Positions 1 to 64,000 of a DNA stretch of 64,000 nt are shown one piece after another. Source of the stretch: an uncultured Bacteroidales bacterium (GTDB lineage: Bacteria; Bacteroidota; Bacteroidia; Bacteroidales; UBA932); NCBI GenBank assembly GCA_900318015.1, contig ONJB01000021.1, positions 1 through 64,000 of the forward strand, read 5' to 3'. A program made the position numbers and the translations under genes. The number at the start of each line of letters is the position of its first letter. The stretch's first letter is position 1. The notes beneath the pieces were generated by a model. That model had not been told where the DNA came from. It did not search any database and saw nothing but the letters and a program-made list of their open reading frames with translations.

Positions 1-309
1 GAGGCCGAACTGGGTGCGCTTGCCCATCGTCTGCGCGTAGACATAATACATGGGCTTCGGGTCCTGGACCAGCCAGCCCTTGGCGCGCCAGGCCTTGAAA
101 TTCTCCACGGCCTTGTCGTAGGTGCGCTGCTCGTGCTCGCCGGCGATGGGGGCGAAGTCGATTTCAGGCTTGGTGATATGCAGGAGGGACTTTTCTCCGG
201 CCATCGCGAGGGCTTCTTCGGAGTTCAGGACGTCATACGGGGGGGCGGCCACTTCGGTGACCAGGTTTTTCGGCGGGCGGATGGCCGCGAAGGGTTTTAC
301 TCTTACCAT
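1..309 (-). CDS. DUF1015 family protein, N-terminal part (cut by window edge)
   Basis: The first 103 residues are visible, starting MVRVKPFAAIRPPKNLV and continuing through the VAAPPYDVLNSEEA segment typical of the DUF1015 family (COG4198). The gene runs off the left edge, so its C-terminus is not seen. Function is unknown. In many Bacteroidetes the family lies directly behind serC and serA, and here those two genes lie 2 kb upstream on the same strand with a transposase and a small DNA-binding protein in between. A TATCTTTG -7 box at 334-341 lies 25 bases before the ATG, so the gene probably has its own promoter now. Family assignment is fairly secure; biochemical role is not known. Confidence 0.8.
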   Translation of the reverse strand, partial: MVRVKPFAAIRPPKNLVTEVAAPPYDVLNSEEALAMAGEKSLLHITKPEIDFAPIAGEHEQRTYDKAVENFKAWRAKGWLVQDPKPMYYVYAQTMGKRTQFGL

Positions 310-333
310 GTCGATTTGTGGTTGTTCAATTCT

Positions 334-341
334 CAAAGATA
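334..341 (-). promoter_or_regulatory. Bacteroidetes -7 box for the DUF1015 gene
   Basis: Read on the minus strand the bases are TATCTTTG, an exact match to TAnnTTTG, 25 bases upstream of the ATG at 309. No convincing TTTG -33 box is visible at the expected distance, so the call rests on the -7 element and its position. Confidence 0.45.
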
Positions 342-543
342 GCGTTTTTTACGCAATAATCCTTGGTTTTTGTGTAAATCTCGATGTCGGAATCCCAACC
401 GCAGGCAGCTGGGACGGCGGTTTCCTTTTTTATCCGTTTCCCTGTTTGCGAACACGGCTCTTCCTGGTTAACTTGCCTCCGTCTCCCAAAGACCGGGGAA
501 CCGGACGCCCCGCCTGTCGTCCGGAATATGCAAGTCATTGATT

Positions 544-954
544 ATGAAATCGTTTTTCCTTACTCCTGAGCAGTACGCCGACCTGAAGGGCCGCTATGCC
601 AAGTTCAACGAACCCTGGACCGCCGACGAGGCGGAAGAACTCCGGCAGATGGCCCAGGACGGGGTCTCCCGCGAAGAGATGTCCACCCAGTTGGGCCGCA
701 CGCCGAATGCGGTCAAGATGAAACTCCAGTCCCTGGGCCTGTACGTCCCGAAGCCAGCCGCGCGGCTCTGGACACCCGAGGACGAGCACCTCTTGGTAAA
801 GCTCTACCGCGAAGGAATATCCTTCGCCGAGCTCGCCACCGTCTTCGGCCGCACCGAGGGCGCCATCCTGCGCCGCCTCATCCTCCTCCGCGCCGCCGTC
901 CTCCCGGACACCGCGCCGGCGGAAGCGCCGGGCGAGGCGCCCGTTTCAGAGTAG
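544..954 (+). CDS. Small protein with two SANT/Myb-like DNA-binding repeats
   Basis: A 136-residue protein starting MKSFFLTPEQYADLKGRY. It has two similar helical repeats, each opening with a W-T-x-(D/E) motif: NEPWTADEAEELRQMAQDG (about residues 22-40) followed by LGRTPNAVKMKLQSLGL, and ARLWTPEDEHLLVKLYREG followed by FGRTEGAILRRLILL. The GRT-x-(N/G)AV/I recognition-helix pattern is that of Myb/SANT or Trip-like helix-turn-helix proteins, so DNA binding is a reasonable inference. The C-terminus is a short Ala/Pro/Glu-rich tail. An in-frame TTG lies two codons earlier, but ATG at 544 is the more likely start. The gene lies between DUF1015 (opposite strand) and the RAYT unit; its target and role are unknown. 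Confidence 0.65.
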   Translation: MKSFFLTPEQYADLKGRYAKFNEPWTADEAEELRQMAQDGVSREEMSTQLGRTPNAVKMKLQSLGLYVPKPAARLWTPEDEHLLVKLYREGISFAELATVFGRTEGAILRRLILLRAAVLPDTAPAEAPGEAPVSE

Positions 955-966
955 TAAATTCAACAC

Positions 967-1040
967 AGGGGTCTGCGTAGCTGAAATTGGTAATGCGCTA
1001 TGAGCCAGCAAGTTACTGTTTTATCCCCAGCAGACCCCCT
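967..1040. repeat. REP-like palindromic unit 1, left of the RAYT transposase
   Basis: A 74-base unit opens with AGGGGTCTGCG (967-977) and closes with its near-complement AGCAGACCCCCT (1029-1040). The inverted ends and internal spacer resemble the REP/BIME elements mobilised by RAYT transposases. The closing arm recurs in inverted orientation directly behind the transposase gene at 2032-2043. Confidence 0.55.
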
Positions 1041-1051
1041 GTTTGTAAGAC

Positions 1052-1120
1052 AGGTCTGCGGAAGAATTATTCGTAACTGCTTATCAGTCAGTTCTTTCAT
1101 TCTAAAGAAGCCGCAGACCC
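1052..1120. repeat. REP-like palindromic unit 2
   Basis: A second unit of about 70 bases has GGTCTGCGG near 1053-1061 and the inverted match CCGCAGACC at 1111-1119. It has the same GTCTGC/GCAGAC core and similar arm spacing as unit 1, which lies 12 bases to the left. It ends just before the transposase start codon. Confidence 0.5.
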
Positions 1121-1142
1121 TTCCAAACACGGAGGATGAGCC

Positions 1143-2030
1143 ATGCTTATTCGTTATTTCAAGAATCCTTGCCTCGGGCGGGAAGGAATCTTCATGTTCA
1201 CTTCCGACCACCAACTCAGGCAATTAGTTTTTCGGACGACGAGTGATTTTCCCTATGGTGTGAATACATTGGCCATCGGAACGCTGAAATTCAAAGTCCG
1301 CATTCTCTGTTACACCTTGATGAACAACCACCTGCATCTGCTGGTCATGGGTCATTACGAGGATTGTCTGGCCTACTTCCGGTGGGTGTTGCTACGGCTT
1401 GCCCAAATGCTGAAAGCCCGCTACGGAATCAGCGGTGTCCTGAAAGCGGATGCCGCCGACGTCCAATATGTCACGGACAGTCAGATGCTTTTGAACGAAG
1501 TGGCCTACCTGCTCAGAAATGCTTTCAAGGCACAGATCGACAGCCCTTTTTCTTATCCCTGGGCTCCCTTCGAAGTGTATTTCAATCCGTATCTGGAGAA
1601 CATCCGGGGTGAAAGGTTCCCCAATACCGACGCTGCCAAAAGGATTCTGGGAACCCATGCCCTCATTCCGGAGAACTGGGAACACAGGAATGGGACGATC
1701 CTAAACAAATGCTTCGTGGACTACCGGACCGCCGAAAGCATGATCGGCTCCGGCTTCGCCCTGTTCAATCGAGTCCGTAAGTTCGACACGGAATCCGTCA
1801 TCGCCCAATCGCATGGCGTTGAGGAACTGCTGACTTTCACGGACAACGAAATGCAAGAGAAAATCCAGGCTGTCTGTCAAAACGAACTGCATGTGGCTTC
1901 TCCACACCAGCTGGGACGCAAAGATTTGTTGCGGCTGGCCCGGACCTTGGCTTATCGTTTTTCCGCGACCAAGAAACAGATTTCCCGGTTACTCGGCATC
2001 GCCTCGGACGTTTTGGAGAACGCTTTGTAA
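1143..2030 (+). CDS. REP-associated tyrosine transposase (RAYT, Y1/HUH family)
   Basis: A 295-residue protein with the HUH signature in MNNHLHLLVMG (about residues 60-70), the metal-binding His-x-His of IS200/RAYT Y1 transposases. Further on, VAYLLRNAFKAQIDSPF corresponds to the family helix Y-I-x-x-N-P-V-x-A that carries the catalytic Tyr, and YPWAPFEVY matches the usual Y-x-W-S-S-Y segment. The C-terminus (KKQISRLLGIASDVLENAL) looks like a helix-turn-helix, as in several RAYT subgroups. The N-terminus is less canonical, so the exact start is uncertain. Inverted GTCTGC-containing repeats lie on both sides. The base composition is visibly richer in A/T than the neighbouring genes, suggesting acquisition. 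It probably nicks and mobilises the flanking palindromes rather than itself. Confidence 0.8.
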   Translation: MLIRYFKNPCLGREGIFMFTSDHQLRQLVFRTTSDFPYGVNTLAIGTLKFKVRILCYTLMNNHLHLLVMGHYEDCLAYFRWVLLRLAQMLKARYGISGVLKADAADVQYVTDSQMLLNEVAYLLRNAFKAQIDSPFSYPWAPFEVYFNPYLENIRGERFPNTDAAKRILGTHALIPENWEHRNGTILNKCFVDYRTAESMIGSGFALFNRVRKFDTESVIAQSHGVEELLTFTDNEMQEKIQAVCQNELHVASPHQLGRKDLLRLARTLAYRFSATKKQISRLLGIASDVLENAL

Positions 2031-2031
2031 A

Positions 2032-2110
2032 AGGGGGTCTGCTGAACGGTATTCTGCAACTCACTGATTCTCAAATGACTGCAGAACTGTCATCCGCAAA
2101 CCCACCCCAA
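2032..2110. repeat. REP-like palindromic unit 3, right of the RAYT gene
   Basis: AGGGGGTCTGCT (2032-2043) is the exact reverse complement of the arm at 1029-1040. An inner inverted pair TTCTGCA/TGCAGAA follows, and the unit decays at about 2110 into CCGCAAACCC, a poor match to the expected closing arm. It starts two bases after the transposase stop codon. Confidence 0.5.
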
Positions 2111-2198
2111 AAGCTGCAGGTCTGATGATTATCAATCCCCATCACCTTGATACACAAGCATTTATAAATAGTGCTTCAGCAGCCCCTGTCAAGCCCAC

Positions 2199-2236
2199 AA
2201 AAAAGGCGCCGGACTCCTTGATGGAGCCCGGCGCTT
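2199..2236 (-). terminator. Rho-independent terminator of the serC-serA operon
   Basis: On the minus strand a GC-rich stem (AGCGCCGGGCTCC pairing with GGAGTCCGGCGCC, one mismatch) with a short loop is followed by a run of T. It lies 25 bases behind the serA stop codon. Confidence 0.8.
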
Positions 2237-2261
2237 CAGCAATACTCCGCTTGGCGGAACC

Positions 2262-3182
2262 CTACTTGTTCACCTGGAACTTCGTGTTGCCGGTGGCGAA
2301 GTAGTCCGCGATCTGGCGGGCGGCGGCGAGGCCGGCGTTGATGTTGGCTTCGGAGGTCTGGGCGCCCATCTTCTTGGGCGTGGCGAAGACGCGGTAGCCG
2401 AACTTCTTGGTGAGCTGGTCGTAGTTGTCCGGCATGACGTCGGTGACGTACTTGAGGTCCTCACGCTCCTCCAGAGCCTTCAGGAGACCTTCCTCGTCGA
2501 TGACTTCCTTGCGGGCGGTGTTCACGACCGTCGCGCCCTTGGGCATCTTCATGAGGAGGTCATAGCCGATGCTGCGGATGGTGGCAGGCAGGGCCGGGAT
2601 GTGGATGGAGAGGTAGTCGGACGCGGCATAGAGCTCCTCCACGGAGTGGACGGGCTCGGCGCCGCCGGCGACGATCTGCTCGTCGGTGAGGAACGGGTCC
2701 AGGGCGGTGATCTTCATGCCGAGGGCCTTGGCCTTCTGGCCGACCAGCCGGCCCACGTTGCCGTAGGCCTGGACGCCCAGGCGCTTGCCCTGCAGCTCGC
2801 TGCCGGTGGCCGGGGTGAAGTGCGTGCGGGCCATGAAGATCATCAGGCCGAGGGCGAGTTCCGCCACGGCGTTGGAGTTCTGGCCGGGGGTGTTCATCAC
2901 GACGACGCCGGCGGCCGTGGCCGCGGCAAGGTCCACATTGTCATAGCCCGCGCCGGCGCGGACGACAATCTTGAGCTTCGGGGCGGCGCCGATCACCTCG
3001 GCCGTCACCTTGTCGGAACGGATGATCATCGCGTCCACGTCCGCGACGGCGGCGACCAGGTCGCTCTGCTCCGCATATTTCTCCAGTTTCACGACCTCAT
3101 GGCCGGCTTCCGTGAGAATCTTCACGATGCCTTCCACCGCCTTGGCAGCGAAGGGCTTCTGGGTGGCAAGTAAGACTTTCAT
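2262..3182 (-). CDS. serA: D-3-phosphoglycerate dehydrogenase
   Basis: A 306-residue NAD-dependent D-2-hydroxyacid dehydrogenase catalysing the first step of serine synthesis, 3-phosphoglycerate to 3-phosphohydroxypyruvate. Visible are the substrate-domain motif VVRAGAGYDNVDL, the nucleotide-binding turn LGVQAYGNVGRLVG (about residues 135-148) and NTARKEVIDEEGL. It is the short form with no C-terminal ACT domain, so feedback inhibition by serine through ACT is not expected. The usual catalytic His region (P-H-x-G) reads TPKKMGAQTSEAN, with Lys in place of His, a feature I believe is shared by other Bacteroidetes enzymes. serC ends one base upstream, so the two are almost certainly co-transcribed and translationally coupled. 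Confidence 0.93.
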   Translation of the reverse strand: MKVLLATQKPFAAKAVEGIVKILTEAGHEVVKLEKYAEQSDLVAAVADVDAMIIRSDKVTAEVIGAAPKLKIVVRAGAGYDNVDLAAATAAGVVVMNTPGQNSNAVAELALGLMIFMARTHFTPATGSELQGKRLGVQAYGNVGRLVGQKAKALGMKITALDPFLTDEQIVAGGAEPVHSVEELYAASDYLSIHIPALPATIRSIGYDLLMKMPKGATVVNTARKEVIDEEGLLKALEEREDLKYVTDVMPDNYDQLTKKFGYRVFATPKKMGAQTSEANINAGLAAARQIADYFATGNTKFQVNK

Positions 3183-3183
3183 A

Positions 3184-4257
3184 TTATTTCTTCAAGGCTT
3201 CAAATTCCTTCATGCAGTCCACGAGCGCCTGGACGTCCTCGATGGAGCAGGCGTTGTACAGGGAGGCGCGGAAGCCGCCGACGGAGCGGTGGCCCTTGAT
3301 GCCCACCATGCCGCGTTCCTTCGCGAAAGCGAAGAACTCGTCCTGCAGGGCCTCCTTGCCGGGAGCCATCACGAAGCAGACGTTCATCAGGGAGCGGTCC
3401 TCCTTGACGGCGGTGCCCACGAACATGGAGTTGCGGTCGATCTCGTCATAGAGGAGGGCGGCCTTCTTCTTGTTGATCTCGTACATGGCCTCGACGCCGC
3501 CGATGGACTTGAGCCATTTGAGGGTTTCCTTCATCACGAAGATGGCGAACACGGGCGGGGTGTTGAACATCGAGAGCTTGTCGATGTGGGTGCGGTAGTC
3601 GAGCATCGTCGGGATGTAGCGGCTCACGCGGCCGAGGGCGTCCTTACGGACGATGGCGAAGATGACGCCGGCGGGGCCGACGTTCTTCTGCGCGCCGCCG
3701 TAGATCAGGTCATACTTGGAAACGTCCACCGGACGGGACATGATGTCGGAGGACATGTCGGCGATGAGCGGGCACGGGACATCGAGGTCCTCGTGGATCT
3801 CGGTGCCGTAGATGGTGTTGTTCGTGGTGATGTGGAGGTAGTCGAGGTCCGCGGGAATCTCGAATCCCTTCGGGATATAGGTGTAGTTCTTGTCCTTGGA
3901 GCTGGCGATGGCATAGGCGTCCCCGATGCCCTTGGCTTCCTTGAGGGCCTTGCTGGCCCACACGCCGGTGTCCAGGTAGGCGGCCTTCTTCTCCAGGAAG
4001 TTCATCGCGACATAAAGGAACTGGAGGGAGGCGCCGCCGCCGAGGAAGACGACCTCGTGCGTGTCGGGAATATGGAGGAGCTCCTTCCACAGGGCGCGGC
4101 ACTCATCCATCACGGCGTCCCACTCCTTCGTGCGGTGGGAGATGCAGAGGACGGACATGCCGGTGCCGCTGAAATCCTTCAGGGCTTCGATGGTGTTGTC
4201 GATGGCGACCTGCGGGAGGAGGCAGGGGCCTGCATTGAAAACGTGAACCTTTTTCAT
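3184..4257 (-). CDS. serC: Phosphoserine aminotransferase
   Basis: A 357-residue class V, PLP-dependent aminotransferase that converts 3-phosphohydroxypyruvate and glutamate to phosphoserine and 2-oxoglutarate; the same fold also acts in pyridoxal phosphate synthesis. It starts [16 protein letters not shown]. The PLP lysine lies in [15 protein letters not shown] (about residues 190-204), followed by the family patterns [10 protein letters not shown] and [10 protein letters not shown]. Length is normal. It is the first gene of serC-serA. A TATCTTTC sequence on the minus strand at 4289-4296 is a possible -7 box. Confidence 0.95.
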
Positions 4258-4317
4258 TTCTAAAAAAAATAGTTATCGATTGAATTCCGAAAGATACTGA
4301 ATTAATATGGATTTTCC

Positions 4318-4917
4318 TTATTTTTCTTCCAGTTTCGCGAGTTCTTCCATCCTTTTCCGGAAATCCTCCTCCCACGCGAGCCGCACCCGGACCTCCAGCG
4401 CGCACTGGAGGCCGAAATCCTGCGCGGAAGGGGTCAGGCCCATGTCCTTGAGGACCTTCATCACCCCGTTCATGGACAGGTAGTCGAAGGTGACCCGGAA
4501 AGTCTTTCCGGCGACCTTGTCGATGACTTCCGCCTGCGACAAGGCATCGGCCGTGGAGGTCTTGTACGCCCGGATCAGACCCGGGATCCCGAGCTTGATG
4601 CCGCCGAAGTACCGGACGACCACCACGAGGATGTCGCTCAGGCCCATCGAATCGATCTGGCCCAGGATCGGACGGCCCGCCGAACCGGAGGGCTCGCCGT
4701 CGTCGTTGGCCCGGAAACGGTCCCCTTTGTAGCCCAGGCGGTACGCATAGCAGTGGTGCCGGGCATCGTGGTATTCCTTCTTCAGGCCGGCCACGATGTC
4801 CTTTACTTCTTCCTCTGTTTCCACGGGATAAGCGAGCGCAATGAAACGGGAACCGTTGTCCTTGAACAGTCCCTCGCTCCGGGCCGCGATGCTCCGGTAT
4901 GCGTCGAAATATTCCAC
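4318..4917 (-). CDS. YigZ/IMPACT family protein (UPF0029)
   Basis: A protein of about 200 residues with the YigZ signature: RSEGLFKDNGSRFIALAYPV at the start, HHCYAYRLGY, the glycine-rich ANDDGEPSGSAGRPIL (about residues 58-73) and VVVVRYFGGIKLGIPGLIRAY. The C-terminal half is the ferredoxin-like domain of the family. Members are linked to ribosome or translation control in eukaryotes (IMPACT); the bacterial role is unclear. No ATG fits the conserved N-terminus, so a GTG at 4917 (or 4923) must be used. The minus strand carries ATTG-N20-TACTTTCG directly before this GTG, which would make the mRNA leaderless or nearly so. It lies upstream of serC on the same strand. Confidence 0.85.
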   Translation of the reverse strand: MEYFDAYRSIAARSEGLFKDNGSRFIALAYPVETEEEVKDIVAGLKKEYHDARHHCYAYRLGYKGDRFRANDDGEPSGSAGRPILGQIDSMGLSDILVVVVRYFGGIKLGIPGLIRAYKTSTADALSQAEVIDKVAGKTFRVTFDYLSMNGVMKVLKDMGLTPSAQDFGLQCALEVRVRLAWEEDFRKRMEELAKLEEK

Positions 4918-4972
4918 TAGCACGAAAGTAGCTTTTTTTAGGGAATTTTGCAATCGGGACGGATTTTTATTG

Positions 4973-4980
4973 TATCTTTG
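4973..4980 (+). promoter_or_regulatory. -7 box for the pRiA4b ORF-3-like gene and miaA
   Basis: TATCTTTG matches TAnnTTTG, 28 bases before the ATG at 5009. TTTTG at 4946-4950 is a possible -33 box with 22 bases between. The divergent yigZ promoter lies in the same intergenic region. Confidence 0.5.
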
Positions 4981-5008
4981 ATTTCCGAAAACAAGATTTG
5001 CAGCGACT

Positions 5009-5572
5009 ATGGTATTCCGACTCAGAGTGACCTTGACCGGTATCAAGGGTTTCTTCCGAATCTATCACGTGAACGGCGCAACGACGCTGTACACCCTCCA
5101 TAAGCAGATGCGGGCCGATATGGAATTCCCGCAGGACCAGCTCATCATGTTCAAGGCCCTCGATGTCGAGGGCGCCGTGGTGGGTCGCTATGGCCTGTTC
5201 GACCTGGGTTCCGGCACCGTGGACCAGGTCTCCCTGGAGAAAGCCGTCAAGGCCGGCGCCACCGACTTCGTCTATTTCTACGACGTCACGAACCGCAAGA
5301 GCGTGAACATCACCGTGGAAGGCGAGGTGGAAGGAGCCGTCGTCAGCCCCGACTCCCCTTTCATCGCCGAGTCCAAGGGTCCCAACCCCATCGAATTCGA
5401 GAACGGCTATGTCGCCTACGAGGACCTGCCCGACGAGCAGCGCCACCTCCCCGGCGAGAACAAGGGCGGCCTGGACTTCGACGATGACGAAGATTTCGAT
5501 GACGAGGAAGAAGAGGAAGAGGAGGAGGACGACGACGAGGACGGCAAGGAAATCTACGACGAGAACGAATAG
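5009..5572 (+). CDS. Plasmid pRiA4b ORF-3-like (IS1096 TnpR-like) family protein with acidic tail
   Basis: A 187-residue protein opening MVFRLRVTLTGIKGFFRIYHVNG, which matches the pRiA4b ORF-3 family common in Bacteroidetes chromosomes; despite the family name there is no sign of a mobile element here. The first 130 residues form the compact domain (TLYTLHKQMRADMEF, YVYFYDVTNRKSVNI-like strands). The last 35 residues are almost wholly Asp and Glu, with a run of eight Glu around residue 170. The gene ends three bases before miaA and shares its promoter, suggesting a household role related to nucleic acids, but no function can be assigned. A charged tail of this kind could mimic nucleic acid or bind basic proteins. 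Confidence 0.7.
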   Translation: MVFRLRVTLTGIKGFFRIYHVNGATTLYTLHKQMRADMEFPQDQLIMFKALDVEGAVVGRYGLFDLGSGTVDQVSLEKAVKAGATDFVYFYDVTNRKSVNITVEGEVEGAVVSPDSPFIAESKGPNPIEFENGYVAYEDLPDEQRHLPGENKGGLDFDDDEDFDDEEEEEEEEDDDEDGKEIYDENE

Positions 5573-5575
5573 CGG

Positions 5576-6439
5576 ATGGGCAGACGGCTCCTGGTGATTC
5601 TCGGCCCGACAGCCGTCGGCAAGACCGACTACAGCATCCAGAAGGCGCTGGAGTACGGAAGTCCCGTCATCTCCTGCGATTCCCGCCAGTTTTACAAGGA
5701 AATGCGCATCGGCACGGCCGTTCCCACGGAGGAGCAGCTCGCGCGGGTGCGTCATTATTTCATCCAGGACCGTTCCGTCGCGGTCAACTACACCGCCGGC
5801 ATGTACGAGGCGGAAGCCCTCGACCTTATCGGCCGCCTTTTCGCCGAAGGCCACGAGACCCTCGTGGTGACCGGCGGCTCCATGCTGTACATCGACGCCC
5901 TCTGCTACGGTCTGGACGACTTTCCCGAAGTTCCCCTGATGCTGCGCGAGCACCTCATGGAATGCCTCCGCGACGAAGGCGTGGAAGTCCTGGCGGACCA
6001 GCTCAAGGAACTGGACCCCGTGACGTATCAGGAAATCGACCTGTCCAACGGACAGCGCGTCATCCGCGCCCTGGAAGTGTGCTTGTACACCGGACAACCC
6101 TTCTCCTCCTTCAAGACCCGGACTTACAAGGAACGGGAGTTCGAGATCGAGAAAATCGGCCTCCAGCGGCCCCGTGAGGACCTTTACGCGCGCATAGACG
6201 CCCGCGTGCTCAAGATGATGGAGGAAGGGCTGGAGGAAGAGGCCAGGAAACTCGTTCCTTACCGCGACCTGCCAGCCCTCCAGACGGTGGGTTACCGCGA
6301 AATGTTCGATTATTTCGACGGGAAGCACGACCTGGAGGAGACCGTCCGTCTCATCCAGCGCAACACCCGGCACTACGCGAAGCGTCAGCTCACCTGGTGG
6401 CGCCGCGACCCGTCGATCCGGTGGATTGACGCGGAATAG
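5576..6439 (+). CDS. miaA: tRNA dimethylallyltransferase
   Basis: A 287-residue enzyme that transfers the dimethylallyl group to A37 of tRNAs reading UNN codons. The P-loop is LLVILGPTAVGKTDYS (residues 4-19), followed by the family motifs ISCDSRQFYKEMRIGTA and FIQDRSVAVNYTAG, VVTGGSMLYIDAL, and the late QTVGYREMFDYFDG and RHYAKRQLTWWRRD. It is slightly short for the family but all core motifs are present. It follows the pRiA4b ORF-3-like gene by three bases and is convergent with the GH51 gene to its right. Confidence 0.95.
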   Translation: MGRRLLVILGPTAVGKTDYSIQKALEYGSPVISCDSRQFYKEMRIGTAVPTEEQLARVRHYFIQDRSVAVNYTAGMYEAEALDLIGRLFAEGHETLVVTGGSMLYIDALCYGLDDFPEVPLMLREHLMECLRDEGVEVLADQLKELDPVTYQEIDLSNGQRVIRALEVCLYTGQPFSSFKTRTYKEREFEIEKIGLQRPREDLYARIDARVLKMMEEGLEEEARKLVPYRDLPALQTVGYREMFDYFDGKHDLEETVRLIQRNTRHYAKRQLTWWRRDPSIRWIDAE

Positions 6440-6460
6440 ATTCCCGGTCAAGCCGGGAAT
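6440..6460. repeat. Short palindrome between convergent genes, possible bidirectional terminator
   Basis: ATTCCCGG (6440-6447) and CCGGGAAT (6453-6460) form a perfect 8-bp stem with a 5-base loop between the ends of miaA and the GH51 gene. The sequence reads like the ATTCCCGG-TCAAG-CCGGGAATGA palindrome that is dispersed in many bacterial genomes. There is no strong T-run on either side. Confidence 0.5.
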
Positions 6461-6466
6461 GACGGA

Positions 6467-8452
6467 TTATCTTTCCAGAATAAAGATGGTAAAGCACTGC
6501 GGCGGGACCGCCGCGGTGAGGGACTTGCCCTCGCCGGCGAAGGCGGCCTTGACAGGGGTGATGCGGTCGGGAACGTCCAGGGTATTGTCCTCATAGAGAA
6601 GCCCCGAAGTGAAGTCGATGCGTTCCACCGCCTTCACGATTTCCTTCTTCTTGAGGCCGTTGAACGCGAATTCCACGCTCTGCGGCTTTTCGGAGGTATT
6701 GATCACCTTCACATAGACCTTGTCCCCGTCCTTCACGGCGCTGGCGAAGAGGCCGTCCTGGCCTTCGGCGCCGGTGACGTTAACCCCATTCATCTTGAGG
6801 GTCAGCACGTTCTGGCCCTTGTACTCGCCGTACAGGTGCTGGACGTGCCAGCTGGCGGTCCGCATGGAACGGAGGTTGTCGAACCAGATGAGGTCCGGAC
6901 GCCACTGCCAGCCTTCGACATGGGCGAACAGCGGGGCGTAGGTGGCCATGTGCACGATGTCCGCGTTGCGCTCGATGGTGGTCATGAAGGCCGCTTCCAG
7001 GAGGGAGGCGTGGAAATGGTTGAATTTCCGGCCCGCACCATGGCACGCATACTCTCCGGCGAACACCTTCGGGCCCTTGCGGTCGTAATTGTCATAGCGG
7101 GCGCCCTGCGCGAGGAACCACTTCTCGGGACGGTAGAAGTGCTCGTCCACCAGGTCGGCGCCCAGACGCTTCATCTCGGGCCAGAGATAGTCGAACTGCT
7201 CGCCCTCGGAGTTCGGGCCGCTGGAACCGACGATCTTGATGTCCGGATACGCGGCGCGGATGGCCTGCACGAAAGGCTCCAGGTGCTCCGGATAGAGCGG
7301 ATCCCACTGCTCGTTGCCGATACCGATGTACTTGAGGTTGAACGGCGCCGGATGGCCCATGTCAGCGCGGACCTTGCCCCAGGTGGAGGTCACAGGGCCG
7401 TTCGCGAACTCGATGAGGTCCAGGGCGTCCTGGATGAAGGGCTGGAGCTCGTCCACCGGGCAATGGGCCGACAGGTCGTCGTTCTGGAACTGGCACGCCA
7501 GGCCGCAGCTCAGGATCGGAAGCGGTTCGCTGCCGATTTCCTCCGAAAGCTGGAAGAACTCGAAGAAGCCCAGGCCGTAGCTCTGGTAATAATCCGGGAA
7601 GAACCGGTGCGGGAAAGTGTACTCCCAGCGGTTCTCGTTGATGGGGCGATTCTCCACCGGGCCCACGGTGTTCTTCCAGTTATAGCGGGTCGCGAGGTCC
7701 GTTCCCTCCACGATGCAGCCGCCCGGGAAGCGGAAGATGCCGGGCTTGAGGTCCGCCAGGGCCTGCGCCAGGTCCTTCCGCATGCCGTTGCGATGGCCCA
7801 TCCAGGTGTCCGTCGGGAAGAGGGACACGTGCTCGAGGTCCACGGTCTTGCGGTCGCCGACGAGGAAGATGCGGAGGACCGCCTTCTCCAGCGTCGTATC
7901 GGGTTTCAGGATCACCTCATACTGCTTCCACTCCTTGCCGGCAATCTTCAGGGGCTCCTGGCAGACGAACTGGTCCTCGCCCATCGAGGCGGTGTTCACC
8001 AGTTCGATCCGCAGTTCCGAGGCGCCGCCGTCCGGGACGCGGGCCCAGACAGTGAAACGGTAGGTATCCCCGCCTTTCACGCCGATGCCGAAGAATCCTT
8101 CGTTGTCCAGGCCGGTCCACTTGTGGGGATGGCCGGGATCGACGAGGCGGACATAATGCGGGCAGCGCTCGAAGGGACCGTCATTCCAGACTTCCACGGT
8201 ACCGAAGGCTTTCCAGCCCTGGAGCGGGTCGTTCGGGAACTCGAAGGAACGGTTTTTCACGAGCTCGGCGTACAGGCCGCCGTCGGCCGCGTAGTTGATA
8301 TCCTCGAAGAAGATGCCGTACATCGTGGACTGGATGGGCGCTCCGACCTTCTTGAGGTCGATGTCCATACGGTGGACCTGGGCGGAAGCGGCGAGGCACA
8401 CCAGAAGGGCCGAAGCGGCGAGCAGGAAGCGGTTGCGAATCTTCATAATCAT
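6467..8452 (-). CDS. GH51 alpha-L-arabinofuranosidase, large form
   Basis: A secreted enzyme of about 660 residues; the signal peptide ends at SAQVHRMDID. Residues 20-200 include YGIFFEDINYAADGGLYAEL and a CBM4-like beta-sandwich (NRSFEFPNDPLQGW onward). The (beta/alpha)8 domain carries FRFPGGC, the acid/base Glu in YIGIGNEQWDPLY and the nucleophile Glu in VFAGEYACHG; a C-terminal beta-sandwich follows. GH51 enzymes release terminal arabinofuranose from arabinan and arabinoxylan. ATG at 8446 is an equally good start. Two TAnnTTTG-like boxes on the minus strand (8474-8481, 8484-8491) could drive it. It is divergent from the PUL 1 regulator, so both probably share control. Confidence 0.92.
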   Translation of the reverse strand: MIMKIRNRFLLAASALLVCLAASAQVHRMDIDLKKVGAPIQSTMYGIFFEDINYAADGGLYAELVKNRSFEFPNDPLQGWKAFGTVEVWNDGPFERCPHYVRLVDPGHPHKWTGLDNEGFFGIGVKGGDTYRFTVWARVPDGGASELRIELVNTASMGEDQFVCQEPLKIAGKEWKQYEVILKPDTTLEKAVLRIFLVGDRKTVDLEHVSLFPTDTWMGHRNGMRKDLAQALADLKPGIFRFPGGCIVEGTDLATRYNWKNTVGPVENRPINENRWEYTFPHRFFPDYYQSYGLGFFEFFQLSEEIGSEPLPILSCGLACQFQNDDLSAHCPVDELQPFIQDALDLIEFANGPVTSTWGKVRADMGHPAPFNLKYIGIGNEQWDPLYPEHLEPFVQAIRAAYPDIKIVGSSGPNSEGEQFDYLWPEMKRLGADLVDEHFYRPEKWFLAQGARYDNYDRKGPKVFAGEYACHGAGRKFNHFHASLLEAAFMTTIERNADIVHMATYAPLFAHVEGWQWRPDLIWFDNLRSMRTASWHVQHLYGEYKGQNVLTLKMNGVNVTGAEGQDGLFASAVKDGDKVYVKVINTSEKPQSVEFAFNGLKKKEIVKAVERIDFTSGLLYEDNTLDVPDRITPVKAAFAGEGKSLTAAVPPQCFTIFILER

Positions 8453-8473
8453 GTGGTTTGATCGTTTGATTTT

Positions 8474-8501
8474 CAAATTTACGCAAAAATATGTAAGTTT
8501 G
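8474..8501. promoter_or_regulatory. Divergent -7 boxes between GH51 and the PUL 1 regulator
   Basis: On the minus strand TAAATTTG (8474-8481) and TATTTTTG (8484-8491) face the GH51 gene; on the plus strand TAAGTTTG (8494-8501) faces the regulator. All three match TAnnTTTG. The plus-strand box is so close to the ATG at 8506 that GTG at 8536 may be the true regulator start. Confidence 0.45.
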
Positions 8502-8505
8502 AGCG

Positions 8506-11448
8506 ATGAAAGGTGGACAAAAATACTTAAGAGGTGTAAAATTATCCAGCATCCTCGCCGCGCTTGTCCTTGGATCGGCGCTCTCCCCTGCCCGGGCGCA
8601 GGACCCGTTCGAGAACGACTATCTGAGGAGCACGCTCTCCATGGAGAACGGCCTCCCCTGCAACTTCATCGACGATGTCTGCCAGGACGACGCCGGTTTC
8701 CTGTGGCTGGCGACTTCCGGCGGGGGCCTGTGCCGGTTCGACGGATACGACCTCCTCACCTTCGGCGCCACTTCCGCCGTCCCCCTCAAGAGCAATTTCA
8801 TCCGCAATGTGTGCGAGGACCGCTTCCGCCGGCTCTGGATCGCCTCGGAAGGCGGGCTGGACCTCCTCGACCTCGGGACCCTGGACCGTCTGGACCTTCC
8901 GCACCCCACGCTTGAAGCGTATGCCGACCAGCTCTGTTCCTTCCTGACGCTGGACGCGGCCGGGAACCTGTGGTTCAAGACCGGGAAGACGCTGGCCTGT
9001 GTCTCCTTCGACGAGAAAGGCGGCGTCCGGGATGTGCTCGCGTTCACCCATGACGGGCTCTCGCCCGCCAATTTCGTCTTCGAGGACGTCGATGGGGACG
9101 GTACCGTCTGGGCGGGCCTCCAGGGCCGGTTGTACAAGATCGGTCCGGGACCGTCCGGCGCCCTGCAGGCCGAGCCGGTCCTGCCGGGCTTCCAGTACGG
9201 GGAACAGACCTACCTCTCCGACTTCCTGCCGGCCGGCCAGGGTATCTGGATCTCGACGGAGAACGGCCTGTATTTCGTCAACCGCCGGACCGGCGAATGG
9301 AAGCGGTACGCCCACGATCCCCGGAACCCGCGATCCCTGACCCAGAATTTCATCACGGGCCTCTCCCGGACGGGCGACGGAGAGACGGTCGCCGTCTCGC
9401 TGCACGGCCTGAACCTGTTCAATCCGGTCACCGACGACTTCGACCGGATCGGCAGCGAAGTCATCAACTGCATCCAAGTCCATGGAGACCAGATTCTCCT
9501 GGGCACGGAAACCACCGGACTCCTGACGTACATTCCCAAGCAGCTCGCCGTCAACAACTTCCAGTATAACGAGCAGGATCCGGCCTCCCTGGCCGCCGGG
9601 GCGGTGAACGCCGTCCTCCAGGAGCCGGACGGCCGGCTTTGGGTCGGGACGGTGGAAGGCGGCCTGAGCGTCCGGGAGCCGGAAAGCCAGGCTTTCAGCC
9701 ACCTCACCCGCGAGCGGGGCGGCCTGGGCCACAACAGCGTGAGCGAGTTCTGCCTCCTGCCCGAGGAACGGATGCTGGTCGGAACCTGGGGCGGCGGCAT
9801 CGACATGGTCTCCACCCGGAAGCCCTACCGGGTGCTGGAGCATCTCCTGCCGGGCGATTCCCGCCTGGACTTTATCAGTTCCCTGGACTATGACCCGGAC
9901 AGCGGCCTGCTCTGGATCGGATCCAACCGCGGGGTTTTCTTCTATGATTTTCCTACGCACACGCTGACGCCCGCCCTCGAAGAACAGGCCAGCGGATGCA
10001 TCGGCTCATGCCTGGACGCCTCCGGCCATCTCTGGATCGGCTGCCGGGAGGGCCTGTACGCCTTCGACCTGAAAGGGCGCACTGCTGACGGCCGTTTTCC
10101 CGCCACGCAGTATCCCTTCAAGCTGGACGTACCCGCATCCGGCGTCCGGGAAATGATCTGCTGCATCATCGAAGCCGCCGACGGAAGCCTCTGGCTGGGC
10201 AGCAACGGAGGAGGCGTGTACCATGGGATCCGGGCCGATGACGGAAGTCTCTCCTTCCATGGTTATTCCACCCGCGACGGCCTGTCCAACGACCGCGTCC
10301 GCGGACTGGCGGAAGACGCATCCGGACATATCTGGATCAGTACGGAACACGGCCTGAACGTCCTGGATCCCGCCAGCGGCCGCGTCACGCCGTATTTCAA
10401 GGAAGACGGACTGGCCAGCAACCAGTTCCATTGGAACAACGCCTGCCGGGGAACCGACGGCCTGCTCTATTTCGGCCAGGTGGAAGGGCTCTCCGCCATT
10501 GATCCGGCCCGGACGGTCGCCCGGACGATGGACGGTCCGCTCCGCCTGACGGACGTACGGATCGGCGACACGCACCTCCGCAACCCCTACCTGGAAAGTG
10601 TCCGGCTGCATGAACGGGACCGGAACATCCTCTTCCAGTTCTCCCTCCTGAGCCCGGCTGCCCGCCGCCAATACACCTACGAATACCGGTTGGAAGACTT
10701 CGACAAGGGCTGGACCCGCCTCTCGGACGACCGGCACGAAGCGGCTTACTCCACCTTGCCCAGCGGGGACTACCGTTTCGTCGTCCGGGCCATCCCCCGC
10801 AACGGCGGTCCGGAAAAGACCCTGTCCCTGCAGGTGAACGTCCGGCCGTATTTCTACAAGACCTGGTGGTTCATCCTCCTTCTGGCCGCCACCCTCGCCG
10901 CCGCCGCGTATGCCATCCTCACCTGGCGGACCCGGGCACTCGTCCGGCAGCAGGAACTGCTGCAACGGACGGTAGACGAACGGACCCGCGAGATCTCGGA
11001 GCAGAAAAAGCTCGTCGAGCAGAAGGCCGAGGAACTCGCCCGCCAGAATGTCGTCCTGCGCCACCAGAACGAGGAACTGGCCGGACGCCGGATCCTGGCC
11101 GCCCCGCAGGCGCAGCCGGAAGACCCGTTCGCGGACAAGGTCCTCCAGACGGTCCGTTCCCTGTACAAGGATCCGGACCTGGACGTCCCTGCCCTGTGCA
11201 GCGCGATGGGCATGAGCAAGACCCTCCTCAACAAGCGCATCCAGGAATCCTTCGGCCAGCCCGTCGCCCAGTTCATCCGGACCTACCGCCTGTCCGTCGC
11301 CCGGGAGATGCTCCGCACCAACCGGGAGAACAAGACGCTCAACATTTCCGAAATCGCGTACGAGGTCGGATTCAACGACCCGAAGTATTTCAGCCGCTGC
11401 TTTGCCAAGGAGTTCGGCTTCCCGCCCAGCAACCTGGTCGAGGACTAG
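8506..11448 (+). CDS. Membrane-anchored propeller/AraC regulator without kinase (PUL 1 regulator)
   Basis: A 980-residue protein. After a signal segment comes a periplasmic beta-propeller of Reg_prop repeats (repeated [39 protein letters not shown]) and a Y_Y_Y-type strand domain (about 705-775). One membrane helix lies at about 786-806 ([17 protein letters not shown]), then a coiled coil (808-860), then an AraC-type DNA-binding domain with both helix-turn-helix units (875-980, ending [20 protein letters not shown]). No HisKA, ATPase or receiver domain is present, unlike the regulators at 45122 and 63001. It probably senses an arabinan oligosaccharide and acts on PUL 1 directly, in the style of SusR. 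GTG at 8536 is a possible alternative start. Confidence 0.88.
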
Positions 11449-11487
11449 TGTTCAAAAATCCACCTTTTAGGTCGGTTTGTACACCAA

Positions 11488-11513
11488 AGGCACCTGGAAA
11501 GTGCCTAATTTTG
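11488..11513 (+). promoter_or_regulatory. Hairpin overlapping the -7 box upstream of the first PUL 1 GH43 gene
   Basis: AGGCAC (11488-11493) pairs with GTGCCT (11501-11506), and TAATTTTG (11506-11513) matches TAnnTTTG, 23 bases before the ATG at 11537. The palindrome may terminate the regulator transcript or act as an operator touching the promoter. Confidence 0.4.
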
Positions 11514-11536
11514 CCATCGGTTAACCAATACAATCG

Positions 11537-12592
11537 ATGGCACTGAAACATTTGACCGCCCTTTTCGGCTCCCTTTTCCTCGTTCTGGCCGCTTCCGCCC
11601 AGGATTCCCGCCGTCAACCGGTCTTCAATCCGCTCCAACCCGCCGTACACGATCCCGTCGCCATCCGCTGCGGAGACACCTGGTATCTGTTCAGCACGGG
11701 ATTCGGCATCAGCATCCTTTCTTCTCCCGACCTCAAATCCTGGGAACCCGCCGGAAGAGTCTTCGACACCCCGCCGCAGTGGGCCCTGGACACCGTCCCC
11801 GGCTACCATGGGCATACCTGGGCGCCGGATATCCTCTACCACGAGGGCACCTACTATCTGTACTACTCCTGCTCTTCCTTCGGGAAGAATACCTCGGCCA
11901 TCGGCGTCGCGACCAACCGCACCCTGGATCCGGATTCCCCGGATTACCGGTGGGAAGACCGGGGCTGCGTCGTCCGCTCCATCGCGGGCCGAGATAACTG
12001 GAACGCCATCGACCCGAACGTCTTCATCGACACGGACGGGACGGGCTGGATGAGCTTCGGCTCCTTCTGGAGCGGCATCAAGCTCGTCCGCCTGGACGCT
12101 ACCCTCACCCGCGTCGCGGAACCCCAGGAATGGTTCCCCCTCTGCCGCCGTCCGGAAGGAACGGCCGAGGACACCTCCGAGACCGACGACGCCATCAAGG
12201 CCGATCCCCGCGGCAAGGATTTCGATCCGGGCAACGGTGCGGTGGAAGCCCCGTTCATCGTCCGGCACGGAGACTGGTACTATCTGTTCGTCTCCTACGA
12301 CCTCTGCTGCAGGGGGCCGAAGAGTACATATAAAGTAGTGGTGGGCCGCTCGGACAAGGTCACCGGCCCCTATGTCGATGCCGCCGGCACGCCCCTGATG
12401 GAAGGCGGTGGGACCGTCGTCGTCAGCGGGAACGACCGCTACCCCGGCCTGGGCCACTGCGCCGTGGTCTCCACCGGCGAAGGCGAAAAGATGCTCCTGC
12501 ACGCCTACGACCGCGAAACCGGCTACAACGCCGTCCTCCTCACCCGGACGCTTGTCTGGGGCCGGGACGGCTGGCCTTCCATCCAGCTCTGA
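11537..12592 (+). CDS. GH43 arabinan endo-1,5-alpha-L-arabinanase-like enzyme
   Basis: A 351-residue secreted single-domain GH43 five-bladed propeller; the signal peptide ends at LAASAQ. The three acidic residues are visible: base Asp in AVHDPVAIRC, the pKa-modulating Asp in NAIDPNVFIDTDG and the acid Glu in GAVEAPFIVRHGDWYYLF. HTWAPDILYHEGTYYLYYS is typical of the endo-arabinanase branch. The paired Cys in DLCCRGPKSTYKVVVGRS also occurs in the related frameshifted enzyme at 31573. It probably cuts or trims the alpha-1,5 arabinan backbone. It is the first gene of the 11537-25223 operon, ahead of the three-repeat lipoprotein and SusCD. Confidence 0.9.
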   Translation: MALKHLTALFGSLFLVLAASAQDSRRQPVFNPLQPAVHDPVAIRCGDTWYLFSTGFGISILSSPDLKSWEPAGRVFDTPPQWALDTVPGYHGHTWAPDILYHEGTYYLYYSCSSFGKNTSAIGVATNRTLDPDSPDYRWEDRGCVVRSIAGRDNWNAIDPNVFIDTDGTGWMSFGSFWSGIKLVRLDATLTRVAEPQEWFPLCRRPEGTAEDTSETDDAIKADPRGKDFDPGNGAVEAPFIVRHGDWYYLFVSYDLCCRGPKSTYKVVVGRSDKVTGPYVDAAGTPLMEGGGTVVVSGNDRYPGLGHCAVVSTGEGEKMLLHAYDRETGYNAVLLTRTLVWGRDGWPSIQL

Positions 12593-12633
12593 ATTCATAG
12601 CAAACCTAATACAAATCAACCAACAACCACATT

Positions 12634-15066
12634 ATGAAAACCCGAGATTTGATGCTTAAAGCGATCTTCGCCACGGCCCTCACGGCCGCGGTGACGGTCG
12701 GCTGCACGGGCCTCGAGCCCTACACCATCGATGCTCCGGACGACCTTGCCGAGAAGATCGCCGCCTACAAGGCGGAGAAGGAAGCCGGCAAGAGCGACGA
12801 CTATGAGGAAATCGCCATCACGACCGCCATCGTGGGCGCGGAAGACAACACCTCTGGCTGGTGGACCGAATTCAGCCAGTACTTCAACGTTCCTTCCGGC
12901 AAGAAACTGTTCATCGAGTTCGAGAACTTCGGTTCCGGCGCAAACAACTGGAACAACTGGAACGTCTGCGTAGCCAACGGAAAAGAACGGGAAACCGAAG
13001 GCTATAGCGAGTATTTCGTCCTCCGCTCCGACTGGTACGGCTGGGGCAATGCCGACTACACCGGCTCCGTCATCGAATTCGACTACGGCGGCGGCGAAGT
13101 GAACTGGGACGAGTTCCGCGAGAAGATGCAGGGCGCCCACGTCACGATGAGCATCGACCACGCCCGCGCCGGCGCCGCCTACCTGGAGGTGCACAGCGTC
13201 GCCACGGACGGCTTCGACATCGTGGAGAAATACAACCAGGCCGTCTCCGCCACGGAGGACATCAACGTGTTCCTCATCGCGGACGGCAGCCATTTCAACA
13301 TGAAGAAGGCCTGGCTCGTTCCTTCCGAGATCGCTGAAATCCCGGATTTCAACGCCGAATCCATCTCCGTGACCGGCTACCCCGTCACCGTGCCCCTGGG
13401 CAACGAGGACTACTGGGGTGACGCCGTCGCCACCGTCACCTTCGAGGACGGCTTCACCACGACGGTCGCCAAGGAAGACCTGACCATCACGGAGCCCGAC
13501 ATGACCACGCTCGGCATGAAGACCGTGGCCTATACCTATAACCTCACCAAGCTCGGCAAGCCCGGCAAGGCCGTCCTCGGCTACTACAACTTCGAAGTGA
13601 CCGACCTCGCCTCCATCGCCGTGACGAAGGCCCCGGTCACCAGCACGTACTACCTCTACGACCAGGCCATGCCTTTCTTCACCCAGGGCCTCGAGGTCAC
13701 CGGCACGAAGGGTGACGGTTCCACCGTCGTCCTCGACAACGCCGCCCTCACCTTCGACCAGGTCCAGCCCGTCGCCGGCACGCAGGACATCGAGATCAGC
13801 TTCTCCGACGGCATTTCCACCTCCTTCCCGGTGAACGTGAAGATCGGGACCGAAGCCATCGGCCTGCCCGACTACACCAACGGCTGGTGGACCACCTTCC
13901 TGTCCGCCGACAAGCCGGTCGCTGCCGGTGAGAGCGTGACCGTCCACCTGTTCGTCTACTCCGACAACCTCGCGAACTGGCACAGCCCGTGCACCATCCT
14001 CCGCAAGGCCGACATGACCGAGTACGGCGTGGTCCGCATGGACAACTTCGGCTGGGGCGCCGGTTACGACGGCAACCCGAACCTCGTGCTCGAGAGTGAC
14101 TGGAACTTCGACACCTTCGCCGCGAACCAGAACATGTCCGCCGTCAGCATCACCGTCACCAACAACGGCGACAACACGGCCGACATCCGCTACAACGTCA
14201 CCTACGCCAACGGCGAGACCCACTTCCAGCAGTACAGCGGCATCACGGTGGACAGCGCCGACCTCCAGATGGGCATCGTCACCGAGGAATCCTACCTGAT
14301 CGTCCTCGAGTCCGCCGCCGTGGACGCCAAGTTGACCGGCATCGAGGCTTCCGCCGAGGCCTACCGGATCGGCGGCGCCAAGGGCCTGACCCTCTCCCCC
14401 GAAGGCGTGAAAGTGAATGCCCTCTATAGCGACGGCTCCAAACTCCCGCTGAAGACCAGCCAGTTCACGGTCGCTTTCGCCGATGACAAAGTGTTCTACG
14501 AAGGTACGCCCGGTACCGTCGCCAACGTGGCCACGGTGACCTACACCGACCCGGTGGGCGCCGTCTTCACCGCCCCTGTCAACCTGACGGTCAAAGCCAG
14601 CGAGCAGGCCGCCCAGGCCACCCCGGTGGGCGCCGAAGACTTCAGCAACGCCTGGTGGACCACCTTCTCCAACAACTGGAATGTCCCGGCCGGCACCGCC
14701 CAGGCCGTCTCCATGGCCGTCAAATCCGACAATGTCGCCAACTGGCACAGCCCGTGCGTCATCCTGCGGAAGGCCGACGGCACCGAGTACTGCGTCGTCC
14801 GCATGGACCACTTCGGCTGGGGCGGCAGCTTCGATGCCTCCATCAAGACCAGCAACTGGAACTGGGATACCTTCCTGGGCAATATCGACGGCTCCCAGGT
14901 GGACATCACCGTCGCCAATGACGGGAACGGCTCCGCCAGTATCCGCTACCATGTGGTGTATGCCAACGGCGAGGAGCACTTCCAGTTCTACGACGGCCTC
15001 GCGGTGGACTCCGCCGATGTCACCTTCGCCATCGTCACGGAAGAGTCCTACCTCATCTTCGACTAA
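12634..15066 (+). CDS. Three-repeat surface lipoprotein, putative glycan-binding protein
   Basis: An 810-residue lipoprotein; the lipobox is AAVTVGC with Cys at residue 23. No family is recognised. It has three copies of a module of about 140-150 residues, each opening with a Trp-Trp pair (W76-W77, W418-W419, W674-W675). Modules 2 and 3 share NWHSPC, ILRKAD, VVRMD, FGWG, RYxVxYANGExHFQ and IVTEESYLI; module 1 is divergent. Between them are Ig-like strands (about 240-320, 325-405, 568-655). The aromatic-rich repeats, lipid anchor and position directly before susC suggest a cell-surface arabinan-binding protein playing the SusE/SusF part. No catalytic motif is visible. It could alternatively be an uncharacterised lectin or enzyme-free scaffold. 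Confidence 0.7.
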   Translation: MKTRDLMLKAIFATALTAAVTVGCTGLEPYTIDAPDDLAEKIAAYKAEKEAGKSDDYEEIAITTAIVGAEDNTSGWWTEFSQYFNVPSGKKLFIEFENFGSGANNWNNWNVCVANGKERETEGYSEYFVLRSDWYGWGNADYTGSVIEFDYGGGEVNWDEFREKMQGAHVTMSIDHARAGAAYLEVHSVATDGFDIVEKYNQAVSATEDINVFLIADGSHFNMKKAWLVPSEIAEIPDFNAESISVTGYPVTVPLGNEDYWGDAVATVTFEDGFTTTVAKEDLTITEPDMTTLGMKTVAYTYNLTKLGKPGKAVLGYYNFEVTDLASIAVTKAPVTSTYYLYDQAMPFFTQGLEVTGTKGDGSTVVLDNAALTFDQVQPVAGTQDIEISFSDGISTSFPVNVKIGTEAIGLPDYTNGWWTTFLSADKPVAAGESVTVHLFVYSDNLANWHSPCTILRKADMTEYGVVRMDNFGWGAGYDGNPNLVLESDWNFDTFAANQNMSAVSITVTNNGDNTADIRYNVTYANGETHFQQYSGITVDSADLQMGIVTEESYLIVLESAAVDAKLTGIEASAEAYRIGGAKGLTLSPEGVKVNALYSDGSKLPLKTSQFTVAFADDKVFYEGTPGTVANVATVTYTDPVGAVFTAPVNLTVKASEQAAQATPVGAEDFSNAWWTTFSNNWNVPAGTAQAVSMAVKSDNVANWHSPCVILRKADGTEYCVVRMDHFGWGGSFDASIKTSNWNWDTFLGNIDGSQVDITVANDGNGSASIRYHVVYANGEEHFQFYDGLAVDSADVTFAIVTEESYLIFD

Positions 15067-15078
15067 CCTTAAGACCGA

Positions 15079-18000
15079 ATGAACATGAAAAAGATATTTG
15101 CAAGCATCGCCCTCTGCGGCGTCCTGGCCCTCGCTCCCGCCGCCTTCTCCGGCAGCCATGGCGGTTATGCGGCCCTTGCCCAGAACAACGTGACGGTCAG
15201 CGGTACCGTCGTGGACGAGAACGGTGAGCCCATCCTGGGCGCCGGCGTCGTGGTGAAGGGTACCACGACCGGCACCACCGCCGACCTGGACGGCGTCTTC
15301 TCCCTGACGGTTCCGGCCGGTTCCGTCCTCCAATTCATCTCCGTGGGCTTCGAGACCGTGGAGAAAACCGTGAACACGGGCGGCGACCTGGGCACCATCA
15401 CGATGCCCACCGAGCACACCGTCCTGGACCAGGTGGTCGTCATCGGTTACGGTTCCCAGAAGAAGGTGGACCTCACCGGTTCGGTCGCCATCGTCGATGC
15501 CGACGAGATGAAGAAGGTCTCCCACTCCAACATCTCCACGATGCTCGAGGGTAAGGTCGCCGGTGTCCAGATCACTTCCGACGGCCAGCCGGGCGCCGAC
15601 CCGTCCGTCCGCATCCGCGGTCTGGGCAGCTTCGGCAGCACCGCCCCGCTGTACGTCATCGACGGCGTGCCGATGGGAACCACCATCCGCGACTTCTCCC
15701 CGAACGACATCGAGACCATCCAGGTCCTCAAGGACGCTTCCGCGGCCGCCATCTACGGTTCCCGCGCGGCGAACGGCGTCGTGATCATCACCACCAAGGG
15801 CGGCAAGAAGAACCAGCCTATCATGGTGGACTACACCGGTTACGTGGGCGTGGACAAGATCCGCAAGAACGTGTACAAGGTCATGGACAGCGCCCAGTAC
15901 GGCGACTTCGTCCGGATGGCCTTCGACAACAGCGGCCTCGCCGTTCCCGGCGGCTATGATCCGGCCAGCAGCCTGTATGTGGACCCGAAGCAGGTGAACA
16001 CCGACTGGTTCGACGCCGTGTTCAAGACCGGCATCCGCCAGAACCACAACGTGAACCTGTCCGGCGGCGGTGAAAACAGCACCTTCAACATCGCCCTCGA
16101 CTACTTCAACCAGAAGGGCACGATGGTGGGCGCGGGTCCCAACTACGACCGTTTCACCGTGCGTGCGAACAACACGATGGACATCAAGTTCCTCAAGCTC
16201 CGCACCGGCCTCGTCTATTCCCACAGCGACCAGGACAGCATGTCCCTGTCCAACGCCAACGAATACGTGCAGGGTCTCTACGGCACCCAGTACCCGGTGA
16301 TGGCCTCCGCCCTGCTGATGCCCCCGTCCATCAAGGCTTATGATGAGAGCACCTGGTTCCTGGACCGCGACATCGCGGCCGCCGGCGAGTACTCCTACGA
16401 CTCCTGGGGCTTCGGCACCTACTATGACAATGTCCACGGCGACATCCGCATGACCAACCCGCTCCTGTACAACAACCTCCTGGAGCGCAACACCATCGTG
16501 GACCGCATCGTCGCCACCGGCAGCGCCACGGTCGACCTCCTGGACATGGTCGGCGCGAAGAACCAGAACCACAAGCTGGACTACACGCTGAACCTCTCCT
16601 ACAGCAAGACCAACTGCAAGGACTTCACCTTCGTGCCGTCCTTCATCCAGAGTACCACCAACTACCTGTCCAAGAGCAACGAGCGCCTCTCCCAGGGCTA
16701 CCGCGCCTACTCCGACTTCCTGGTGGAGAACTACCTCACCTATGACGGCAAGTTCGGCAACCACCACCTCAACCTCGTGGGCGGCATGACCTTCGAGCGC
16801 GAGCTCACCTACAACCTCTCCGCCTGGGGCAACAACATGCCCGAGCCGTACTACCTGCAGATCGGCAACGCCACCGACCGCGACGCCAACTCCTCCCAGT
16901 TCGAGCACGTCCTGGCCTCCTACATCGGCCGACTCACCTACGACTACGACAGCCGCTACCTCTTCCAGGCGACGGTCCGCCGCGACGGCAGCTCCCGCCT
17001 GTCCACCGGCAACCACTGGGACTGGTTCCCTTCCGCCTCCATCGGCTGGAGAATCGACAAGGAGCCCTTCTTCACCGTGGATCCCCAGCTGGTGAGCCTC
17101 CTGAAGCTCCGCGCCAGCTACGGCGTGCTGGGTAACGAGAACATCGGCGAATACCAGTACATGGACACCATGGCCCGCGGAAACTACACCTACAGCTTCG
17201 GCGGCAACAAGGTCACCGGTTCCTCCATCTCCAACTACGTGAACACCGCCATCCATTGGGAGAAGAAGAAGACCCTGGACATCGGTCTGGACTACGCCAT
17301 GTTCGGCGGCGCCTTCGAACTGAACGCCGACTACTACAACGCCCTCTCCGAGGACCTGCTGTACAGCGTGCCCGTCCCGGCCGAGGCCGGCGCGACGAAC
17401 GAGTCCGTGACGATGAACGCCGCCTCCATGCGGAACACCGGTATCGAGCTTTCCGCCTCCTGGCGCAACTACCAGCACGATTTCAAGTATGAGTTCTCCG
17501 GAAACGTCACCTTCCCGAAGAACACCGTGGTCTCCCTGGGACCTTCCGGCGAAGCCCGTAACGACGCGTTCACCCGCACCGAACTCGGCGCCGAGGTCGG
17601 CCGCTTCTACGGCTATGTCTATGAGGGAATCTTCCAGAGCCAGGAGGAGATCGACAACCGCATCAACGACAAGGGCCAGTATGTGGTCCAGGCCGGCGCC
17701 CAGCCCGGCGACGTCGCCTACAAGGACATCAACAACGACGGCCAGATCACAGCCGACGACCAGACCTTCATCGGCAGCGGCATGTCCAAGGTCCAGTTCG
17801 GCCTGAGCGCCCGCTTCGAGTACAAGGGCTTCGACCTGAGCGTCTCCACCTTCGGCGCCGCGGGCTACCAGCTCCTCGACTTCGTGGACATGACCCTCCG
17901 CAGCTCCTATGGCATGACGAACCGCAGCGTGGACCTCATGAAGGCCTGGACGCCCCAGAATCCTTCCACGACGATCCCCCGGGTGTACTACAAGGCCACC

Positions 18001-18279
18001 GGCACCATCACCAACGACATGTTCAGCTCCCGCTACCTCCAGAACGGTTCCTACTGGAAGATCGCCAACGTCGAGTTCGGCTACAACTTCCCGGAAGGCC
18101 TGTTCAACGGCTTCATCCGCGGCGCCCGCATCTATGCGAGCGGCCAGAACCTGCTGACCATCAGCAAGTATCGTGGCTACAACATCGACTTCGCCGGCGG
18201 CGCTTTCACCCCGGGCTACAACTATTGCTCCTATCCGGCTCCGATTACCGCGATGCTGGGTGTGAAACTCTCCTTCTAA
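15079..18279 (+). CDS. SusC/RagA-type TonB-dependent outer-membrane transporter (PUL 1)
   Basis: A 1066-residue outer-membrane protein. After the signal peptide comes the carboxypeptidase-like domain (VSGTVVDENGEPILGAGVVV), then the TonB-box/plug region (VVVIGYGSQKKVDLTGSV, RIRGLGSFGSTAPLYVIDG) and a long beta-barrel ending in hydrophobic-Phe (GVKLSF). With SusD it imports oligosaccharides. ATG at 15085 (MKKIFAS) is an equally plausible start. It follows the three-repeat lipoprotein by 12 bases and precedes susD by about 19. Codon use is strongly biased to C-ending codons, consistent with high expression. Confidence 0.95.
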   Translation: MNMKKIFASIALCGVLALAPAAFSGSHGGYAALAQNNVTVSGTVVDENGEPILGAGVVVKGTTTGTTADLDGVFSLTVPAGSVLQFISVGFETVEKTVNTGGDLGTITMPTEHTVLDQVVVIGYGSQKKVDLTGSVAIVDADEMKKVSHSNISTMLEGKVAGVQITSDGQPGADPSVRIRGLGSFGSTAPLYVIDGVPMGTTIRDFSPNDIETIQVLKDASAAAIYGSRAANGVVIITTKGGKKNQPIMVDYTGYVGVDKIRKNVYKVMDSAQYGDFVRMAFDNSGLAVPGGYDPASSLYVDPKQVNTDWFDAVFKTGIRQNHNVNLSGGGENSTFNIALDYFNQKGTMVGAGPNYDRFTVRANNTMDIKFLKLRTGLVYSHSDQDSMSLSNANEYVQGLYGTQYPVMASALLMPPSIKAYDESTWFLDRDIAAAGEYSYDSWGFGTYYDNVHGDIRMTNPLLYNNLLERNTIVDRIVATGSATVDLLDMVGAKNQNHKLDYTLNLSYSKTNCKDFTFVPSFIQSTTNYLSKSNERLSQGYRAYSDFLVENYLTYDGKFGNHHLNLVGGMTFERELTYNLSAWGNNMPEPYYLQIGNATDRDANSSQFEHVLASYIGRLTYDYDSRYLFQATVRRDGSSRLSTGNHWDWFPSASIGWRIDKEPFFTVDPQLVSLLKLRASYGVLGNENIGEYQYMDTMARGNYTYSFGGNKVTGSSISNYVNTAIHWEKKKTLDIGLDYAMFGGAFELNADYYNALSEDLLYSVPVPAEAGATNESVTMNAASMRNTGIELSASWRNYQHDFKYEFSGNVTFPKNTVVSLGPSGEARNDAFTRTELGAEVGRFYGYVYEGIFQSQEEIDNRINDKGQYVVQAGAQPGDVAYKDINNDGQITADDQTFIGSGMSKVQFGLSARFEYKGFDLSVSTFGAAGYQLLDFVDMTLRSSYGMTNRSVDLMKAWTPQNPSTTIPRVYYKATGTITNDMFSSRYLQNGSYWKIANVEFGYNFPEGLFNGFIRGARIYASGQNLLTISKYRGYNIDFAGGAFTPGYNYCSYPAPITAMLGVKLSF

Positions 18280-18298
18280 GATGATGTCCGACCTGATA

Positions 18299-20083
18299 AT
18301 GAACAAGCATATGAAAAAGATATCCATCGTCCTGGCATCCCTTGTCATCCTCGGTTCCGCAGCTTCCTGCGACAAGTATCTGGACGTCAAGAACCCGAAC
18401 AACCAGACCACCTTCGACTTCGGTTTCACCGAGTCCGACCTCGAGGAGGCGCTCGTAGCCTGCTACAACCGCATCCGCCTGGAGGGCACCTTCGCCCGCG
18501 TGGGCTACACCCTGGACGCCGTCCGCGGCGACGAGGTGTGGAACGCCTCCCAGCAGTGGTACCTCCCGTACGACAACCTCAATTCCACCGGCCAGATCGA
18601 TATCGGCGACCAGTGGCCCTGGCGTGACAACTACCACGTGGTGAACCGCTGCAACCTCGTCCTCTCCCGCATCGAGGAGTCCGGCCTGACCGGTACGGGC
18701 ATCGACCGGATCAAGGGACAGGCCCTGTTCCTGCGGGCGCTCGCCTACTACACCCTCGCCACCTACTACCAGGAGGTGCCGCTCTTCATCGAGTACAGCC
18801 AGTATGACTCCATCGAGACTATGTATGCCGAGAACGTGGCCCAGGACGTGGTCTTCGACCAGATCGAGACCGACCTGAACGAGGCGCTCCAGCTCCTTCC
18901 GACCCGCGAAGCGGGCGGCGAGTGGGCCAAGGGCCGGGCAACCAAGGGTGCCGCCGCCGGCTACCTCGCCCGGGTCTACATGTTCCGTCACAACTACGCC
19001 GATGCCCTGACGCTCCTCAAGGACCTCATCAACGGCACCTATGGTCACTATGAGCTGACCAAGGACTACGGCGACAACTTCCGCGAGGGCGCGAACTACG
19101 AGAACAACGCCGAAAGCCTCTTCGAGGTCCAGTTCCTGGACTACGGGATGGGCGGTTCCGACGAGGAATGGACCCCGGTGAACATCTCTTCCAACGCCAC
19201 CCAGGGCCATGCCGTGGAATCCAACTACGGTTCCCAGGAGCTCGGCAGCTGGGGTGACCTCGCCGCTTCCCCCTGGCTGTACAACCTGTTCAAGGCCGAG
19301 CGCTGCACCGACGGCACCCTGGATCCGCGCCTGTACTGGACCATCGTCACCTACGAGCCTGAGTACTCCGCCTACACCGGCACCACCAACGCCGGCTATC
19401 CGAACGGCGGCGACCCGCGCTCCAACGTCGTGTACCAGCAGGAAATCACCCGCACCCCGCGCTGCAACAACACCCAGGGCGGCATGTCCATCGCCAAGTT
19501 CACCAATGCCCGCAACAACATCTACGCGAGCATCACCACCGGCCTGCACTGCGGCGTGAACCTCCGCCTGATGCGCTTCAGCGACGTCCTCCTCCGGGCG
19601 GCCGAGTGCATCAACGAGATCGACGGTCCGACGGCCGAGGCCATCGGCTACATCAACGAGGTGCGCAACCGTGCCGGCCTCGCCGACCTCCCGACCACCG
19701 GCTGGACGGCCGACAAGCTCTTCGAACAGATCGCCAACGTCGAACGTCCGAAGGAGTTCGGCTGCGAGAACGGCCGCGGCATCGACCTGATCCGCTGGGG
19801 ATTCTTCTATGACGCCGGCCGCCTGGCCCAGATCAGCCAGCACAGCTGCTTCATGCTGGACACCGCGGAAGGCTCCGAAGTTTCCACCCAGGAACTCACC
19901 ACCGCCACCGCTTCCGACTATTCCTACAAGTACTTCACGGCCGGTCACGAGTATTTCCCGATCTTCCAGGGAACCCGCAACGCCAACAAGAACATCCACG
20001 GGAATTCCGCGAACAACAACTACGACAACGGTCCGGACTGGACGGCCAAGTACGGCCCCGTGCATCCGGTCACGGCCCTGTAG
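18299..20083 (+). CDS. SusD/RagB-type surface glycan-binding lipoprotein (PUL 1)
   Basis: About 594 residues; the lipobox is LGSAASC before DKYLDVKNPN. The helical TPR scaffold (FLRALAYYTLATYYQEVPLF, LRAAECINEIDGPTAEAIGYINEVRNRAGL) and the C-terminal NFYFNP-like region (FPIFQGTRNANKNIHG) are typical of SusD. It caps the SusC channel and binds the glycan. ATG at 18281 or 18311 are alternative starts; 18299 is chosen as a compromise giving a normal signal peptide. A perfect 15-bp hairpin lies 25 bases behind its stop codon. Confidence 0.93.
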   Translation: MNKHMKKISIVLASLVILGSAASCDKYLDVKNPNNQTTFDFGFTESDLEEALVACYNRIRLEGTFARVGYTLDAVRGDEVWNASQQWYLPYDNLNSTGQIDIGDQWPWRDNYHVVNRCNLVLSRIEESGLTGTGIDRIKGQALFLRALAYYTLATYYQEVPLFIEYSQYDSIETMYAENVAQDVVFDQIETDLNEALQLLPTREAGGEWAKGRATKGAAAGYLARVYMFRHNYADALTLLKDLINGTYGHYELTKDYGDNFREGANYENNAESLFEVQFLDYGMGGSDEEWTPVNISSNATQGHAVESNYGSQELGSWGDLAASPWLYNLFKAERCTDGTLDPRLYWTIVTYEPEYSAYTGTTNAGYPNGGDPRSNVVYQQEITRTPRCNNTQGGMSIAKFTNARNNIYASITTGLHCGVNLRLMRFSDVLLRAAECINEIDGPTAEAIGYINEVRNRAGLADLPTTGWTADKLFEQIANVERPKEFGCENGRGIDLIRWGFFYDAGRLAQISQHSCFMLDTAEGSEVSTQELTTATASDYSYKYFTAGHEYFPIFQGTRNANKNIHGNSANNNYDNGPDWTAKYGPVHPVTAL

Positions 20084-20107
20084 GATTTTGAACCAGTAAT
20101 GATTAAC

Positions 20108-20140
20108 TTTGTGGAGACGGGGCCGCCCCGTCTCCACAAA
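20108..20140 (+). other. Strong intercistronic hairpin behind susD of PUL 1
   Basis: TTTGTGGAGACGGGG (20108-20122) pairs perfectly with CCCCGTCTCCACAAA (20126-20140) around a 3-base loop. No T-run follows and the GH43 gene starts 12 bases later, so it is more likely an attenuator or 3'-end stabiliser for the susCD message than a full terminator. Confidence 0.65.
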
Positions 20141-20151
20141 CCCTAAAAGCC

Positions 20152-21960
20152 ATGAAGTTTACCCGCATCGCAATGGCAGCCCTGTGCGCCGCCCTGCTCG
20201 TCGCCGTCGGCTGTGAGAAGGATCCGGCCGAAGGGACCGGCATCCATACCAAACCCGTCGACGACGGCGGTGGTGACAGCGGTGGCGGCGGTGGTGGCGG
20301 CGGTTCGCAAGAGAGCGGCTATACCCCCATCACCCCCACCAGCACCGGCAACTGGAGCGGCAAGGCGGCCGAGCCGACCGTCACCGACGGCAAGACGATC
20401 CCCGCCTTCAACGACGACTACCGGTCCGTCGCCGGCTGGTCTTTCAAGGACCAGTGGAACCTCGCGAATGTCCACGACCCGTCCATCGCCTACTACAAGG
20501 GCTACTATTACATGTTCAACACAGACGCTTCGTTCGGCAACGAGCACCTGAAGGGTCCGGACCACATCCACTTCCCGGGCAAGCGCTCCAAGGACCTCGT
20601 GAACTGGTCCTACGTTCCCGGTCCGTTCTCCAAGAACGAACCCGCGTGGGTCTATACCCGGCTCAACGAGATCCGCAAGCGGATGGGCCTCGACGCCATC
20701 GGCCGGAGCAGCCTCTACGACAACTGCGGCTACTGGGCGCCCGTCATCCGGACGGTCACCGTGAACGGCGAAGAGCGGCTCCGCATGTACTACTGCGTGG
20801 TCGTGAACAACTACATCGGCTCCGGCAAGGCGCTTTCCGAGCCCTTTGACGGCACCTGGTCCGAGCGCGCCTTCATCGGCATGGCCGAGACCACCTCGCC
20901 CGAGACCGGCAACTGGACGGACTACGGCTTCGTGACCTGTTCCTCTTCCGACAAGGGCAAGGACGGATACGCCCGCCCGGACGTCAACAACTGGGACGCC
21001 TACTTCTATTACAACGCCATCGACCCGACCTATGTCGTGGCGGACGGCAGGCATTATCTCATCCATGGTTCCTGGCACAGCGGCTTCGCGCTGCTGGAGG
21101 TGGACCCGAAGACGGGAATGCCCCTGAAGGACCTGGGCGATCCCTGGGCCGACAACGCGAGCGGCCTCACGGCCCGCTTCGGCACCCGCATCGGCGCCCG
21201 CAACACGACCCGCTGGCAGGGTTCCGAGGCGCCGGAGATCATCTACAAGGACGGATACTTCTACCTGTTCATGGCCTATGACGGCCTGGATATCCCGTAC
21301 AACACCCGCGTCGTCCGTGCCGAGAAGATCGACGGTCCGTACTACGACATCACCGGACGCAACTTCTCCAACGCCCGCGGGGACTGCTACCCGATCGTCA
21401 CCCATCCCTACAAGTTCTCCAAGGGATCCGGCTGGGTGGGCATCTCCCACTGCGCCGTGTTCCAGCAGGACGGCACCGGCGACTGGTTCTACGCTTCCCA
21501 GGGCCGTTTCCCGACGGATGCGGGCGGCAATGCGCCGAACGCCGTGATGATGGGCCATGTCCGCCGCATCGTCTGGTGCCCCTCCGCCGCCGACGCCTTG
21601 GACGACCTGTGGCCGATCTCCCTCCCGGAGCGCTACGCCGGTCTCACCAGGACGCCCGTCAAGGCCGATGAGATCGCCGGTACCTGGGAGCACATCAACC
21701 TCAAATACGACTACGGGAAACAGGACACCGCCGCCAAACTCACGCTGAGCGCGGACGGGAAGATATCCGGCGCCCTCACCGGCACCTGGAGCTTCGACGA
21801 GGCGAAACAGTTCCTCACGCTGACCGCAGGCGGGAAGACCGTCGTCGTCGTGGTTTCCCACGAAGTGGACTGGGAAGCGTCTCCCCGTCAGGAGACGGTC
21901 GTGTATGCAGGAACCGAAAAGGCCCTGAACGCCACCTGGTGGGGAAAGAAGGTCCAGTGA
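20152..21960 (+). CDS. GH43 (subfamily 4-like) surface endo-arabinanase with poly-Gly linker
   Basis: A 602-residue lipoprotein with Cys at residue 21 (VAVGC), followed by a flexible linker rich in Gly (about 38-55, eight Gly in a row). The GH43 propeller shows the base Asp in NVHDPSIAYYKGYYYMF, YWAPVI, the second Asp in NAIDPTYVV and the acid Glu in GSEAPEIIYKDGYFYLF. The last 95 residues (WEHINLKYDYG onward) form a small beta domain like that behind subfamily-4 arabinanases. The long tether and lipid anchor point to the cell surface, where it would cut arabinan before SusCD import. It follows the susD hairpin by 12 bases. Confidence 0.9.
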   Translation: MKFTRIAMAALCAALLVAVGCEKDPAEGTGIHTKPVDDGGGDSGGGGGGGGSQESGYTPITPTSTGNWSGKAAEPTVTDGKTIPAFNDDYRSVAGWSFKDQWNLANVHDPSIAYYKGYYYMFNTDASFGNEHLKGPDHIHFPGKRSKDLVNWSYVPGPFSKNEPAWVYTRLNEIRKRMGLDAIGRSSLYDNCGYWAPVIRTVTVNGEERLRMYYCVVVNNYIGSGKALSEPFDGTWSERAFIGMAETTSPETGNWTDYGFVTCSSSDKGKDGYARPDVNNWDAYFYYNAIDPTYVVADGRHYLIHGSWHSGFALLEVDPKTGMPLKDLGDPWADNASGLTARFGTRIGARNTTRWQGSEAPEIIYKDGYFYLFMAYDGLDIPYNTRVVRAEKIDGPYYDITGRNFSNARGDCYPIVTHPYKFSKGSGWVGISHCAVFQQDGTGDWFYASQGRFPTDAGGNAPNAVMMGHVRRIVWCPSAADALDDLWPISLPERYAGLTRTPVKADEIAGTWEHINLKYDYGKQDTAAKLTLSADGKISGALTGTWSFDEAKQFLTLTAGGKTVVVVVSHEVDWEASPRQETVVYAGTEKALNATWWGKKVQ

Positions 21961-22034
21961 CCCTTTCCGGGAGAATTGGTTTTTTCTTCGTAGCAAATGA
22001 ATGATTTTTCGCACCCGGTACGCGCGAAAACACC

Positions 22035-22042
22035 TATTTTTG
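22035..22042 (+). promoter_or_regulatory. -7 box before the second GH51 gene
   Basis: TATTTTTG matches TAnnTTTG, 25 bases before the ATG at 22067, in a 106-base gap behind the GH43 gene. No clear -33 box is seen. It suggests an internal promoter within PUL 1. Confidence 0.4.
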
Positions 22043-22066
22043 TGAGTAGAGACTAATAACCTGATA

Positions 22067-23611
22067 ATGATTATGATAAAGAAGACATTGACCCTCATCG
22101 CGGTGCTTGCCGCCGCCCTGACCTCCGCTGCGCAAGTCAAGGTTTCCGTCCACGAGACGGCGAAGGACCAGCCGGTCATCCCGGCCGAGATCTACGGACA
22201 GTTCTCCGAACACCTCGGAAAGTGCATCTACGAAGGTATCTGGGTGGGCAAGGATTCCTCCATCCCGAACGTGAACGGCTACCGCACGGACGTGCTGGAA
22301 GCCTTCCGGGCCCTGAAAGTGCCCGTGCTCCGCTGGCCGGGCGGCTGCTTTGGCGACGAGTACCACTGGATGGACGGCATCGGCCCGCAGGAAAACCGCA
22401 AGAAGCTCGTGAACAACAACTGGGGCAGCACCGTGGAGGACAACTCCTTCGGCACCCATGAGTTCCTGAACCTCTGCGAGATGCTGGGCATCGAGCCCTA
22501 CATCAGCGGCAACGTGGGTTCCGGCACCGTCGAGGAACTGGCCAAGTGGGTCGAATACATGACCGCCAAGGAAGGCTCGATGGCCGAGCTCCGCGCCAAG
22601 AACGGCCGCAAGGAGCCCTGGAAGGTGAAGTACCTGGGCGTGGGCAACGAAACCTGGGGCTGCGGCGGCGACATGACGGCGGACTATTACGCCGATGTCT
22701 ATAAGCGCTACGCCCTCTACGCCCGCAACTACAACGGCAACCGCATCTTCAAGGTCGCCTGCGGCGCCTCCGACTACGACTACAACTGGACGAAGGTCAT
22801 GATGCAGAAGGCCGCGTCCAAGATGGACGGCCTCTCCCTGCACTACTACACCTGCAAGGGCTGGACGGGCAGCAAGGGTTCCGCCACGCAGTTCACCCCG
22901 GAAGAGTACTACAACGTCCTCGCGAAGACCTGCGAGATCGAAGAGGTCATCAAGAACCACTTCGCCATCATGGACGCCTATGATCCCGAGCGCCGCGTCG
23001 CCCTCCTCCTGGACGAATGGGGCACCTGGTTCGACGTGGAGCCCGGCACCAACCCGGGCTGGCTGTTCCAGCAGAACACCATGCGGGATGCGATGGTCGC
23101 GGCCCTGAACCTGAACATTTTCCAGAAGTACACCGAGCGCCTGAAGATGGCGAACATCGCCCAGATCGTGAACGTCCTGCAGGCCATGGTCCTCACCGAC
23201 GGCGACAAGATGGTCCTCACCCCGACCTACCACGTCTTCCGGATGTTCAATGTCCACCAGAATGCGACGTATGTCCCTTCGGATTACAGCACCGGCAACA
23301 TCGTCTCCGCCGAGGGCCGGATCATGGACGACTTCAGCGCCTGCGTCTCCCGCGACGCCGTCGGCAAGCTCCATGTCTCCCTGGCGAACCCGTACCTGGA
23401 CAAGCCCGTCACCGTGGAACTCGCCTTCGACCAGCTGAAGCCGAAGACCGTCACCGGTGAGATCCTGAAGGCCGACAAGATCAACGCGTACAACGAGTTC
23501 GGCAAGGCGCCGGCCGTCGCTCCCGTGGCCTTCACGGGCGCGAAAGCCTCCGGAAAGGGGGTGAAACTCACCCTGCCCGCCGCTTCCGTCGTCGTTCTTG
23601 AAATCCAGTAA
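22067..23611 (+). CDS. GH51 alpha-L-arabinofuranosidase, compact form
   Basis: A 514-residue enzyme with a signal peptide ending SAAQ, so periplasmic. Motifs are [33 protein letters not shown], the acid/base Glu in [13 protein letters not shown] and the nucleophile Glu in [10 protein letters not shown]. The C-terminal beta-sandwich follows ([16 protein letters not shown]). It is the classical bacterial GH51 type acting on short arabino-oligosaccharides and lacks the N-terminal carbohydrate-binding sandwich of the gene at 6467. ATG at 22073 is an alternative start. It lies 5 bases before the next GH43 gene. Confidence 0.93.
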
Positions 23612-23615
23612 TACG

Positions 23616-25223
23616 ATGAAACACAGTCTCTTATTGCTTGCTGCCTGCCTCGTCCTCGCGGCAGGCTGTACGGCGTCACCGAAGGAACAGGTGGCCGTCA
23701 ATCCGCTGACCTACACGGACATTCCCGACCCGGACATCATCCGCGTGGGGGAAGACTACTACATGGTGTCCACCACGATGTATTTCTGCCCCGGCGCACC
23801 CATCATGCACTCCCGCGACCTCGTGCACTGGGAGATTGTGAACTACATCTACGACGTCATCGAGGACGATGACATCTACAACCTCCGGGACGGCAGGAAC
23901 GCCTACGGCAAAGGCCAATGGGCGACGACGCTCCGGTACCAAGACGGCACCTATTACGCCCTGTTCGTCGCGAACGACCAGCAGAAGACGTACCTGTACC
24001 GCACGAAGGACATCGTGAACGGGCCGTGGGAACGGAACGTGATCGAGGGCTACTTCATGCACGACGCCTCCCTGCTGTTCGACGACGGACGCCTCTGGGT
24101 GGTCTGGGGCAACGGCAACCTGAACCTCGTGGAACTCGAGCCGGACGGCAGCGCCGTCAAGGCCGGCGCGGAAGCCGAACTCCTCATCGAGTCCCCGCGC
24201 GAAGGCTGGAACCTCCGGGCGGAAGGCGCGCATTTCTACCACATCGGCGATTACTACTATGTGCTGGAGATCGACTGGCCGCGGGACAAGCCCCGTACGG
24301 CCACGGTCTGGCGCAGCAAGGACATCCACGGGCCGTACGAGTCCAAGGTCGTGCTGCAGGGCACCCTGGGCGGCCGCGGCGACGGCATCGCGCAGGGTCC
24401 GATCGTCGAGACCCAGCACGGCGACTGGTATGCCGTCCAGTTCCAGGACCACGGCGCCGTGGGCCGCATCCCGTGCCTCCAGCCCGTCACCTGGGTGGAT
24501 GGCTGGCCGATGATGGGCGAGAACGGCGTTCCGCTGGAGGAAGTGACCGTGAACCTGCCGGAGCAGGGACGCGACTATGTATGGGACAATGACGAGTTCG
24601 ACAGCGCGAAGCTGGCGCTCGTCTGGCAATGGAACCACAAGGCGCCGGAGGGCTGGTCGCTCACCGAGCGGCCGGGCTGGCTGCGGCTGCGGGCCGCGCA
24701 GGCCGCCGGCCTCGCCGACGCCCGCGGCACGCTCACCCAGCGCACCGTCGGCCCCCGCTGCATCAGCGAGGCTTACCTGGACGCTTCCGGCATGAAACCG
24801 GGAGACGAGGCGGGCCTGGCCGCGTTCCAGAGCGGCAACGCCCGCGTCGGCGTGCGCGTCGATGCGAACGGAGAGCGCTTCATCGTCCTGCACCAGAACG
24901 GCCGGTCCTTCTCCCGTGGCGAAGATGGAAGACCCGTGTTCAAGAACCTCGACGAAGACCTGGCGGTCATCCCGCTGGAAGGCGACGGTCTCTGGATGCG
25001 CATCAACTACGTCTTCACCCCGCAGGAAGAAGGCGAGGAGGCGGACACCGCGACCTTCAGCTGGTCCACCGACGGAAAGGAATGGACCGTCGCCGACTAT
25101 AAGCTTCACATGCGCTTCACGCTGGACTACTTCACCGGCTACCGGAGCGCCCTGTACGACTTCAACACCCTCGGAGAGGGTGGCATCGCGGACTTCGACT
25201 GGTTCCACCAGCGGGTCTACTAG
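23616..25223 (+). CDS. GH43 exo-acting lipoprotein with C-terminal concanavalin-like domain
   Basis: A 535-residue lipoprotein (LAAGC, Cys 18). The GH43 propeller carries the base Asp in DIPDPDIIRVGEDYYMV, the second Asp in YFMHDASLLFDDGRLWVVWG and the acid Glu in RAEGAHFYHIGDYYYVL. From about residue 330 a beta-sandwich of the GH43_C2 type follows (FDSAKLALVWQWNHKAPEGW to YLDASGMKPGDEAGL). This two-domain form is usual for GH43 beta-xylosidases and arabinofuranosidases of subfamilies such as 12; in this PUL an exo-arabinofuranosidase is most likely. It is the last gene before a strong terminator. Confidence 0.88.
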   Translation: MKHSLLLLAACLVLAAGCTASPKEQVAVNPLTYTDIPDPDIIRVGEDYYMVSTTMYFCPGAPIMHSRDLVHWEIVNYIYDVIEDDDIYNLRDGRNAYGKGQWATTLRYQDGTYYALFVANDQQKTYLYRTKDIVNGPWERNVIEGYFMHDASLLFDDGRLWVVWGNGNLNLVELEPDGSAVKAGAEAELLIESPREGWNLRAEGAHFYHIGDYYYVLEIDWPRDKPRTATVWRSKDIHGPYESKVVLQGTLGGRGDGIAQGPIVETQHGDWYAVQFQDHGAVGRIPCLQPVTWVDGWPMMGENGVPLEEVTVNLPEQGRDYVWDNDEFDSAKLALVWQWNHKAPEGWSLTERPGWLRLRAAQAAGLADARGTLTQRTVGPRCISEAYLDASGMKPGDEAGLAAFQSGNARVGVRVDANGERFIVLHQNGRSFSRGEDGRPVFKNLDEDLAVIPLEGDGLWMRINYVFTPQEEGEEADTATFSWSTDGKEWTVADYKLHMRFTLDYFTGYRSALYDFNTLGEGGIADFDWFHQRVY

Positions 25224-25273
25224 AAACCAAGGCTGCTTAACCTAAACATATATACCAACCAATCAAGTAGCCA

Positions 25274-25310
25274 GAAACCCCCTGGGAGTTTTTCCAGGGG
25301 GTTTCCATTT
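25274..25310 (+). terminator. Rho-independent terminator closing the first PUL 1 operon
   Basis: GAAACCCCCTGG (25274-25285) pairs perfectly with CCAGGGGGTTTC (25294-25305) and is followed by CATTTTATTT. It lies 51 bases behind the GH43 stop codon. Confidence 0.85.
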
Positions 25311-25317
25311 TATTTGT

Positions 25318-25325
25318 TATATTTG
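25318..25325 (+). promoter_or_regulatory. -7 box for the tandem GH43 gene
   Basis: TATATTTG matches TAnnTTTG, 18 bases before the ATG at 25343 and directly behind the preceding terminator, so the GH43-CE1-carboxylesterase group is probably its own transcript. Confidence 0.5.
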
Positions 25326-25342
25326 TAAAAACAACCAACAGC

Positions 25343-27949
25343 ATGAAGCGGATCCTCTCTTTCTCCCTGACTCTCATCGCTTTCCTGCCTCTCCTGGCGC
25401 AGAATCCCATCATCGGCACCTCCTTCACGCCCGACCCGGCGCCCTATGTGCACGGGGACAAGGTGTATTTGTTCGTGGACCACGACGAGGATGATGCCGT
25501 GTACTTCAAGATGAAGGACTGGCTGCTATACAGCACGGAGGACATGGTCAACTGGACCTATCTCGGCGCCCCCGTGTCCACGGCCACGTTCCCGTGGGCC
25601 TTCCAAGGGGACCGCGCCTGGGCCTCGCAGGCCGTGGAGCGGAACGGGAAGTGGTACTGGTACGTGTGCCTGACCGAGGCGGCGACCCGGGCGGACGCCC
25701 TCGCCGTGGCGGTCGCGGACCGGCCCGAAGGGCCGTACACCGACGCCATCGGCGGGCCGCTCGCGACCGGGTTCGCGTTCATCGACCCGACCGTCTTCAT
25801 CGACGATGACGGCACGCCCTGGCTCTTCTGGGGCAACAAGGGCTGCTGGTACGGCCGCCTGGGGGACGACATGATCTCCTTCCCGGACGGCTGGAAGGAA
25901 GTCCCCGGTTTCCACGAGCCGGTTTCCTTCGGCCCGGAATCGATGAAACCCGACTGGTCCGACGGCGGTAAGGAAAAGATGATGGTAGGCTATGAGGAAG
26001 GTCCCTGGCTCACGAAGCGGGGCGACACCTATTACCTGTCGTATCCCGCCGGCGGCGTGCCGGAGCACATGGCCTATTCCACGGCGAAGAGCATCCACGG
26101 ACCCTGGTTCTACCGCGGCCGGATCATGGACGAAGCGGAAAACAGCTTCACCATCCACGGCGGCAACATCACCTTCCGCGGGCATAACTACATGTTCTAC
26201 CACAACGGCAAGCTGCCCAACGGCGGCGGTTTCCGCCGGGCCACCTGCGTGGAGGAATTCACCTACGGGGCCGATGGCTCCATCCCCTTCATTCCCTTCA
26301 CGGAAAAGGGCGTGGACCCGCTCCAGACCCTGAACCCCTATGTGATGACCCAGGCCGAGACGATGGCCGCCTCCTACGGCCTCAAGACGGACCGCACCGC
26401 CGGCAGCCGCCATTGGGTGACCTCCGTCCACAACGGCGACTGGCTCAAGGTCCGGAATGTCGATTTCGGGGACGAGCCCGCCGTCCTCGTGTCGCTGGAA
26501 ATGCTGAACTTCAAGCATCCCGGCACCGTGGACTTCTACCTGGACGAGCTGGGCGGAAGGCCCATCGCCTCCGTCCCTGTCAACGGGGAGAACATGCTGG
26601 TCAAGGCGTCCGTCTCTCCGCGGGCGAAGGGCGTGCATGACCTGTATCTGATGTTCCGCGGCGGCGACGAGGAACTCTTCGACCTGGACTGGTGGGTGTT
26701 CAACCACCATCTGAACATGCCCATCATCCAGACCAAGTTCACGGCCGACCCGGCGCCGATGGTCCATGACGGCACGGTGTACCTGTACACCACGCACGAC
26801 GAGGACGGCGCCCAGGGCTTCCAGATGTTCGACTGGCTCCTGTACACCTCCACCGACATGGTGAACTGGACAGACCACGGGGCCGTGGCCTCGCTGGACA
26901 GCTTCGAATGGTACGACGGCAAGAACGGCGCCTGGGCCGAGTGCGTGGTGGAGCGGGACGGCAAGTTCTACATGTACTGCCCCATCCACGGGCACGGCAT
27001 TGGCGTGCTGGTCGCGGATACGCCCTTCGGCCCCTTCAAGGATCCGATCGGGAAGCCGCTCGTGTGGCAGAAGGAACACTGGGAGGACATCGACCCGTCC
27101 GTGTTCGTCGACGATGACGGCCAGGCCTACATGTACTGGGGCAACCCGCACGTGTACTGGTGCCGGCTGAACAAGGACATGATTTCGGTCGATGGGGAGA
27201 TCCACCGGATCGACTATCCCATCGACACGTACCAGGAAGGGCCCTGGTTCTACAAGCACAACGGGAAGTACTACCTTGCATTCGCGTCCACCTGCTGCCC
27301 GGAGGGCATCGGGTACGCGATGAGCGACTCCCCCGTCGGGCCGTGGAAGTCCATGGGCGCGATCATGGACCGCACCTGGCGCACCCGGGGCAACCATCCC
27401 GGCATCATCGAATTCAAGGGCCAGTCCTACGTGTTCGGCCTCAACTACGACCTGCATCACCTGGAGACCTTCAAGCACGCGGAGCAGCGGAGCGTTTCCG
27501 TCGCCCCGATGTACTATGAGCCCGACGGTTCCATCCGGAAAGTCCCCTACTGGCTGGACAATGTCGTCGAGCAGGTCGGGACCTTCGATCCGTTCCGCCG
27601 GGTGGAAGCCGAGACGATGGCCTGGGGCTACGGCCTCAAGACGGACGTCGTGGAAGGCCGCGGCATCGTGCTGCGGGACATCGACGCAGGCGAGCACCTG
27701 CTCGTGAAGGGGGTCGATTTCGGCCGGGGCGCCGGCAAGTTCACCGCCTGCCTCGAGGGTCCGGCGACCATCGAGGTCCGGCTGGACGCGGTGGACGGCC
27801 CGCTTGTGGGCACCTTGACCGCGAAGGCCGGAAAAGCCGGCTTCCGCGAGGCGTCCTGCCGCCTCAAGGGCGCGACAGGCGTTCATGACCTCTATTTCGT
27901 CTTCCAGTCCGGCGGCTTCCGCTGGGACTGGTGGAAGATGGGACGATAA
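25343..27949 (+). CDS. Double GH43-CBM6 enzyme (two catalytic domains in one chain)
   Basis: An 868-residue secreted protein (signal peptide ends LLAQ) made of two similar halves, each GH43 followed by a CBM6-like sandwich. Copy 1: PDPAPYVHGDKVYLF (Asp 31), AFIDPTVFIDDDGTP, YEEGPWLTKRGDTYYL, then VMTQAETMAASYGLKTD to KGVHDLYLMFRGG. Copy 2 begins near residue 455: ADPAPMVHDGTVYLY, EDIDPSVFVDDDGQA, YQEGPWFYKHNGKYYL, then RRVEAETMAWGYGLKTDV to TGVHDLYFVF. The catalytic triad is intact in both, so both may be active, perhaps with different specificity (arabinoxylan side chains or arabinan). It is first in a three-gene group with two esterases. Confidence 0.9.
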   Translation: MKRILSFSLTLIAFLPLLAQNPIIGTSFTPDPAPYVHGDKVYLFVDHDEDDAVYFKMKDWLLYSTEDMVNWTYLGAPVSTATFPWAFQGDRAWASQAVERNGKWYWYVCLTEAATRADALAVAVADRPEGPYTDAIGGPLATGFAFIDPTVFIDDDGTPWLFWGNKGCWYGRLGDDMISFPDGWKEVPGFHEPVSFGPESMKPDWSDGGKEKMMVGYEEGPWLTKRGDTYYLSYPAGGVPEHMAYSTAKSIHGPWFYRGRIMDEAENSFTIHGGNITFRGHNYMFYHNGKLPNGGGFRRATCVEEFTYGADGSIPFIPFTEKGVDPLQTLNPYVMTQAETMAASYGLKTDRTAGSRHWVTSVHNGDWLKVRNVDFGDEPAVLVSLEMLNFKHPGTVDFYLDELGGRPIASVPVNGENMLVKASVSPRAKGVHDLYLMFRGGDEELFDLDWWVFNHHLNMPIIQTKFTADPAPMVHDGTVYLYTTHDEDGAQGFQMFDWLLYTSTDMVNWTDHGAVASLDSFEWYDGKNGAWAECVVERDGKFYMYCPIHGHGIGVLVADTPFGPFKDPIGKPLVWQKEHWEDIDPSVFVDDDGQAYMYWGNPHVYWCRLNKDMISVDGEIHRIDYPIDTYQEGPWFYKHNGKYYLAFASTCCPEGIGYAMSDSPVGPWKSMGAIMDRTWRTRGNHPGIIEFKGQSYVFGLNYDLHHLETFKHAEQRSVSVAPMYYEPDGSIRKVPYWLDNVVEQVGTFDPFRRVEAETMAWGYGLKTDVVEGRGIVLRDIDAGEHLLVKGVDFGRGAGKFTACLEGPATIEVRLDAVDGPLVGTLTAKAGKAGFREASCRLKGATGVHDLYFVFQSGGFRWDWWKMGR

Positions 27950-29041
<1,092 letters not shown>

Positions 29042-29044
29042 ATT

Positions 29045-30568
29045 ATGAAAAAGATGCTTTTGATCGTGGCGGCCGCGCTCGGCCTCTGGGCGTGCGCCAC
29101 CGTCCCCGGCCAGGTGAAAGTGACCGGAGGAACCATCCAGGGCCTGGTCCTGGATGACATGGCCGTGTACAAAGGGATTCCGTTCGCCGCCCCGCCCGTG
29201 GGCGAGCTGCGCTGGAAGGCGCCGCAGCCCGTCGTGGCCTGGTCCGGCGTCAAGGAATGCCAGACTTTCGCCCCCAATCCGATGCAGGGCAACGGCGAGG
29301 GCTGCAGCGAAGACTGCCTGTATCTGAACGTATGGACCCCTGCCAAGAGCCCGAAGGAAAAACTCCCGGTGATGGTGTGGATCTACGGCGGCGGTTTCGC
29401 AGGCGGCGCCACATCCTATTATGACGGGGCTCTGCTGGCCCGCAAGGGCGTGATCCTCGTGAGCGTCGCCTATCGCGTGGGCAAGCTGGGTTTCCTGTCC
29501 CTGCCTGAACTCTCAGCGGAGAATCCGAACGGTGTGAGCGGCAACTATGGCCTGCTGGACCAGATCGCCGGCCTGCAGTGGGTGAAGGACAATATCGCGA
29601 AATTCGGCGGCGACCCGGACAACGTGACCATCTTCGGTGAATCCGCCGGCGGCATCTCCGTGAGCATGCTGTGCGCCTCGCCGCTGGCGAAGGGCCTCTT
29701 CAAGCGGGCCATCTCCCAGAGCGGCGGTTCCTTCGGCCCCACCAATCCCCAGTCCTATCCCGGCGAGAACATGCAGACCCTTGCCGTGGCTCAGGAAGCC
29801 AACGCAGCCTGGGCCAAGGGCGCTTTCGGCGAGGACTATACGCTGGAGCAGCTGCGTGCGGCCGATGTCAAGTCTGTCATGGGCGGCTTCGGCGGTTCCG
29901 GTGGCTGGCCCATCGCGGATGGCTACGTGATTCCGGACGACCAGTATAAGCTGTACGAGGCCGGGAAATACAACGATGTCGATGTCCTCATCGGCTACAA
30001 CTCCGATGAAGGCCTGAGCTTCGGCTTCTCCTTCGGCGGCGGCAGCCACGAGGACCAGGTGCGCGCCCGGTATGAGGACTATGCCGACGCCCTCCTCGCC
30101 GCGTATCCGGTGGAGGCCGACGGCAAGGTGGGCAAGACCGCCCGCGACCTCACCCGCGACGCCGCCTTCGGCTGGCAGACCTGGGCCTGGGCACGCCTGC
30201 AGGAGCGCACCGGCAAGGGCCGCGTGTGGCTCTATTACTTCGACCAGCATCCCGACTACCCGGCGGATTCCCCGCGCTTCGGCCAGGGATCCCCGCATGG
30301 GCAGGATGTGGCTTATGTCTTCGGCAATCCGGAGGAGGTGCAGCCCACCGACATGGACCTTTCCGGCTGGATGATGGACTACTGGACCAACTTCGCCAAA
30401 ACCGGCGACCCGAACGGCCCCGGCCTCCCGGAGTGGCCGCGCTTCGTGAACAGCGCCCCGCAGACGATGGTCCTCACGGGCACCGGCTGCCACGCCGCCC
30501 CCGTCCCCTCCGAAGCGGCCCTCAAGGTCCTGGACGAGTACTTCGCCTGGCGCCGCAGCCAAGAGTAA
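29045..30568 (+). CDS. Type-B carboxylesterase lipoprotein
   Basis: A 507-residue carboxylesterase of the acetylcholinesterase-like family. The lipobox is LGLWAC. Motifs are GIPFAAPPVGELRWKAPQP, EDCLYLNVWTP, the oxyanion loop VMVWIYGGGFAGG, the nucleophile elbow TIFGESAGGISVSM, the acidic residue near NSDEGLSFGFSF, and a His in FGQGSPHGQDVAYVF. Such enzymes in PULs are thought to remove acetyl or aryl esters from hemicellulose, but the precise substrate cannot be read from sequence. It starts three bases behind the CE1 gene and ends PUL 1. Confidence 0.9.
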   Translation: MKKMLLIVAAALGLWACATVPGQVKVTGGTIQGLVLDDMAVYKGIPFAAPPVGELRWKAPQPVVAWSGVKECQTFAPNPMQGNGEGCSEDCLYLNVWTPAKSPKEKLPVMVWIYGGGFAGGATSYYDGALLARKGVILVSVAYRVGKLGFLSLPELSAENPNGVSGNYGLLDQIAGLQWVKDNIAKFGGDPDNVTIFGESAGGISVSMLCASPLAKGLFKRAISQSGGSFGPTNPQSYPGENMQTLAVAQEANAAWAKGAFGEDYTLEQLRAADVKSVMGGFGGSGGWPIADGYVIPDDQYKLYEAGKYNDVDVLIGYNSDEGLSFGFSFGGGSHEDQVRARYEDYADALLAAYPVEADGKVGKTARDLTRDAAFGWQTWAWARLQERTGKGRVWLYYFDQHPDYPADSPRFGQGSPHGQDVAYVFGNPEEVQPTDMDLSGWMMDYWTNFAKTGDPNGPGLPEWPRFVNSAPQTMVLTGTGCHAAPVPSEAALKVLDEYFAWRRSQE

Positions 30569-30589
30569 GATTCTGAGCGACTTACATGA

Positions 30590-30625
30590 AGAGAGGTGCA
30601 CCCGGCGGTGCACCTCTCTTTCGTT
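30590..30625. terminator. Terminator between convergent PUL 1 and PUL 2
   Basis: AGAGAGGTGCAC (30590-30601) pairs perfectly with GTGCACCTCTCT (30608-30619), followed by TTCGTTAAAAC on the plus strand. It lies between the ends of the carboxylesterase gene and the leftward esterase gene and may serve both strands. Confidence 0.8.
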
Positions 30626-30642
30626 AAAACGTTGTAAAACAG

Positions 30643-31569
30643 TTACTTGGCCATGTACTTCTCCGCCTTGACGCGGTTCAGGAAGGCGACCATCGCGGAG
30701 AGGGTCTCTTCCGTGTACATGTTCATGCCGTGGCCGCCGCCCTCCACCATGTGGAGTTCACTGTCCACGCGGGCGTCCTGCAGCAGGCCGTAGAAGTGCG
30801 GGGCCTGGCAGCTGGGGACCACGTTGTCCGCCGTGCCGTGGAAGATGCACACGGGCGGGTCGTCCGGGTAGGTCGTGGCGTTCAGATACTTGAAGGCTTC
30901 TTCGTTCCCCTTGAAGGAGAAGCCCATCACGGCCTCCTCGGGACCATGGTTCCAGGTGTCTTCCTCCGCGCCGCAGCTCATGTAGTTCAGGTCCACGGGA
31001 CCGGACCAGTCGCAGGCCGCGTCGACCGCGCTGGAGAACTGCAGGTTGCCGCCCACGCTGCCTTCCAGCTGGGGCTGGTTGCCGGACGTGGCGGCAAGCG
31101 AAGCCAGATGGCCGCCGGAGGAGAAGCCCGAGACCGCCACGAAGGTCGGGTCGAACTTGTATTTCGCGGCGTTGGCCTTGACGAAGCGGATCACGCCCTT
31201 GATGTCGTGGATCTGGGCCGGGAACTTGGCGTCCTGGGAAGAACGGTGGTTCGGGGTGACCACGGCGTAGCCCGCATCCAGCAGGGCGTTCACGATGGTG
31301 CCGAGGTCCGCCATCCCCTTGGAATTGTTGGAGAACCAGGCGCTGCCATAGATATGGACCACCACGGGATAGGTGTCCTTCTCCACCTTCGGGAGATAGA
31401 TGTCCAGCTTGTGATACACCTGGCCGTCACCGGCATAGTCCACGTCGGCGATCTTCTGGGAGCAACGGACGTCCACCTTGGGCATCTGGAAACCGCCGAA
31501 GCCCGTCGGCTGCGCGAACAGACCGAGGGCTCCGAGGGTAAAAGTAAGGGACATAAGAAGTCTTTTCAT
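30643..31569 (-). CDS. Secreted alpha/beta-hydrolase esterase (Aes / BD-FAE-like)
   Basis: A 308-residue secreted hydrolase (signal end GLFAQ). It has the HGG-like oxyanion segment VVVHIYGSAWFSNNSKG, NHRSSQDAKFPAQIHDIKGVIRFVKANA, the nucleophile Ser in VAVSGFSSGGHLASL, the Asp in IFHGTADNVVPSC and the His in VEGGGHGMNMY. This is the carboxylesterase group that includes the bifunctional acetyl-xylan/feruloyl esterases of gut Bacteroidales. It is the last gene of the leftward PUL 2 operon, three bases behind the GH43-ricin gene. Confidence 0.85.
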   Translation of the reverse strand: MKRLLMSLTFTLGALGLFAQPTGFGGFQMPKVDVRCSQKIADVDYAGDGQVYHKLDIYLPKVEKDTYPVVVHIYGSAWFSNNSKGMADLGTIVNALLDAGYAVVTPNHRSSQDAKFPAQIHDIKGVIRFVKANAAKYKFDPTFVAVSGFSSGGHLASLAATSGNQPQLEGSVGGNLQFSSAVDAACDWSGPVDLNYMSCGAEEDTWNHGPEEAVMGFSFKGNEEAFKYLNATTYPDDPPVCIFHGTADNVVPSCQAPHFYGLLQDARVDSELHMVEGGGHGMNMYTEETLSAMVAFLNRVKAEKYMAK

Positions 31570-31572
31570 CGA

Positions 31573-32992
31573 TCAGTGCTTTTTCAGATCCCACTTGCAA
31601 TTATCGTTCCCGAAATCGAACTTGGCCAGACCGGGGGTGCTGTCGGCCACGGAAACGAGGCAGAACGGCTGGTCGCAGCCGGGAATCTCCTTGGGCATGA
31701 TGCGGTAGGTTCCGTCGATGAGCTGGTCGATGCGCCAGAGCTGGTTCGCCGCGCCGGTGAATTCCTCGACGGTGGTGAGGGTCGCGCCCTCGGCGGCCGC
31801 CAGGGCCCGGGACATACGGGCCGCCGAGGAAGCCGCCCGCTTCGGGAACGGCCTCGATCGTCCACTTCTGGTGCGGACGGGCCATGTAGTCGCTCATACG
31901 CACAGGGATGTCACCCGCAGGCCAGTCGGGAGCAACCTCCTCGAGCTTCTGGCCTTCGAGCTTGGTGACAGGCTGGTCCTGGCCCCGGCCGAAGCCGAAC
32001 ATGCGCATGCCGCCCTGGGCGCGGACGAAGTCCACGGTCAGTTCGAGCGCATAGCCACGACGGCGGGAAAGGATCTTGTAGTTGCCGTCCTGGAAGAGCT
32101 CGCCGGCTTCCGGCCAGCCGTTCTTCCACAGGATCGGACGGATGGCGAGCACGCTGCGGCCGCTGCGGTCCAGGTCGCCCTCCCAGTGGAAGGACATCTT
32201 CTCCACGCCCGGCTCCTCGATGTAGCGGCCGAAGTGACCGGCGCCGAACTGGCGCTCGTCGGCGGCGACGACCATCTTGCCACCGCCGCGCAGCATGTCG
32301 CGGCCCACATTGTCCAGGAACGGGCCCGTCGGCTTGCGGGAACGGCCCACCACGATGTTGTAGGTGGAGTTCACCCCGTCGCAGCAGGTGCCGTGGGTGC
32401 CCAGCAGGTAGTACCAGCCGTCATTGTAGATCATCACGGAAGCCTCGCAGTCGATGGCGACGTCCACGGCCTTGTTGCCGGGGAGACGGGCGCCCGTCTT
32501 GGGATCGAGCTCGACCATCCGGATGTTGCCGAAATAGGTGCCGTAGGTGCAGAACAGACGGCCGTCGGGATCCATGAGGAGGCCGATGTCGATGGCGTCG
32601 CAGTCCTCATCCATCTCCGAATGCGCCACCTCGATGGGCTCGGAGTAGGCGAAGTCCGGGGAATTCGGGTCCAGGGTCTTGTTCCACATCGTGAGGATCC
32701 GGCCGGCGTGGCCGCCACCGAGACCGCCGCCCGTGGCGCTGTAGCCCACGAGGTACCGGTCACCGATCTTGATCGCGTCCGGGGCCGCGCCGCCGCCGGG
32801 ACGGACCGCGCCGCTTTCCCAGGTCCAGCCGTCGGCGGAGATCAGGCCGCCGCCACCGGTGCCGAAGGTGTAGTATTTGCCGTCGCAGAGCTGGATCGTG
32901 GACGGGTCATGGATGTAGGGAGCGCCCACCTGGGCGGCTGCGGAAACACAGGCCAGGGCAAGAATGCCCGCGAGAAGGATATTCTTTTTCAT
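31573..32992 (-). CDS. GH43 arabinanase-like enzyme with ricin-type trefoil, frameshifted
   Basis: The signal peptide (ACVSAAAQ) and GH43 domain are intact: Asp in YIHDPSTIQLCDGKYYTF, Asp in CDAIDIGLLMDPDGRLF and Glu in DCEASVMIYNDGWYYLL, with the paired Cys in GTCCDGVNSTYNIVVGRS. From about residue 300 the chain becomes a ricin-like beta-trefoil with Q-x-W-like motifs: HQKWTIEAV, then NQLWRIDQL and CKWDLKKH. The last two lie in another reading frame. The join needs a one-base shift near 31815-31840, between EAGGF and SSAARMSRALAAAEG. Without correction the protein reads into an Arg-rich nonsense tail ending at 31601. The catalytic part is unaffected, but glycan binding by the trefoil would be lost. 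Confidence 0.8.
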
Positions 32993-32995
32993 GGC

Positions 32996-33781
32996 TTATT
33001 TCGTGCTGAGGGTGATGTTCTTGACAGGGTTGCCGGCTTCGTCGATGAAGCGGACGCAGAAGTCGCTCATGCCGGGGCCGTTGATGACGGCGCCCCAGAT
33101 GATGTTGCGGCCTTTCTTGAGGGTGAGGCGCTCGGAGGCGACGTCATCTGCCACCATCCGGCGGTCACCGGACAGGATGACGGCCTCTTCCCCATTGAGC
33201 CACCACATGGACGCGGAGTTGGAACCGACGGACATACGGACATTCGGAATGTCCTCCGGGCAGTTCACGACGGTCACGGCCCAGAAGATCACGCCGTAAC
33301 GGTCCTCGGTGAGGTTCGTGGCGAAGCGGAACAGCTTCACGTTGTAGCGCTGGCTGTCGAAGGCGTGCCACTGGAGTTTCTTGTCCTTCTTCTCATAGAC
33401 GACGGGCTCGTCGAAACGCATGCGGGGACGGCCGGCGGACATGTCCACGGGCGGCTGGTATTCGACGGTCACCTTCACCTTGGAACCGTCCTTGGGGAGG
33501 ACATCACCGAGTTGGCCCTTGAAATACGGGACGGCGAACGCCTCGCGGATGTAACTGTCGGTGAAGACGGTGTTGCTGCGATTGGGCTTGCTGATGGGTT
33601 CCAGCAGCAGCCAACGGCCCAGGAAGCCATCCTTGTCGGGGGTGGCGAAATCCCCGGTGGCGGGGACCATGTACTTCTCGAGGCTGGTCGAGGAGTCGGC
33701 ATAGACCGGCTCGTCGGCATTCTGCGCATACAGGCACAGGGCACCGGCGAGGGCCGCCAAAGTCAAAAGTACTTTTTTCAT
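32996..33781 (-). CDS. Secreted protein of unknown function
   Basis: A 261-residue protein starting MKKVLLTLAALAGALCLYAQ, a clear signal peptide; no lipobox. I do not recognise the family. The N-terminal half has KYMVPATGDFATPDKDGFLGRW, which reads like the opening of secreted proteins carrying a galactose-binding-like jelly roll. The C-terminal half (SMWWLNGEEAVILSGDRR to LTLKKGRNIIWGAVIN) has the pattern of a beta-sandwich that presents a bound ligand. The gene lies between two GH43 genes in PUL 2, three bases before one of them, so a role in carbohydrate binding or esterase assistance is possible but unproven. Confidence 0.6.
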   Translation of the reverse strand: MKKVLLTLAALAGALCLYAQNADEPVYADSSTSLEKYMVPATGDFATPDKDGFLGRWLLLEPISKPNRSNTVFTDSYIREAFAVPYFKGQLGDVLPKDGSKVKVTVEYQPPVDMSAGRPRMRFDEPVVYEKKDKKLQWHAFDSQRYNVKLFRFATNLTEDRYGVIFWAVTVVNCPEDIPNVRMSVGSNSASMWWLNGEEAVILSGDRRMVADDVASERLTLKKGRNIIWGAVINGPGMSDFCVRFIDEAGNPVKNITLSTK

Positions 33782-33808
33782 GCGTGATAAATTAAAGTGT
33801 TTCAAGAA

Positions 33809-35470
33809 TCATTTCACAGCATAGGGGCCGACGGTGGTTCCGGTGAAACCGCCCGCGACGGCCGTTGACAGATAAGAGGCATCGACATTCGCGACGAGCG
33901 TGCGCATTTCCCGGCCGTCCACCGCAAAGCCGAAACGGAAGGTAAGTCCGTCGTCGGAGGCGATGGCCAGGTCCACGGTGCTGAATGTCTTCGGGAGGGC
34001 CTTGCAGGAGAGGGTCTCGCCCGAGCGTTCGAGGCAGATGGCCGGACTCCCGTCCACGAGGCTTACTTTCAGGAACAGCTGGTGCCGTTCGTCCTTGTAC
34101 AGGAGCAGGCCCGCCGCCTCACTCCCTTCCGGGAAGAAGCGCATCCGGGTGGAAGCGGTGAAGGCATGGTGCTGCAGCCGGCGCAGGACCAGGGCCGGCG
34201 TCTCGAACCGGGTGGCGCGCATCGGGGAACAGGTCAGTTCCAGCACCCCGCCCTTCACGGCATAAAGCCCATTCGCAGGACCGCGGAGCGTCATCCAGCT
34301 CTGGTCCAGATGATCGCCGTCAAACGAGTCCTCCACCACGAAGTTGCCGAAGGTCGGGTTCCCTTCCACCCGGACGCCGGGATGGCGGACGGTGAGGGGC
34401 ACCGTCTCCTCCCCTTCCAGGAAGAACGGGAAGCCGTCTTCCGACCAGCGGACGGGCATCAGGAACGTCTCCCGGCCCAGGTTCTCGAAGCCTTTCTTCG
34501 TGGGCCGGCAGCCCAGGAAAACGCCCCACCAGGCCCCATCCGGGGTCTTCACCAGGTCCGCATGGCCCGTGCAGGTCACCGGATCCGGACGGTCCGCCGG
34601 CAGGTGGCGCTGGGTCAGGATGGGATTGCGGTTCCAGGGCTTGTAATCCCCCATCGGGGCATCGCTGCGGAAGACCACTTCCGAATGCTGGTCTGAAGTG
34701 CCGCCTTCCGCGCACATCAGGAAATACTTCCCGTCGATCTTGTACAGGTGCGGTCCCTCGATCCAGATCGGCTTCGCAGCGGGATCCACGCCTTTGTTCA
34801 CGATGATTCTCCGCTCGCCGATCGTGCAGTCGTTCTCCACGTCGTATTCCACGATGCGGATCGTGCGGTGGCCGTCATACTCGGGCTTGCCGCCCGGCGC
34901 TTCATCGTTGTTCACGATATAGGCCTTGCCGTCGTCGTCGAAGAACAGGGACGGGTCGATGCCCTGCACCTGCGGCAGCAGGATCGGATCCGACCACGCG
35001 CCGAAGGGGTCCTGCGTCTTCACCAGGAAGTTGCCGGTCCCCACATTCGTGGTGATCATGTAGTACGTCCGGTTCTTCGGATTGTACTTGATGTCGGGGG
35101 CGAAGATGCCGCCGCTCGTGTGCTGGCGGCCGAGGCCCGTCAGCTGGGACGGGCGGTCCAGGACATGGCCGACCTGCTTCCAGTTCACCAGGTCGCGGCT
35201 ATGGAAAATCGGGACTCCCGGGAAATAGCTGAACGTGGATGTGACCAGGAAATAATCGCCTTCTCCGTTCGTGCAGATGCTCGGATCGGAATACCAGCCC
35301 GGCAGGATGGGGTTGTACACCACATCCTTCCCGGACAGGGGATGCGCCGGGTAGACGGCGTCCCTGCCCTCGTACCGGAAACTCTCGAAGACGGCCACCC
35401 CGGGAGAAACGGCCGGCTTACAAGCCACGAGCGCCAGGCCCATAGCCAGAGCTGGTAGAAGTCGATTCAT
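33809..35470 (-). CDS. GH43 beta-xylosidase/arabinofuranosidase lipoprotein
   Basis: A 553-residue lipoprotein (ALVAC, Cys 17). The GH43 domain shows PGWYSDPSICTNGEGDYFLV (base Asp), the second Asp in VQGIDPSLFFDDDGKAY and the acid Glu in IWIEGPHLYKIDGKYFL. Other motifs are STFSYFPGVPIFHSRDLVNW and GCRPTKKGFENLGRETFL. The last 190 residues are a GH43_C2-type sandwich (SFDGDHLDQSWMTLRGP). The STFSYFPGVPIFHS pattern is that of xylan-active enzymes, so beta-xylosidase or bifunctional xylosidase/arabinofuranosidase activity is most likely. Its start lies 9 bases behind the GH43-CBM6 stop. Confidence 0.9.
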   Translation of the reverse strand: MNRLLPALAMGLALVACKPAVSPGVAVFESFRYEGRDAVYPAHPLSGKDVVYNPILPGWYSDPSICTNGEGDYFLVTSTFSYFPGVPIFHSRDLVNWKQVGHVLDRPSQLTGLGRQHTSGGIFAPDIKYNPKNRTYYMITTNVGTGNFLVKTQDPFGAWSDPILLPQVQGIDPSLFFDDDGKAYIVNNDEAPGGKPEYDGHRTIRIVEYDVENDCTIGERRIIVNKGVDPAAKPIWIEGPHLYKIDGKYFLMCAEGGTSDQHSEVVFRSDAPMGDYKPWNRNPILTQRHLPADRPDPVTCTGHADLVKTPDGAWWGVFLGCRPTKKGFENLGRETFLMPVRWSEDGFPFFLEGEETVPLTVRHPGVRVEGNPTFGNFVVEDSFDGDHLDQSWMTLRGPANGLYAVKGGVLELTCSPMRATRFETPALVLRRLQHHAFTASTRMRFFPEGSEAAGLLLYKDERHQLFLKVSLVDGSPAICLERSGETLSCKALPKTFSTVDLAIASDDGLTFRFGFAVDGREMRTLVANVDASYLSTAVAGGFTGTTVGPYAVK

Positions 35471-35479
35471 AGTCCTGTA

Positions 35480-36835
35480 CTATTCGAAGGAAATCCAGTC
35501 TACGTCGAGGTCCTTGCCTTCGTCTACGATGAGTTTGATGTTCTGATTGCCCGTAAGCGGGGTCTCGAACGGGAACTTCACTTCCTTCCAATCCTTGGAA
35601 GCCGGAAGGTCGAAGGTGCCGACGATCTTCTCGTCGCGCGTCTGGAAGGACACCTTGGCCGGCGCGGCGCTGCGGATGCGGAAGACGGCCTTGGTCGGCG
35701 CGGTCTCCCCGAAATTGATGTCGTCGTAGCGGACCCAGGTGTTGCCGCGGGCGAAGTGGATGTAGAAGCCCTCGAACGGGTTCGCAGCATCCAGCAGGTC
35801 GTCATAGACCCCATAGTGATAGACGGCGCTGTAGCGGTCCATCTGGATGTGGTCCGTGGCCTTGGTCTCACCCACGCCGCGGAGGGTCGGGGTGACCTGC
35901 TCGATGGTGCCGTCCGGGAGGAAGGAGATCTTGTCAATGCGCACCGAACGGTTCTTGTCGAAGTTCGGAGAATAGTCATTGTGATGATAGAACAGGTACC
36001 ACTGGCCCTTGTAGTTCACGATGGAATGATGGTTCGTCCAGCACTCGTTCTGGGAACGCTCCATGATGATGCCCTTGTACTCGTAGGGGCCCATCGGGCT
36101 CTTGCTCATCGCATAGGCGAGCACCTCGGTGTTCTCCTTCACGTACGGATAGGTCAGGTAGAAGTTGCCGTCCTTTTCGAAGGCGAAGGGGCCCTCCGCC
36201 TGGCGGCTGGGCAAGCCCTGGAGGCAGTTGACACCCACCATCTCCATCTCGCGGTTGCCCCACTTCATCGTCGTCTTGGGGTTGTCGTCAGCGAGTTTCT
36301 TCATGCTGGGATCGAGCTTGGCGCAGCGGCCGTTGCCCCAGAAAATGTAAGCGTTGCCGTCGGAGGCCTGCAGCACGCAGGGATCGATCCCGTTGATGCC
36401 CTCGATGGGCTCCGGTTCAGGAATGTACGGTCCTTCCGGACGGTCGGCGACGGCCACGCCCACCGCAAAACCGCGGCCCTTGGAGGCGTTCGGGAAATAG
36501 AAATAATACTTGCCGTCCTTCTCGACGCAGTCCGGCGCCCACATGGAATAGCCCTCAGGATTGCCCCAGGGAACGTCTTTCTGGTTCAGGATCACGCCGT
36601 GGTCCGTCCAGTTCACGAGGTCCTCGGAGGAGAAAACGTGATAGTCCTCCATGCAGAACCATTTGCGCTCGGGTTCCACCGGGCTGATGATGTCATGGGA
36701 AGGGAAGAGGTATACTTTCCCGTTGAAGACGCGGGCGGTCGGGTCGGCGCTGTACAGGCCCTTGATGACAGGGTTCTGGGCGAAAAGGCCGCAGGAAAGC
36801 AGCAAGGCGGCGATGGGGAGGATGAATCTCTTCAT
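35480..36835 (-). CDS. GH43-CBM6 arabinoxylan arabinofuranohydrolase-like enzyme
   Basis: A 451-residue secreted enzyme (CGLFAQ signal end). The GH43 domain has SADPTARVFNGKVYLFPSHD (base Asp), YSMWAPDCVEKDGKYYFYFP, the second Asp in NGIDPCVLQASDGNAYIFWG and the acid Glu in RQAEGPFAFEKDGNFYLTY. From about residue 320 a CBM6-like sandwich follows (YHYGVYDDLLDAANPFEGF to DLDVDWISFE). It is similar in layout to each half of the double enzyme at 25343. This form typically removes arabinofuranose from xylan. It lies six bases from the damaged CE1 gene in the same operon. Confidence 0.9.
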   Translation of the reverse strand: MKRFILPIAALLLSCGLFAQNPVIKGLYSADPTARVFNGKVYLFPSHDIISPVEPERKWFCMEDYHVFSSEDLVNWTDHGVILNQKDVPWGNPEGYSMWAPDCVEKDGKYYFYFPNASKGRGFAVGVAVADRPEGPYIPEPEPIEGINGIDPCVLQASDGNAYIFWGNGRCAKLDPSMKKLADDNPKTTMKWGNREMEMVGVNCLQGLPSRQAEGPFAFEKDGNFYLTYPYVKENTEVLAYAMSKSPMGPYEYKGIIMERSQNECWTNHHSIVNYKGQWYLFYHHNDYSPNFDKNRSVRIDKISFLPDGTIEQVTPTLRGVGETKATDHIQMDRYSAVYHYGVYDDLLDAANPFEGFYIHFARGNTWVRYDDINFGETAPTKAVFRIRSAAPAKVSFQTRDEKIVGTFDLPASKDWKEVKFPFETPLTGNQNIKLIVDEGKDLDVDWISFE

Positions 36836-36841
36836 GGTCGT

Positions 36842-41721
<4,880 letters not shown>

Positions 41722-41736
41722 AGTGTCAATTAAGGG

Positions 41737-44700
41737 TTAGAACGTCAGATTCACACCGAACACGAGCTTCTTGGTCGTAGGATATGAACCGGAGTCAACA
41801 CCACGGGAAGTGGAGCCGTTGAGGGAAGCAGTTTCAGGATCGGCGCCCGGATACTTCGTGAAGGTGAAGTAGTCGTCCAGGGAGACGAAGAGACGGAGAT
41901 CGCTGATGTAAACTTTCGAGGTGAGCGTGCGCGGAAGGGTGTAACCGAACTGCAGCTGCTTGATCTTGAAGTAGGAGCCGTCGAAGATGCAGGCACTGGA
42001 GCTCCAGTAGTCCCAGCTCTGGGCTATCTGCTTCATGTCCGGATACTTGGCCGTTGCCTTGTTCACGTTCGGGTTGCCCCAGGAGTTCTTCCAGTAGGTG
42101 GTGAGGCTGTTCGTCTTGGGACGGTCGGCGGACACCATCAGGTTGTAGATCTCGTTACCGGAAGCGCCGGTGCCGAAGAGAACGAAGTCAAAGCCCTTCC
42201 AGGCGAGGTTGACCGTGATACCGTAGGTCAGGTTCGGAATACCTTCACCGAGATAGACCTTATCGTTGTCGGAGACGGTGTAGATAGGCTTGCCGTCCTC
42301 ATCCTTGCTCTCGCCCTTGCCGTTGATATAGGTAGGGGCACCGGTCTCCTGGTCCACACCATTGTACTTGAAGCCGCGGAAGTACCAGATCGGATAACCC
42401 TTCTCGAAGGAAGACTCGAGTTTCTCATTCAGACCGCTGACCACGTCGTTGTTGATACGGTCGAGCAGGGAGTGGACCTCGAGGACCTCGTTGTGCAGGG
42501 TGGAAACGTTGCCGCTGATGCTGTAGAAGAGGTCGCCGATGCGGTCCTTCCAGGTGAGTTCGAGTTCGAGACCGGTGTTGAGCACCTTACCGGCGTTGAC
42601 GGTGGTGCTGCTCACACCGATTTCCGGAAGCGGGGAGATGGAGATGAGGAGGTCGTTCGTGTACTTGCGGTACCAGTCGAAGCCGAGGGTGAGGCGGTCG
42701 CGCAGGAAGCGGGCGTCGATACCGGCGTCATACTGCTCGGAGGTTTCCCACTTCAGTTTCGGGTTCGCAAGGCCGGAAGGCATGGAGCCGTAAGTGGCGT
42801 GCGCATCGCCGGCGCCCGGATTGAACTGGTACATCTGGCCGTTCAGGGAGATGGAGGTGGAATAGCGGTAACCGCTCAGGACGTTGATATTACCGTTAAG
42901 ACCCCAGGAAGCACGGAACTTGAGGAAGGAAACGGCGTCGCGGTCCACGTTGTTCTTGAAGAACGGCTCGTTGGAGATGGTCCAACCGGCGGAGACGGAC
43001 GGGAAGAAACCCCAACGGGCCTCCTTGGACAGCTTGGAGGAGTCGTAAGCATCGGCACGGAAGTTACCCTGGATGCTGTAACGATTGTCGAAGCTGTACA
43101 TCAGACGGCCGAAGTAGGACAGCTGGGCGCTCATGCTCGGAGCGTTGCCGAAGCCCTTGGTGGTGTTGGAGTTGGAATTCACATAGTCCATGTAGAGGAA
43201 GTTGGGCTCGTAGCCGCGCAGCGGATCCGGACCGGAAGCGTTGGCGCTCACGTTGTCACTGTGGCTCTCGGTATAGGACATACCGGCCATCGCGCCGACG
43301 TTGTGCTTGCCGAAAGTGCGGTTGTAGTTCGCGAAGTTCTCCCACTGATAGTAGTAACCGGTGTTCGCGCTAGCGGAGATGCTGTAGTTCGCGGACTGGG
43401 CCATGGAAGTGAGCCAGTAGGGCTTGTCGAAACTGTGGCTGCTGCTCTGGTTGATGCGGTAGCCGAAGCGGGAAGTGAAGGTGAAGCCCTTGAACGGCAT
43501 GAAGTTGGCGGCCAGGGAACCACGGATGTTGATACCACCGTTGGAGGAATCGGTCTTGTCACGCTGGAACAGCGGGTTACCGGTGGCTTCCTCCAGGTAC
43601 TTGGAAGTGCCGTAGAAGTCGTTGTTGTGGTTCGGATCCGTCGGGATGGGATCTCCGGCGGCGTAGTGTTCCTGCATACCACCCGGGGTATTCCTGAGGT
43701 CGCTGATGTACGGAGGAGTGAGCGGGTCGATGGAGACGACGGAGTTCAGCACGGAACCGTAACCGTTGGAGACGGACTTGCGGTCCCACTTCTCAAAGGA
43801 ATTGTTGGTGGAGATGTTGAACCACTTGAAGAGGTTGTAGTCGGCGTTGATCTGGGCGGAGAGACGGTGATAGACGTCCTTCTTGCCCACGACGATACCG
43901 TCGTTGTCAAAGTAGTTGAGGGAAGTGAAGAAATGGCCCTTATTGTTACCACCCTGGAAGGTGATGCCGTTCTGCTTGGACCAGCTGGGCTGGAAGACAG
44001 CGTCGTACCAGTCGGTGTCCTGACCGTCGTAACCGTTCGTCTTCAGCAGGTCTTCATTGAGGTTGCCGATATAGGTCTGGTACTCGATGTAGTCCTTGGC
44101 GCGGAAGATGTCGGCTTTCTTGCCCAGCGACTGCAGCGTGAAGCGGCCGTTGTAGGAAATGTGGGCGGTGCCTTCCTTACCGCTCTTGGTGGTGATGAGC
44201 ACGACACCGTTACCGGCCTGTGCGCCGTAGATGGCGGCGGAGGCGGCGTCCTTCAGGATTTCCATGGATTCGATCATGGAAGGATCCAGATACTGGATGT
44301 TGTCCACCTTCAAACCATCGACGATGAGGAGCGGTCCGATGTTACCGGAGTTCGAGGAATAACCACGGACACGGATGTCGGCACCGGCACCCGGAGCGCC
44401 GGAAGAGTTGATGATCTGGACACCGGCGGCTTTACCCTGGAGGGCGGCGGCGGCATCGGTGGTGGAACGGTTCTCCAGGTCTTCGGCACGGACCGAAGCC
44501 ACGGCGCCGGTGAGGTCGCTCTTGCGCTGCACACCGTAACCGATCACGACCGTCTCCTCCAGGAATTCAGTGTCTTCCTCGAGGGTGACGTTGAACACGG
44601 TCTGGTTCACCGTGGAGAAGGTCTGATCGGCATAACCGATGCAGGAGATGTTGATGTTGGCGCCTGCGGGGACGTTGAGACGGAAAGTACCGTTAGCGTC

Positions 44701-44883
44701 GGTCACAGCACCAATGGAGGCGTTGCCGACAACGACGACGGCGGCTCCGACCACGGGAGCGCCGTTCGCATCGACAACCTTTCCGCTGATGGCGCGGTTC
44801 TGGGCGGTCGCAACCGTTCCCAGGAGGCCCGCTGCGACGATCATCACAGCGGCAGCCATTCTTGCAAAAAATTGCCTGGTCAT
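41737..44883 (-). CDS. SusC/RagA-type TonB-dependent transporter (PUL 2)
   Basis: A 1048-residue outer-membrane transporter starting MTRQFFARMAAAVMIVAAG. It has the carboxypeptidase-like domain (ISGKVVDANGAPVVGAAVVVV), TonB/plug region (VVIGYGVQRKSDLTGAVASV, RVRGYSSNSGNIGPLLIVDG) and a barrel ending GVNLTF. Likely cargo is arabinoxylan oligosaccharides, judging from the enzymes in its operon. The minus strand has TACATTTG at 44948-44955 and a 65-base A/C-rich leader with no Shine-Dalgarno site. It is divergent from the regulator at 45122. Confidence 0.96.
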   Translation of the reverse strand: MTRQFFARMAAAVMIVAAGLLGTVATAQNRAISGKVVDANGAPVVGAAVVVVGNASIGAVTDANGTFRLNVPAGANINISCIGYADQTFSTVNQTVFNVTLEEDTEFLEETVVIGYGVQRKSDLTGAVASVRAEDLENRSTTDAAAALQGKAAGVQIINSSGAPGAGADIRVRGYSSNSGNIGPLLIVDGLKVDNIQYLDPSMIESMEILKDAASAAIYGAQAGNGVVLITTKSGKEGTAHISYNGRFTLQSLGKKADIFRAKDYIEYQTYIGNLNEDLLKTNGYDGQDTDWYDAVFQPSWSKQNGITFQGGNNKGHFFTSLNYFDNDGIVVGKKDVYHRLSAQINADYNLFKWFNISTNNSFEKWDRKSVSNGYGSVLNSVVSIDPLTPPYISDLRNTPGGMQEHYAAGDPIPTDPNHNNDFYGTSKYLEEATGNPLFQRDKTDSSNGGINIRGSLAANFMPFKGFTFTSRFGYRINQSSSHSFDKPYWLTSMAQSANYSISASANTGYYYQWENFANYNRTFGKHNVGAMAGMSYTESHSDNVSANASGPDPLRGYEPNFLYMDYVNSNSNTTKGFGNAPSMSAQLSYFGRLMYSFDNRYSIQGNFRADAYDSSKLSKEARWGFFPSVSAGWTISNEPFFKNNVDRDAVSFLKFRASWGLNGNINVLSGYRYSTSISLNGQMYQFNPGAGDAHATYGSMPSGLANPKLKWETSEQYDAGIDARFLRDRLTLGFDWYRKYTNDLLISISPLPEIGVSSTTVNAGKVLNTGLELELTWKDRIGDLFYSISGNVSTLHNEVLEVHSLLDRINNDVVSGLNEKLESSFEKGYPIWYFRGFKYNGVDQETGAPTYINGKGESKDEDGKPIYTVSDNDKVYLGEGIPNLTYGITVNLAWKGFDFVLFGTGASGNEIYNLMVSADRPKTNSLTTYWKNSWGNPNVNKATAKYPDMKQIAQSWDYWSSSACIFDGSYFKIKQLQFGYTLPRTLTSKVYISDLRLFVSLDDYFTFTKYPGADPETASLNGSTSRGVDSGSYPTTKKLVFGVNLTF

Positions 44884-44947
44884 AAAAGCGTTGATTTGGT
44901 TGGTTAGATGTTTATGGTTAAACAGTTTTGTGCTATGCAGCCGGTCA

Positions 44948-44955
44948 CAAATGTA
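44948..44955 (-). promoter_or_regulatory. -7 box of the PUL 2 susC promoter
   Basis: The minus strand reads TACATTTG, identical to the box before the PUL 3 susC gene at 62883-62890. The palindrome CCGAAATCGG at 44990-44999 lies just upstream and could be part of a regulator site. Confidence 0.5.
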
Positions 44956-45086
44956 CCCTTTTATATAGGCGGAGACTTTCAAAACGCGACCGAAATCGGA
45001 AACAAATCAATCAATTCTCAATCATTTTGGGTCCACCCCAGTCCTTTTGGAAGATTTTTAGCATCCTATGACCGAATTTTAAAAGA

Positions 45087-45094
45087 TATTTTTG
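45087..45094 (+). promoter_or_regulatory. -7 box of the PUL 2 regulator
   Basis: TATTTTTG matches TAnnTTTG, 27 bases before the ATG at 45122. The same octamer precedes the PUL 3 regulator at 62976-62983. Confidence 0.45.
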
Positions 45095-45121
45095 CTACCT
45101 TGCATCGTCAAAGAACGAATA

Positions 45122-48100
45122 ATGAAAAGAGCGCTTCTATCTGCCATTTTCCTCCTGTCCGTCCTCGCCGGATGGGCGCAGAATACCCATATCCCTTTCC
45201 GGAATTTCAGTACCGACGAGGGCCTTCCCGACAATTCGGTCCGCGCCATCTTCCAGGACAGCGACGGCCTGATCTGGTTATGTACGCGCGAGGGCATCTG
45301 TATGTACGACGGCCTGCACTTCAAGCCGCTGGAAGACCCCTCCTGCGACATCCTGGACGGCTTGGCGATGAGTATCGCGGAGGATCCGCAGCACCGGCTG
45401 TGGTTCATCACCACCCGGGGCATCGGTTTCCATGACCTCACGACCGGGGAAACCCGGACCGTCCGCCGCAACACCGCCGGCGGACTCGTCGGCGCGGCCG
45501 ACATCGCCGTGGACCGCAACGGGATGGTCTGGTTCGCCAACGAAGACATCTTCTGCTGGGACCCCCACCGCGAAACCCTGATGGACTTCTCCCCGGCCGC
45601 CCTCTTCCGCAGCAATACGGTCGAGGCCGACAACAACGGCAGCATCTGGTTCCTCTCCACCGCCGGCGACCTGTACCGTTTCAACACCATCAACAGCGGG
45701 TTCGAGCGGATCCACCGCGGCGCGGGAGAACGGTTTTCCCGGCAGGACATCGCTTCGGACGGAGCGGGACACATCCTCTCCTCCGCCCCCGGCGGCATCG
45801 TCCTCCAGACCGACATCCTCACCAACGCCACGAGGACGCTCTACCAGATCGAAACGGGGGAAATCCGCTGCATCGTCCCCGAACGCAGCGGACGCTGCTG
45901 GCTGGGCACGGACCACGGCATCGTCCTGGTGAACGGAGACCGGCGCCAGGTGTTCACCCACGACCGGTCGGACCCGGACTCCATCGCTGGCGAGGACATC
46001 TGGTCCATGCTCCTGGACCGCCAGGGGAACCTCTGGGCGGGCATGTTCTACAACGGCCTGTCCTTGCACCGCAACCCCCGGAGCCTCGTTTCCCGGCATC
46101 TCGGCCGCCGCTCCGGCGGGGACCTCCCCGGAGACATGATCCGTCCGGTCGTCGCGGTCGATGACAGCCATATCCTGGCCGGCGCCGAAGACGGCGGTCT
46201 GATCCTGCTGAACCTCGCGGACAATTCCATCGAGGATCTCACCTTCCCCGGACCGGGCGGCGCCCCCCTCAATATCCAGGGCCTCTGCCTGGATGGGAAC
46301 GACCTCTGGATCGCCACCTTCGGGAACGGCGTCTACCGGATGGATTTCCCGAGCCGGAAAATCCGCAAGACCTATCTCTCCGAACTGTCTGCCGCCTCGG
46401 TCGCAGGCACCCGCTCCGGCGATATCTATCTGGGGACGACGTCCGGGCTGTACCGGTATGACCGGACCGCGGACCGCTTCCAGTCCTGCCCGGAATTCGG
46501 CAGCAGTTTCATCCACGCCATGTACGAGGATTCGCGGGGCAACCTCTGGGTAGGCACCTACGGGAACGGACTATGGACGGGCAAAGACGGTTCCTATAAG
46601 CATATTACCCTGAACGACAAGGAGTTCGGGCTCACCTCCGACTATATCACCAGCATCCGGGAAGACAGCCGTCACCGGCTGTGGGTACTCACGGAAACGG
46701 GCGGCGCCTGTTTCGCCGGGCTCGACGAAATCGCATCCGGGAACTTCCGGTTCCGGTCCCTCTCCCGCCGCAACGGACTTCCCTCCTCCATCACCTGCTG
46801 TCTCGTGGAAGACCTGGACCAGGTGCTCTGGCTGACCACCACCCACGGCATCGTGAAGCTCGATCCCGAGGACTTGTCCATCCGGGAAATCTACCAGGAG
46901 GAACACGGGGACACGATGAACCAGTATTCCTACGGCTCCGCGTGCTCCACCTCCAGCGGCCGGCTGTATTTCGGAACCAGCCGCGGCCTGGTCGGGTTCA
47001 CCCCGCCCGAACGCACGAACCGGGCGCCGCTGAAACTGTTCATCACCGAGATTTCCGCCAACGGTCCCAACGGGCCCTTCCCCGTGACCGAAAAAGGGAG
47101 ATCCACGCTCCACACCCAGAAAATCCGTCTCCGCTACAAGGACCTCTCTTCCCTGACCATCCGCTATGCGGCCCCGGATTTCCAGTCCTCCCGCACCGGC
47201 CTGTTCCAGACGGTCCTGGAGGGAAAGCGGCGGTCCATCCAAAGCTACTCCTATTCCGGTGAAACCACCTATACGGACCTGGCCCCTGGGAAATACCAGT
47301 TCCGCGTGAACGGCGTGGGCGCCCGCCGGGAAGCCTCGCGGACCCTGGACATCGAAATCCGCCCGCCGTTCTACCGGTCTCCGCTCGCCTTCATCCTTTA
47401 CGTCCTGGCCGCCCTCCTGATCCTGGGGATCCTGGCCCGGCAGTGGGACCACATCCGCCAGATGCGGATGTCCCGCGAGGTGGAGAAGCTCCAGACCGAG
47501 CAGCAGAAGGAACTGTACGACGCGAAGATCAACTTCTTCACGAACATCACCCACGAGATCCGCACCCCGCTGTCCCTGATCAAGATGCCGCTGGACAAGA
47601 TCATCTCCAGCGGGAACTACACGGAGAGCAACCGGCAGGAACTCCTGACGATGCAGGCCAACGCCGAGCGCCTCCTGAGCCTGACGAACCAGCTCCTGGA
47701 CCTCCGGAAGATGGAAAAGATGGAAGTGAAACCCACCTTCCTCCCGATAGACCTCGCCGCCCTTGTCCGGAAAACCTGCGACCGGTTCGCCGCCATGGCG
47801 AAAGACCAGCACATCCAGATGGACATCACCCTGCCGGAAGCGCCTTTCATGGTGGACTGCGCGGGTGAAATGATCGAGAAGATCGTCGGAAACCTGCTTT
47901 CCAACGCCTGCAAGTACGGAAACGGCCACGTCCGCCTGGCCCTGGAGCCGTTGCCGGATAGCGAGCGCGTCCGTGTCCGCGTGGACAGCGACGGCGAGCG
48001 GATTCCGGATGAAGACGCCGAACATATCTTCGAGAAATTCTATCAGGGCAGCCTCGCCCGCCAGGGCAAGGGCACCGGGCTCGGTCTCCCCTACGCCCGG

Positions 48101-49024
48101 AGCCTTGCCGCCCTGCACGGCGGCACGCTTACGCTGGACCGTTCCGTCTCCGATTACAACTCCTTCGTGCTGGAACTGCCCGTCCACCAGGAGACGACGG
48201 TGGAACTTCCGGCCGCCCGGGAGAAAGAGGAAAGCGAGGAGATGCCCGCCGCCATCGACAATCTCCACCACACCGTCCTCGTGGTGGAAGACGACCCGGA
48301 GATGCGCGGATACCTCGCCAAAGAGCTGTCGGAACAGTACAATGTCCTGGTGGCAGCCAATGGTGAAGATGCCCTGCAGCTGGTCGAGAGCCAGCGGATC
48401 GACCTCGTCGTAAGCGACATCATGATGCCGGGCATCGACGGTGTCGCCCTGTGCAACCGCATCAAGTCCACGACCGAATACTGCCACATCCCGGTCATCC
48501 TCCTGACGGCGGCCGTGGGCATGGAAACCCGCATCGAGACGCTCCAGGCCGGCGCCGACGGCTACATCGAGAAGCCGTTCGCGATCGAACTGCTCCTGGC
48601 GAACGTCGCCAACCTGTTCAAGAACCGGGAGATCGCGAACCGCCAGTTTACCCAGTCCCCGCTCACCCACTTCAATTCCATGGTGACGGGCGGCATGGAC
48701 CAGGAATTCATGGAACGGCTCCACGACATCGTGATGAAGCACCTGGCCGAACCGGACCTGAACATCGAGACGCTCACCACCGAGCTGGGCACGAGCAAAT
48801 CCACGCTGTACCGCAAGGTGACGGCGAACACGGGCCTCAACATCAACGAATATATCCGCGTAAGCCGCCTCAAGAAGGCCGCCGAGATGCTCTCCAGCCA
48901 GAAATACCGGATCAGCGAGGTGGCCTACATGACCGGCTTCTCCTCGCCGTCCTATTTCGCGACCTGCTTCCAGAAACAGTTCAATGTCTCCCCTTCCGCC
49001 TTCGTAAAAGGCCTAAAGGGTTGA
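45122..49024 (+). CDS. Hybrid two-component system regulator (HTCS) of PUL 2
   Basis: A 1300-residue single-chain sensor and regulator. A signal peptide is followed by two seven-bladed-type sets of Reg_prop repeats (IWLCTREGI, LWVGTYGNGLW, LWLTTTHGIV), a Y_Y_Y domain (about 690-750) and one membrane helix at about 753-775. Then come HisKA with phospho-acceptor His 811 in NITHEIRTPLSL, HATPase (NLLSNACKYG, GTGLGLPYAR), receiver domain 1050-1165 with phospho-acceptor Asp 1099 in LVVSDIMMPGIDG, and an AraC-type DNA-binding domain (1190-1300). It probably senses a xylan-derived oligosaccharide in the periplasm and activates the divergent susC operon. Confidence 0.96.
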   Translation: MKRALLSAIFLLSVLAGWAQNTHIPFRNFSTDEGLPDNSVRAIFQDSDGLIWLCTREGICMYDGLHFKPLEDPSCDILDGLAMSIAEDPQHRLWFITTRGIGFHDLTTGETRTVRRNTAGGLVGAADIAVDRNGMVWFANEDIFCWDPHRETLMDFSPAALFRSNTVEADNNGSIWFLSTAGDLYRFNTINSGFERIHRGAGERFSRQDIASDGAGHILSSAPGGIVLQTDILTNATRTLYQIETGEIRCIVPERSGRCWLGTDHGIVLVNGDRRQVFTHDRSDPDSIAGEDIWSMLLDRQGNLWAGMFYNGLSLHRNPRSLVSRHLGRRSGGDLPGDMIRPVVAVDDSHILAGAEDGGLILLNLADNSIEDLTFPGPGGAPLNIQGLCLDGNDLWIATFGNGVYRMDFPSRKIRKTYLSELSAASVAGTRSGDIYLGTTSGLYRYDRTADRFQSCPEFGSSFIHAMYEDSRGNLWVGTYGNGLWTGKDGSYKHITLNDKEFGLTSDYITSIREDSRHRLWVLTETGGACFAGLDEIASGNFRFRSLSRRNGLPSSITCCLVEDLDQVLWLTTTHGIVKLDPEDLSIREIYQEEHGDTMNQYSYGSACSTSSGRLYFGTSRGLVGFTPPERTNRAPLKLFITEISANGPNGPFPVTEKGRSTLHTQKIRLRYKDLSSLTIRYAAPDFQSSRTGLFQTVLEGKRRSIQSYSYSGETTYTDLAPGKYQFRVNGVGARREASRTLDIEIRPPFYRSPLAFILYVLAALLILGILARQWDHIRQMRMSREVEKLQTEQQKELYDAKINFFTNITHEIRTPLSLIKMPLDKIISSGNYTESNRQELLTMQANAERLLSLTNQLLDLRKMEKMEVKPTFLPIDLAALVRKTCDRFAAMAKDQHIQMDITLPEAPFMVDCAGEMIEKIVGNLLSNACKYGNGHVRLALEPLPDSERVRVRVDSDGERIPDEDAEHIFEKFYQGSLARQGKGTGLGLPYARSLAALHGGTLTLDRSVSDYNSFVLELPVHQETTVELPAAREKEESEEMPAAIDNLHHTVLVVEDDPEMRGYLAKELSEQYNVLVAANGEDALQLVESQRIDLVVSDIMMPGIDGVALCNRIKSTTEYCHIPVILLTAAVGMETRIETLQAGADGYIEKPFAIELLLANVANLFKNREIANRQFTQSPLTHFNSMVTGGMDQEFMERLHDIVMKHLAEPDLNIETLTTELGTSKSTLYRKVTANTGLNINEYIRVSRLKKAAEMLSSQKYRISEVAYMTGFSSPSYFATCFQKQFNVSPSAFVKGLKG

Positions 49025-49075
49025 TTATTCGGTTTTTTTTCGTAACATAGTGTCGTAAACACCAAAACCAATCCC

Positions 49076-51541
49076 ATGAAGCGATTCTCCCTATTTGCCG
49101 CCGTGCTGCTCGTGGCGGCATGCCAGAGCGAAGCTCCGGACCTGAAACTGAACGACCTCGGCTACTTCGAGCGCCAGGGGGTCAATGTCCTCGTGTTCAG
49201 CAATCCGTTCAGCGGCGGATTCAATGACGAGAAGGACTCCGGCATCGAGATGGTCCACCACGGTGTGCGGACCATCCAGGGCGGCGCCGTCCGCCTGAGC
49301 CCCACTCCCGAGCAGTGGGACCTCGTGCCCACGATGACAGCCCGGACTGTCGACACGCTTGCCCAGACCATCGAGGTGGGCATGCGCTACGACTGGTACG
49401 ACTTCGATTCCCGCGTCGTCGTCCAGCCCAAGGGCAAGGCGGTGGAAATCTCCGTCTATCTGGACAAACCGGTTCCGGAGGCACTGGCAGGCGAAGCGGG
49501 CTTCAACCTGGAATTCCTGCCCTCGCAGTACTGGAACAAGGCCTACCTGGTGGATGGCAAGCCCAACCGTTTCCCTCGGTATGCCGTGAGCGACACCAAG
49601 GTGCGTCCGAATGAGGAAAAAGTACGCCAGTTCAAGGGCTACCGGACCTATGACGACCGGGGCACCGGCGAGTTCATCGAGGCCATGCCGCTTTCCGCCG
49701 GCCACGAGTTCCTCCTTGCGCCGGACGACCCGCAGCGCATGGTGAAGGTCACCAGCGACAGCGAAATCAAGCTCTACGACGGCCGGATGCTCGCCCAGAA
49801 CGGCTGGTACGTCCTCAGGACCGTCCTGCCGGCCGGCCAGACCGGCAAGGTCGTCACCTGGACCGTGGAGCCGAACGCCGTCCCGGGCTGGATCCGTGAG
49901 CCGAACGTGGGCTTCTCCCAGATGGGCTATGTCCCCGACCAGCCCAAGATCGCCGTCATCGAGCTGGACAAGAAGGACAAGGTGCAGGCCAAGGCTTCCG
50001 TCTGGAAGGTCGCTGCCGACGGTTCCGCGAAGGAGGCCTTCTCCGGTCCCGTGAAAGTCTGGGGCGAGTTCTACAAGTACAACTACGCCAAGTTCGACTT
50101 CTCCGCCCTGAAGGAGCCCGGCGTCTATTTCCTGAAATACGGCGATGTCCAGACCGGGAACTTCATCATCGACCCGTCCGTCTATGACAAGATCACCGTT
50201 GCGACGAGCGACGTCTGGGTGCCGGTCCACATGAACCACATGGCGGTCCACGAGGCCTACCGCCTCTGGCACGGCGAACCGTTCAAGGAGGGTTACCTGC
50301 AGGCTCCCCCGTCGACGGACCACTTCGACCTGCACTGGCAGGGACCGACCACCGATACCAAGTACAAGGCGCTGGAACTCATTCCCGGCCTGAACGTGGG
50401 CGGTTACTTCGACGCCGGCGACTTCGACATCGAGACGGGCTCCAACATCAGCGTGGTGATGAACCTCATCACCCTGCTCCATCGACCCGACGGTGTTCCG
50501 GACATCCTCCAGTACATCGAGCACGGCGTCCTGAACCTCGTAGCGCAGGCCGAGCAGATCGGCCACATGGCCCAGACGCTCTCGAATTCCGTCCTGGACA
50601 ACTACCACCACCTGGGCGATGCAGCCGGCATCACGGACGGCCTGCATTACGACCCGCGCCTGAAGCCGTACCAGAAGTCGGCGGACGGCAAGTCCAGCGG
50701 CACGCCGGACGACATGTGGGCCTTCACCAGCCGCAACCCGGGCCTGGACCTGCAGGCGGCGACGATGTTTGCGGCGGCCAGCCGCGTCCTCTCGGAAAAG
50801 AATCCGGGCCTTGCCCAGCGCGCCCTGAAGCAGTCCATCCGGCTCGAAGAAGAGGGAACCAAGCTGATGGCGACCGATACCAGCAGCCGCAACCGCCGCC
50901 GCATGTACCAGGGTGGCAACTTCTCCACGGCGCTCCAGCTCTATGTGTCCACGAAGGATCCCAAGTACCTGGATCAGTTCACGGCCGCCGTCTGGCCCGC
51001 CCTCGAGCGCATGCCGGTGAACGCCATCAGCGCGGCCCTGGATGCCGTCCCGTACATGGACGCGGCCTACAAGGAGAAGCTCCGTCCGTATGTGGAGAAA
51101 TATCGCGACTACATCCTGGATCTGGAGAAACAGAATCCGTACGGCGTGCCCATCGGCCTTGGCAACTGGGCCGGCGGCGGACAGGTGACGGGCTTCGGCA
51201 CCACCGTGTGCAACGCGCACCGGCACTTCCCGGACATCATTGGCAAGGAGCACATCTACAAGGCCCCGTCCTGGCTGTACGGCTGCCATCCGTACCACAA
51301 CTACTCCTGGGTGGCCGCAGTCGGCGCCGCCCGCCCGAAGCAGGTCTTCTACGGAAACAACCGCGCGGACTTCTCCTTCATCCCCGGCAACATGGCCCCC
51401 GGCCTCCTGTTCCGCCAGCCTGACCACTTCGAGAACTACGATGACTGGCCGTTCCTCTGGGGTCAAAACGAAGGCACCATCGCCGGCAACGTCGGCTACC
51501 TGATCTTCGGTGAAACTTTCCGGAACGTCCAGGCGGACTAG
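49076..51541 (+). CDS. GH9 glucanase lipoprotein
   Basis: An 821-residue lipoprotein (LLVAAC, Cys 16). An N-terminal domain of about 270 residues without a recognised family precedes an Ig-like CelD_N domain (NVGFSQMGYVPDQPKIAVI, about 280-370). The (alpha/alpha)6 GH9 domain carries catalytic Asp in VGGYFDAGDFDIETG, the late CHPYHNYSW and the acid Glu in WGQNEGTIAGNVGYLI. GH9 enzymes cut beta-1,4-glucan or mixed-linkage and xyloglucan chains. Its place directly behind the PUL 2 regulator suggests co-regulation with xylan enzymes, perhaps for cereal cell walls with mixed-linkage glucan. It starts 51 bases after the regulator and ends in a strong terminator. Confidence 0.88.
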   Translation: MKRFSLFAAVLLVAACQSEAPDLKLNDLGYFERQGVNVLVFSNPFSGGFNDEKDSGIEMVHHGVRTIQGGAVRLSPTPEQWDLVPTMTARTVDTLAQTIEVGMRYDWYDFDSRVVVQPKGKAVEISVYLDKPVPEALAGEAGFNLEFLPSQYWNKAYLVDGKPNRFPRYAVSDTKVRPNEEKVRQFKGYRTYDDRGTGEFIEAMPLSAGHEFLLAPDDPQRMVKVTSDSEIKLYDGRMLAQNGWYVLRTVLPAGQTGKVVTWTVEPNAVPGWIREPNVGFSQMGYVPDQPKIAVIELDKKDKVQAKASVWKVAADGSAKEAFSGPVKVWGEFYKYNYAKFDFSALKEPGVYFLKYGDVQTGNFIIDPSVYDKITVATSDVWVPVHMNHMAVHEAYRLWHGEPFKEGYLQAPPSTDHFDLHWQGPTTDTKYKALELIPGLNVGGYFDAGDFDIETGSNISVVMNLITLLHRPDGVPDILQYIEHGVLNLVAQAEQIGHMAQTLSNSVLDNYHHLGDAAGITDGLHYDPRLKPYQKSADGKSSGTPDDMWAFTSRNPGLDLQAATMFAAASRVLSEKNPGLAQRALKQSIRLEEEGTKLMATDTSSRNRRRMYQGGNFSTALQLYVSTKDPKYLDQFTAAVWPALERMPVNAISAALDAVPYMDAAYKEKLRPYVEKYRDYILDLEKQNPYGVPIGLGNWAGGGQVTGFGTTVCNAHRHFPDIIGKEHIYKAPSWLYGCHPYHNYSWVAAVGAARPKQVFYGNNRADFSFIPGNMAPGLLFRQPDHFENYDDWPFLWGQNEGTIAGNVGYLIFGETFRNVQAD

Positions 51542-51559
51542 GTCCCGGGACTGACATGC

Positions 51560-51592
51560 AAAGAGGCCGGCTCGCGTTGAGCCGGCCTCTTT
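51560..51592. terminator. Terminator between GH9 and the convergent SGNH gene
   Basis: AAAGAGGCCGGCTC (51560-51573) pairs perfectly with GAGCCGGCCTCTTT (51579-51592) around a 5-base loop. It sits between two convergent stop codons and has A-runs and T-runs at its base, so it can act on both strands. Confidence 0.85.
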
Positions 51593-51610
51593 CGTGTGGA
51601 TGAAACTCCC

Positions 51611-52804
51611 CTAGCGGAACAGGCCGCGGTCGATGCCCCAGCCCATCTTTTCGTAGCCCTTGGCGTTGAGGTGGAGCCAGTCGTTCTCGTAGAGGAAGGC
51701 GGGATCCAGGCGGTCGGGATTGGCGGGATCGGCGACCAGGCGGTCAAAGTCGATCACGCCGTCGAAGACGCCGCTGGTGCGGATCCATTCGTTCAGGGCG
51801 ACGCGCCCGGCTTCGTGGTTCGGGGAATAGTAGCCGTTGCCCTTGACAGGCGTGACGGTGGCGCCGAAGACCTTGATGCCCCGCTGATGGGCTTCCTGGA
51901 CGATCTTGGTCCATACTTCCTTGATGCCATCGGCCGTGGCCATGGCGTTGCGGCTGCCGCCCAGGTCGTTCGTACCCTCGAAGAGGATGATGTACTTCAC
52001 GCCCGGATGGCCGAAGAGGTCACGGGCGTACCGGCTTTGACCCGTGGGGCCGAGGCCGCCGCGGAGGATGCAGTTGCCGCCGAGGCCGAAGTTCAGCACG
52101 GACAGGTCCCGCGTGGCGGGGTCCGTGAGCAGGGACTTGGAAAGCTGGTCCGTCCAGCGGTCCTGGCCGTTCGTCGTCGTGCCGCGGCCGTCGGTGATGG
52201 AATCGCCGAGGACGGCGATGGCGGCGCTCCGCCGATACGGTTTCACGTCGATGGAACTGATGGTGTACCAATGGTTTGTCTCCGCAATCGGCTGGGAGAA
52301 ATCCGTAGTATATCCGTCCGCGATATAGGACGTGGTCCGGGAGCCTGGATGGCTGGTCAGCGTGGTCGAGGAAATCGCGCCGTAATGGATGGTGATCGCG
52401 AGGTTCATCCGGTCTTCCAGCGGGAAGGAGACCGGATCGGAGACAACCGACGCCCCGGGGGCCATCAGCACGAACGGGCTTCCGTCGAAGGTCAGGCGGA
52501 CGGTCGTGTCTTCGTCAATCTCAGGACTGGCGCCCATGGTCCGGGCCACGGCGACCTCCACCCCGAGAATCTGCGTAGGATCCGGGTTGAACAGGTTCGA
52601 CAGGTGCAGCCGGAGGGCTTTTCCGCCGATGGACACCTGCACGATCTGCCGGAAGGAGTTCCCGGCGAGGCCGGGCTTCGGCGGACGGTTGTGCGGTTCG
52701 GCGATCTGCAGGGCCGTAGCCCAGGTCGTGACCCAGTCGCGCGTCTGCGCGGAAACGGGGGTCAGGCCCGCCACGAGGGCGAGCGCGAGCAGGAATCTTC
52801 TCAT
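51611..52804 (-). CDS. SGNH/GDSL-type secreted esterase
   Basis: A 397-residue secreted protein (GLTPVSAQ). An N-terminal beta-sandwich (residues 20-190, FRQIVQVSIGGKALRLHLSN) precedes the SGNH domain with block I Ser in IAVLGDSITDGRG, block II Gly in NFGLGGNCIL, block III Asn in FEGTNDLGGS and the block V Asp/His in NDWLHLNAKGYEKMG. Related enzymes deacetylate xylan or pectin. It is the last gene of the PUL 3 operon and overlaps the GH67 stop codon by four bases, so the two are translationally coupled. Confidence 0.87.
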   Translation of the reverse strand: MRRFLLALALVAGLTPVSAQTRDWVTTWATALQIAEPHNRPPKPGLAGNSFRQIVQVSIGGKALRLHLSNLFNPDPTQILGVEVAVARTMGASPEIDEDTTVRLTFDGSPFVLMAPGASVVSDPVSFPLEDRMNLAITIHYGAISSTTLTSHPGSRTTSYIADGYTTDFSQPIAETNHWYTISSIDVKPYRRSAAIAVLGDSITDGRGTTTNGQDRWTDQLSKSLLTDPATRDLSVLNFGLGGNCILRGGLGPTGQSRYARDLFGHPGVKYIILFEGTNDLGGSRNAMATADGIKEVWTKIVQEAHQRGIKVFGATVTPVKGNGYYSPNHEAGRVALNEWIRTSGVFDGVIDFDRLVADPANPDRLDPAFLYENDWLHLNAKGYEKMGWGIDRGLFR

Positions 52805-54828
52805 CGCTGGGGAGGTCTTCGGGGGAAACGTCTCGGTTTGACGATGATCGGGTCGCCCGCCTCATCGTGCTGCGGCATGCCCAGCCGGTCGGACTGGATG
52901 CTGCGGAACAGGAGCGAGTCGATGGGGGTTCTCAGCGGCTCCACGCCGGCGGGCAGCGGACGGCCGGAGAAGGTCTGGAAATAGCCCACGCAGGCGTCGC
53001 GCCACCAGCGGGCGTCGCTGGCCTGGATCGTGAGTTTCCGGTCGGCCTCCGCCCACAGGACGGGGCTCACGTACGGCTTCAGCTCCTGCCAGGTTTTCCG
53101 GAAACCTTCCACGGTCTTGATGCCGCGGTCGTAATGCAGGCAGATCTCGTCCCACAGGTCCTTCCCGGACGACAGTTTGTAGTCCCAGGGCAGGTGGTGG
53201 AACCACAGCAGCAGGTTCTCCGGGCAGGTTTCCAGGTTGTTATAGGTCGATGCCAGCGGCTCGTTGTACTGGTCCACGTTGTCGGAACCCGTGCGGGTGC
53301 GGTCGAAGCCGATGCCCGCGCTGTCCGCCTTGTGGTAGTAGGCCGGCGTCCAGTCGGGACGGGCGCCCCGGTCCCACGGCATGGGCCCGTAGTGCGTCCC
53401 GCCGAACAAGTGATGCAGGCCCAGTGGCATCTCGTAGTCCACGACGGCCTCGCGGGAAGCCATCAGGATGCCTTTCACGGGCTCCTGGAACTTCTTCGCG
53501 AACGCCTTGTCCTTCATGCCTTCCGGCTTCAGGAACGTCTGGCGGACCCATTCATCGGCAATCTGCTCCGCGCTCAGGGTCGGATTCCAGGCGAGGCGGC
53601 CATAGGCGTACCAGTTGGCCTGGGCGAACACGTAGCCGCAGAAATTGGGATCCTGGCCCGTGTTGGCGACGCCGGCGATGCCCGTGAGGTTCTTATACAC
53701 GGGAGAGCCCTCGCCGTGCTGGTACGTATCGGCCTGGAGGCATTCCTCCCAGGTGGTGCCGTGGAAGGCCAGGTGGTTGGAGAAGCCCAGGTACTCCTGC
53801 GTGACCTGGAACTCCATCATCATCTTCGTCTTCTCCAGCTTGCCGAACAGCGGGCTGAAGGGCTCGCGGGGCTGGAAATCCACCGGGCCGTTCTTGACCT
53901 GGATGATGACGTTGTCCGCGAACTGGCCGTCCAGCGGGAGGAACTCCTCCACGGCCTGGTTCGCCCGGTCGGGGCTCGTGGGCGCGTACACGAAGGCGCG
54001 CCACATCACGATGCCGCCGTAGGGCGCGACGGCCTCAGCCAGCATGTTGGCGCCGTCCGCGTGCGTCCGGCCGTAGTCCTGCGGACCGGCCTGGCCTTCG
54101 GAATTGGCCTTCACCAGGAAGCCGCCGAAGTCCGGGATCGCGGCGTAGATCTCCGCCGCCTTGTCCTTCCACCACTGCCGTACCTTCGGGTCCATCGGGT
54201 CGCCGCTCTTCAGGCCGGAGAGCGCGATGGGGCTGGTCCATTTGATGGACAGGTACGTCTTGATGCCGTAGCCGCGGAGGATGTCCGCAATCTTCGCCAC
54301 GCGGGCGATGTGCTCCGCATCCAGGACCAGCGGATTGGCGTTCACGTTGTTCAGCACGGCGCCGTTCAGACCCACAGAGGCGCAAAGCTTGCCGTAGTGG
54401 TGGATGCGCTCGACCGGGATGTCCGCCGCGGTCCACTCCCACATGGACATCCCCGCATAGCCGCGTTCCACGGTATCATCCAGATTGTCCCAGTGATTCA
54501 GCAGCCGGAGGTCGTAGAAAGGCTTCTCCTGCAGGTCCATGCCCGGACCGGCCTGCCCCAGCACTTCCGCGCGCTGCAAGGCATAGACGCCGTAGCGCAG
54601 GCCCGCCTCGGAGCCGGCATCGACATGCCGGACGCCGGAAGCGTCATAGATGTGGAAACCTTCCGCCGGCAGGGCGGGGTCGATGCCCGTCGTGACCGAA
54701 GCGAGGACGTCTTCATAGGAACGGCCGGCAGCGAGCCAGAGGTCGGTGCCGTCCTGCGCCACGGGCACAGGCTGGCTGCAGGCGGCGATCAGGAGCCCGG
54801 TCAGGGCCAAAGAGAGGAATTTACGCAT
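52801..54828 (-). CDS. GH67 xylan alpha-1,2-glucuronidase
   Basis: A 675-residue lipoprotein (LLIAAC) of family GH67. Hallmarks are RLLNHWDNLDDTVERGYAG, KTYLSIKWTSPIALSGLKSG, FGGFLVKANSEGQAGPQDY, MMMEFQVTQEYLGFSNHL and NWYAYGRLAWNP; length is normal for the family. The enzyme removes (4-O-methyl)glucuronic acid from the non-reducing end of xylo-oligosaccharides, so PUL 3 deals with glucuronoxylan. ATG at 54828 (MRKFLSLAL) gives a proper lipoprotein signal. It is followed by the SGNH esterase with a four-base overlap. Confidence 0.95.
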   Translation of the reverse strand: MRKFLSLALTGLLIAACSQPVPVAQDGTDLWLAAGRSYEDVLASVTTGIDPALPAEGFHIYDASGVRHVDAGSEAGLRYGVYALQRAEVLGQAGPGMDLQEKPFYDLRLLNHWDNLDDTVERGYAGMSMWEWTAADIPVERIHHYGKLCASVGLNGAVLNNVNANPLVLDAEHIARVAKIADILRGYGIKTYLSIKWTSPIALSGLKSGDPMDPKVRQWWKDKAAEIYAAIPDFGGFLVKANSEGQAGPQDYGRTHADGANMLAEAVAPYGGIVMWRAFVYAPTSPDRANQAVEEFLPLDGQFADNVIIQVKNGPVDFQPREPFSPLFGKLEKTKMMMEFQVTQEYLGFSNHLAFHGTTWEECLQADTYQHGEGSPVYKNLTGIAGVANTGQDPNFCGYVFAQANWYAYGRLAWNPTLSAEQIADEWVRQTFLKPEGMKDKAFAKKFQEPVKGILMASREAVVDYEMPLGLHHLFGGTHYGPMPWDRGARPDWTPAYYHKADSAGIGFDRTRTGSDNVDQYNEPLASTYNNLETCPENLLLWFHHLPWDYKLSSGKDLWDEICLHYDRGIKTVEGFRKTWQELKPYVSPVLWAEADRKLTIQASDARWWRDACVGYFQTFSGRPLPAGVEPLRTPIDSLLFRSIQSDRLGMPQHDEAGDPIIVKPRRFPRRPPQR

Positions 54829-54844
54829 ATCGTGTGTGGTTACT

Positions 54845-56293
54845 TTACTGGAAGATTTCGCTTTCCGCCTCGAACATCCGGCGGGCATCCCGGACGGTCA
54901 TGCCGGTGGATGCGTTCCCCAGGTCCGGGACGTTGAAGGACTTCAGGTTATAAAGATAGAATCGGGAGGATTTCTGCGGCAGGACGAAGGGTTTTGTCGT
55001 GCGGCCGTCCGCGTCCAGGTGGCAGAAATAGGGCTTTCCGTACTGGCCGTCGCCCCGCTTGCTCGCAAAGATGAACCAGCGGCTGTTGGAGGACCAGCTG
55101 TGGTAGGAGTCGGACTTGTTTCCCTTGATCTCGTCCATCGGCCGGACCTCACCGGACCGGAGGTCCGCCAGGTACAGGGTGCATTCCGGGTGGAACAGCG
55201 GGAAGGTTCCGTAGTCGGAGACGGTGAACATGAGCCAGCGCCCGTCCGGAGACACTTTCGGGTGGCAGACGGAGGCGTTGTGCGTCCGCCCGCTCCAGAG
55301 CGTGTCCGCCTGCTCGCCGATGAGGCCGGTTTCGGGGTCGAAATCGGCCCGGAGGAGGTCATACCGGGTTTGCATGATGTCCTGCGGGATGGCTACGGTG
55401 TCCGCGACGCAGTAATAGACGGACCGGCCGTCGGCCGAGAAGCACGGGAAAGTCTCCCAGGCATCGGCCCGGGCCACGTGCGGGACGTTGATCATGCGGT
55501 TGTTCTCGAAATCGGCGACCGTCAGGTCGGATGCCGAGTCGAAGACCTCCATCCGCGCGACGGCGTCGGCATGGAAACTGGGCAGGATGACGTTGGTCGA
55601 AAAGACGCCGAAACGGCCGCCGGGATGCAGGTCCCCGTACACGGTGGCGGAGAGCATGCCATCGGCCTTGAGCGAGAGTTTACGGAGCCGGCCGTTCTGG
55701 TTCAGGATGCTGCCGCCCTGCGGGCCGCGGATGTAGTACAGGGAGTAATCCCCGCGTGACTGGCCGTGGACATGGCAGTTCATGCAGGCGTTGTCCGTAT
55801 GCCGCCAATCGCAGATCACGGTCTCGTCGAAATTTTCGACGCAGCGCTCCAGGATGGACACTTCGTGGTACATCTGGTAGGACGGTTCGATAAGGCGGTA
55901 GGTCAGCCAGCCGTCGACGGGGTCCTCGCTCACCTGGATGGACCACCGGTCCGTGAGCGGCCTGCCCTCCACAACGGCTTCTGCCGTGACTGTAATCGTC
56001 TTTCCCTCAGCCCCTTCAAGGAATTTCTTCCAGGCGCCGAGGCGCCACTCCACCTCGTCGCCCCGGATGGTGACGGTCCGGTCGCCGAGGGAGAACGTCG
56101 TCTTCGCTTTCCGGACATCCGGCATGGCGTACCGGAAATTGAGCGGCGCGATGTTGGCGGGGATGGTAACCTCCTTGTAATCCGGATAGATCACCAGGGG
56201 ACCTTCGCTGCCGTCCACGGCCGGGGCGGGATCCCCCGCTCCGCAGCCGGTCAGGGCAAGGAGGACCCACAGGGATAGGAAACGGTTTCTCAT
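54845..56293 (-). CDS. Propeller (PD40-like) lipoprotein with a CxxCH heme motif
   Basis: A 482-residue lipoprotein (LALTGC, Cys 17). Residues 30-140 form Ig-like strands. A c-type heme signature CMNCH occurs at 170-174 in the context TDNACMNCHVHGQ, after which come TolB/PD40-like repeats (FPCFSADGRSVYYCVAD, CHPKVSPDGRWLMFTVSD, YHSWSSNSRWFIFASKRG). A heme-carrying six-bladed propeller is the natural reading; no enzymatic function is recognised. It overlaps the DUF6057-like membrane gene by four bases, and the two together separate susD from GH67. One heme site and an outer-envelope anchor suggest electron transfer or ligand sensing, but this is inference. Confidence 0.75.
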   Translation of the reverse strand: MRNRFLSLWVLLALTGCGAGDPAPAVDGSEGPLVIYPDYKEVTIPANIAPLNFRYAMPDVRKAKTTFSLGDRTVTIRGDEVEWRLGAWKKFLEGAEGKTITVTAEAVVEGRPLTDRWSIQVSEDPVDGWLTYRLIEPSYQMYHEVSILERCVENFDETVICDWRHTDNACMNCHVHGQSRGDYSLYYIRGPQGGSILNQNGRLRKLSLKADGMLSATVYGDLHPGGRFGVFSTNVILPSFHADAVARMEVFDSASDLTVADFENNRMINVPHVARADAWETFPCFSADGRSVYYCVADTVAIPQDIMQTRYDLLRADFDPETGLIGEQADTLWSGRTHNASVCHPKVSPDGRWLMFTVSDYGTFPLFHPECTLYLADLRSGEVRPMDEIKGNKSDSYHSWSSNSRWFIFASKRGDGQYGKPYFCHLDADGRTTKPFVLPQKSSRFYLYNLKSFNVPDLGNASTGMTVRDARRMFEAESEIFQ

Positions 56294-57711
56294 GGCTGTT
56301 GCTGCGCCTCCTGCATCGCCGTCAGATAGTAATACCAATACGTGTTCTTGAAGGCGGACGGATTCCGGCCGAAACGGCCCATCCGGTCCACTTCCGACAC
56401 ATCCACCCCATACCGGCCGACCTCTGCGGGGTTCAGCCGCTCCTGCCGGCTGAGCCAGATGAGGACAGCCTCACGATAGAGACGGCCCTGGGGGAAATCT
56501 TTCGCGTATTCCTGGATGAAACCGTCCAGGTCGTAGCACAGCAGGTCGTAGCACAGCAGGTATTCCCGGGCCAGGGCGTTCGCCGGATCGGCCTCCAGCA
56601 GGGCTTGCAGGACGGTGCGGGGGTCGTCGGACTGGTGGATGAAATCGGTCCGCATCAGTTTTGCGCGGAATTCCGCAGTCCACTTGCGGGTCGCTTCATC
56701 CTGCCGTCCGGGCATCACGCTCCGGGCCCATTTCCCATAGAAGAGGGTCCGGCTGAGGATGTCCAGGTATTTCCGGGCGGCGGCGTCCTCGCCCGTGACG
56801 AGGTTCACTTTCGCCAATCGGACCAGGAAACGGGCGCCCGTGCGCTTGGGAGAAGCCTGCAGGGAGGTGATGGTGCTCTGCTCCGCCACGGTCATGTCGC
56901 CCAGCTGGAACCAGGCTTCGCCGGCGAGGGTGTTCGAGAACACGGCCCGCTCGGACGATACCGGAAACAGCAGCGTGGACTGATGGTTTTGCGAATGGTC
57001 GAGCATCTTGTCGCCCAAAGTACCCTTCATGGCCAGGGCCAGATTGTAGCAGTAGCTAGCTTCTTCCATATACAGGTCTTTCTTGGACAATTCCAGGACC
57101 TTGTCCCAGTTCTCCCGGGCGGTCTCGACGTCCAGGCCGATCATCCGCTCGTAATCCAGTTTGGGGACGCCCAAGAGCTTTCCGTAATCCGGATGGTACG
57201 GAGAACCCAGCGCCCAGGCGCCGGCGGCGAGGAAAGCCGCCGCGGCGACGGCCCGCAGCCAGGTCTTCCGGAATTGGAGCGCCAGCAGGATCAGGAGGAG
57301 AAAGCCTAGGACGACCAGCGTGTAACGGGTCTGGTACAGGTTGCCCGTCTCCCGCAGGAACGACCCTGCAAAAAACAGGGTGCCGACGGCAAGCGAAGGC
57401 CAGAGACCCATGAAATGCCGGCAAATCTTGTAGGCTGCCCAGCCGACAGCGGTCAGCAGGAGCGCCACGATGAGCGGTCCGGCGACGGGAAGGTGGAAGA
57501 ACTGCTCCAGGAAATCGGCGGCGAAACGGGCCAGCCAGCCCGTCCCCCGGTAGGTTTCCGCGAGGTAATCCCCATCGTACAAGAACAGGTTCAGCTGCTC
57601 GCGGCGGATGAGATGGTATGGATAGGCCGCCTGGAAGAAACAGAAAGACCCCAGGAAGGCCAACCCTGCGACCCCAGGTCCGACAAGCGATTTGATTCCT
57701 TGTTTCACCAC
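56290..57711 (-). CDS. DUF6057-like multi-pass membrane protein
   Basis: A 473-residue protein with five membrane segments in its first 170 residues (about 12-32, 72-95, 102-118, 128-147, 152-170) and a soluble helical C-terminal half that looks TPR-like (NTLAGEAWFQLGDMTVAEQS, FLVRLAKVNLVTGEDAAARKYL). I place it in the DUF6057 family from layout and motifs such as NLFLYDGDYLAETYRGTG. Start is GTG (57711 or 57708); no ATG fits. A 15-bp tandem duplication gives LLCYD twice near residue 386. Its stop overlaps the start of the heme-propeller gene, implying a functional partnership. Confidence 0.7.
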   Translation of the reverse strand: MVKQGIKSLVGPGVAGLAFLGSFCFFQAAYPYHLIRREQLNLFLYDGDYLAETYRGTGWLARFAADFLEQFFHLPVAGPLIVALLLTAVGWAAYKICRHFMGLWPSLAVGTLFFAGSFLRETGNLYQTRYTLVVLGFLLLILLALQFRKTWLRAVAAAAFLAAGAWALGSPYHPDYGKLLGVPKLDYERMIGLDVETARENWDKVLELSKKDLYMEEASYCYNLALAMKGTLGDKMLDHSQNHQSTLLFPVSSERAVFSNTLAGEAWFQLGDMTVAEQSTITSLQASPKRTGARFLVRLAKVNLVTGEDAAARKYLDILSRTLFYGKWARSVMPGRQDEATRKWTAEFRAKLMRTDFIHQSDDPRTVLQALLEADPANALAREYLLCYDLLCYDLDGFIQEYAKDFPQGRLYREAVLIWLSRQERLNPAEVGRYGVDVSEVDRMGRFGRNPSAFKNTYWYYYLTAMQEAQQQP

Positions 57712-57752
57712 CTTACAAAGATGCGATTTTTTTCCCGCTTCTCAAAGGACAA

Positions 57753-57780
57753 AGGGGGCGGCCGCTCCGGGCCGCCCCCT
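57753..57780 (-). other. Strong hairpin behind susD of PUL 3
   Basis: AGGGGGCGGCC (57753-57763) pairs perfectly with GGCCGCCCCCT (57770-57780) with a 6-base loop, 35 bases behind the susD stop codon on the minus strand. Only a weak T-run follows. CATCTTTG on the minus strand near 57716-57723 may be a new promoter for the DUF6057-like gene. Confidence 0.65.
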
Positions 57781-57814
57781 CCTCTCTAACCATTCACTTA
57801 ACCAAACTGCTATG

Positions 57815-59740
57815 CTAGTTCACAGGATAGCCGGGGTTCTGATAGGCTGCCTTCTCGGCGTCCTCCATCTTCATGTTGTCCAGCTGTCCCTGCGGGATTG
57901 GACGAAGATAGTGGTACTTCTCAATCTTGCGCGTCACCTTCGCCGGAGTATGGTCGGCAGCGCCGGGGCCGCAGATCGTGTAGGTGCCGGCGCGCTGGGC
58001 CCAGGTCTGCGTACGGACCAGGTCGAACCAGCGGAAGCCGTCGCCGAAGTATTCGCGCATACGCTCATCGAGGAGGTAGTCGATGGTGATGTTCGCCGGG
58101 GTGGCGGCCGTCAAGTCAGCGCTGTAATCGGCCACGAGTTCCTTGTCCCAGTTGACGCTATAGGACCACTTGCCGGCGCGGGCGCGCAGGACATTGATGA
58201 GGTCACGGGCGGACTGGCTGCCCGTAGCGCCCTTCACGGCCGCCTCGGCGGCGATGAAGTAGAACTCGGAGAACTTCGCGATGTTGAACGGACGCGTATG
58301 GGCGGCGTTCGGGGAACCGGTGCCGGTCGTGTTGGTACGATACGGGCCAAGCTTCCAGATCTTCGGATACATCAGACGGCTGACACCGCTCGGGTTCACC
58401 ACGTAGTAATCGTAGTTGGGGCTCTGGCCGAGCATCGAGATACCGGCGTTGTAATCGTACTTCACGCTGGGATCCTCCTTGTCCAGATAGACGAGGAAGG
58501 CCTCGTTCTTGCCGATGTGGGCGCCGTTCGGGCCCTCGACATAGGTGGCCGGGTTGCCGCCGCGGTCCCAGTTGGTGCGGAAGACATAGACGAAGGTGCC
58601 GTCGTAACGGGAATCCTTGTCCCGGTCGATGAAGGTTGCGATGGCTTCCTGGGTCGGGGCCATGCGGGACCAGGGACGGCCGCAGTACTGCTGGTCGGTA
58701 CGGAGCACCGGGTTGATCCGGGCGCCGGTGTTGGCCGTGGCCTGCATGTTCGGATAGTTCCAGTTCATCATCCAGCCGGCGAAGTTGTCCATACCGCCGC
58801 CGCCGCTGTAACCGAGGTCGGAGCCGTTGTACTGCTGGGAATTCTCGGTATGGTCGGCATAGAGCATGATCTCCTTGTTGCGGTCATGGGCGCCGTCGCT
58901 GACCATGTAGAAGTTCTCCACCAGGCCGTAAGGACCCGGGTTGTTGATGCCCTGCAGGGACAGGTCATAGGCCTGCTGGAAGTACCACTTGGCGTCGTGG
59001 CCGTCGGGATCGGTGCGGGAGCACTCCGGATAGGTCGGGATCTGGCCCGGGTTCTCCAGCCACCAGGCATAGGTCAGATAGGCCTTGGCGAGGTACAGGC
59101 GGGCGACGTTCTGGGTCAGCGCGCCGGTCAGGCGGGGATTCACGGGCAGGTCGGCCATCGCGGTCTTGAGGTCCGGGAAGACGGCCTTGGTATAGACCTC
59201 GGGCACGGTGTTGCGCACGGACTCACGGACCGGCTTGCTGTTGAAAGCGAGTTCACCGGCGCCCAGGTCGAGCGGCACGCCGCCGAAGGTCTGCACCAGC
59301 TGGAAATAGTCGAAGGCGCGGAAGAAGCGGGCCTCGGCGATCATCGCCTTGTCCAGGCCCACGGCCTCGGCGTTCTCGATGATGCCGCTGGCGGTGTTGA
59401 TGTAGGTGAACGCATTGCCCCAGAGGTTGTCACTGCGGGAGGTGCTGGCGTTCAGGTTGCCGGCGTCGGACATGTCGGCGTCCTTGAAGTTGCCGTCGGC
59501 GGACTGGCCCCAGGTGGCCTCGTCGGTACCGGTGGTCAGGATGTTGTAATAGTAGCCGTTTCCATAGAGGTAACGGAGATGGCCGTACAGGGCGGTCAGA
59601 CCGCCTTCCACACCCATCGACGTGGAGAAGAAATCCGGGGTATAGTTGGTCTTCGGGTGCTCCTCGAGGATCTTGGTGCAAGAACTGACGACGAGGGCGG
59701 CTCCGGCGATACCCAATGCGATTTTCGCGATATTTTTCAT
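57815..59740 (-). CDS. SusD/RagB-type surface glycan-binding lipoprotein (PUL 3)
   Basis: A 641-residue lipoprotein (LVVSSC). SusD features are EARFFRAFDYFQLVQTFGGVPLDLG, FYFIAAEAAVKGATGSQSARDLINVLRARAG, YLLDERMREYFGDGFRWFDLVRT and the C-terminal YHYLRPIPQGQLDNM with QNPGYP, here cited in part. Large loops rich in Asn and Tyr suggest an aromatic glycan platform. It follows susC by 13 bases. Confidence 0.95.
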   Translation of the reverse strand: MKNIAKIALGIAGAALVVSSCTKILEEHPKTNYTPDFFSTSMGVEGGLTALYGHLRYLYGNGYYYNILTTGTDEATWGQSADGNFKDADMSDAGNLNASTSRSDNLWGNAFTYINTASGIIENAEAVGLDKAMIAEARFFRAFDYFQLVQTFGGVPLDLGAGELAFNSKPVRESVRNTVPEVYTKAVFPDLKTAMADLPVNPRLTGALTQNVARLYLAKAYLTYAWWLENPGQIPTYPECSRTDPDGHDAKWYFQQAYDLSLQGINNPGPYGLVENFYMVSDGAHDRNKEIMLYADHTENSQQYNGSDLGYSGGGGMDNFAGWMMNWNYPNMQATANTGARINPVLRTDQQYCGRPWSRMAPTQEAIATFIDRDKDSRYDGTFVYVFRTNWDRGGNPATYVEGPNGAHIGKNEAFLVYLDKEDPSVKYDYNAGISMLGQSPNYDYYVVNPSGVSRLMYPKIWKLGPYRTNTTGTGSPNAAHTRPFNIAKFSEFYFIAAEAAVKGATGSQSARDLINVLRARAGKWSYSVNWDKELVADYSADLTAATPANITIDYLLDERMREYFGDGFRWFDLVRTQTWAQRAGTYTICGPGAADHTPAKVTRKIEKYHYLRPIPQGQLDNMKMEDAEKAAYQNPGYPVN

Positions 59741-59753
59741 GGCTCGGATTCGA

Positions 59754-62700
59754 TTAGAAAGTTAAATTCACACCGAAGAGGAAGTTACGCGTATTCGGCG
59801 TATTGTAGCCCACATAGGACAGACGGCTCGGGCCCGGACGGCCGGAGGCGGTGGAACCGCCGTTGGCGTTGGGTTCCGGATCGAGGCCGGTCTCGCGGGT
59901 GTAGTCGGAGAAGAGCACGAGACCCGGGTTCTGGAGGGTCGTGTAGACGCGGAGGTTGTCGATGCCGGCGCGCTTCAGGGCGCCGAGCTTGTGGAAGTTA
60001 TACCCGAGCGTGATCGTGCGGATCTTCAGGTAAGAGCCGTTGAAGTAAGCCAGGGTGGAGGCGTACTTGGGGTTGTCGCTGCTCACGAGGGAACCCGGGC
60101 GCGGATAGTGGGCGCCGGTGTTCTCCGGGGTCCAGTAATCGACATCGAGCTGGCCGCGACGGCCGGTGAGCATGTTCAGGTAGGAGTTCGCGCTGTGCAG
60201 GGAGGACAGCAGGATACCGCCCGCCTGGAAGGCGCCGATCACGGTGAGATCCAGGTTCTTCCAAGCCACGGTGGTGTTGAAACCGCCCTGGAAGGTGGCC
60301 TCGGCGTTGATCGGGACGCGGTCGGTCGTGTTGATGGCCCGCTTCGGGGTGCCGTCTGCCTCGTATTCGCCGTGGTACTTCACCTTGATGGTACCGACAG
60401 CCTGCTTCATGCCGTTGACTTCGGTGCTGGGCTCGAGGATGTCCATGTAGGGATCGCCGGGCTGCCAGAGACCGTCGTACTCGTAGTCATACAGGCAGTT
60501 CAGCGGGTAACCCACGAACCAGGCGTTGCCTTCGTCGCGGTCGGAACCGTCGGCCAGGGCCACGAGCTTGTTGCGGTTGGCGTAGAGGTTCAGGCCGGCG
60601 GTCCAGCTCCAGTCACGGTTCTCGATGATCGTCCCGTTGAGGGTCAGTTCGAGACCCCGGTTCTGCGTGGCGCCGATATTGGCGGTATAGCCGCTCACAC
60701 CGGAAGTGGAAGGCAGGCCCAGGTTGAGGAGGATGTCCTTCGTGGCGACGCGGTAGTGCTCGAGGGTACCGCGGAGGCGACCCTTGAAGAAGCTGAAGTC
60801 GAGACCGAAGTTCCAGGTCTGGGAGTACTCCCAGCCGAGGTCTTCGTTCGGGAGGGTGGACACGTAGTAACCGGTGCCGTACTTGTCGTCGGCGAAGTTG
60901 TAGACGAGGGTGCTCAGGCGGCCGAGGGTAGCATAGGCGGAGATGGCCTGGTTGGAGGTCTCACCGTAACCGACACGGAGCTTCAGCTCGTCCAGCCAGC
61001 CGCGGGTGTTGCGCATGAAGGACTCGTTGTGGATGTTCCAACCGACGGAGACGGCCGGATAGGTGTGCCACTTGTGGCCGGGGGCCAGACGGGAGGAAGC
61101 ATCGGAACGGACCGCGGCGGAGAGCATGTACCGGTCGTCGTAGGTGTACATGATACGGCCCATGTAGGAGATCAGGCCCGTCTGCGTGTAGCTGCCGCCG
61201 TTCACGGTGATGTCGGAAGCCACGGCGCTGCCGATGTTGTAGTACTGGAAGAGTTCGTTGGGGATGTTCTTTCCGGAGAGGGACTGGCCGGTCGAGGTGG
61301 TCTGCTCGGCGGAATACAGGGCGACGGCGTTCACACGGTGCTTGCCGAAGACACGGTCATAGGAGAGCAGGTTCTCCACAGTCCAATTGAACGTGTCGTT
61401 GAAGGACCAGGAAGCGCCGTTGGGGTTGGTGGCGGAAGCGTTCACGCCCACGCCGGTGAAGGAACCGCCCTTGGAGTTGCGGTAGTTCAGACCGAGGCTG
61501 GCCTTGTAGGAGAGGCCTTCGATCCAGGGGAAGTAGAACTGCACATAACCGGTGTTGTAGGTGGCGATGGACTTGGACTCGTTCACCCAGACACCCTGGG
61601 CGGTCAGATCCTCGACGCGCTCGCGCGTAACAATATACTGGTCGTTATCGGAAGGCATGTTGATGCGCCACTTGAGGTTGCCGTCCGCATCGTAGGGAAC
61701 CACGAGCGGGGACTTCGAGAGGGCGGCATACAGGTCCACCTGGTTACCTGTGTTGGTGGTGTAGCTGGTGTTGGTGGTGAAGCCCACCCGGAACCACTGG
61801 CCGATCCGCTGGTCCACGCCGCCGCTGAGGGCGATGCGGTCGTAGCCCTGGGTCGGGATGACGGCCTCGTCATTATAATAGGTGACGCCGAAGCGGTAGC
61901 TGCCGCTCTTGGTGCCGCCGGACACGTTCAGGTCGTAGTTCTGCGTGTAGCCGTTGCGGTACAGGAGGTCCTGCCAATCGGTGAACTGGTCATCGGACTC
62001 GTCCAGGGTGTTGGAGTACTGGCCGCCCATCTTACGCATCTGGATGTACTTGTCGCGCGGCATCATCGGATACTTGACGGGCTTCTTAAAGGTGGCGTAG
62101 GTGTTGAAGGACACCTTCGGAGCCTGACCCTCGACACCCTTGTAGGTGGTGATGAGGATGACACCGTTGGCGCCGCGGGAACCGTAGATGGCGGTGGAGG
62201 CGGCGTCCTTGAGGATGTCCATGCTCTTGATGTCACTCGTGGAGATGTCGGTGAGGGATCCCATGAACGGCATGCCGTCGAGGACGATGAGCGGGTCGTT
62301 GGAGGCGGACAGGGAACGCTGGCCGCGGATGCGGATCTGCATCGAGGAACCCGGCTTGGAGTTCGTCTGGGTCATCTCGACACCGGCGACGCGGCCTTCG
62401 AGGGCGCGGGTGACATCACCGGCGGGAACCGCGCGGAGGTTATCACCGCCCACGGAGGCGATGGAGCCGGTCACATCCTGGCGGCGGGCCGTACCGTAAC
62501 CGATCACGACCGTGGCTTCCAGCTGCTCGGCGTCATCTTCGAGGACGACGTCGATCCGGCTGCGAGACTGGACGGGAATCTGCACGGTGGTGTAACCCAT
62601 GCAGGAGACCTCGAGGGTCGCGGACGGACTCGTCTGGAGGGAATACGTACCATCGACACCCGTGACGGCGCCGTTGGAAGAATTCACGACCATCACAGCC

Positions 62701-62831
62701 GCGCCCGGAACGGGCTCACCGCTCTTGTCCGTGACCGTGCCGCTGATGCGGATGCTCTGCGCCTGGGCGAAGAGCGGCAGCATCAGGCCGACAGCCACGA
62801 ATGCAAGCGTTTTCTTAAGGTTGAATCGCAT
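59754..62831 (-). CDS. SusC/RagA-type TonB-dependent transporter (PUL 3)
   Basis: A 1025-residue outer-membrane transporter starting MRFNLKKTLAFVAVGLMLP. It has the carboxypeptidase-like domain (ISGTVTDKSGEPVPGAAVMVV), plug (VVIGYGTARRQDVTGSIASV, IRIRGQRSLSASNDPLIVLDG) and a barrel ending GVNLTF. Likely cargo is glucuronoxylan oligosaccharides. A TACATTTG -7 box lies at 62883-62890 with a 52-base A/C-rich leader. It is divergent from the regulator at 63001. Confidence 0.96.
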   Translation of the reverse strand: MRFNLKKTLAFVAVGLMLPLFAQAQSIRISGTVTDKSGEPVPGAAVMVVNSSNGAVTGVDGTYSLQTSPSATLEVSCMGYTTVQIPVQSRSRIDVVLEDDAEQLEATVVIGYGTARRQDVTGSIASVGGDNLRAVPAGDVTRALEGRVAGVEMTQTNSKPGSSMQIRIRGQRSLSASNDPLIVLDGMPFMGSLTDISTSDIKSMDILKDAASTAIYGSRGANGVILITTYKGVEGQAPKVSFNTYATFKKPVKYPMMPRDKYIQMRKMGGQYSNTLDESDDQFTDWQDLLYRNGYTQNYDLNVSGGTKSGSYRFGVTYYNDEAVIPTQGYDRIALSGGVDQRIGQWFRVGFTTNTSYTTNTGNQVDLYAALSKSPLVVPYDADGNLKWRINMPSDNDQYIVTRERVEDLTAQGVWVNESKSIATYNTGYVQFYFPWIEGLSYKASLGLNYRNSKGGSFTGVGVNASATNPNGASWSFNDTFNWTVENLLSYDRVFGKHRVNAVALYSAEQTTSTGQSLSGKNIPNELFQYYNIGSAVASDITVNGGSYTQTGLISYMGRIMYTYDDRYMLSAAVRSDASSRLAPGHKWHTYPAVSVGWNIHNESFMRNTRGWLDELKLRVGYGETSNQAISAYATLGRLSTLVYNFADDKYGTGYYVSTLPNEDLGWEYSQTWNFGLDFSFFKGRLRGTLEHYRVATKDILLNLGLPSTSGVSGYTANIGATQNRGLELTLNGTIIENRDWSWTAGLNLYANRNKLVALADGSDRDEGNAWFVGYPLNCLYDYEYDGLWQPGDPYMDILEPSTEVNGMKQAVGTIKVKYHGEYEADGTPKRAINTTDRVPINAEATFQGGFNTTVAWKNLDLTVIGAFQAGGILLSSLHSANSYLNMLTGRRGQLDVDYWTPENTGAHYPRPGSLVSSDNPKYASTLAYFNGSYLKIRTITLGYNFHKLGALKRAGIDNLRVYTTLQNPGLVLFSDYTRETGLDPEPNANGGSTASGRPGPSRLSYVGYNTPNTRNFLFGVNLTF

Positions 62832-62882
62832 AGTGAAAAAAGGTTTAAAGTTGATTGTTTGGTTGGTCTTCTTGCGTTTTTG

Positions 62883-62890
62883 CAAATGTA
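62883..62890 (-). promoter_or_regulatory. -7 box of the PUL 3 susC promoter
   Basis: The minus strand reads TACATTTG, identical to the PUL 2 susC box. A weak TTTC lies 18 bases further upstream in place of the -33 TTTG. Confidence 0.5.
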
Positions 62891-62975
62891 TCATCTTTAC
62901 AATCGTTTGAAACCGTGCGATGTAACAATAGTTGTCGTTTTTGAACCATGGCGCTTGCGGGACAAAAAGAATTTG

Positions 62976-62983
62976 TATTTTTG
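62976..62983 (+). promoter_or_regulatory. -7 box of the PUL 3 regulator
   Basis: TATTTTTG lies 17 bases before the ATG at 63001. CTTG at 62954-62957 is a candidate -33 box with 18 bases between. Confidence 0.45.
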
Positions 62984-63000
62984 TAACAGATGAACCAAAA

Positions 63001-64000
63001 ATGACAATGAGACGTTTTTTGCTTTCGGCCGTGCTCCTCGGGGGCGCATTTCTGACGGCGACGGGTCAGAACGCCCGCCTGTATCTGCCGGAAACCGGCC
63101 TCCCCAACTCGCAGGTGAACCGGATCTACCAGGACCGGACCGATTATATATGGATCTGTACTGAAGGCGGGCTGGTCCGCTTCGACGGGATGCGGTTCGA
63201 AACCTACCAGCATGACCGGGAAAGCGCGAACTGCCTGTCCAGTTCCTCCGTCATCGACATGGTCGAAGACAGCCGGGGTACCAAGTGGATCGGGACGGCC
63301 GCCGGTCTGGATATCCTGGACTCCGAGTACGCCTCCTTCACCCATTTCGACCTGCACCGGAATCCGGAGACGCCCGTGAACCCGTATATCGGGCGTATGG
63401 TCGAGGTCCCGGCCAATGGAACCCTGATCGTCGGAACGGGCGGTGCGGGCGTATTCGTCATCGACTGTGAAACCCGGCAGGAACTCCCCGAAAGCCGGGA
63501 GACAATCCACCGGATCCTGCACACGGATTATATCCATACGTTGTTCCTGGACGCGTCCGGGCGGTTGTGGATCCTCCCGGGCGACAGCAAGCCCGTCATC
63601 CTGGACGCGGTCAGCCTCGAGCCCGCCGGCGGGCTGACGTGGAGCCCGGAGCTTCAGAAGGCCGGCGACCTGATCCGGGTCAACGATATGGCCGAAGACC
63701 CGTTCACTGGCAACATCCTGCTGGGAAGCACGGAAGGCCTGCTGCTGTGCGAAGCCGGTTCCGGACTGATCCGGAAGGCTGCCGGACACCGCGCGGCGGC
63801 GACCGTGGGCGCGTCCGTCATTTTCGATTCACAGGCGTCTTCGGGCGAAGAGCGCCTGTTCCTCGTCGGGAACGAAGACGGCGGCCTGCTCCATTTCGAC
63901 ACCGAGACGGAGGAGGTCCGGACCGCCGTCGTCTCATCCATCCGGCAGGAAACCGGCAACTGGAAAGCCACGTCCAACCTCCGGGATTCGCAGGGGAATC
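63001..64000 (+). CDS. Hybrid two-component system regulator (HTCS) of PUL 3, N-terminal part
   Basis: The first 333 residues are visible; the gene runs off the right edge. After a signal peptide (MTMRRFLLSAVLLGGAFLTATGQ) come Reg_prop repeats of the periplasmic propeller: GLPNSQVNRIYQDRTDYIWICTEGGLVRFDG, cited in part, then KWIGTAAGLDILD, ILLGSTEGLLLCE and LFLVGNEDGGLLHFD. This is the same opening as the regulators at 8506 and 45122. Whether kinase and receiver domains follow, or an AraC domain alone, cannot be told. ATG at 63007 is an alternative start. Divergence from susC suggests it controls PUL 3. Confidence 0.87.
   Translation, partial: MTMRRFLLSAVLLGGAFLTATGQNARLYLPETGLPNSQVNRIYQDRTDYIWICTEGGLVRFDGMRFETYQHDRESANCLSSSSVIDMVEDSRGTKWIGTAAGLDILDSEYASFTHFDLHRNPETPVNPYIGRMVEVPANGTLIVGTGGAGVFVIDCETRQELPESRETIHRILHTDYIHTLFLDASGRLWILPGDSKPVILDAVSLEPAGGLTWSPELQKAGDLIRVNDMAEDPFTGNILLGSTEGLLLCEAGSGLIRKAAGHRAAATVGASVIFDSQASSGEERLFLVGNEDGGLLHFDTETEEVRTAVVSSIRQETGNWKATSNLRDSQGN

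Follow-up and report, generated by a model that had tools for sequence, protein, structure and literature searches.

SGBPs help to decide which plant fibres are seized by the Bacteroidales of the gut and rumen, and many of these proteins carry no recognised binding module. The window, a 64,000-nucleotide stretch of DNA from an uncultured Bacteroidales bacterium, encodes directly before a susC-like gene a protein of 810 aa in which a module starting with two Trp residues (the WW module) is repeated, and the question raised by this locus is to which family this module belongs and which glycan, if any, it captures.

The 810 aa protein and its locus

The protein is the product of the ORF at positions 12634–15066 (+). 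A signal peptide extending to the lipobox residue Cys24 (12634–12705, +) was assigned from the sequence and from the conservation of this Cys, which is kept in 31 of 31 aligned proteins, a lipoprotein-type N-terminus that bears out the lipid anchor claimed in the initial annotation; it is followed by a linker (12706–12810, +) with a predicted helix at residues 38–51, where the full-length model is of low confidence. The WW pairs start at residues 76, 418 and 674, and using alignments and a tree the corresponding modules were placed at about residues 60–232 (M1, N-type; 12811–13329, +), 404–561 (M2, C-type; 13843–14316, +) and, with the model as additional evidence, 661–810 (M3, C-type; 14614–15063, +). 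Two Ig-like domains separate M1 from M2, the first at about residues 236–324 (13339–13605, +), assigned by the model and by Pfam as Big_3 with its best stretch at residues 263–303, and the second at about residues 325–403 (13606–13842, +), assigned by the model and by Ig comparison, while a third (Ig3; about residues 562–659; 14317–14610, +), recognised from its resemblance to the second Ig-like domain of the relatives L024, L025, L026 and L028, lies between M2 and M3. The modules, ordered M1-Ig-Ig-M2-Ig-M3 according to the strands of the model and to Pfam, which detected Big_3 in two stretches (E 1.7e-5; 25.4 bits, above the cut-off of 21.2), are interspersed with Ig-like domains as had been proposed, but the strict alternation that was part of the proposal does not hold. 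An antisense ORF at 12616–18429 (1937 aa), opposite the SGBP and susC genes, was judged to be an artefact. A plasmid search returned no match, and a promoter and terminator scan found nothing above shuffles.

The stop codon of the gene ends at position 15066 and the ATG of susC is located at 15079, leaving 12 intergenic bases, in keeping with the earlier statement that the gene directly precedes susC. The susC-like gene, encoding a TonB-dependent transporter (15079–18279, +), and the gene for a susD-like lipoprotein (18281–20083, +) were both assigned by Pfam and NCBIfam, and are followed by an endo-arabinanase-like gene with GH43 and GH43_C domains (20152–21960, +; Pfam), whose nearest solved relatives are endo-arabinanases (2x8f, E 2.9e-21), and by an alpha-L-arabinofuranosidase-like gene of the GH51 type (22067–23611, +; Pfam and relatives). 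Upstream, a GH43 endo-1,5-arabinanase-like gene (11537–12592, +; Pfam), most closely related among solved structures to endo-1,5-arabinanases (1gyd, E 9e-101), ends 41 intergenic bases before the SGBP gene, and Pfam further identified a propeller sensor-regulator with an AraC-type HTH, in which neither a kinase nor a receiver domain was matched (8506–11448, +), as well as a second alpha-L-arabinofuranosidase-like gene with CBM_4_9 (6467–8452, −). Judged by this gene content the locus is of the arabinan type, arabinan being a side chain of pectin. Further GH43 genes and esterases are present downstream in the window, which also contains a GH43 gene with CBM_6; these downstream esterases and GH43 genes could also fit arabinoxylan or feruloylated arabinan.

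SusE and SusF are lipid-anchored starch SGBPs that combine an Ig-like domain with several binding modules and are encoded with susC and susD. The window protein is likewise lipid-anchored and likewise joins Ig-like domains to several modules, and its lipoprotein N-terminus and its coding alongside the susC/susD pair are features of the SGBP class. It differs from SusE and SusF in that its gene precedes susC and so does not occupy the SusE position directly after susD, in that its ligand is presumably arabinan, and in that the SusE/SusF families are absent from its Pfam and NCBIfam matches up to E 1.

Relationships, conservation and predicted fold of the WW module

Smith-Waterman scores of 127 (M1-M2), 177 (M1-M3) and 444 (M2-M3) exceeded the best of 500 shuffles each (57, 66 and 59, respectively), upholding the claim of a WW-starting module in three copies, and the corresponding BLASTP identities were 25%, 27% and 58%. 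Judging from these comparisons, M1 is a divergent subtype of the WW module, which is about 150 aa in length. Four segments had been described as common to all modules; this is true of GWG, which occurs in M1, M2 and M3, whereas NWHSPC, ILRKAD and HFQ are confined to M2 and M3, and M1 has NNWNNWN. Across 129 modules from 66 proteins, Arg723 is present in all 129, Asp725 in 128, Gly666 in 127 and Trp729 in 126, while positions 674 and 704 are each aromatic in 128 modules, with Trp in 103 at each.

A tree of 102 modules, midpoint-rooted for drawing and containing several long-branch rows of unsure placement, splits with support 100/99 into a C-type, which includes M2 and M3 of the window protein, and an N-type, which includes M1, the enzyme-borne modules and both modules of the scaffold B proteins described below; one first module, that of L140, was placed on the C side. 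M3 clusters with the C-terminal modules of L024, L025, L026 and L028 (support 100/97), and Ig3 is 49–62% identical to the second Ig-like domain of these same four proteins, with no matches at E 1e-3 beyond those four and the window type among the searched L001–L033 proteins. M2 weakly joins L005 (support 88/36). The grouping of M3 and the matches of Ig3 rule out an origin of M3 by internal tandem duplication of M2; since M3 and Ig3 both resemble the same four proteins, these sequence relationships argue that the third module arrived as an Ig-plus-module unit common to another SGBP lineage.

The initial annotation had recognised no known family in the module and had stated that it would be overturned if the module significantly matched a CBM or enzyme family already known; searches of Pfam, of NCBIfam and of PDB sequences found no such match. 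For the 810 aa protein, Pfam returned Big_3 and five matches below cut-off at E values up to 1, none of them a CBM, and NCBIfam returned a single match, below cut-off (E 0.11), with no carbohydrate-binding family. Among 31 relatives, NCBIfam detected a MiiA motif in nine (best E 5e-4); apart from this it gave two isolated weak matches, again no CBM. A phmmer search of PDB sequences yielded one match (E 0.12), and a profile of 59 modules yielded none up to E 10. A known CBM, a known enzyme and an Ig-only protein were accordingly dismissed as identities of the modules. No paper describing the WW module was found in a search of open-licence papers, although a module that has no name is difficult to locate by keyword. 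A literature search for a vulgatus arabinan locus found nothing.

An AlphaFold2 model of a single module, built from the 59-module alignment (mean pLDDT 96.4, pTM 0.90), consists mostly of strands with two short helices. Foldseek gave no match of this model to the PDB at E 0.001 or below; its best weak matches included the galectin-like MIC1 (2k2s; prob 1.00, TMq 0.47, E 0.013) and other beta-sandwiches, namely SPRY and a PL14 lyase. The full-length model reached a pLDDT of 83.7 and a pTM of only 0.41, so it does not predict the arrangement of the domains, and whole-length TM scores from the full-length fold search were too low to use. That search also produced matches over 80–83 columns to the Bacteroides cell-surface proteins 4fd0 and 4fdw (prob 1.00), and a viral-library fold search produced three matches with E just below 0.001 to phage or unnamed proteins, with TMq at most 0.40.

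Set apart by sequence profiles from the families in Pfam and NCBIfam, the WW module is a candidate new CBM family. The accessible text on CBM112 describes a comparable case, a beta-sandwich-like module of Bacteroidota PULs that is shared by enzymes and putative SGBPs containing Ig domains, is specific for beta-mannan and is found in GH26, GH5 and CE7 proteins (PMC13357471). The WW module was found with GH43 and GH53. CBM112 is a precedent which indicates that the discovery of families of this sort is not new in kind.

Distribution, exchange with LamG modules and fusion to enzymes

All 35 related loci returned by our search belong to Bacteroidota according to their titles, and the WW module was seen here only in this phylum. 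The module profile matched 2 of 395 phylum genomes, both of the window's order, 16 of 393 order genomes (the window's own included in both counts), 31 of 301 genomes in family f59 (E cut-off 0.01; G816 and G983 marginally), and 25 of 119 genomes of genus g61. The stretches read, which come from part of the module-positive genomes, contain 74 non-redundant module proteins, of which 55 have two modules, 11 have one and eight have three; the three-module arrangement of the window protein is found in the window, L002, L003 and L004, and L040, L084, L138 and L140 have three modules in another arrangement.

Genomic context was read with our own ORF caller and the best BLAST match, for which reason some gene starts may be misplaced; relatives that are nearly identical were counted separately. 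By this method susC or susD lies within 500 bases on the same strand for 62 of the 74 module proteins, 46 of them before susC and 16 after susD. The location before susC, which had been regarded as peculiar, is therefore ordinary among its relatives, and the BT0365-type gene (L186) is placed likewise; we dismissed it as a novelty. The remaining 12 module proteins are encoded away from susC and susD, and six of these (L126, L127, L128, L130, L131 and L133) are large proteins of 935–1999 aa in which no enzyme domain was recognised. A close susC (E up to 1e-200) was found in 8 of 295 order genomes, and five of the seven other than the window's own carry WW modules. In one of the other two, G055, a related SGBP has LamG modules and no detected WW module, and for G223, whose susC is 44% identical, no match is listed; G025 has WW modules without a close susC. 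A GH43 gene with the window's 20152–21960 gene as best match occurs in 26 of the 35 related loci. The nine loci without it comprise six in which the end of the stretch cuts the locus (L003, L012, L016, L021, L022 and L028) and three in which it does not (L034, L035 and L036).

The module is exchanged for LamG modules in two scaffolds. Scaffold A occurs as WW-Ig-Ig-WW, as WW-Ig-Ig-LamG in L031, whose second module is a Laminin_G_3, and as LamG-Ig-Ig-LamG in L043 of genome G055, in which Pfam detected two Laminin_G_3 stretches and no WW module was detected. Scaffold B is found as LamG-WW-WW and, in the BT0365-type protein, as LamG-LamG-LamG. According to the available passages of the reports concerned, BT0365 is the SGBP of the B. 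thetaiotaomicron arabinan locus BT0348–BT0369, which has the endo-arabinanases BT0360 and BT0367 and two SusC/D pairs (PMC8002723); its gene precedes the susC-like gene BT0364 (PMC5061871, PMC8002723), and the genes from BT0365 to BT0360 are activated together by arabinan (PMC5061871). The BT0365 promoter contains an AraR-site stretch of 31 bases, as given in the part of PMC4666351 that was available, and among 158 genomes of genus g61 an exact copy of this stretch is present in one and a copy with two mismatches in two more. BT0365 is known here through L186 (769 aa), the product of the gene downstream of the exact site, in which Pfam detected three Laminin_G_3 stretches. L186, L187 and L188 gave no WW match even at E 10, and the idea of BT0365 as a WW protein was rejected for these relatives.

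The N-terminal part of L186 is common to all 12 two-WW proteins compared with it (30–41% identity over 277–347 aa). These 12 scaffold B proteins include L139 and L141, and the Pfam scan covered the other ten. Nine of the ten have one N-terminal Laminin_G_3 (L034, L035, L041, L137, L175, L176, L180, L181 and L182); the tenth, L083, shows no LamG by Pfam at E 0.01, although BLAST assigns it to the LamG-WW-WW kind. The two WW modules of these proteins occupy the places of the second and third LamG of L186, so that the second and third module slots of the BT0365 type hold WW modules in other genomes. The C-terminal LamG modules of L031 and L043 are 30–35% identical to LamG 2 and 3 of L186, while the N-terminal LamG of L043 shares just 15% identity with the first LamG of the set, too little to assign it to the BT0365 type. 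Two modules unrelated in sequence thus fill equivalent slots in both scaffolds, which would be explained most simply if WW and LamG modules served the same function. The window protein itself resembles BT0365 as a lipoprotein of an arabinan PUL whose gene precedes a susC-like gene, and differs from the BT0365 type, which has three Laminin_G_3 and no WW module, in having an Ig scaffold with M1 first and no LamG N-terminal part; a BLAST search with the BT0365-type query gave no match to it at E 0.01.

Fusion to enzymes is the usual way in which new carbohydrate-binding families come to be recognised, and the WW module occurs as a discrete module within carbohydrate-active enzymes of GH43 and GH53. 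GH43-GH43_C-aBig_2-WW is encoded in one open frame each in L080 and L084, from two genomes of one genus, with the module near the C-terminus, and the Pfam architecture, the sole basis for this assignment, suggests that both are arabinanases. GH43-GH43_C-WW, with a C-terminal module, is encoded in one open frame each in L088 and L129, from two genomes of another genus, and the solved structures closest to L088 belong to GH43 enzymes that bear the name endo-arabinanase. A single open frame in one genome encodes GH53-WW-LamG_3-WW (L132); from this one fusion to a galactanase it seems that members of the WW family may differ in their ligand.

Ligand and function of the WW modules

We consider it likely, with a probability of roughly 75%, that the 810 aa protein is a multivalent arabinan-capturing SGBP whose three modules bind arabinan, and that the WW module constitutes an undescribed CBM family. 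The locus content and the negative searches sustain the earlier view of a likely SGBP with a candidate new CBM family, in which a repeated, unclassified module is attached by a lipid anchor in an arabinan-type PUL. We infer surface exposure, binding, ligand, avidity and hand-over as follows. The lipid anchor and Ig-like domains would present the beta-rich modules M1 (N-type), M2 and M3 (both C-type), which would bind arabinan (alpha-1,5-linked arabinofuranose, branched) via aromatic and polar residues that are conserved among them. Having several sites, each molecule would gain avidity and keep the polymer at the cell surface, where GH43 endo-arabinanases would cut the held arabinan for import by the SusD/SusC pair, and GH51 and GH43 enzymes would free arabinose after import. 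The WW family as a whole would serve SGBPs and, as an accessory module, enzymes acting on pectin side chains.

It is rather unlikely that the protein is an SGBP whose WW modules recognise galactan or arabinogalactan side chains, arabinoxylan or a feruloyl-decorated chain and not arabinan. The two WW modules in the GH53 galactanase L132, and the esterases and the GH43 with CBM_6 in the window, would be in keeping with such an epitope, but the GH43 genes flanking the SGBP-susC-susD block resemble endo-arabinanases, the module is borne by the endo-arabinanase-related GH43 of L088 and its like L129, and the LamG that replaces the C-terminal module in L031 and L043 resembles LamG 2 and 3 of the BT0365-type arabinan SGBP. 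A function as structural or protein-docking domains, whether as spacers or at an interface with SusCD or surface enzymes, without any glycan binding, is far less probable: it would agree with the lack of a known CBM match and with the six large proteins without a recognised enzyme, but not with the fusions to polysaccharide-cutting enzymes of two GH families, the swap with lectin-type LamG modules or the conservation of aromatic and polar residues, and a spacer role is already met by the Ig-like domains.

A further possibility, compatible with arabinan binding, is that the WW module represents a LamG/ConA-like domain that has diverged to an extreme degree, and no new fold family. Its use of the same slot as LamG and its beta-rich predicted fold with two short helices and beta-sandwiches among the best weak Foldseek matches speak in favour of this, but hhalign comparison with a profile of 11 LamG modules gave a probability of 0.2% and E 0.25, within the range of five column-shuffled controls (E 0.23–0.85), whereas N-type and C-type WW modules found each other at 99.9% and E 4e-35. 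The notion was set aside for lack of this profile signal, and we regard it as unlikely.

Returning to the capture of arabinan by an undescribed CBM family, these observations may be combined into a wider interpretation, for and against which the odds appear evenly balanced. The WW module would found a CBM family for pectic side chains (arabinan and galactan-linked variants), with WW and LamG modules as interchangeable cassettes of gut Bacteroidales; in the Ig-scaffold receptors, N-type and C-type modules would be paired for different arabinan features, the pair being kept because each reads features that the other does not; and the window protein would be heterovalent, having acquired its second C-type module by recombination with a different SGBP lineage.

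A recognisable module with enzyme fusions offers a handle for annotating arabinan receptors and a panel of modules for binding assays, and the occurrence of two sequence-unrelated modules in the same receptor slot constitutes a natural experiment. If confirmed, the family would add a CBM for arabinan and other RG-I side chains.

The gene order susC-susD-SGBP-GH43-GH43 of L082 and L142, two loci of genus g184 that carry WW modules, matches that of an arabinan-induced PUL of Segatella copri DSM18205, described in the available part of PMC11784079 as GH43_4, SGBP-B, SusD and SusC with GH43_5 near by. The published locus as described there has a GH51 near by, whereas the window's two arabinofuranosidases gave no BLAST match in the L082 and L142 stretches. 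In S. copri, the same part of the report records arabinan-induced expression of GH43_4, SGBP-B, SusD and SusC (PMC11784079).

Regulators in the window and in related loci

A 980-aa HTCS-like regulator is encoded at 8506-11448, and its Pfam matches comprise Reg_prop, Y_Y_Y and an AraC-type HTH, while histidine-kinase and receiver domains are absent from these matches. It is possible that this protein acts as a one-component propeller sensor-regulator. In most related loci, the regulator that matches it best is about as long (956-1098 aa), the exceptions being that of L022, which is split, and those of L027 and L030, which are longer and more distant. In contrast, the unsplit regulators of scaffold-B loci, where the receptor shares its N-terminal part with a BT0365-type protein, measure 1420-1460 aa. 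The second susC/susD pair of the window (39910-44979) is adjoined by a full hybrid two-component regulator (45092-49021) with HisKA, HATPase_c, receiver and HTH domains.

Esterases and unmatched ORFs

Multiple esterases, at 27968-31569 and 36845-39818, are located between the two susC/susD pairs and belong to the Esterase, COesterase, BD-FAE and SASA families; their substrates are likely to be feruloylated or acetylated. Six ORFs searched at 51596-60010 yielded zero Pfam matches at E ≤0.001; since they include two overlapping pairs, the genes may number fewer than six.

WW modules in other protein contexts

Two related-genome stretches, L127 (1801-7800) and L128 (61-4320), each encode a very large protein that contains InlB B-repeats (Flg_new_2); no enzyme domain was recognised in either protein, and both carry one WW module close to the C-terminus. 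In a further stretch, L047, an open frame of short tandem peptide repeats (775-1263) adjoins a gene fusing a GH43 enzyme to the WW module, and these repeats probably represent a DNA tandem repeat.
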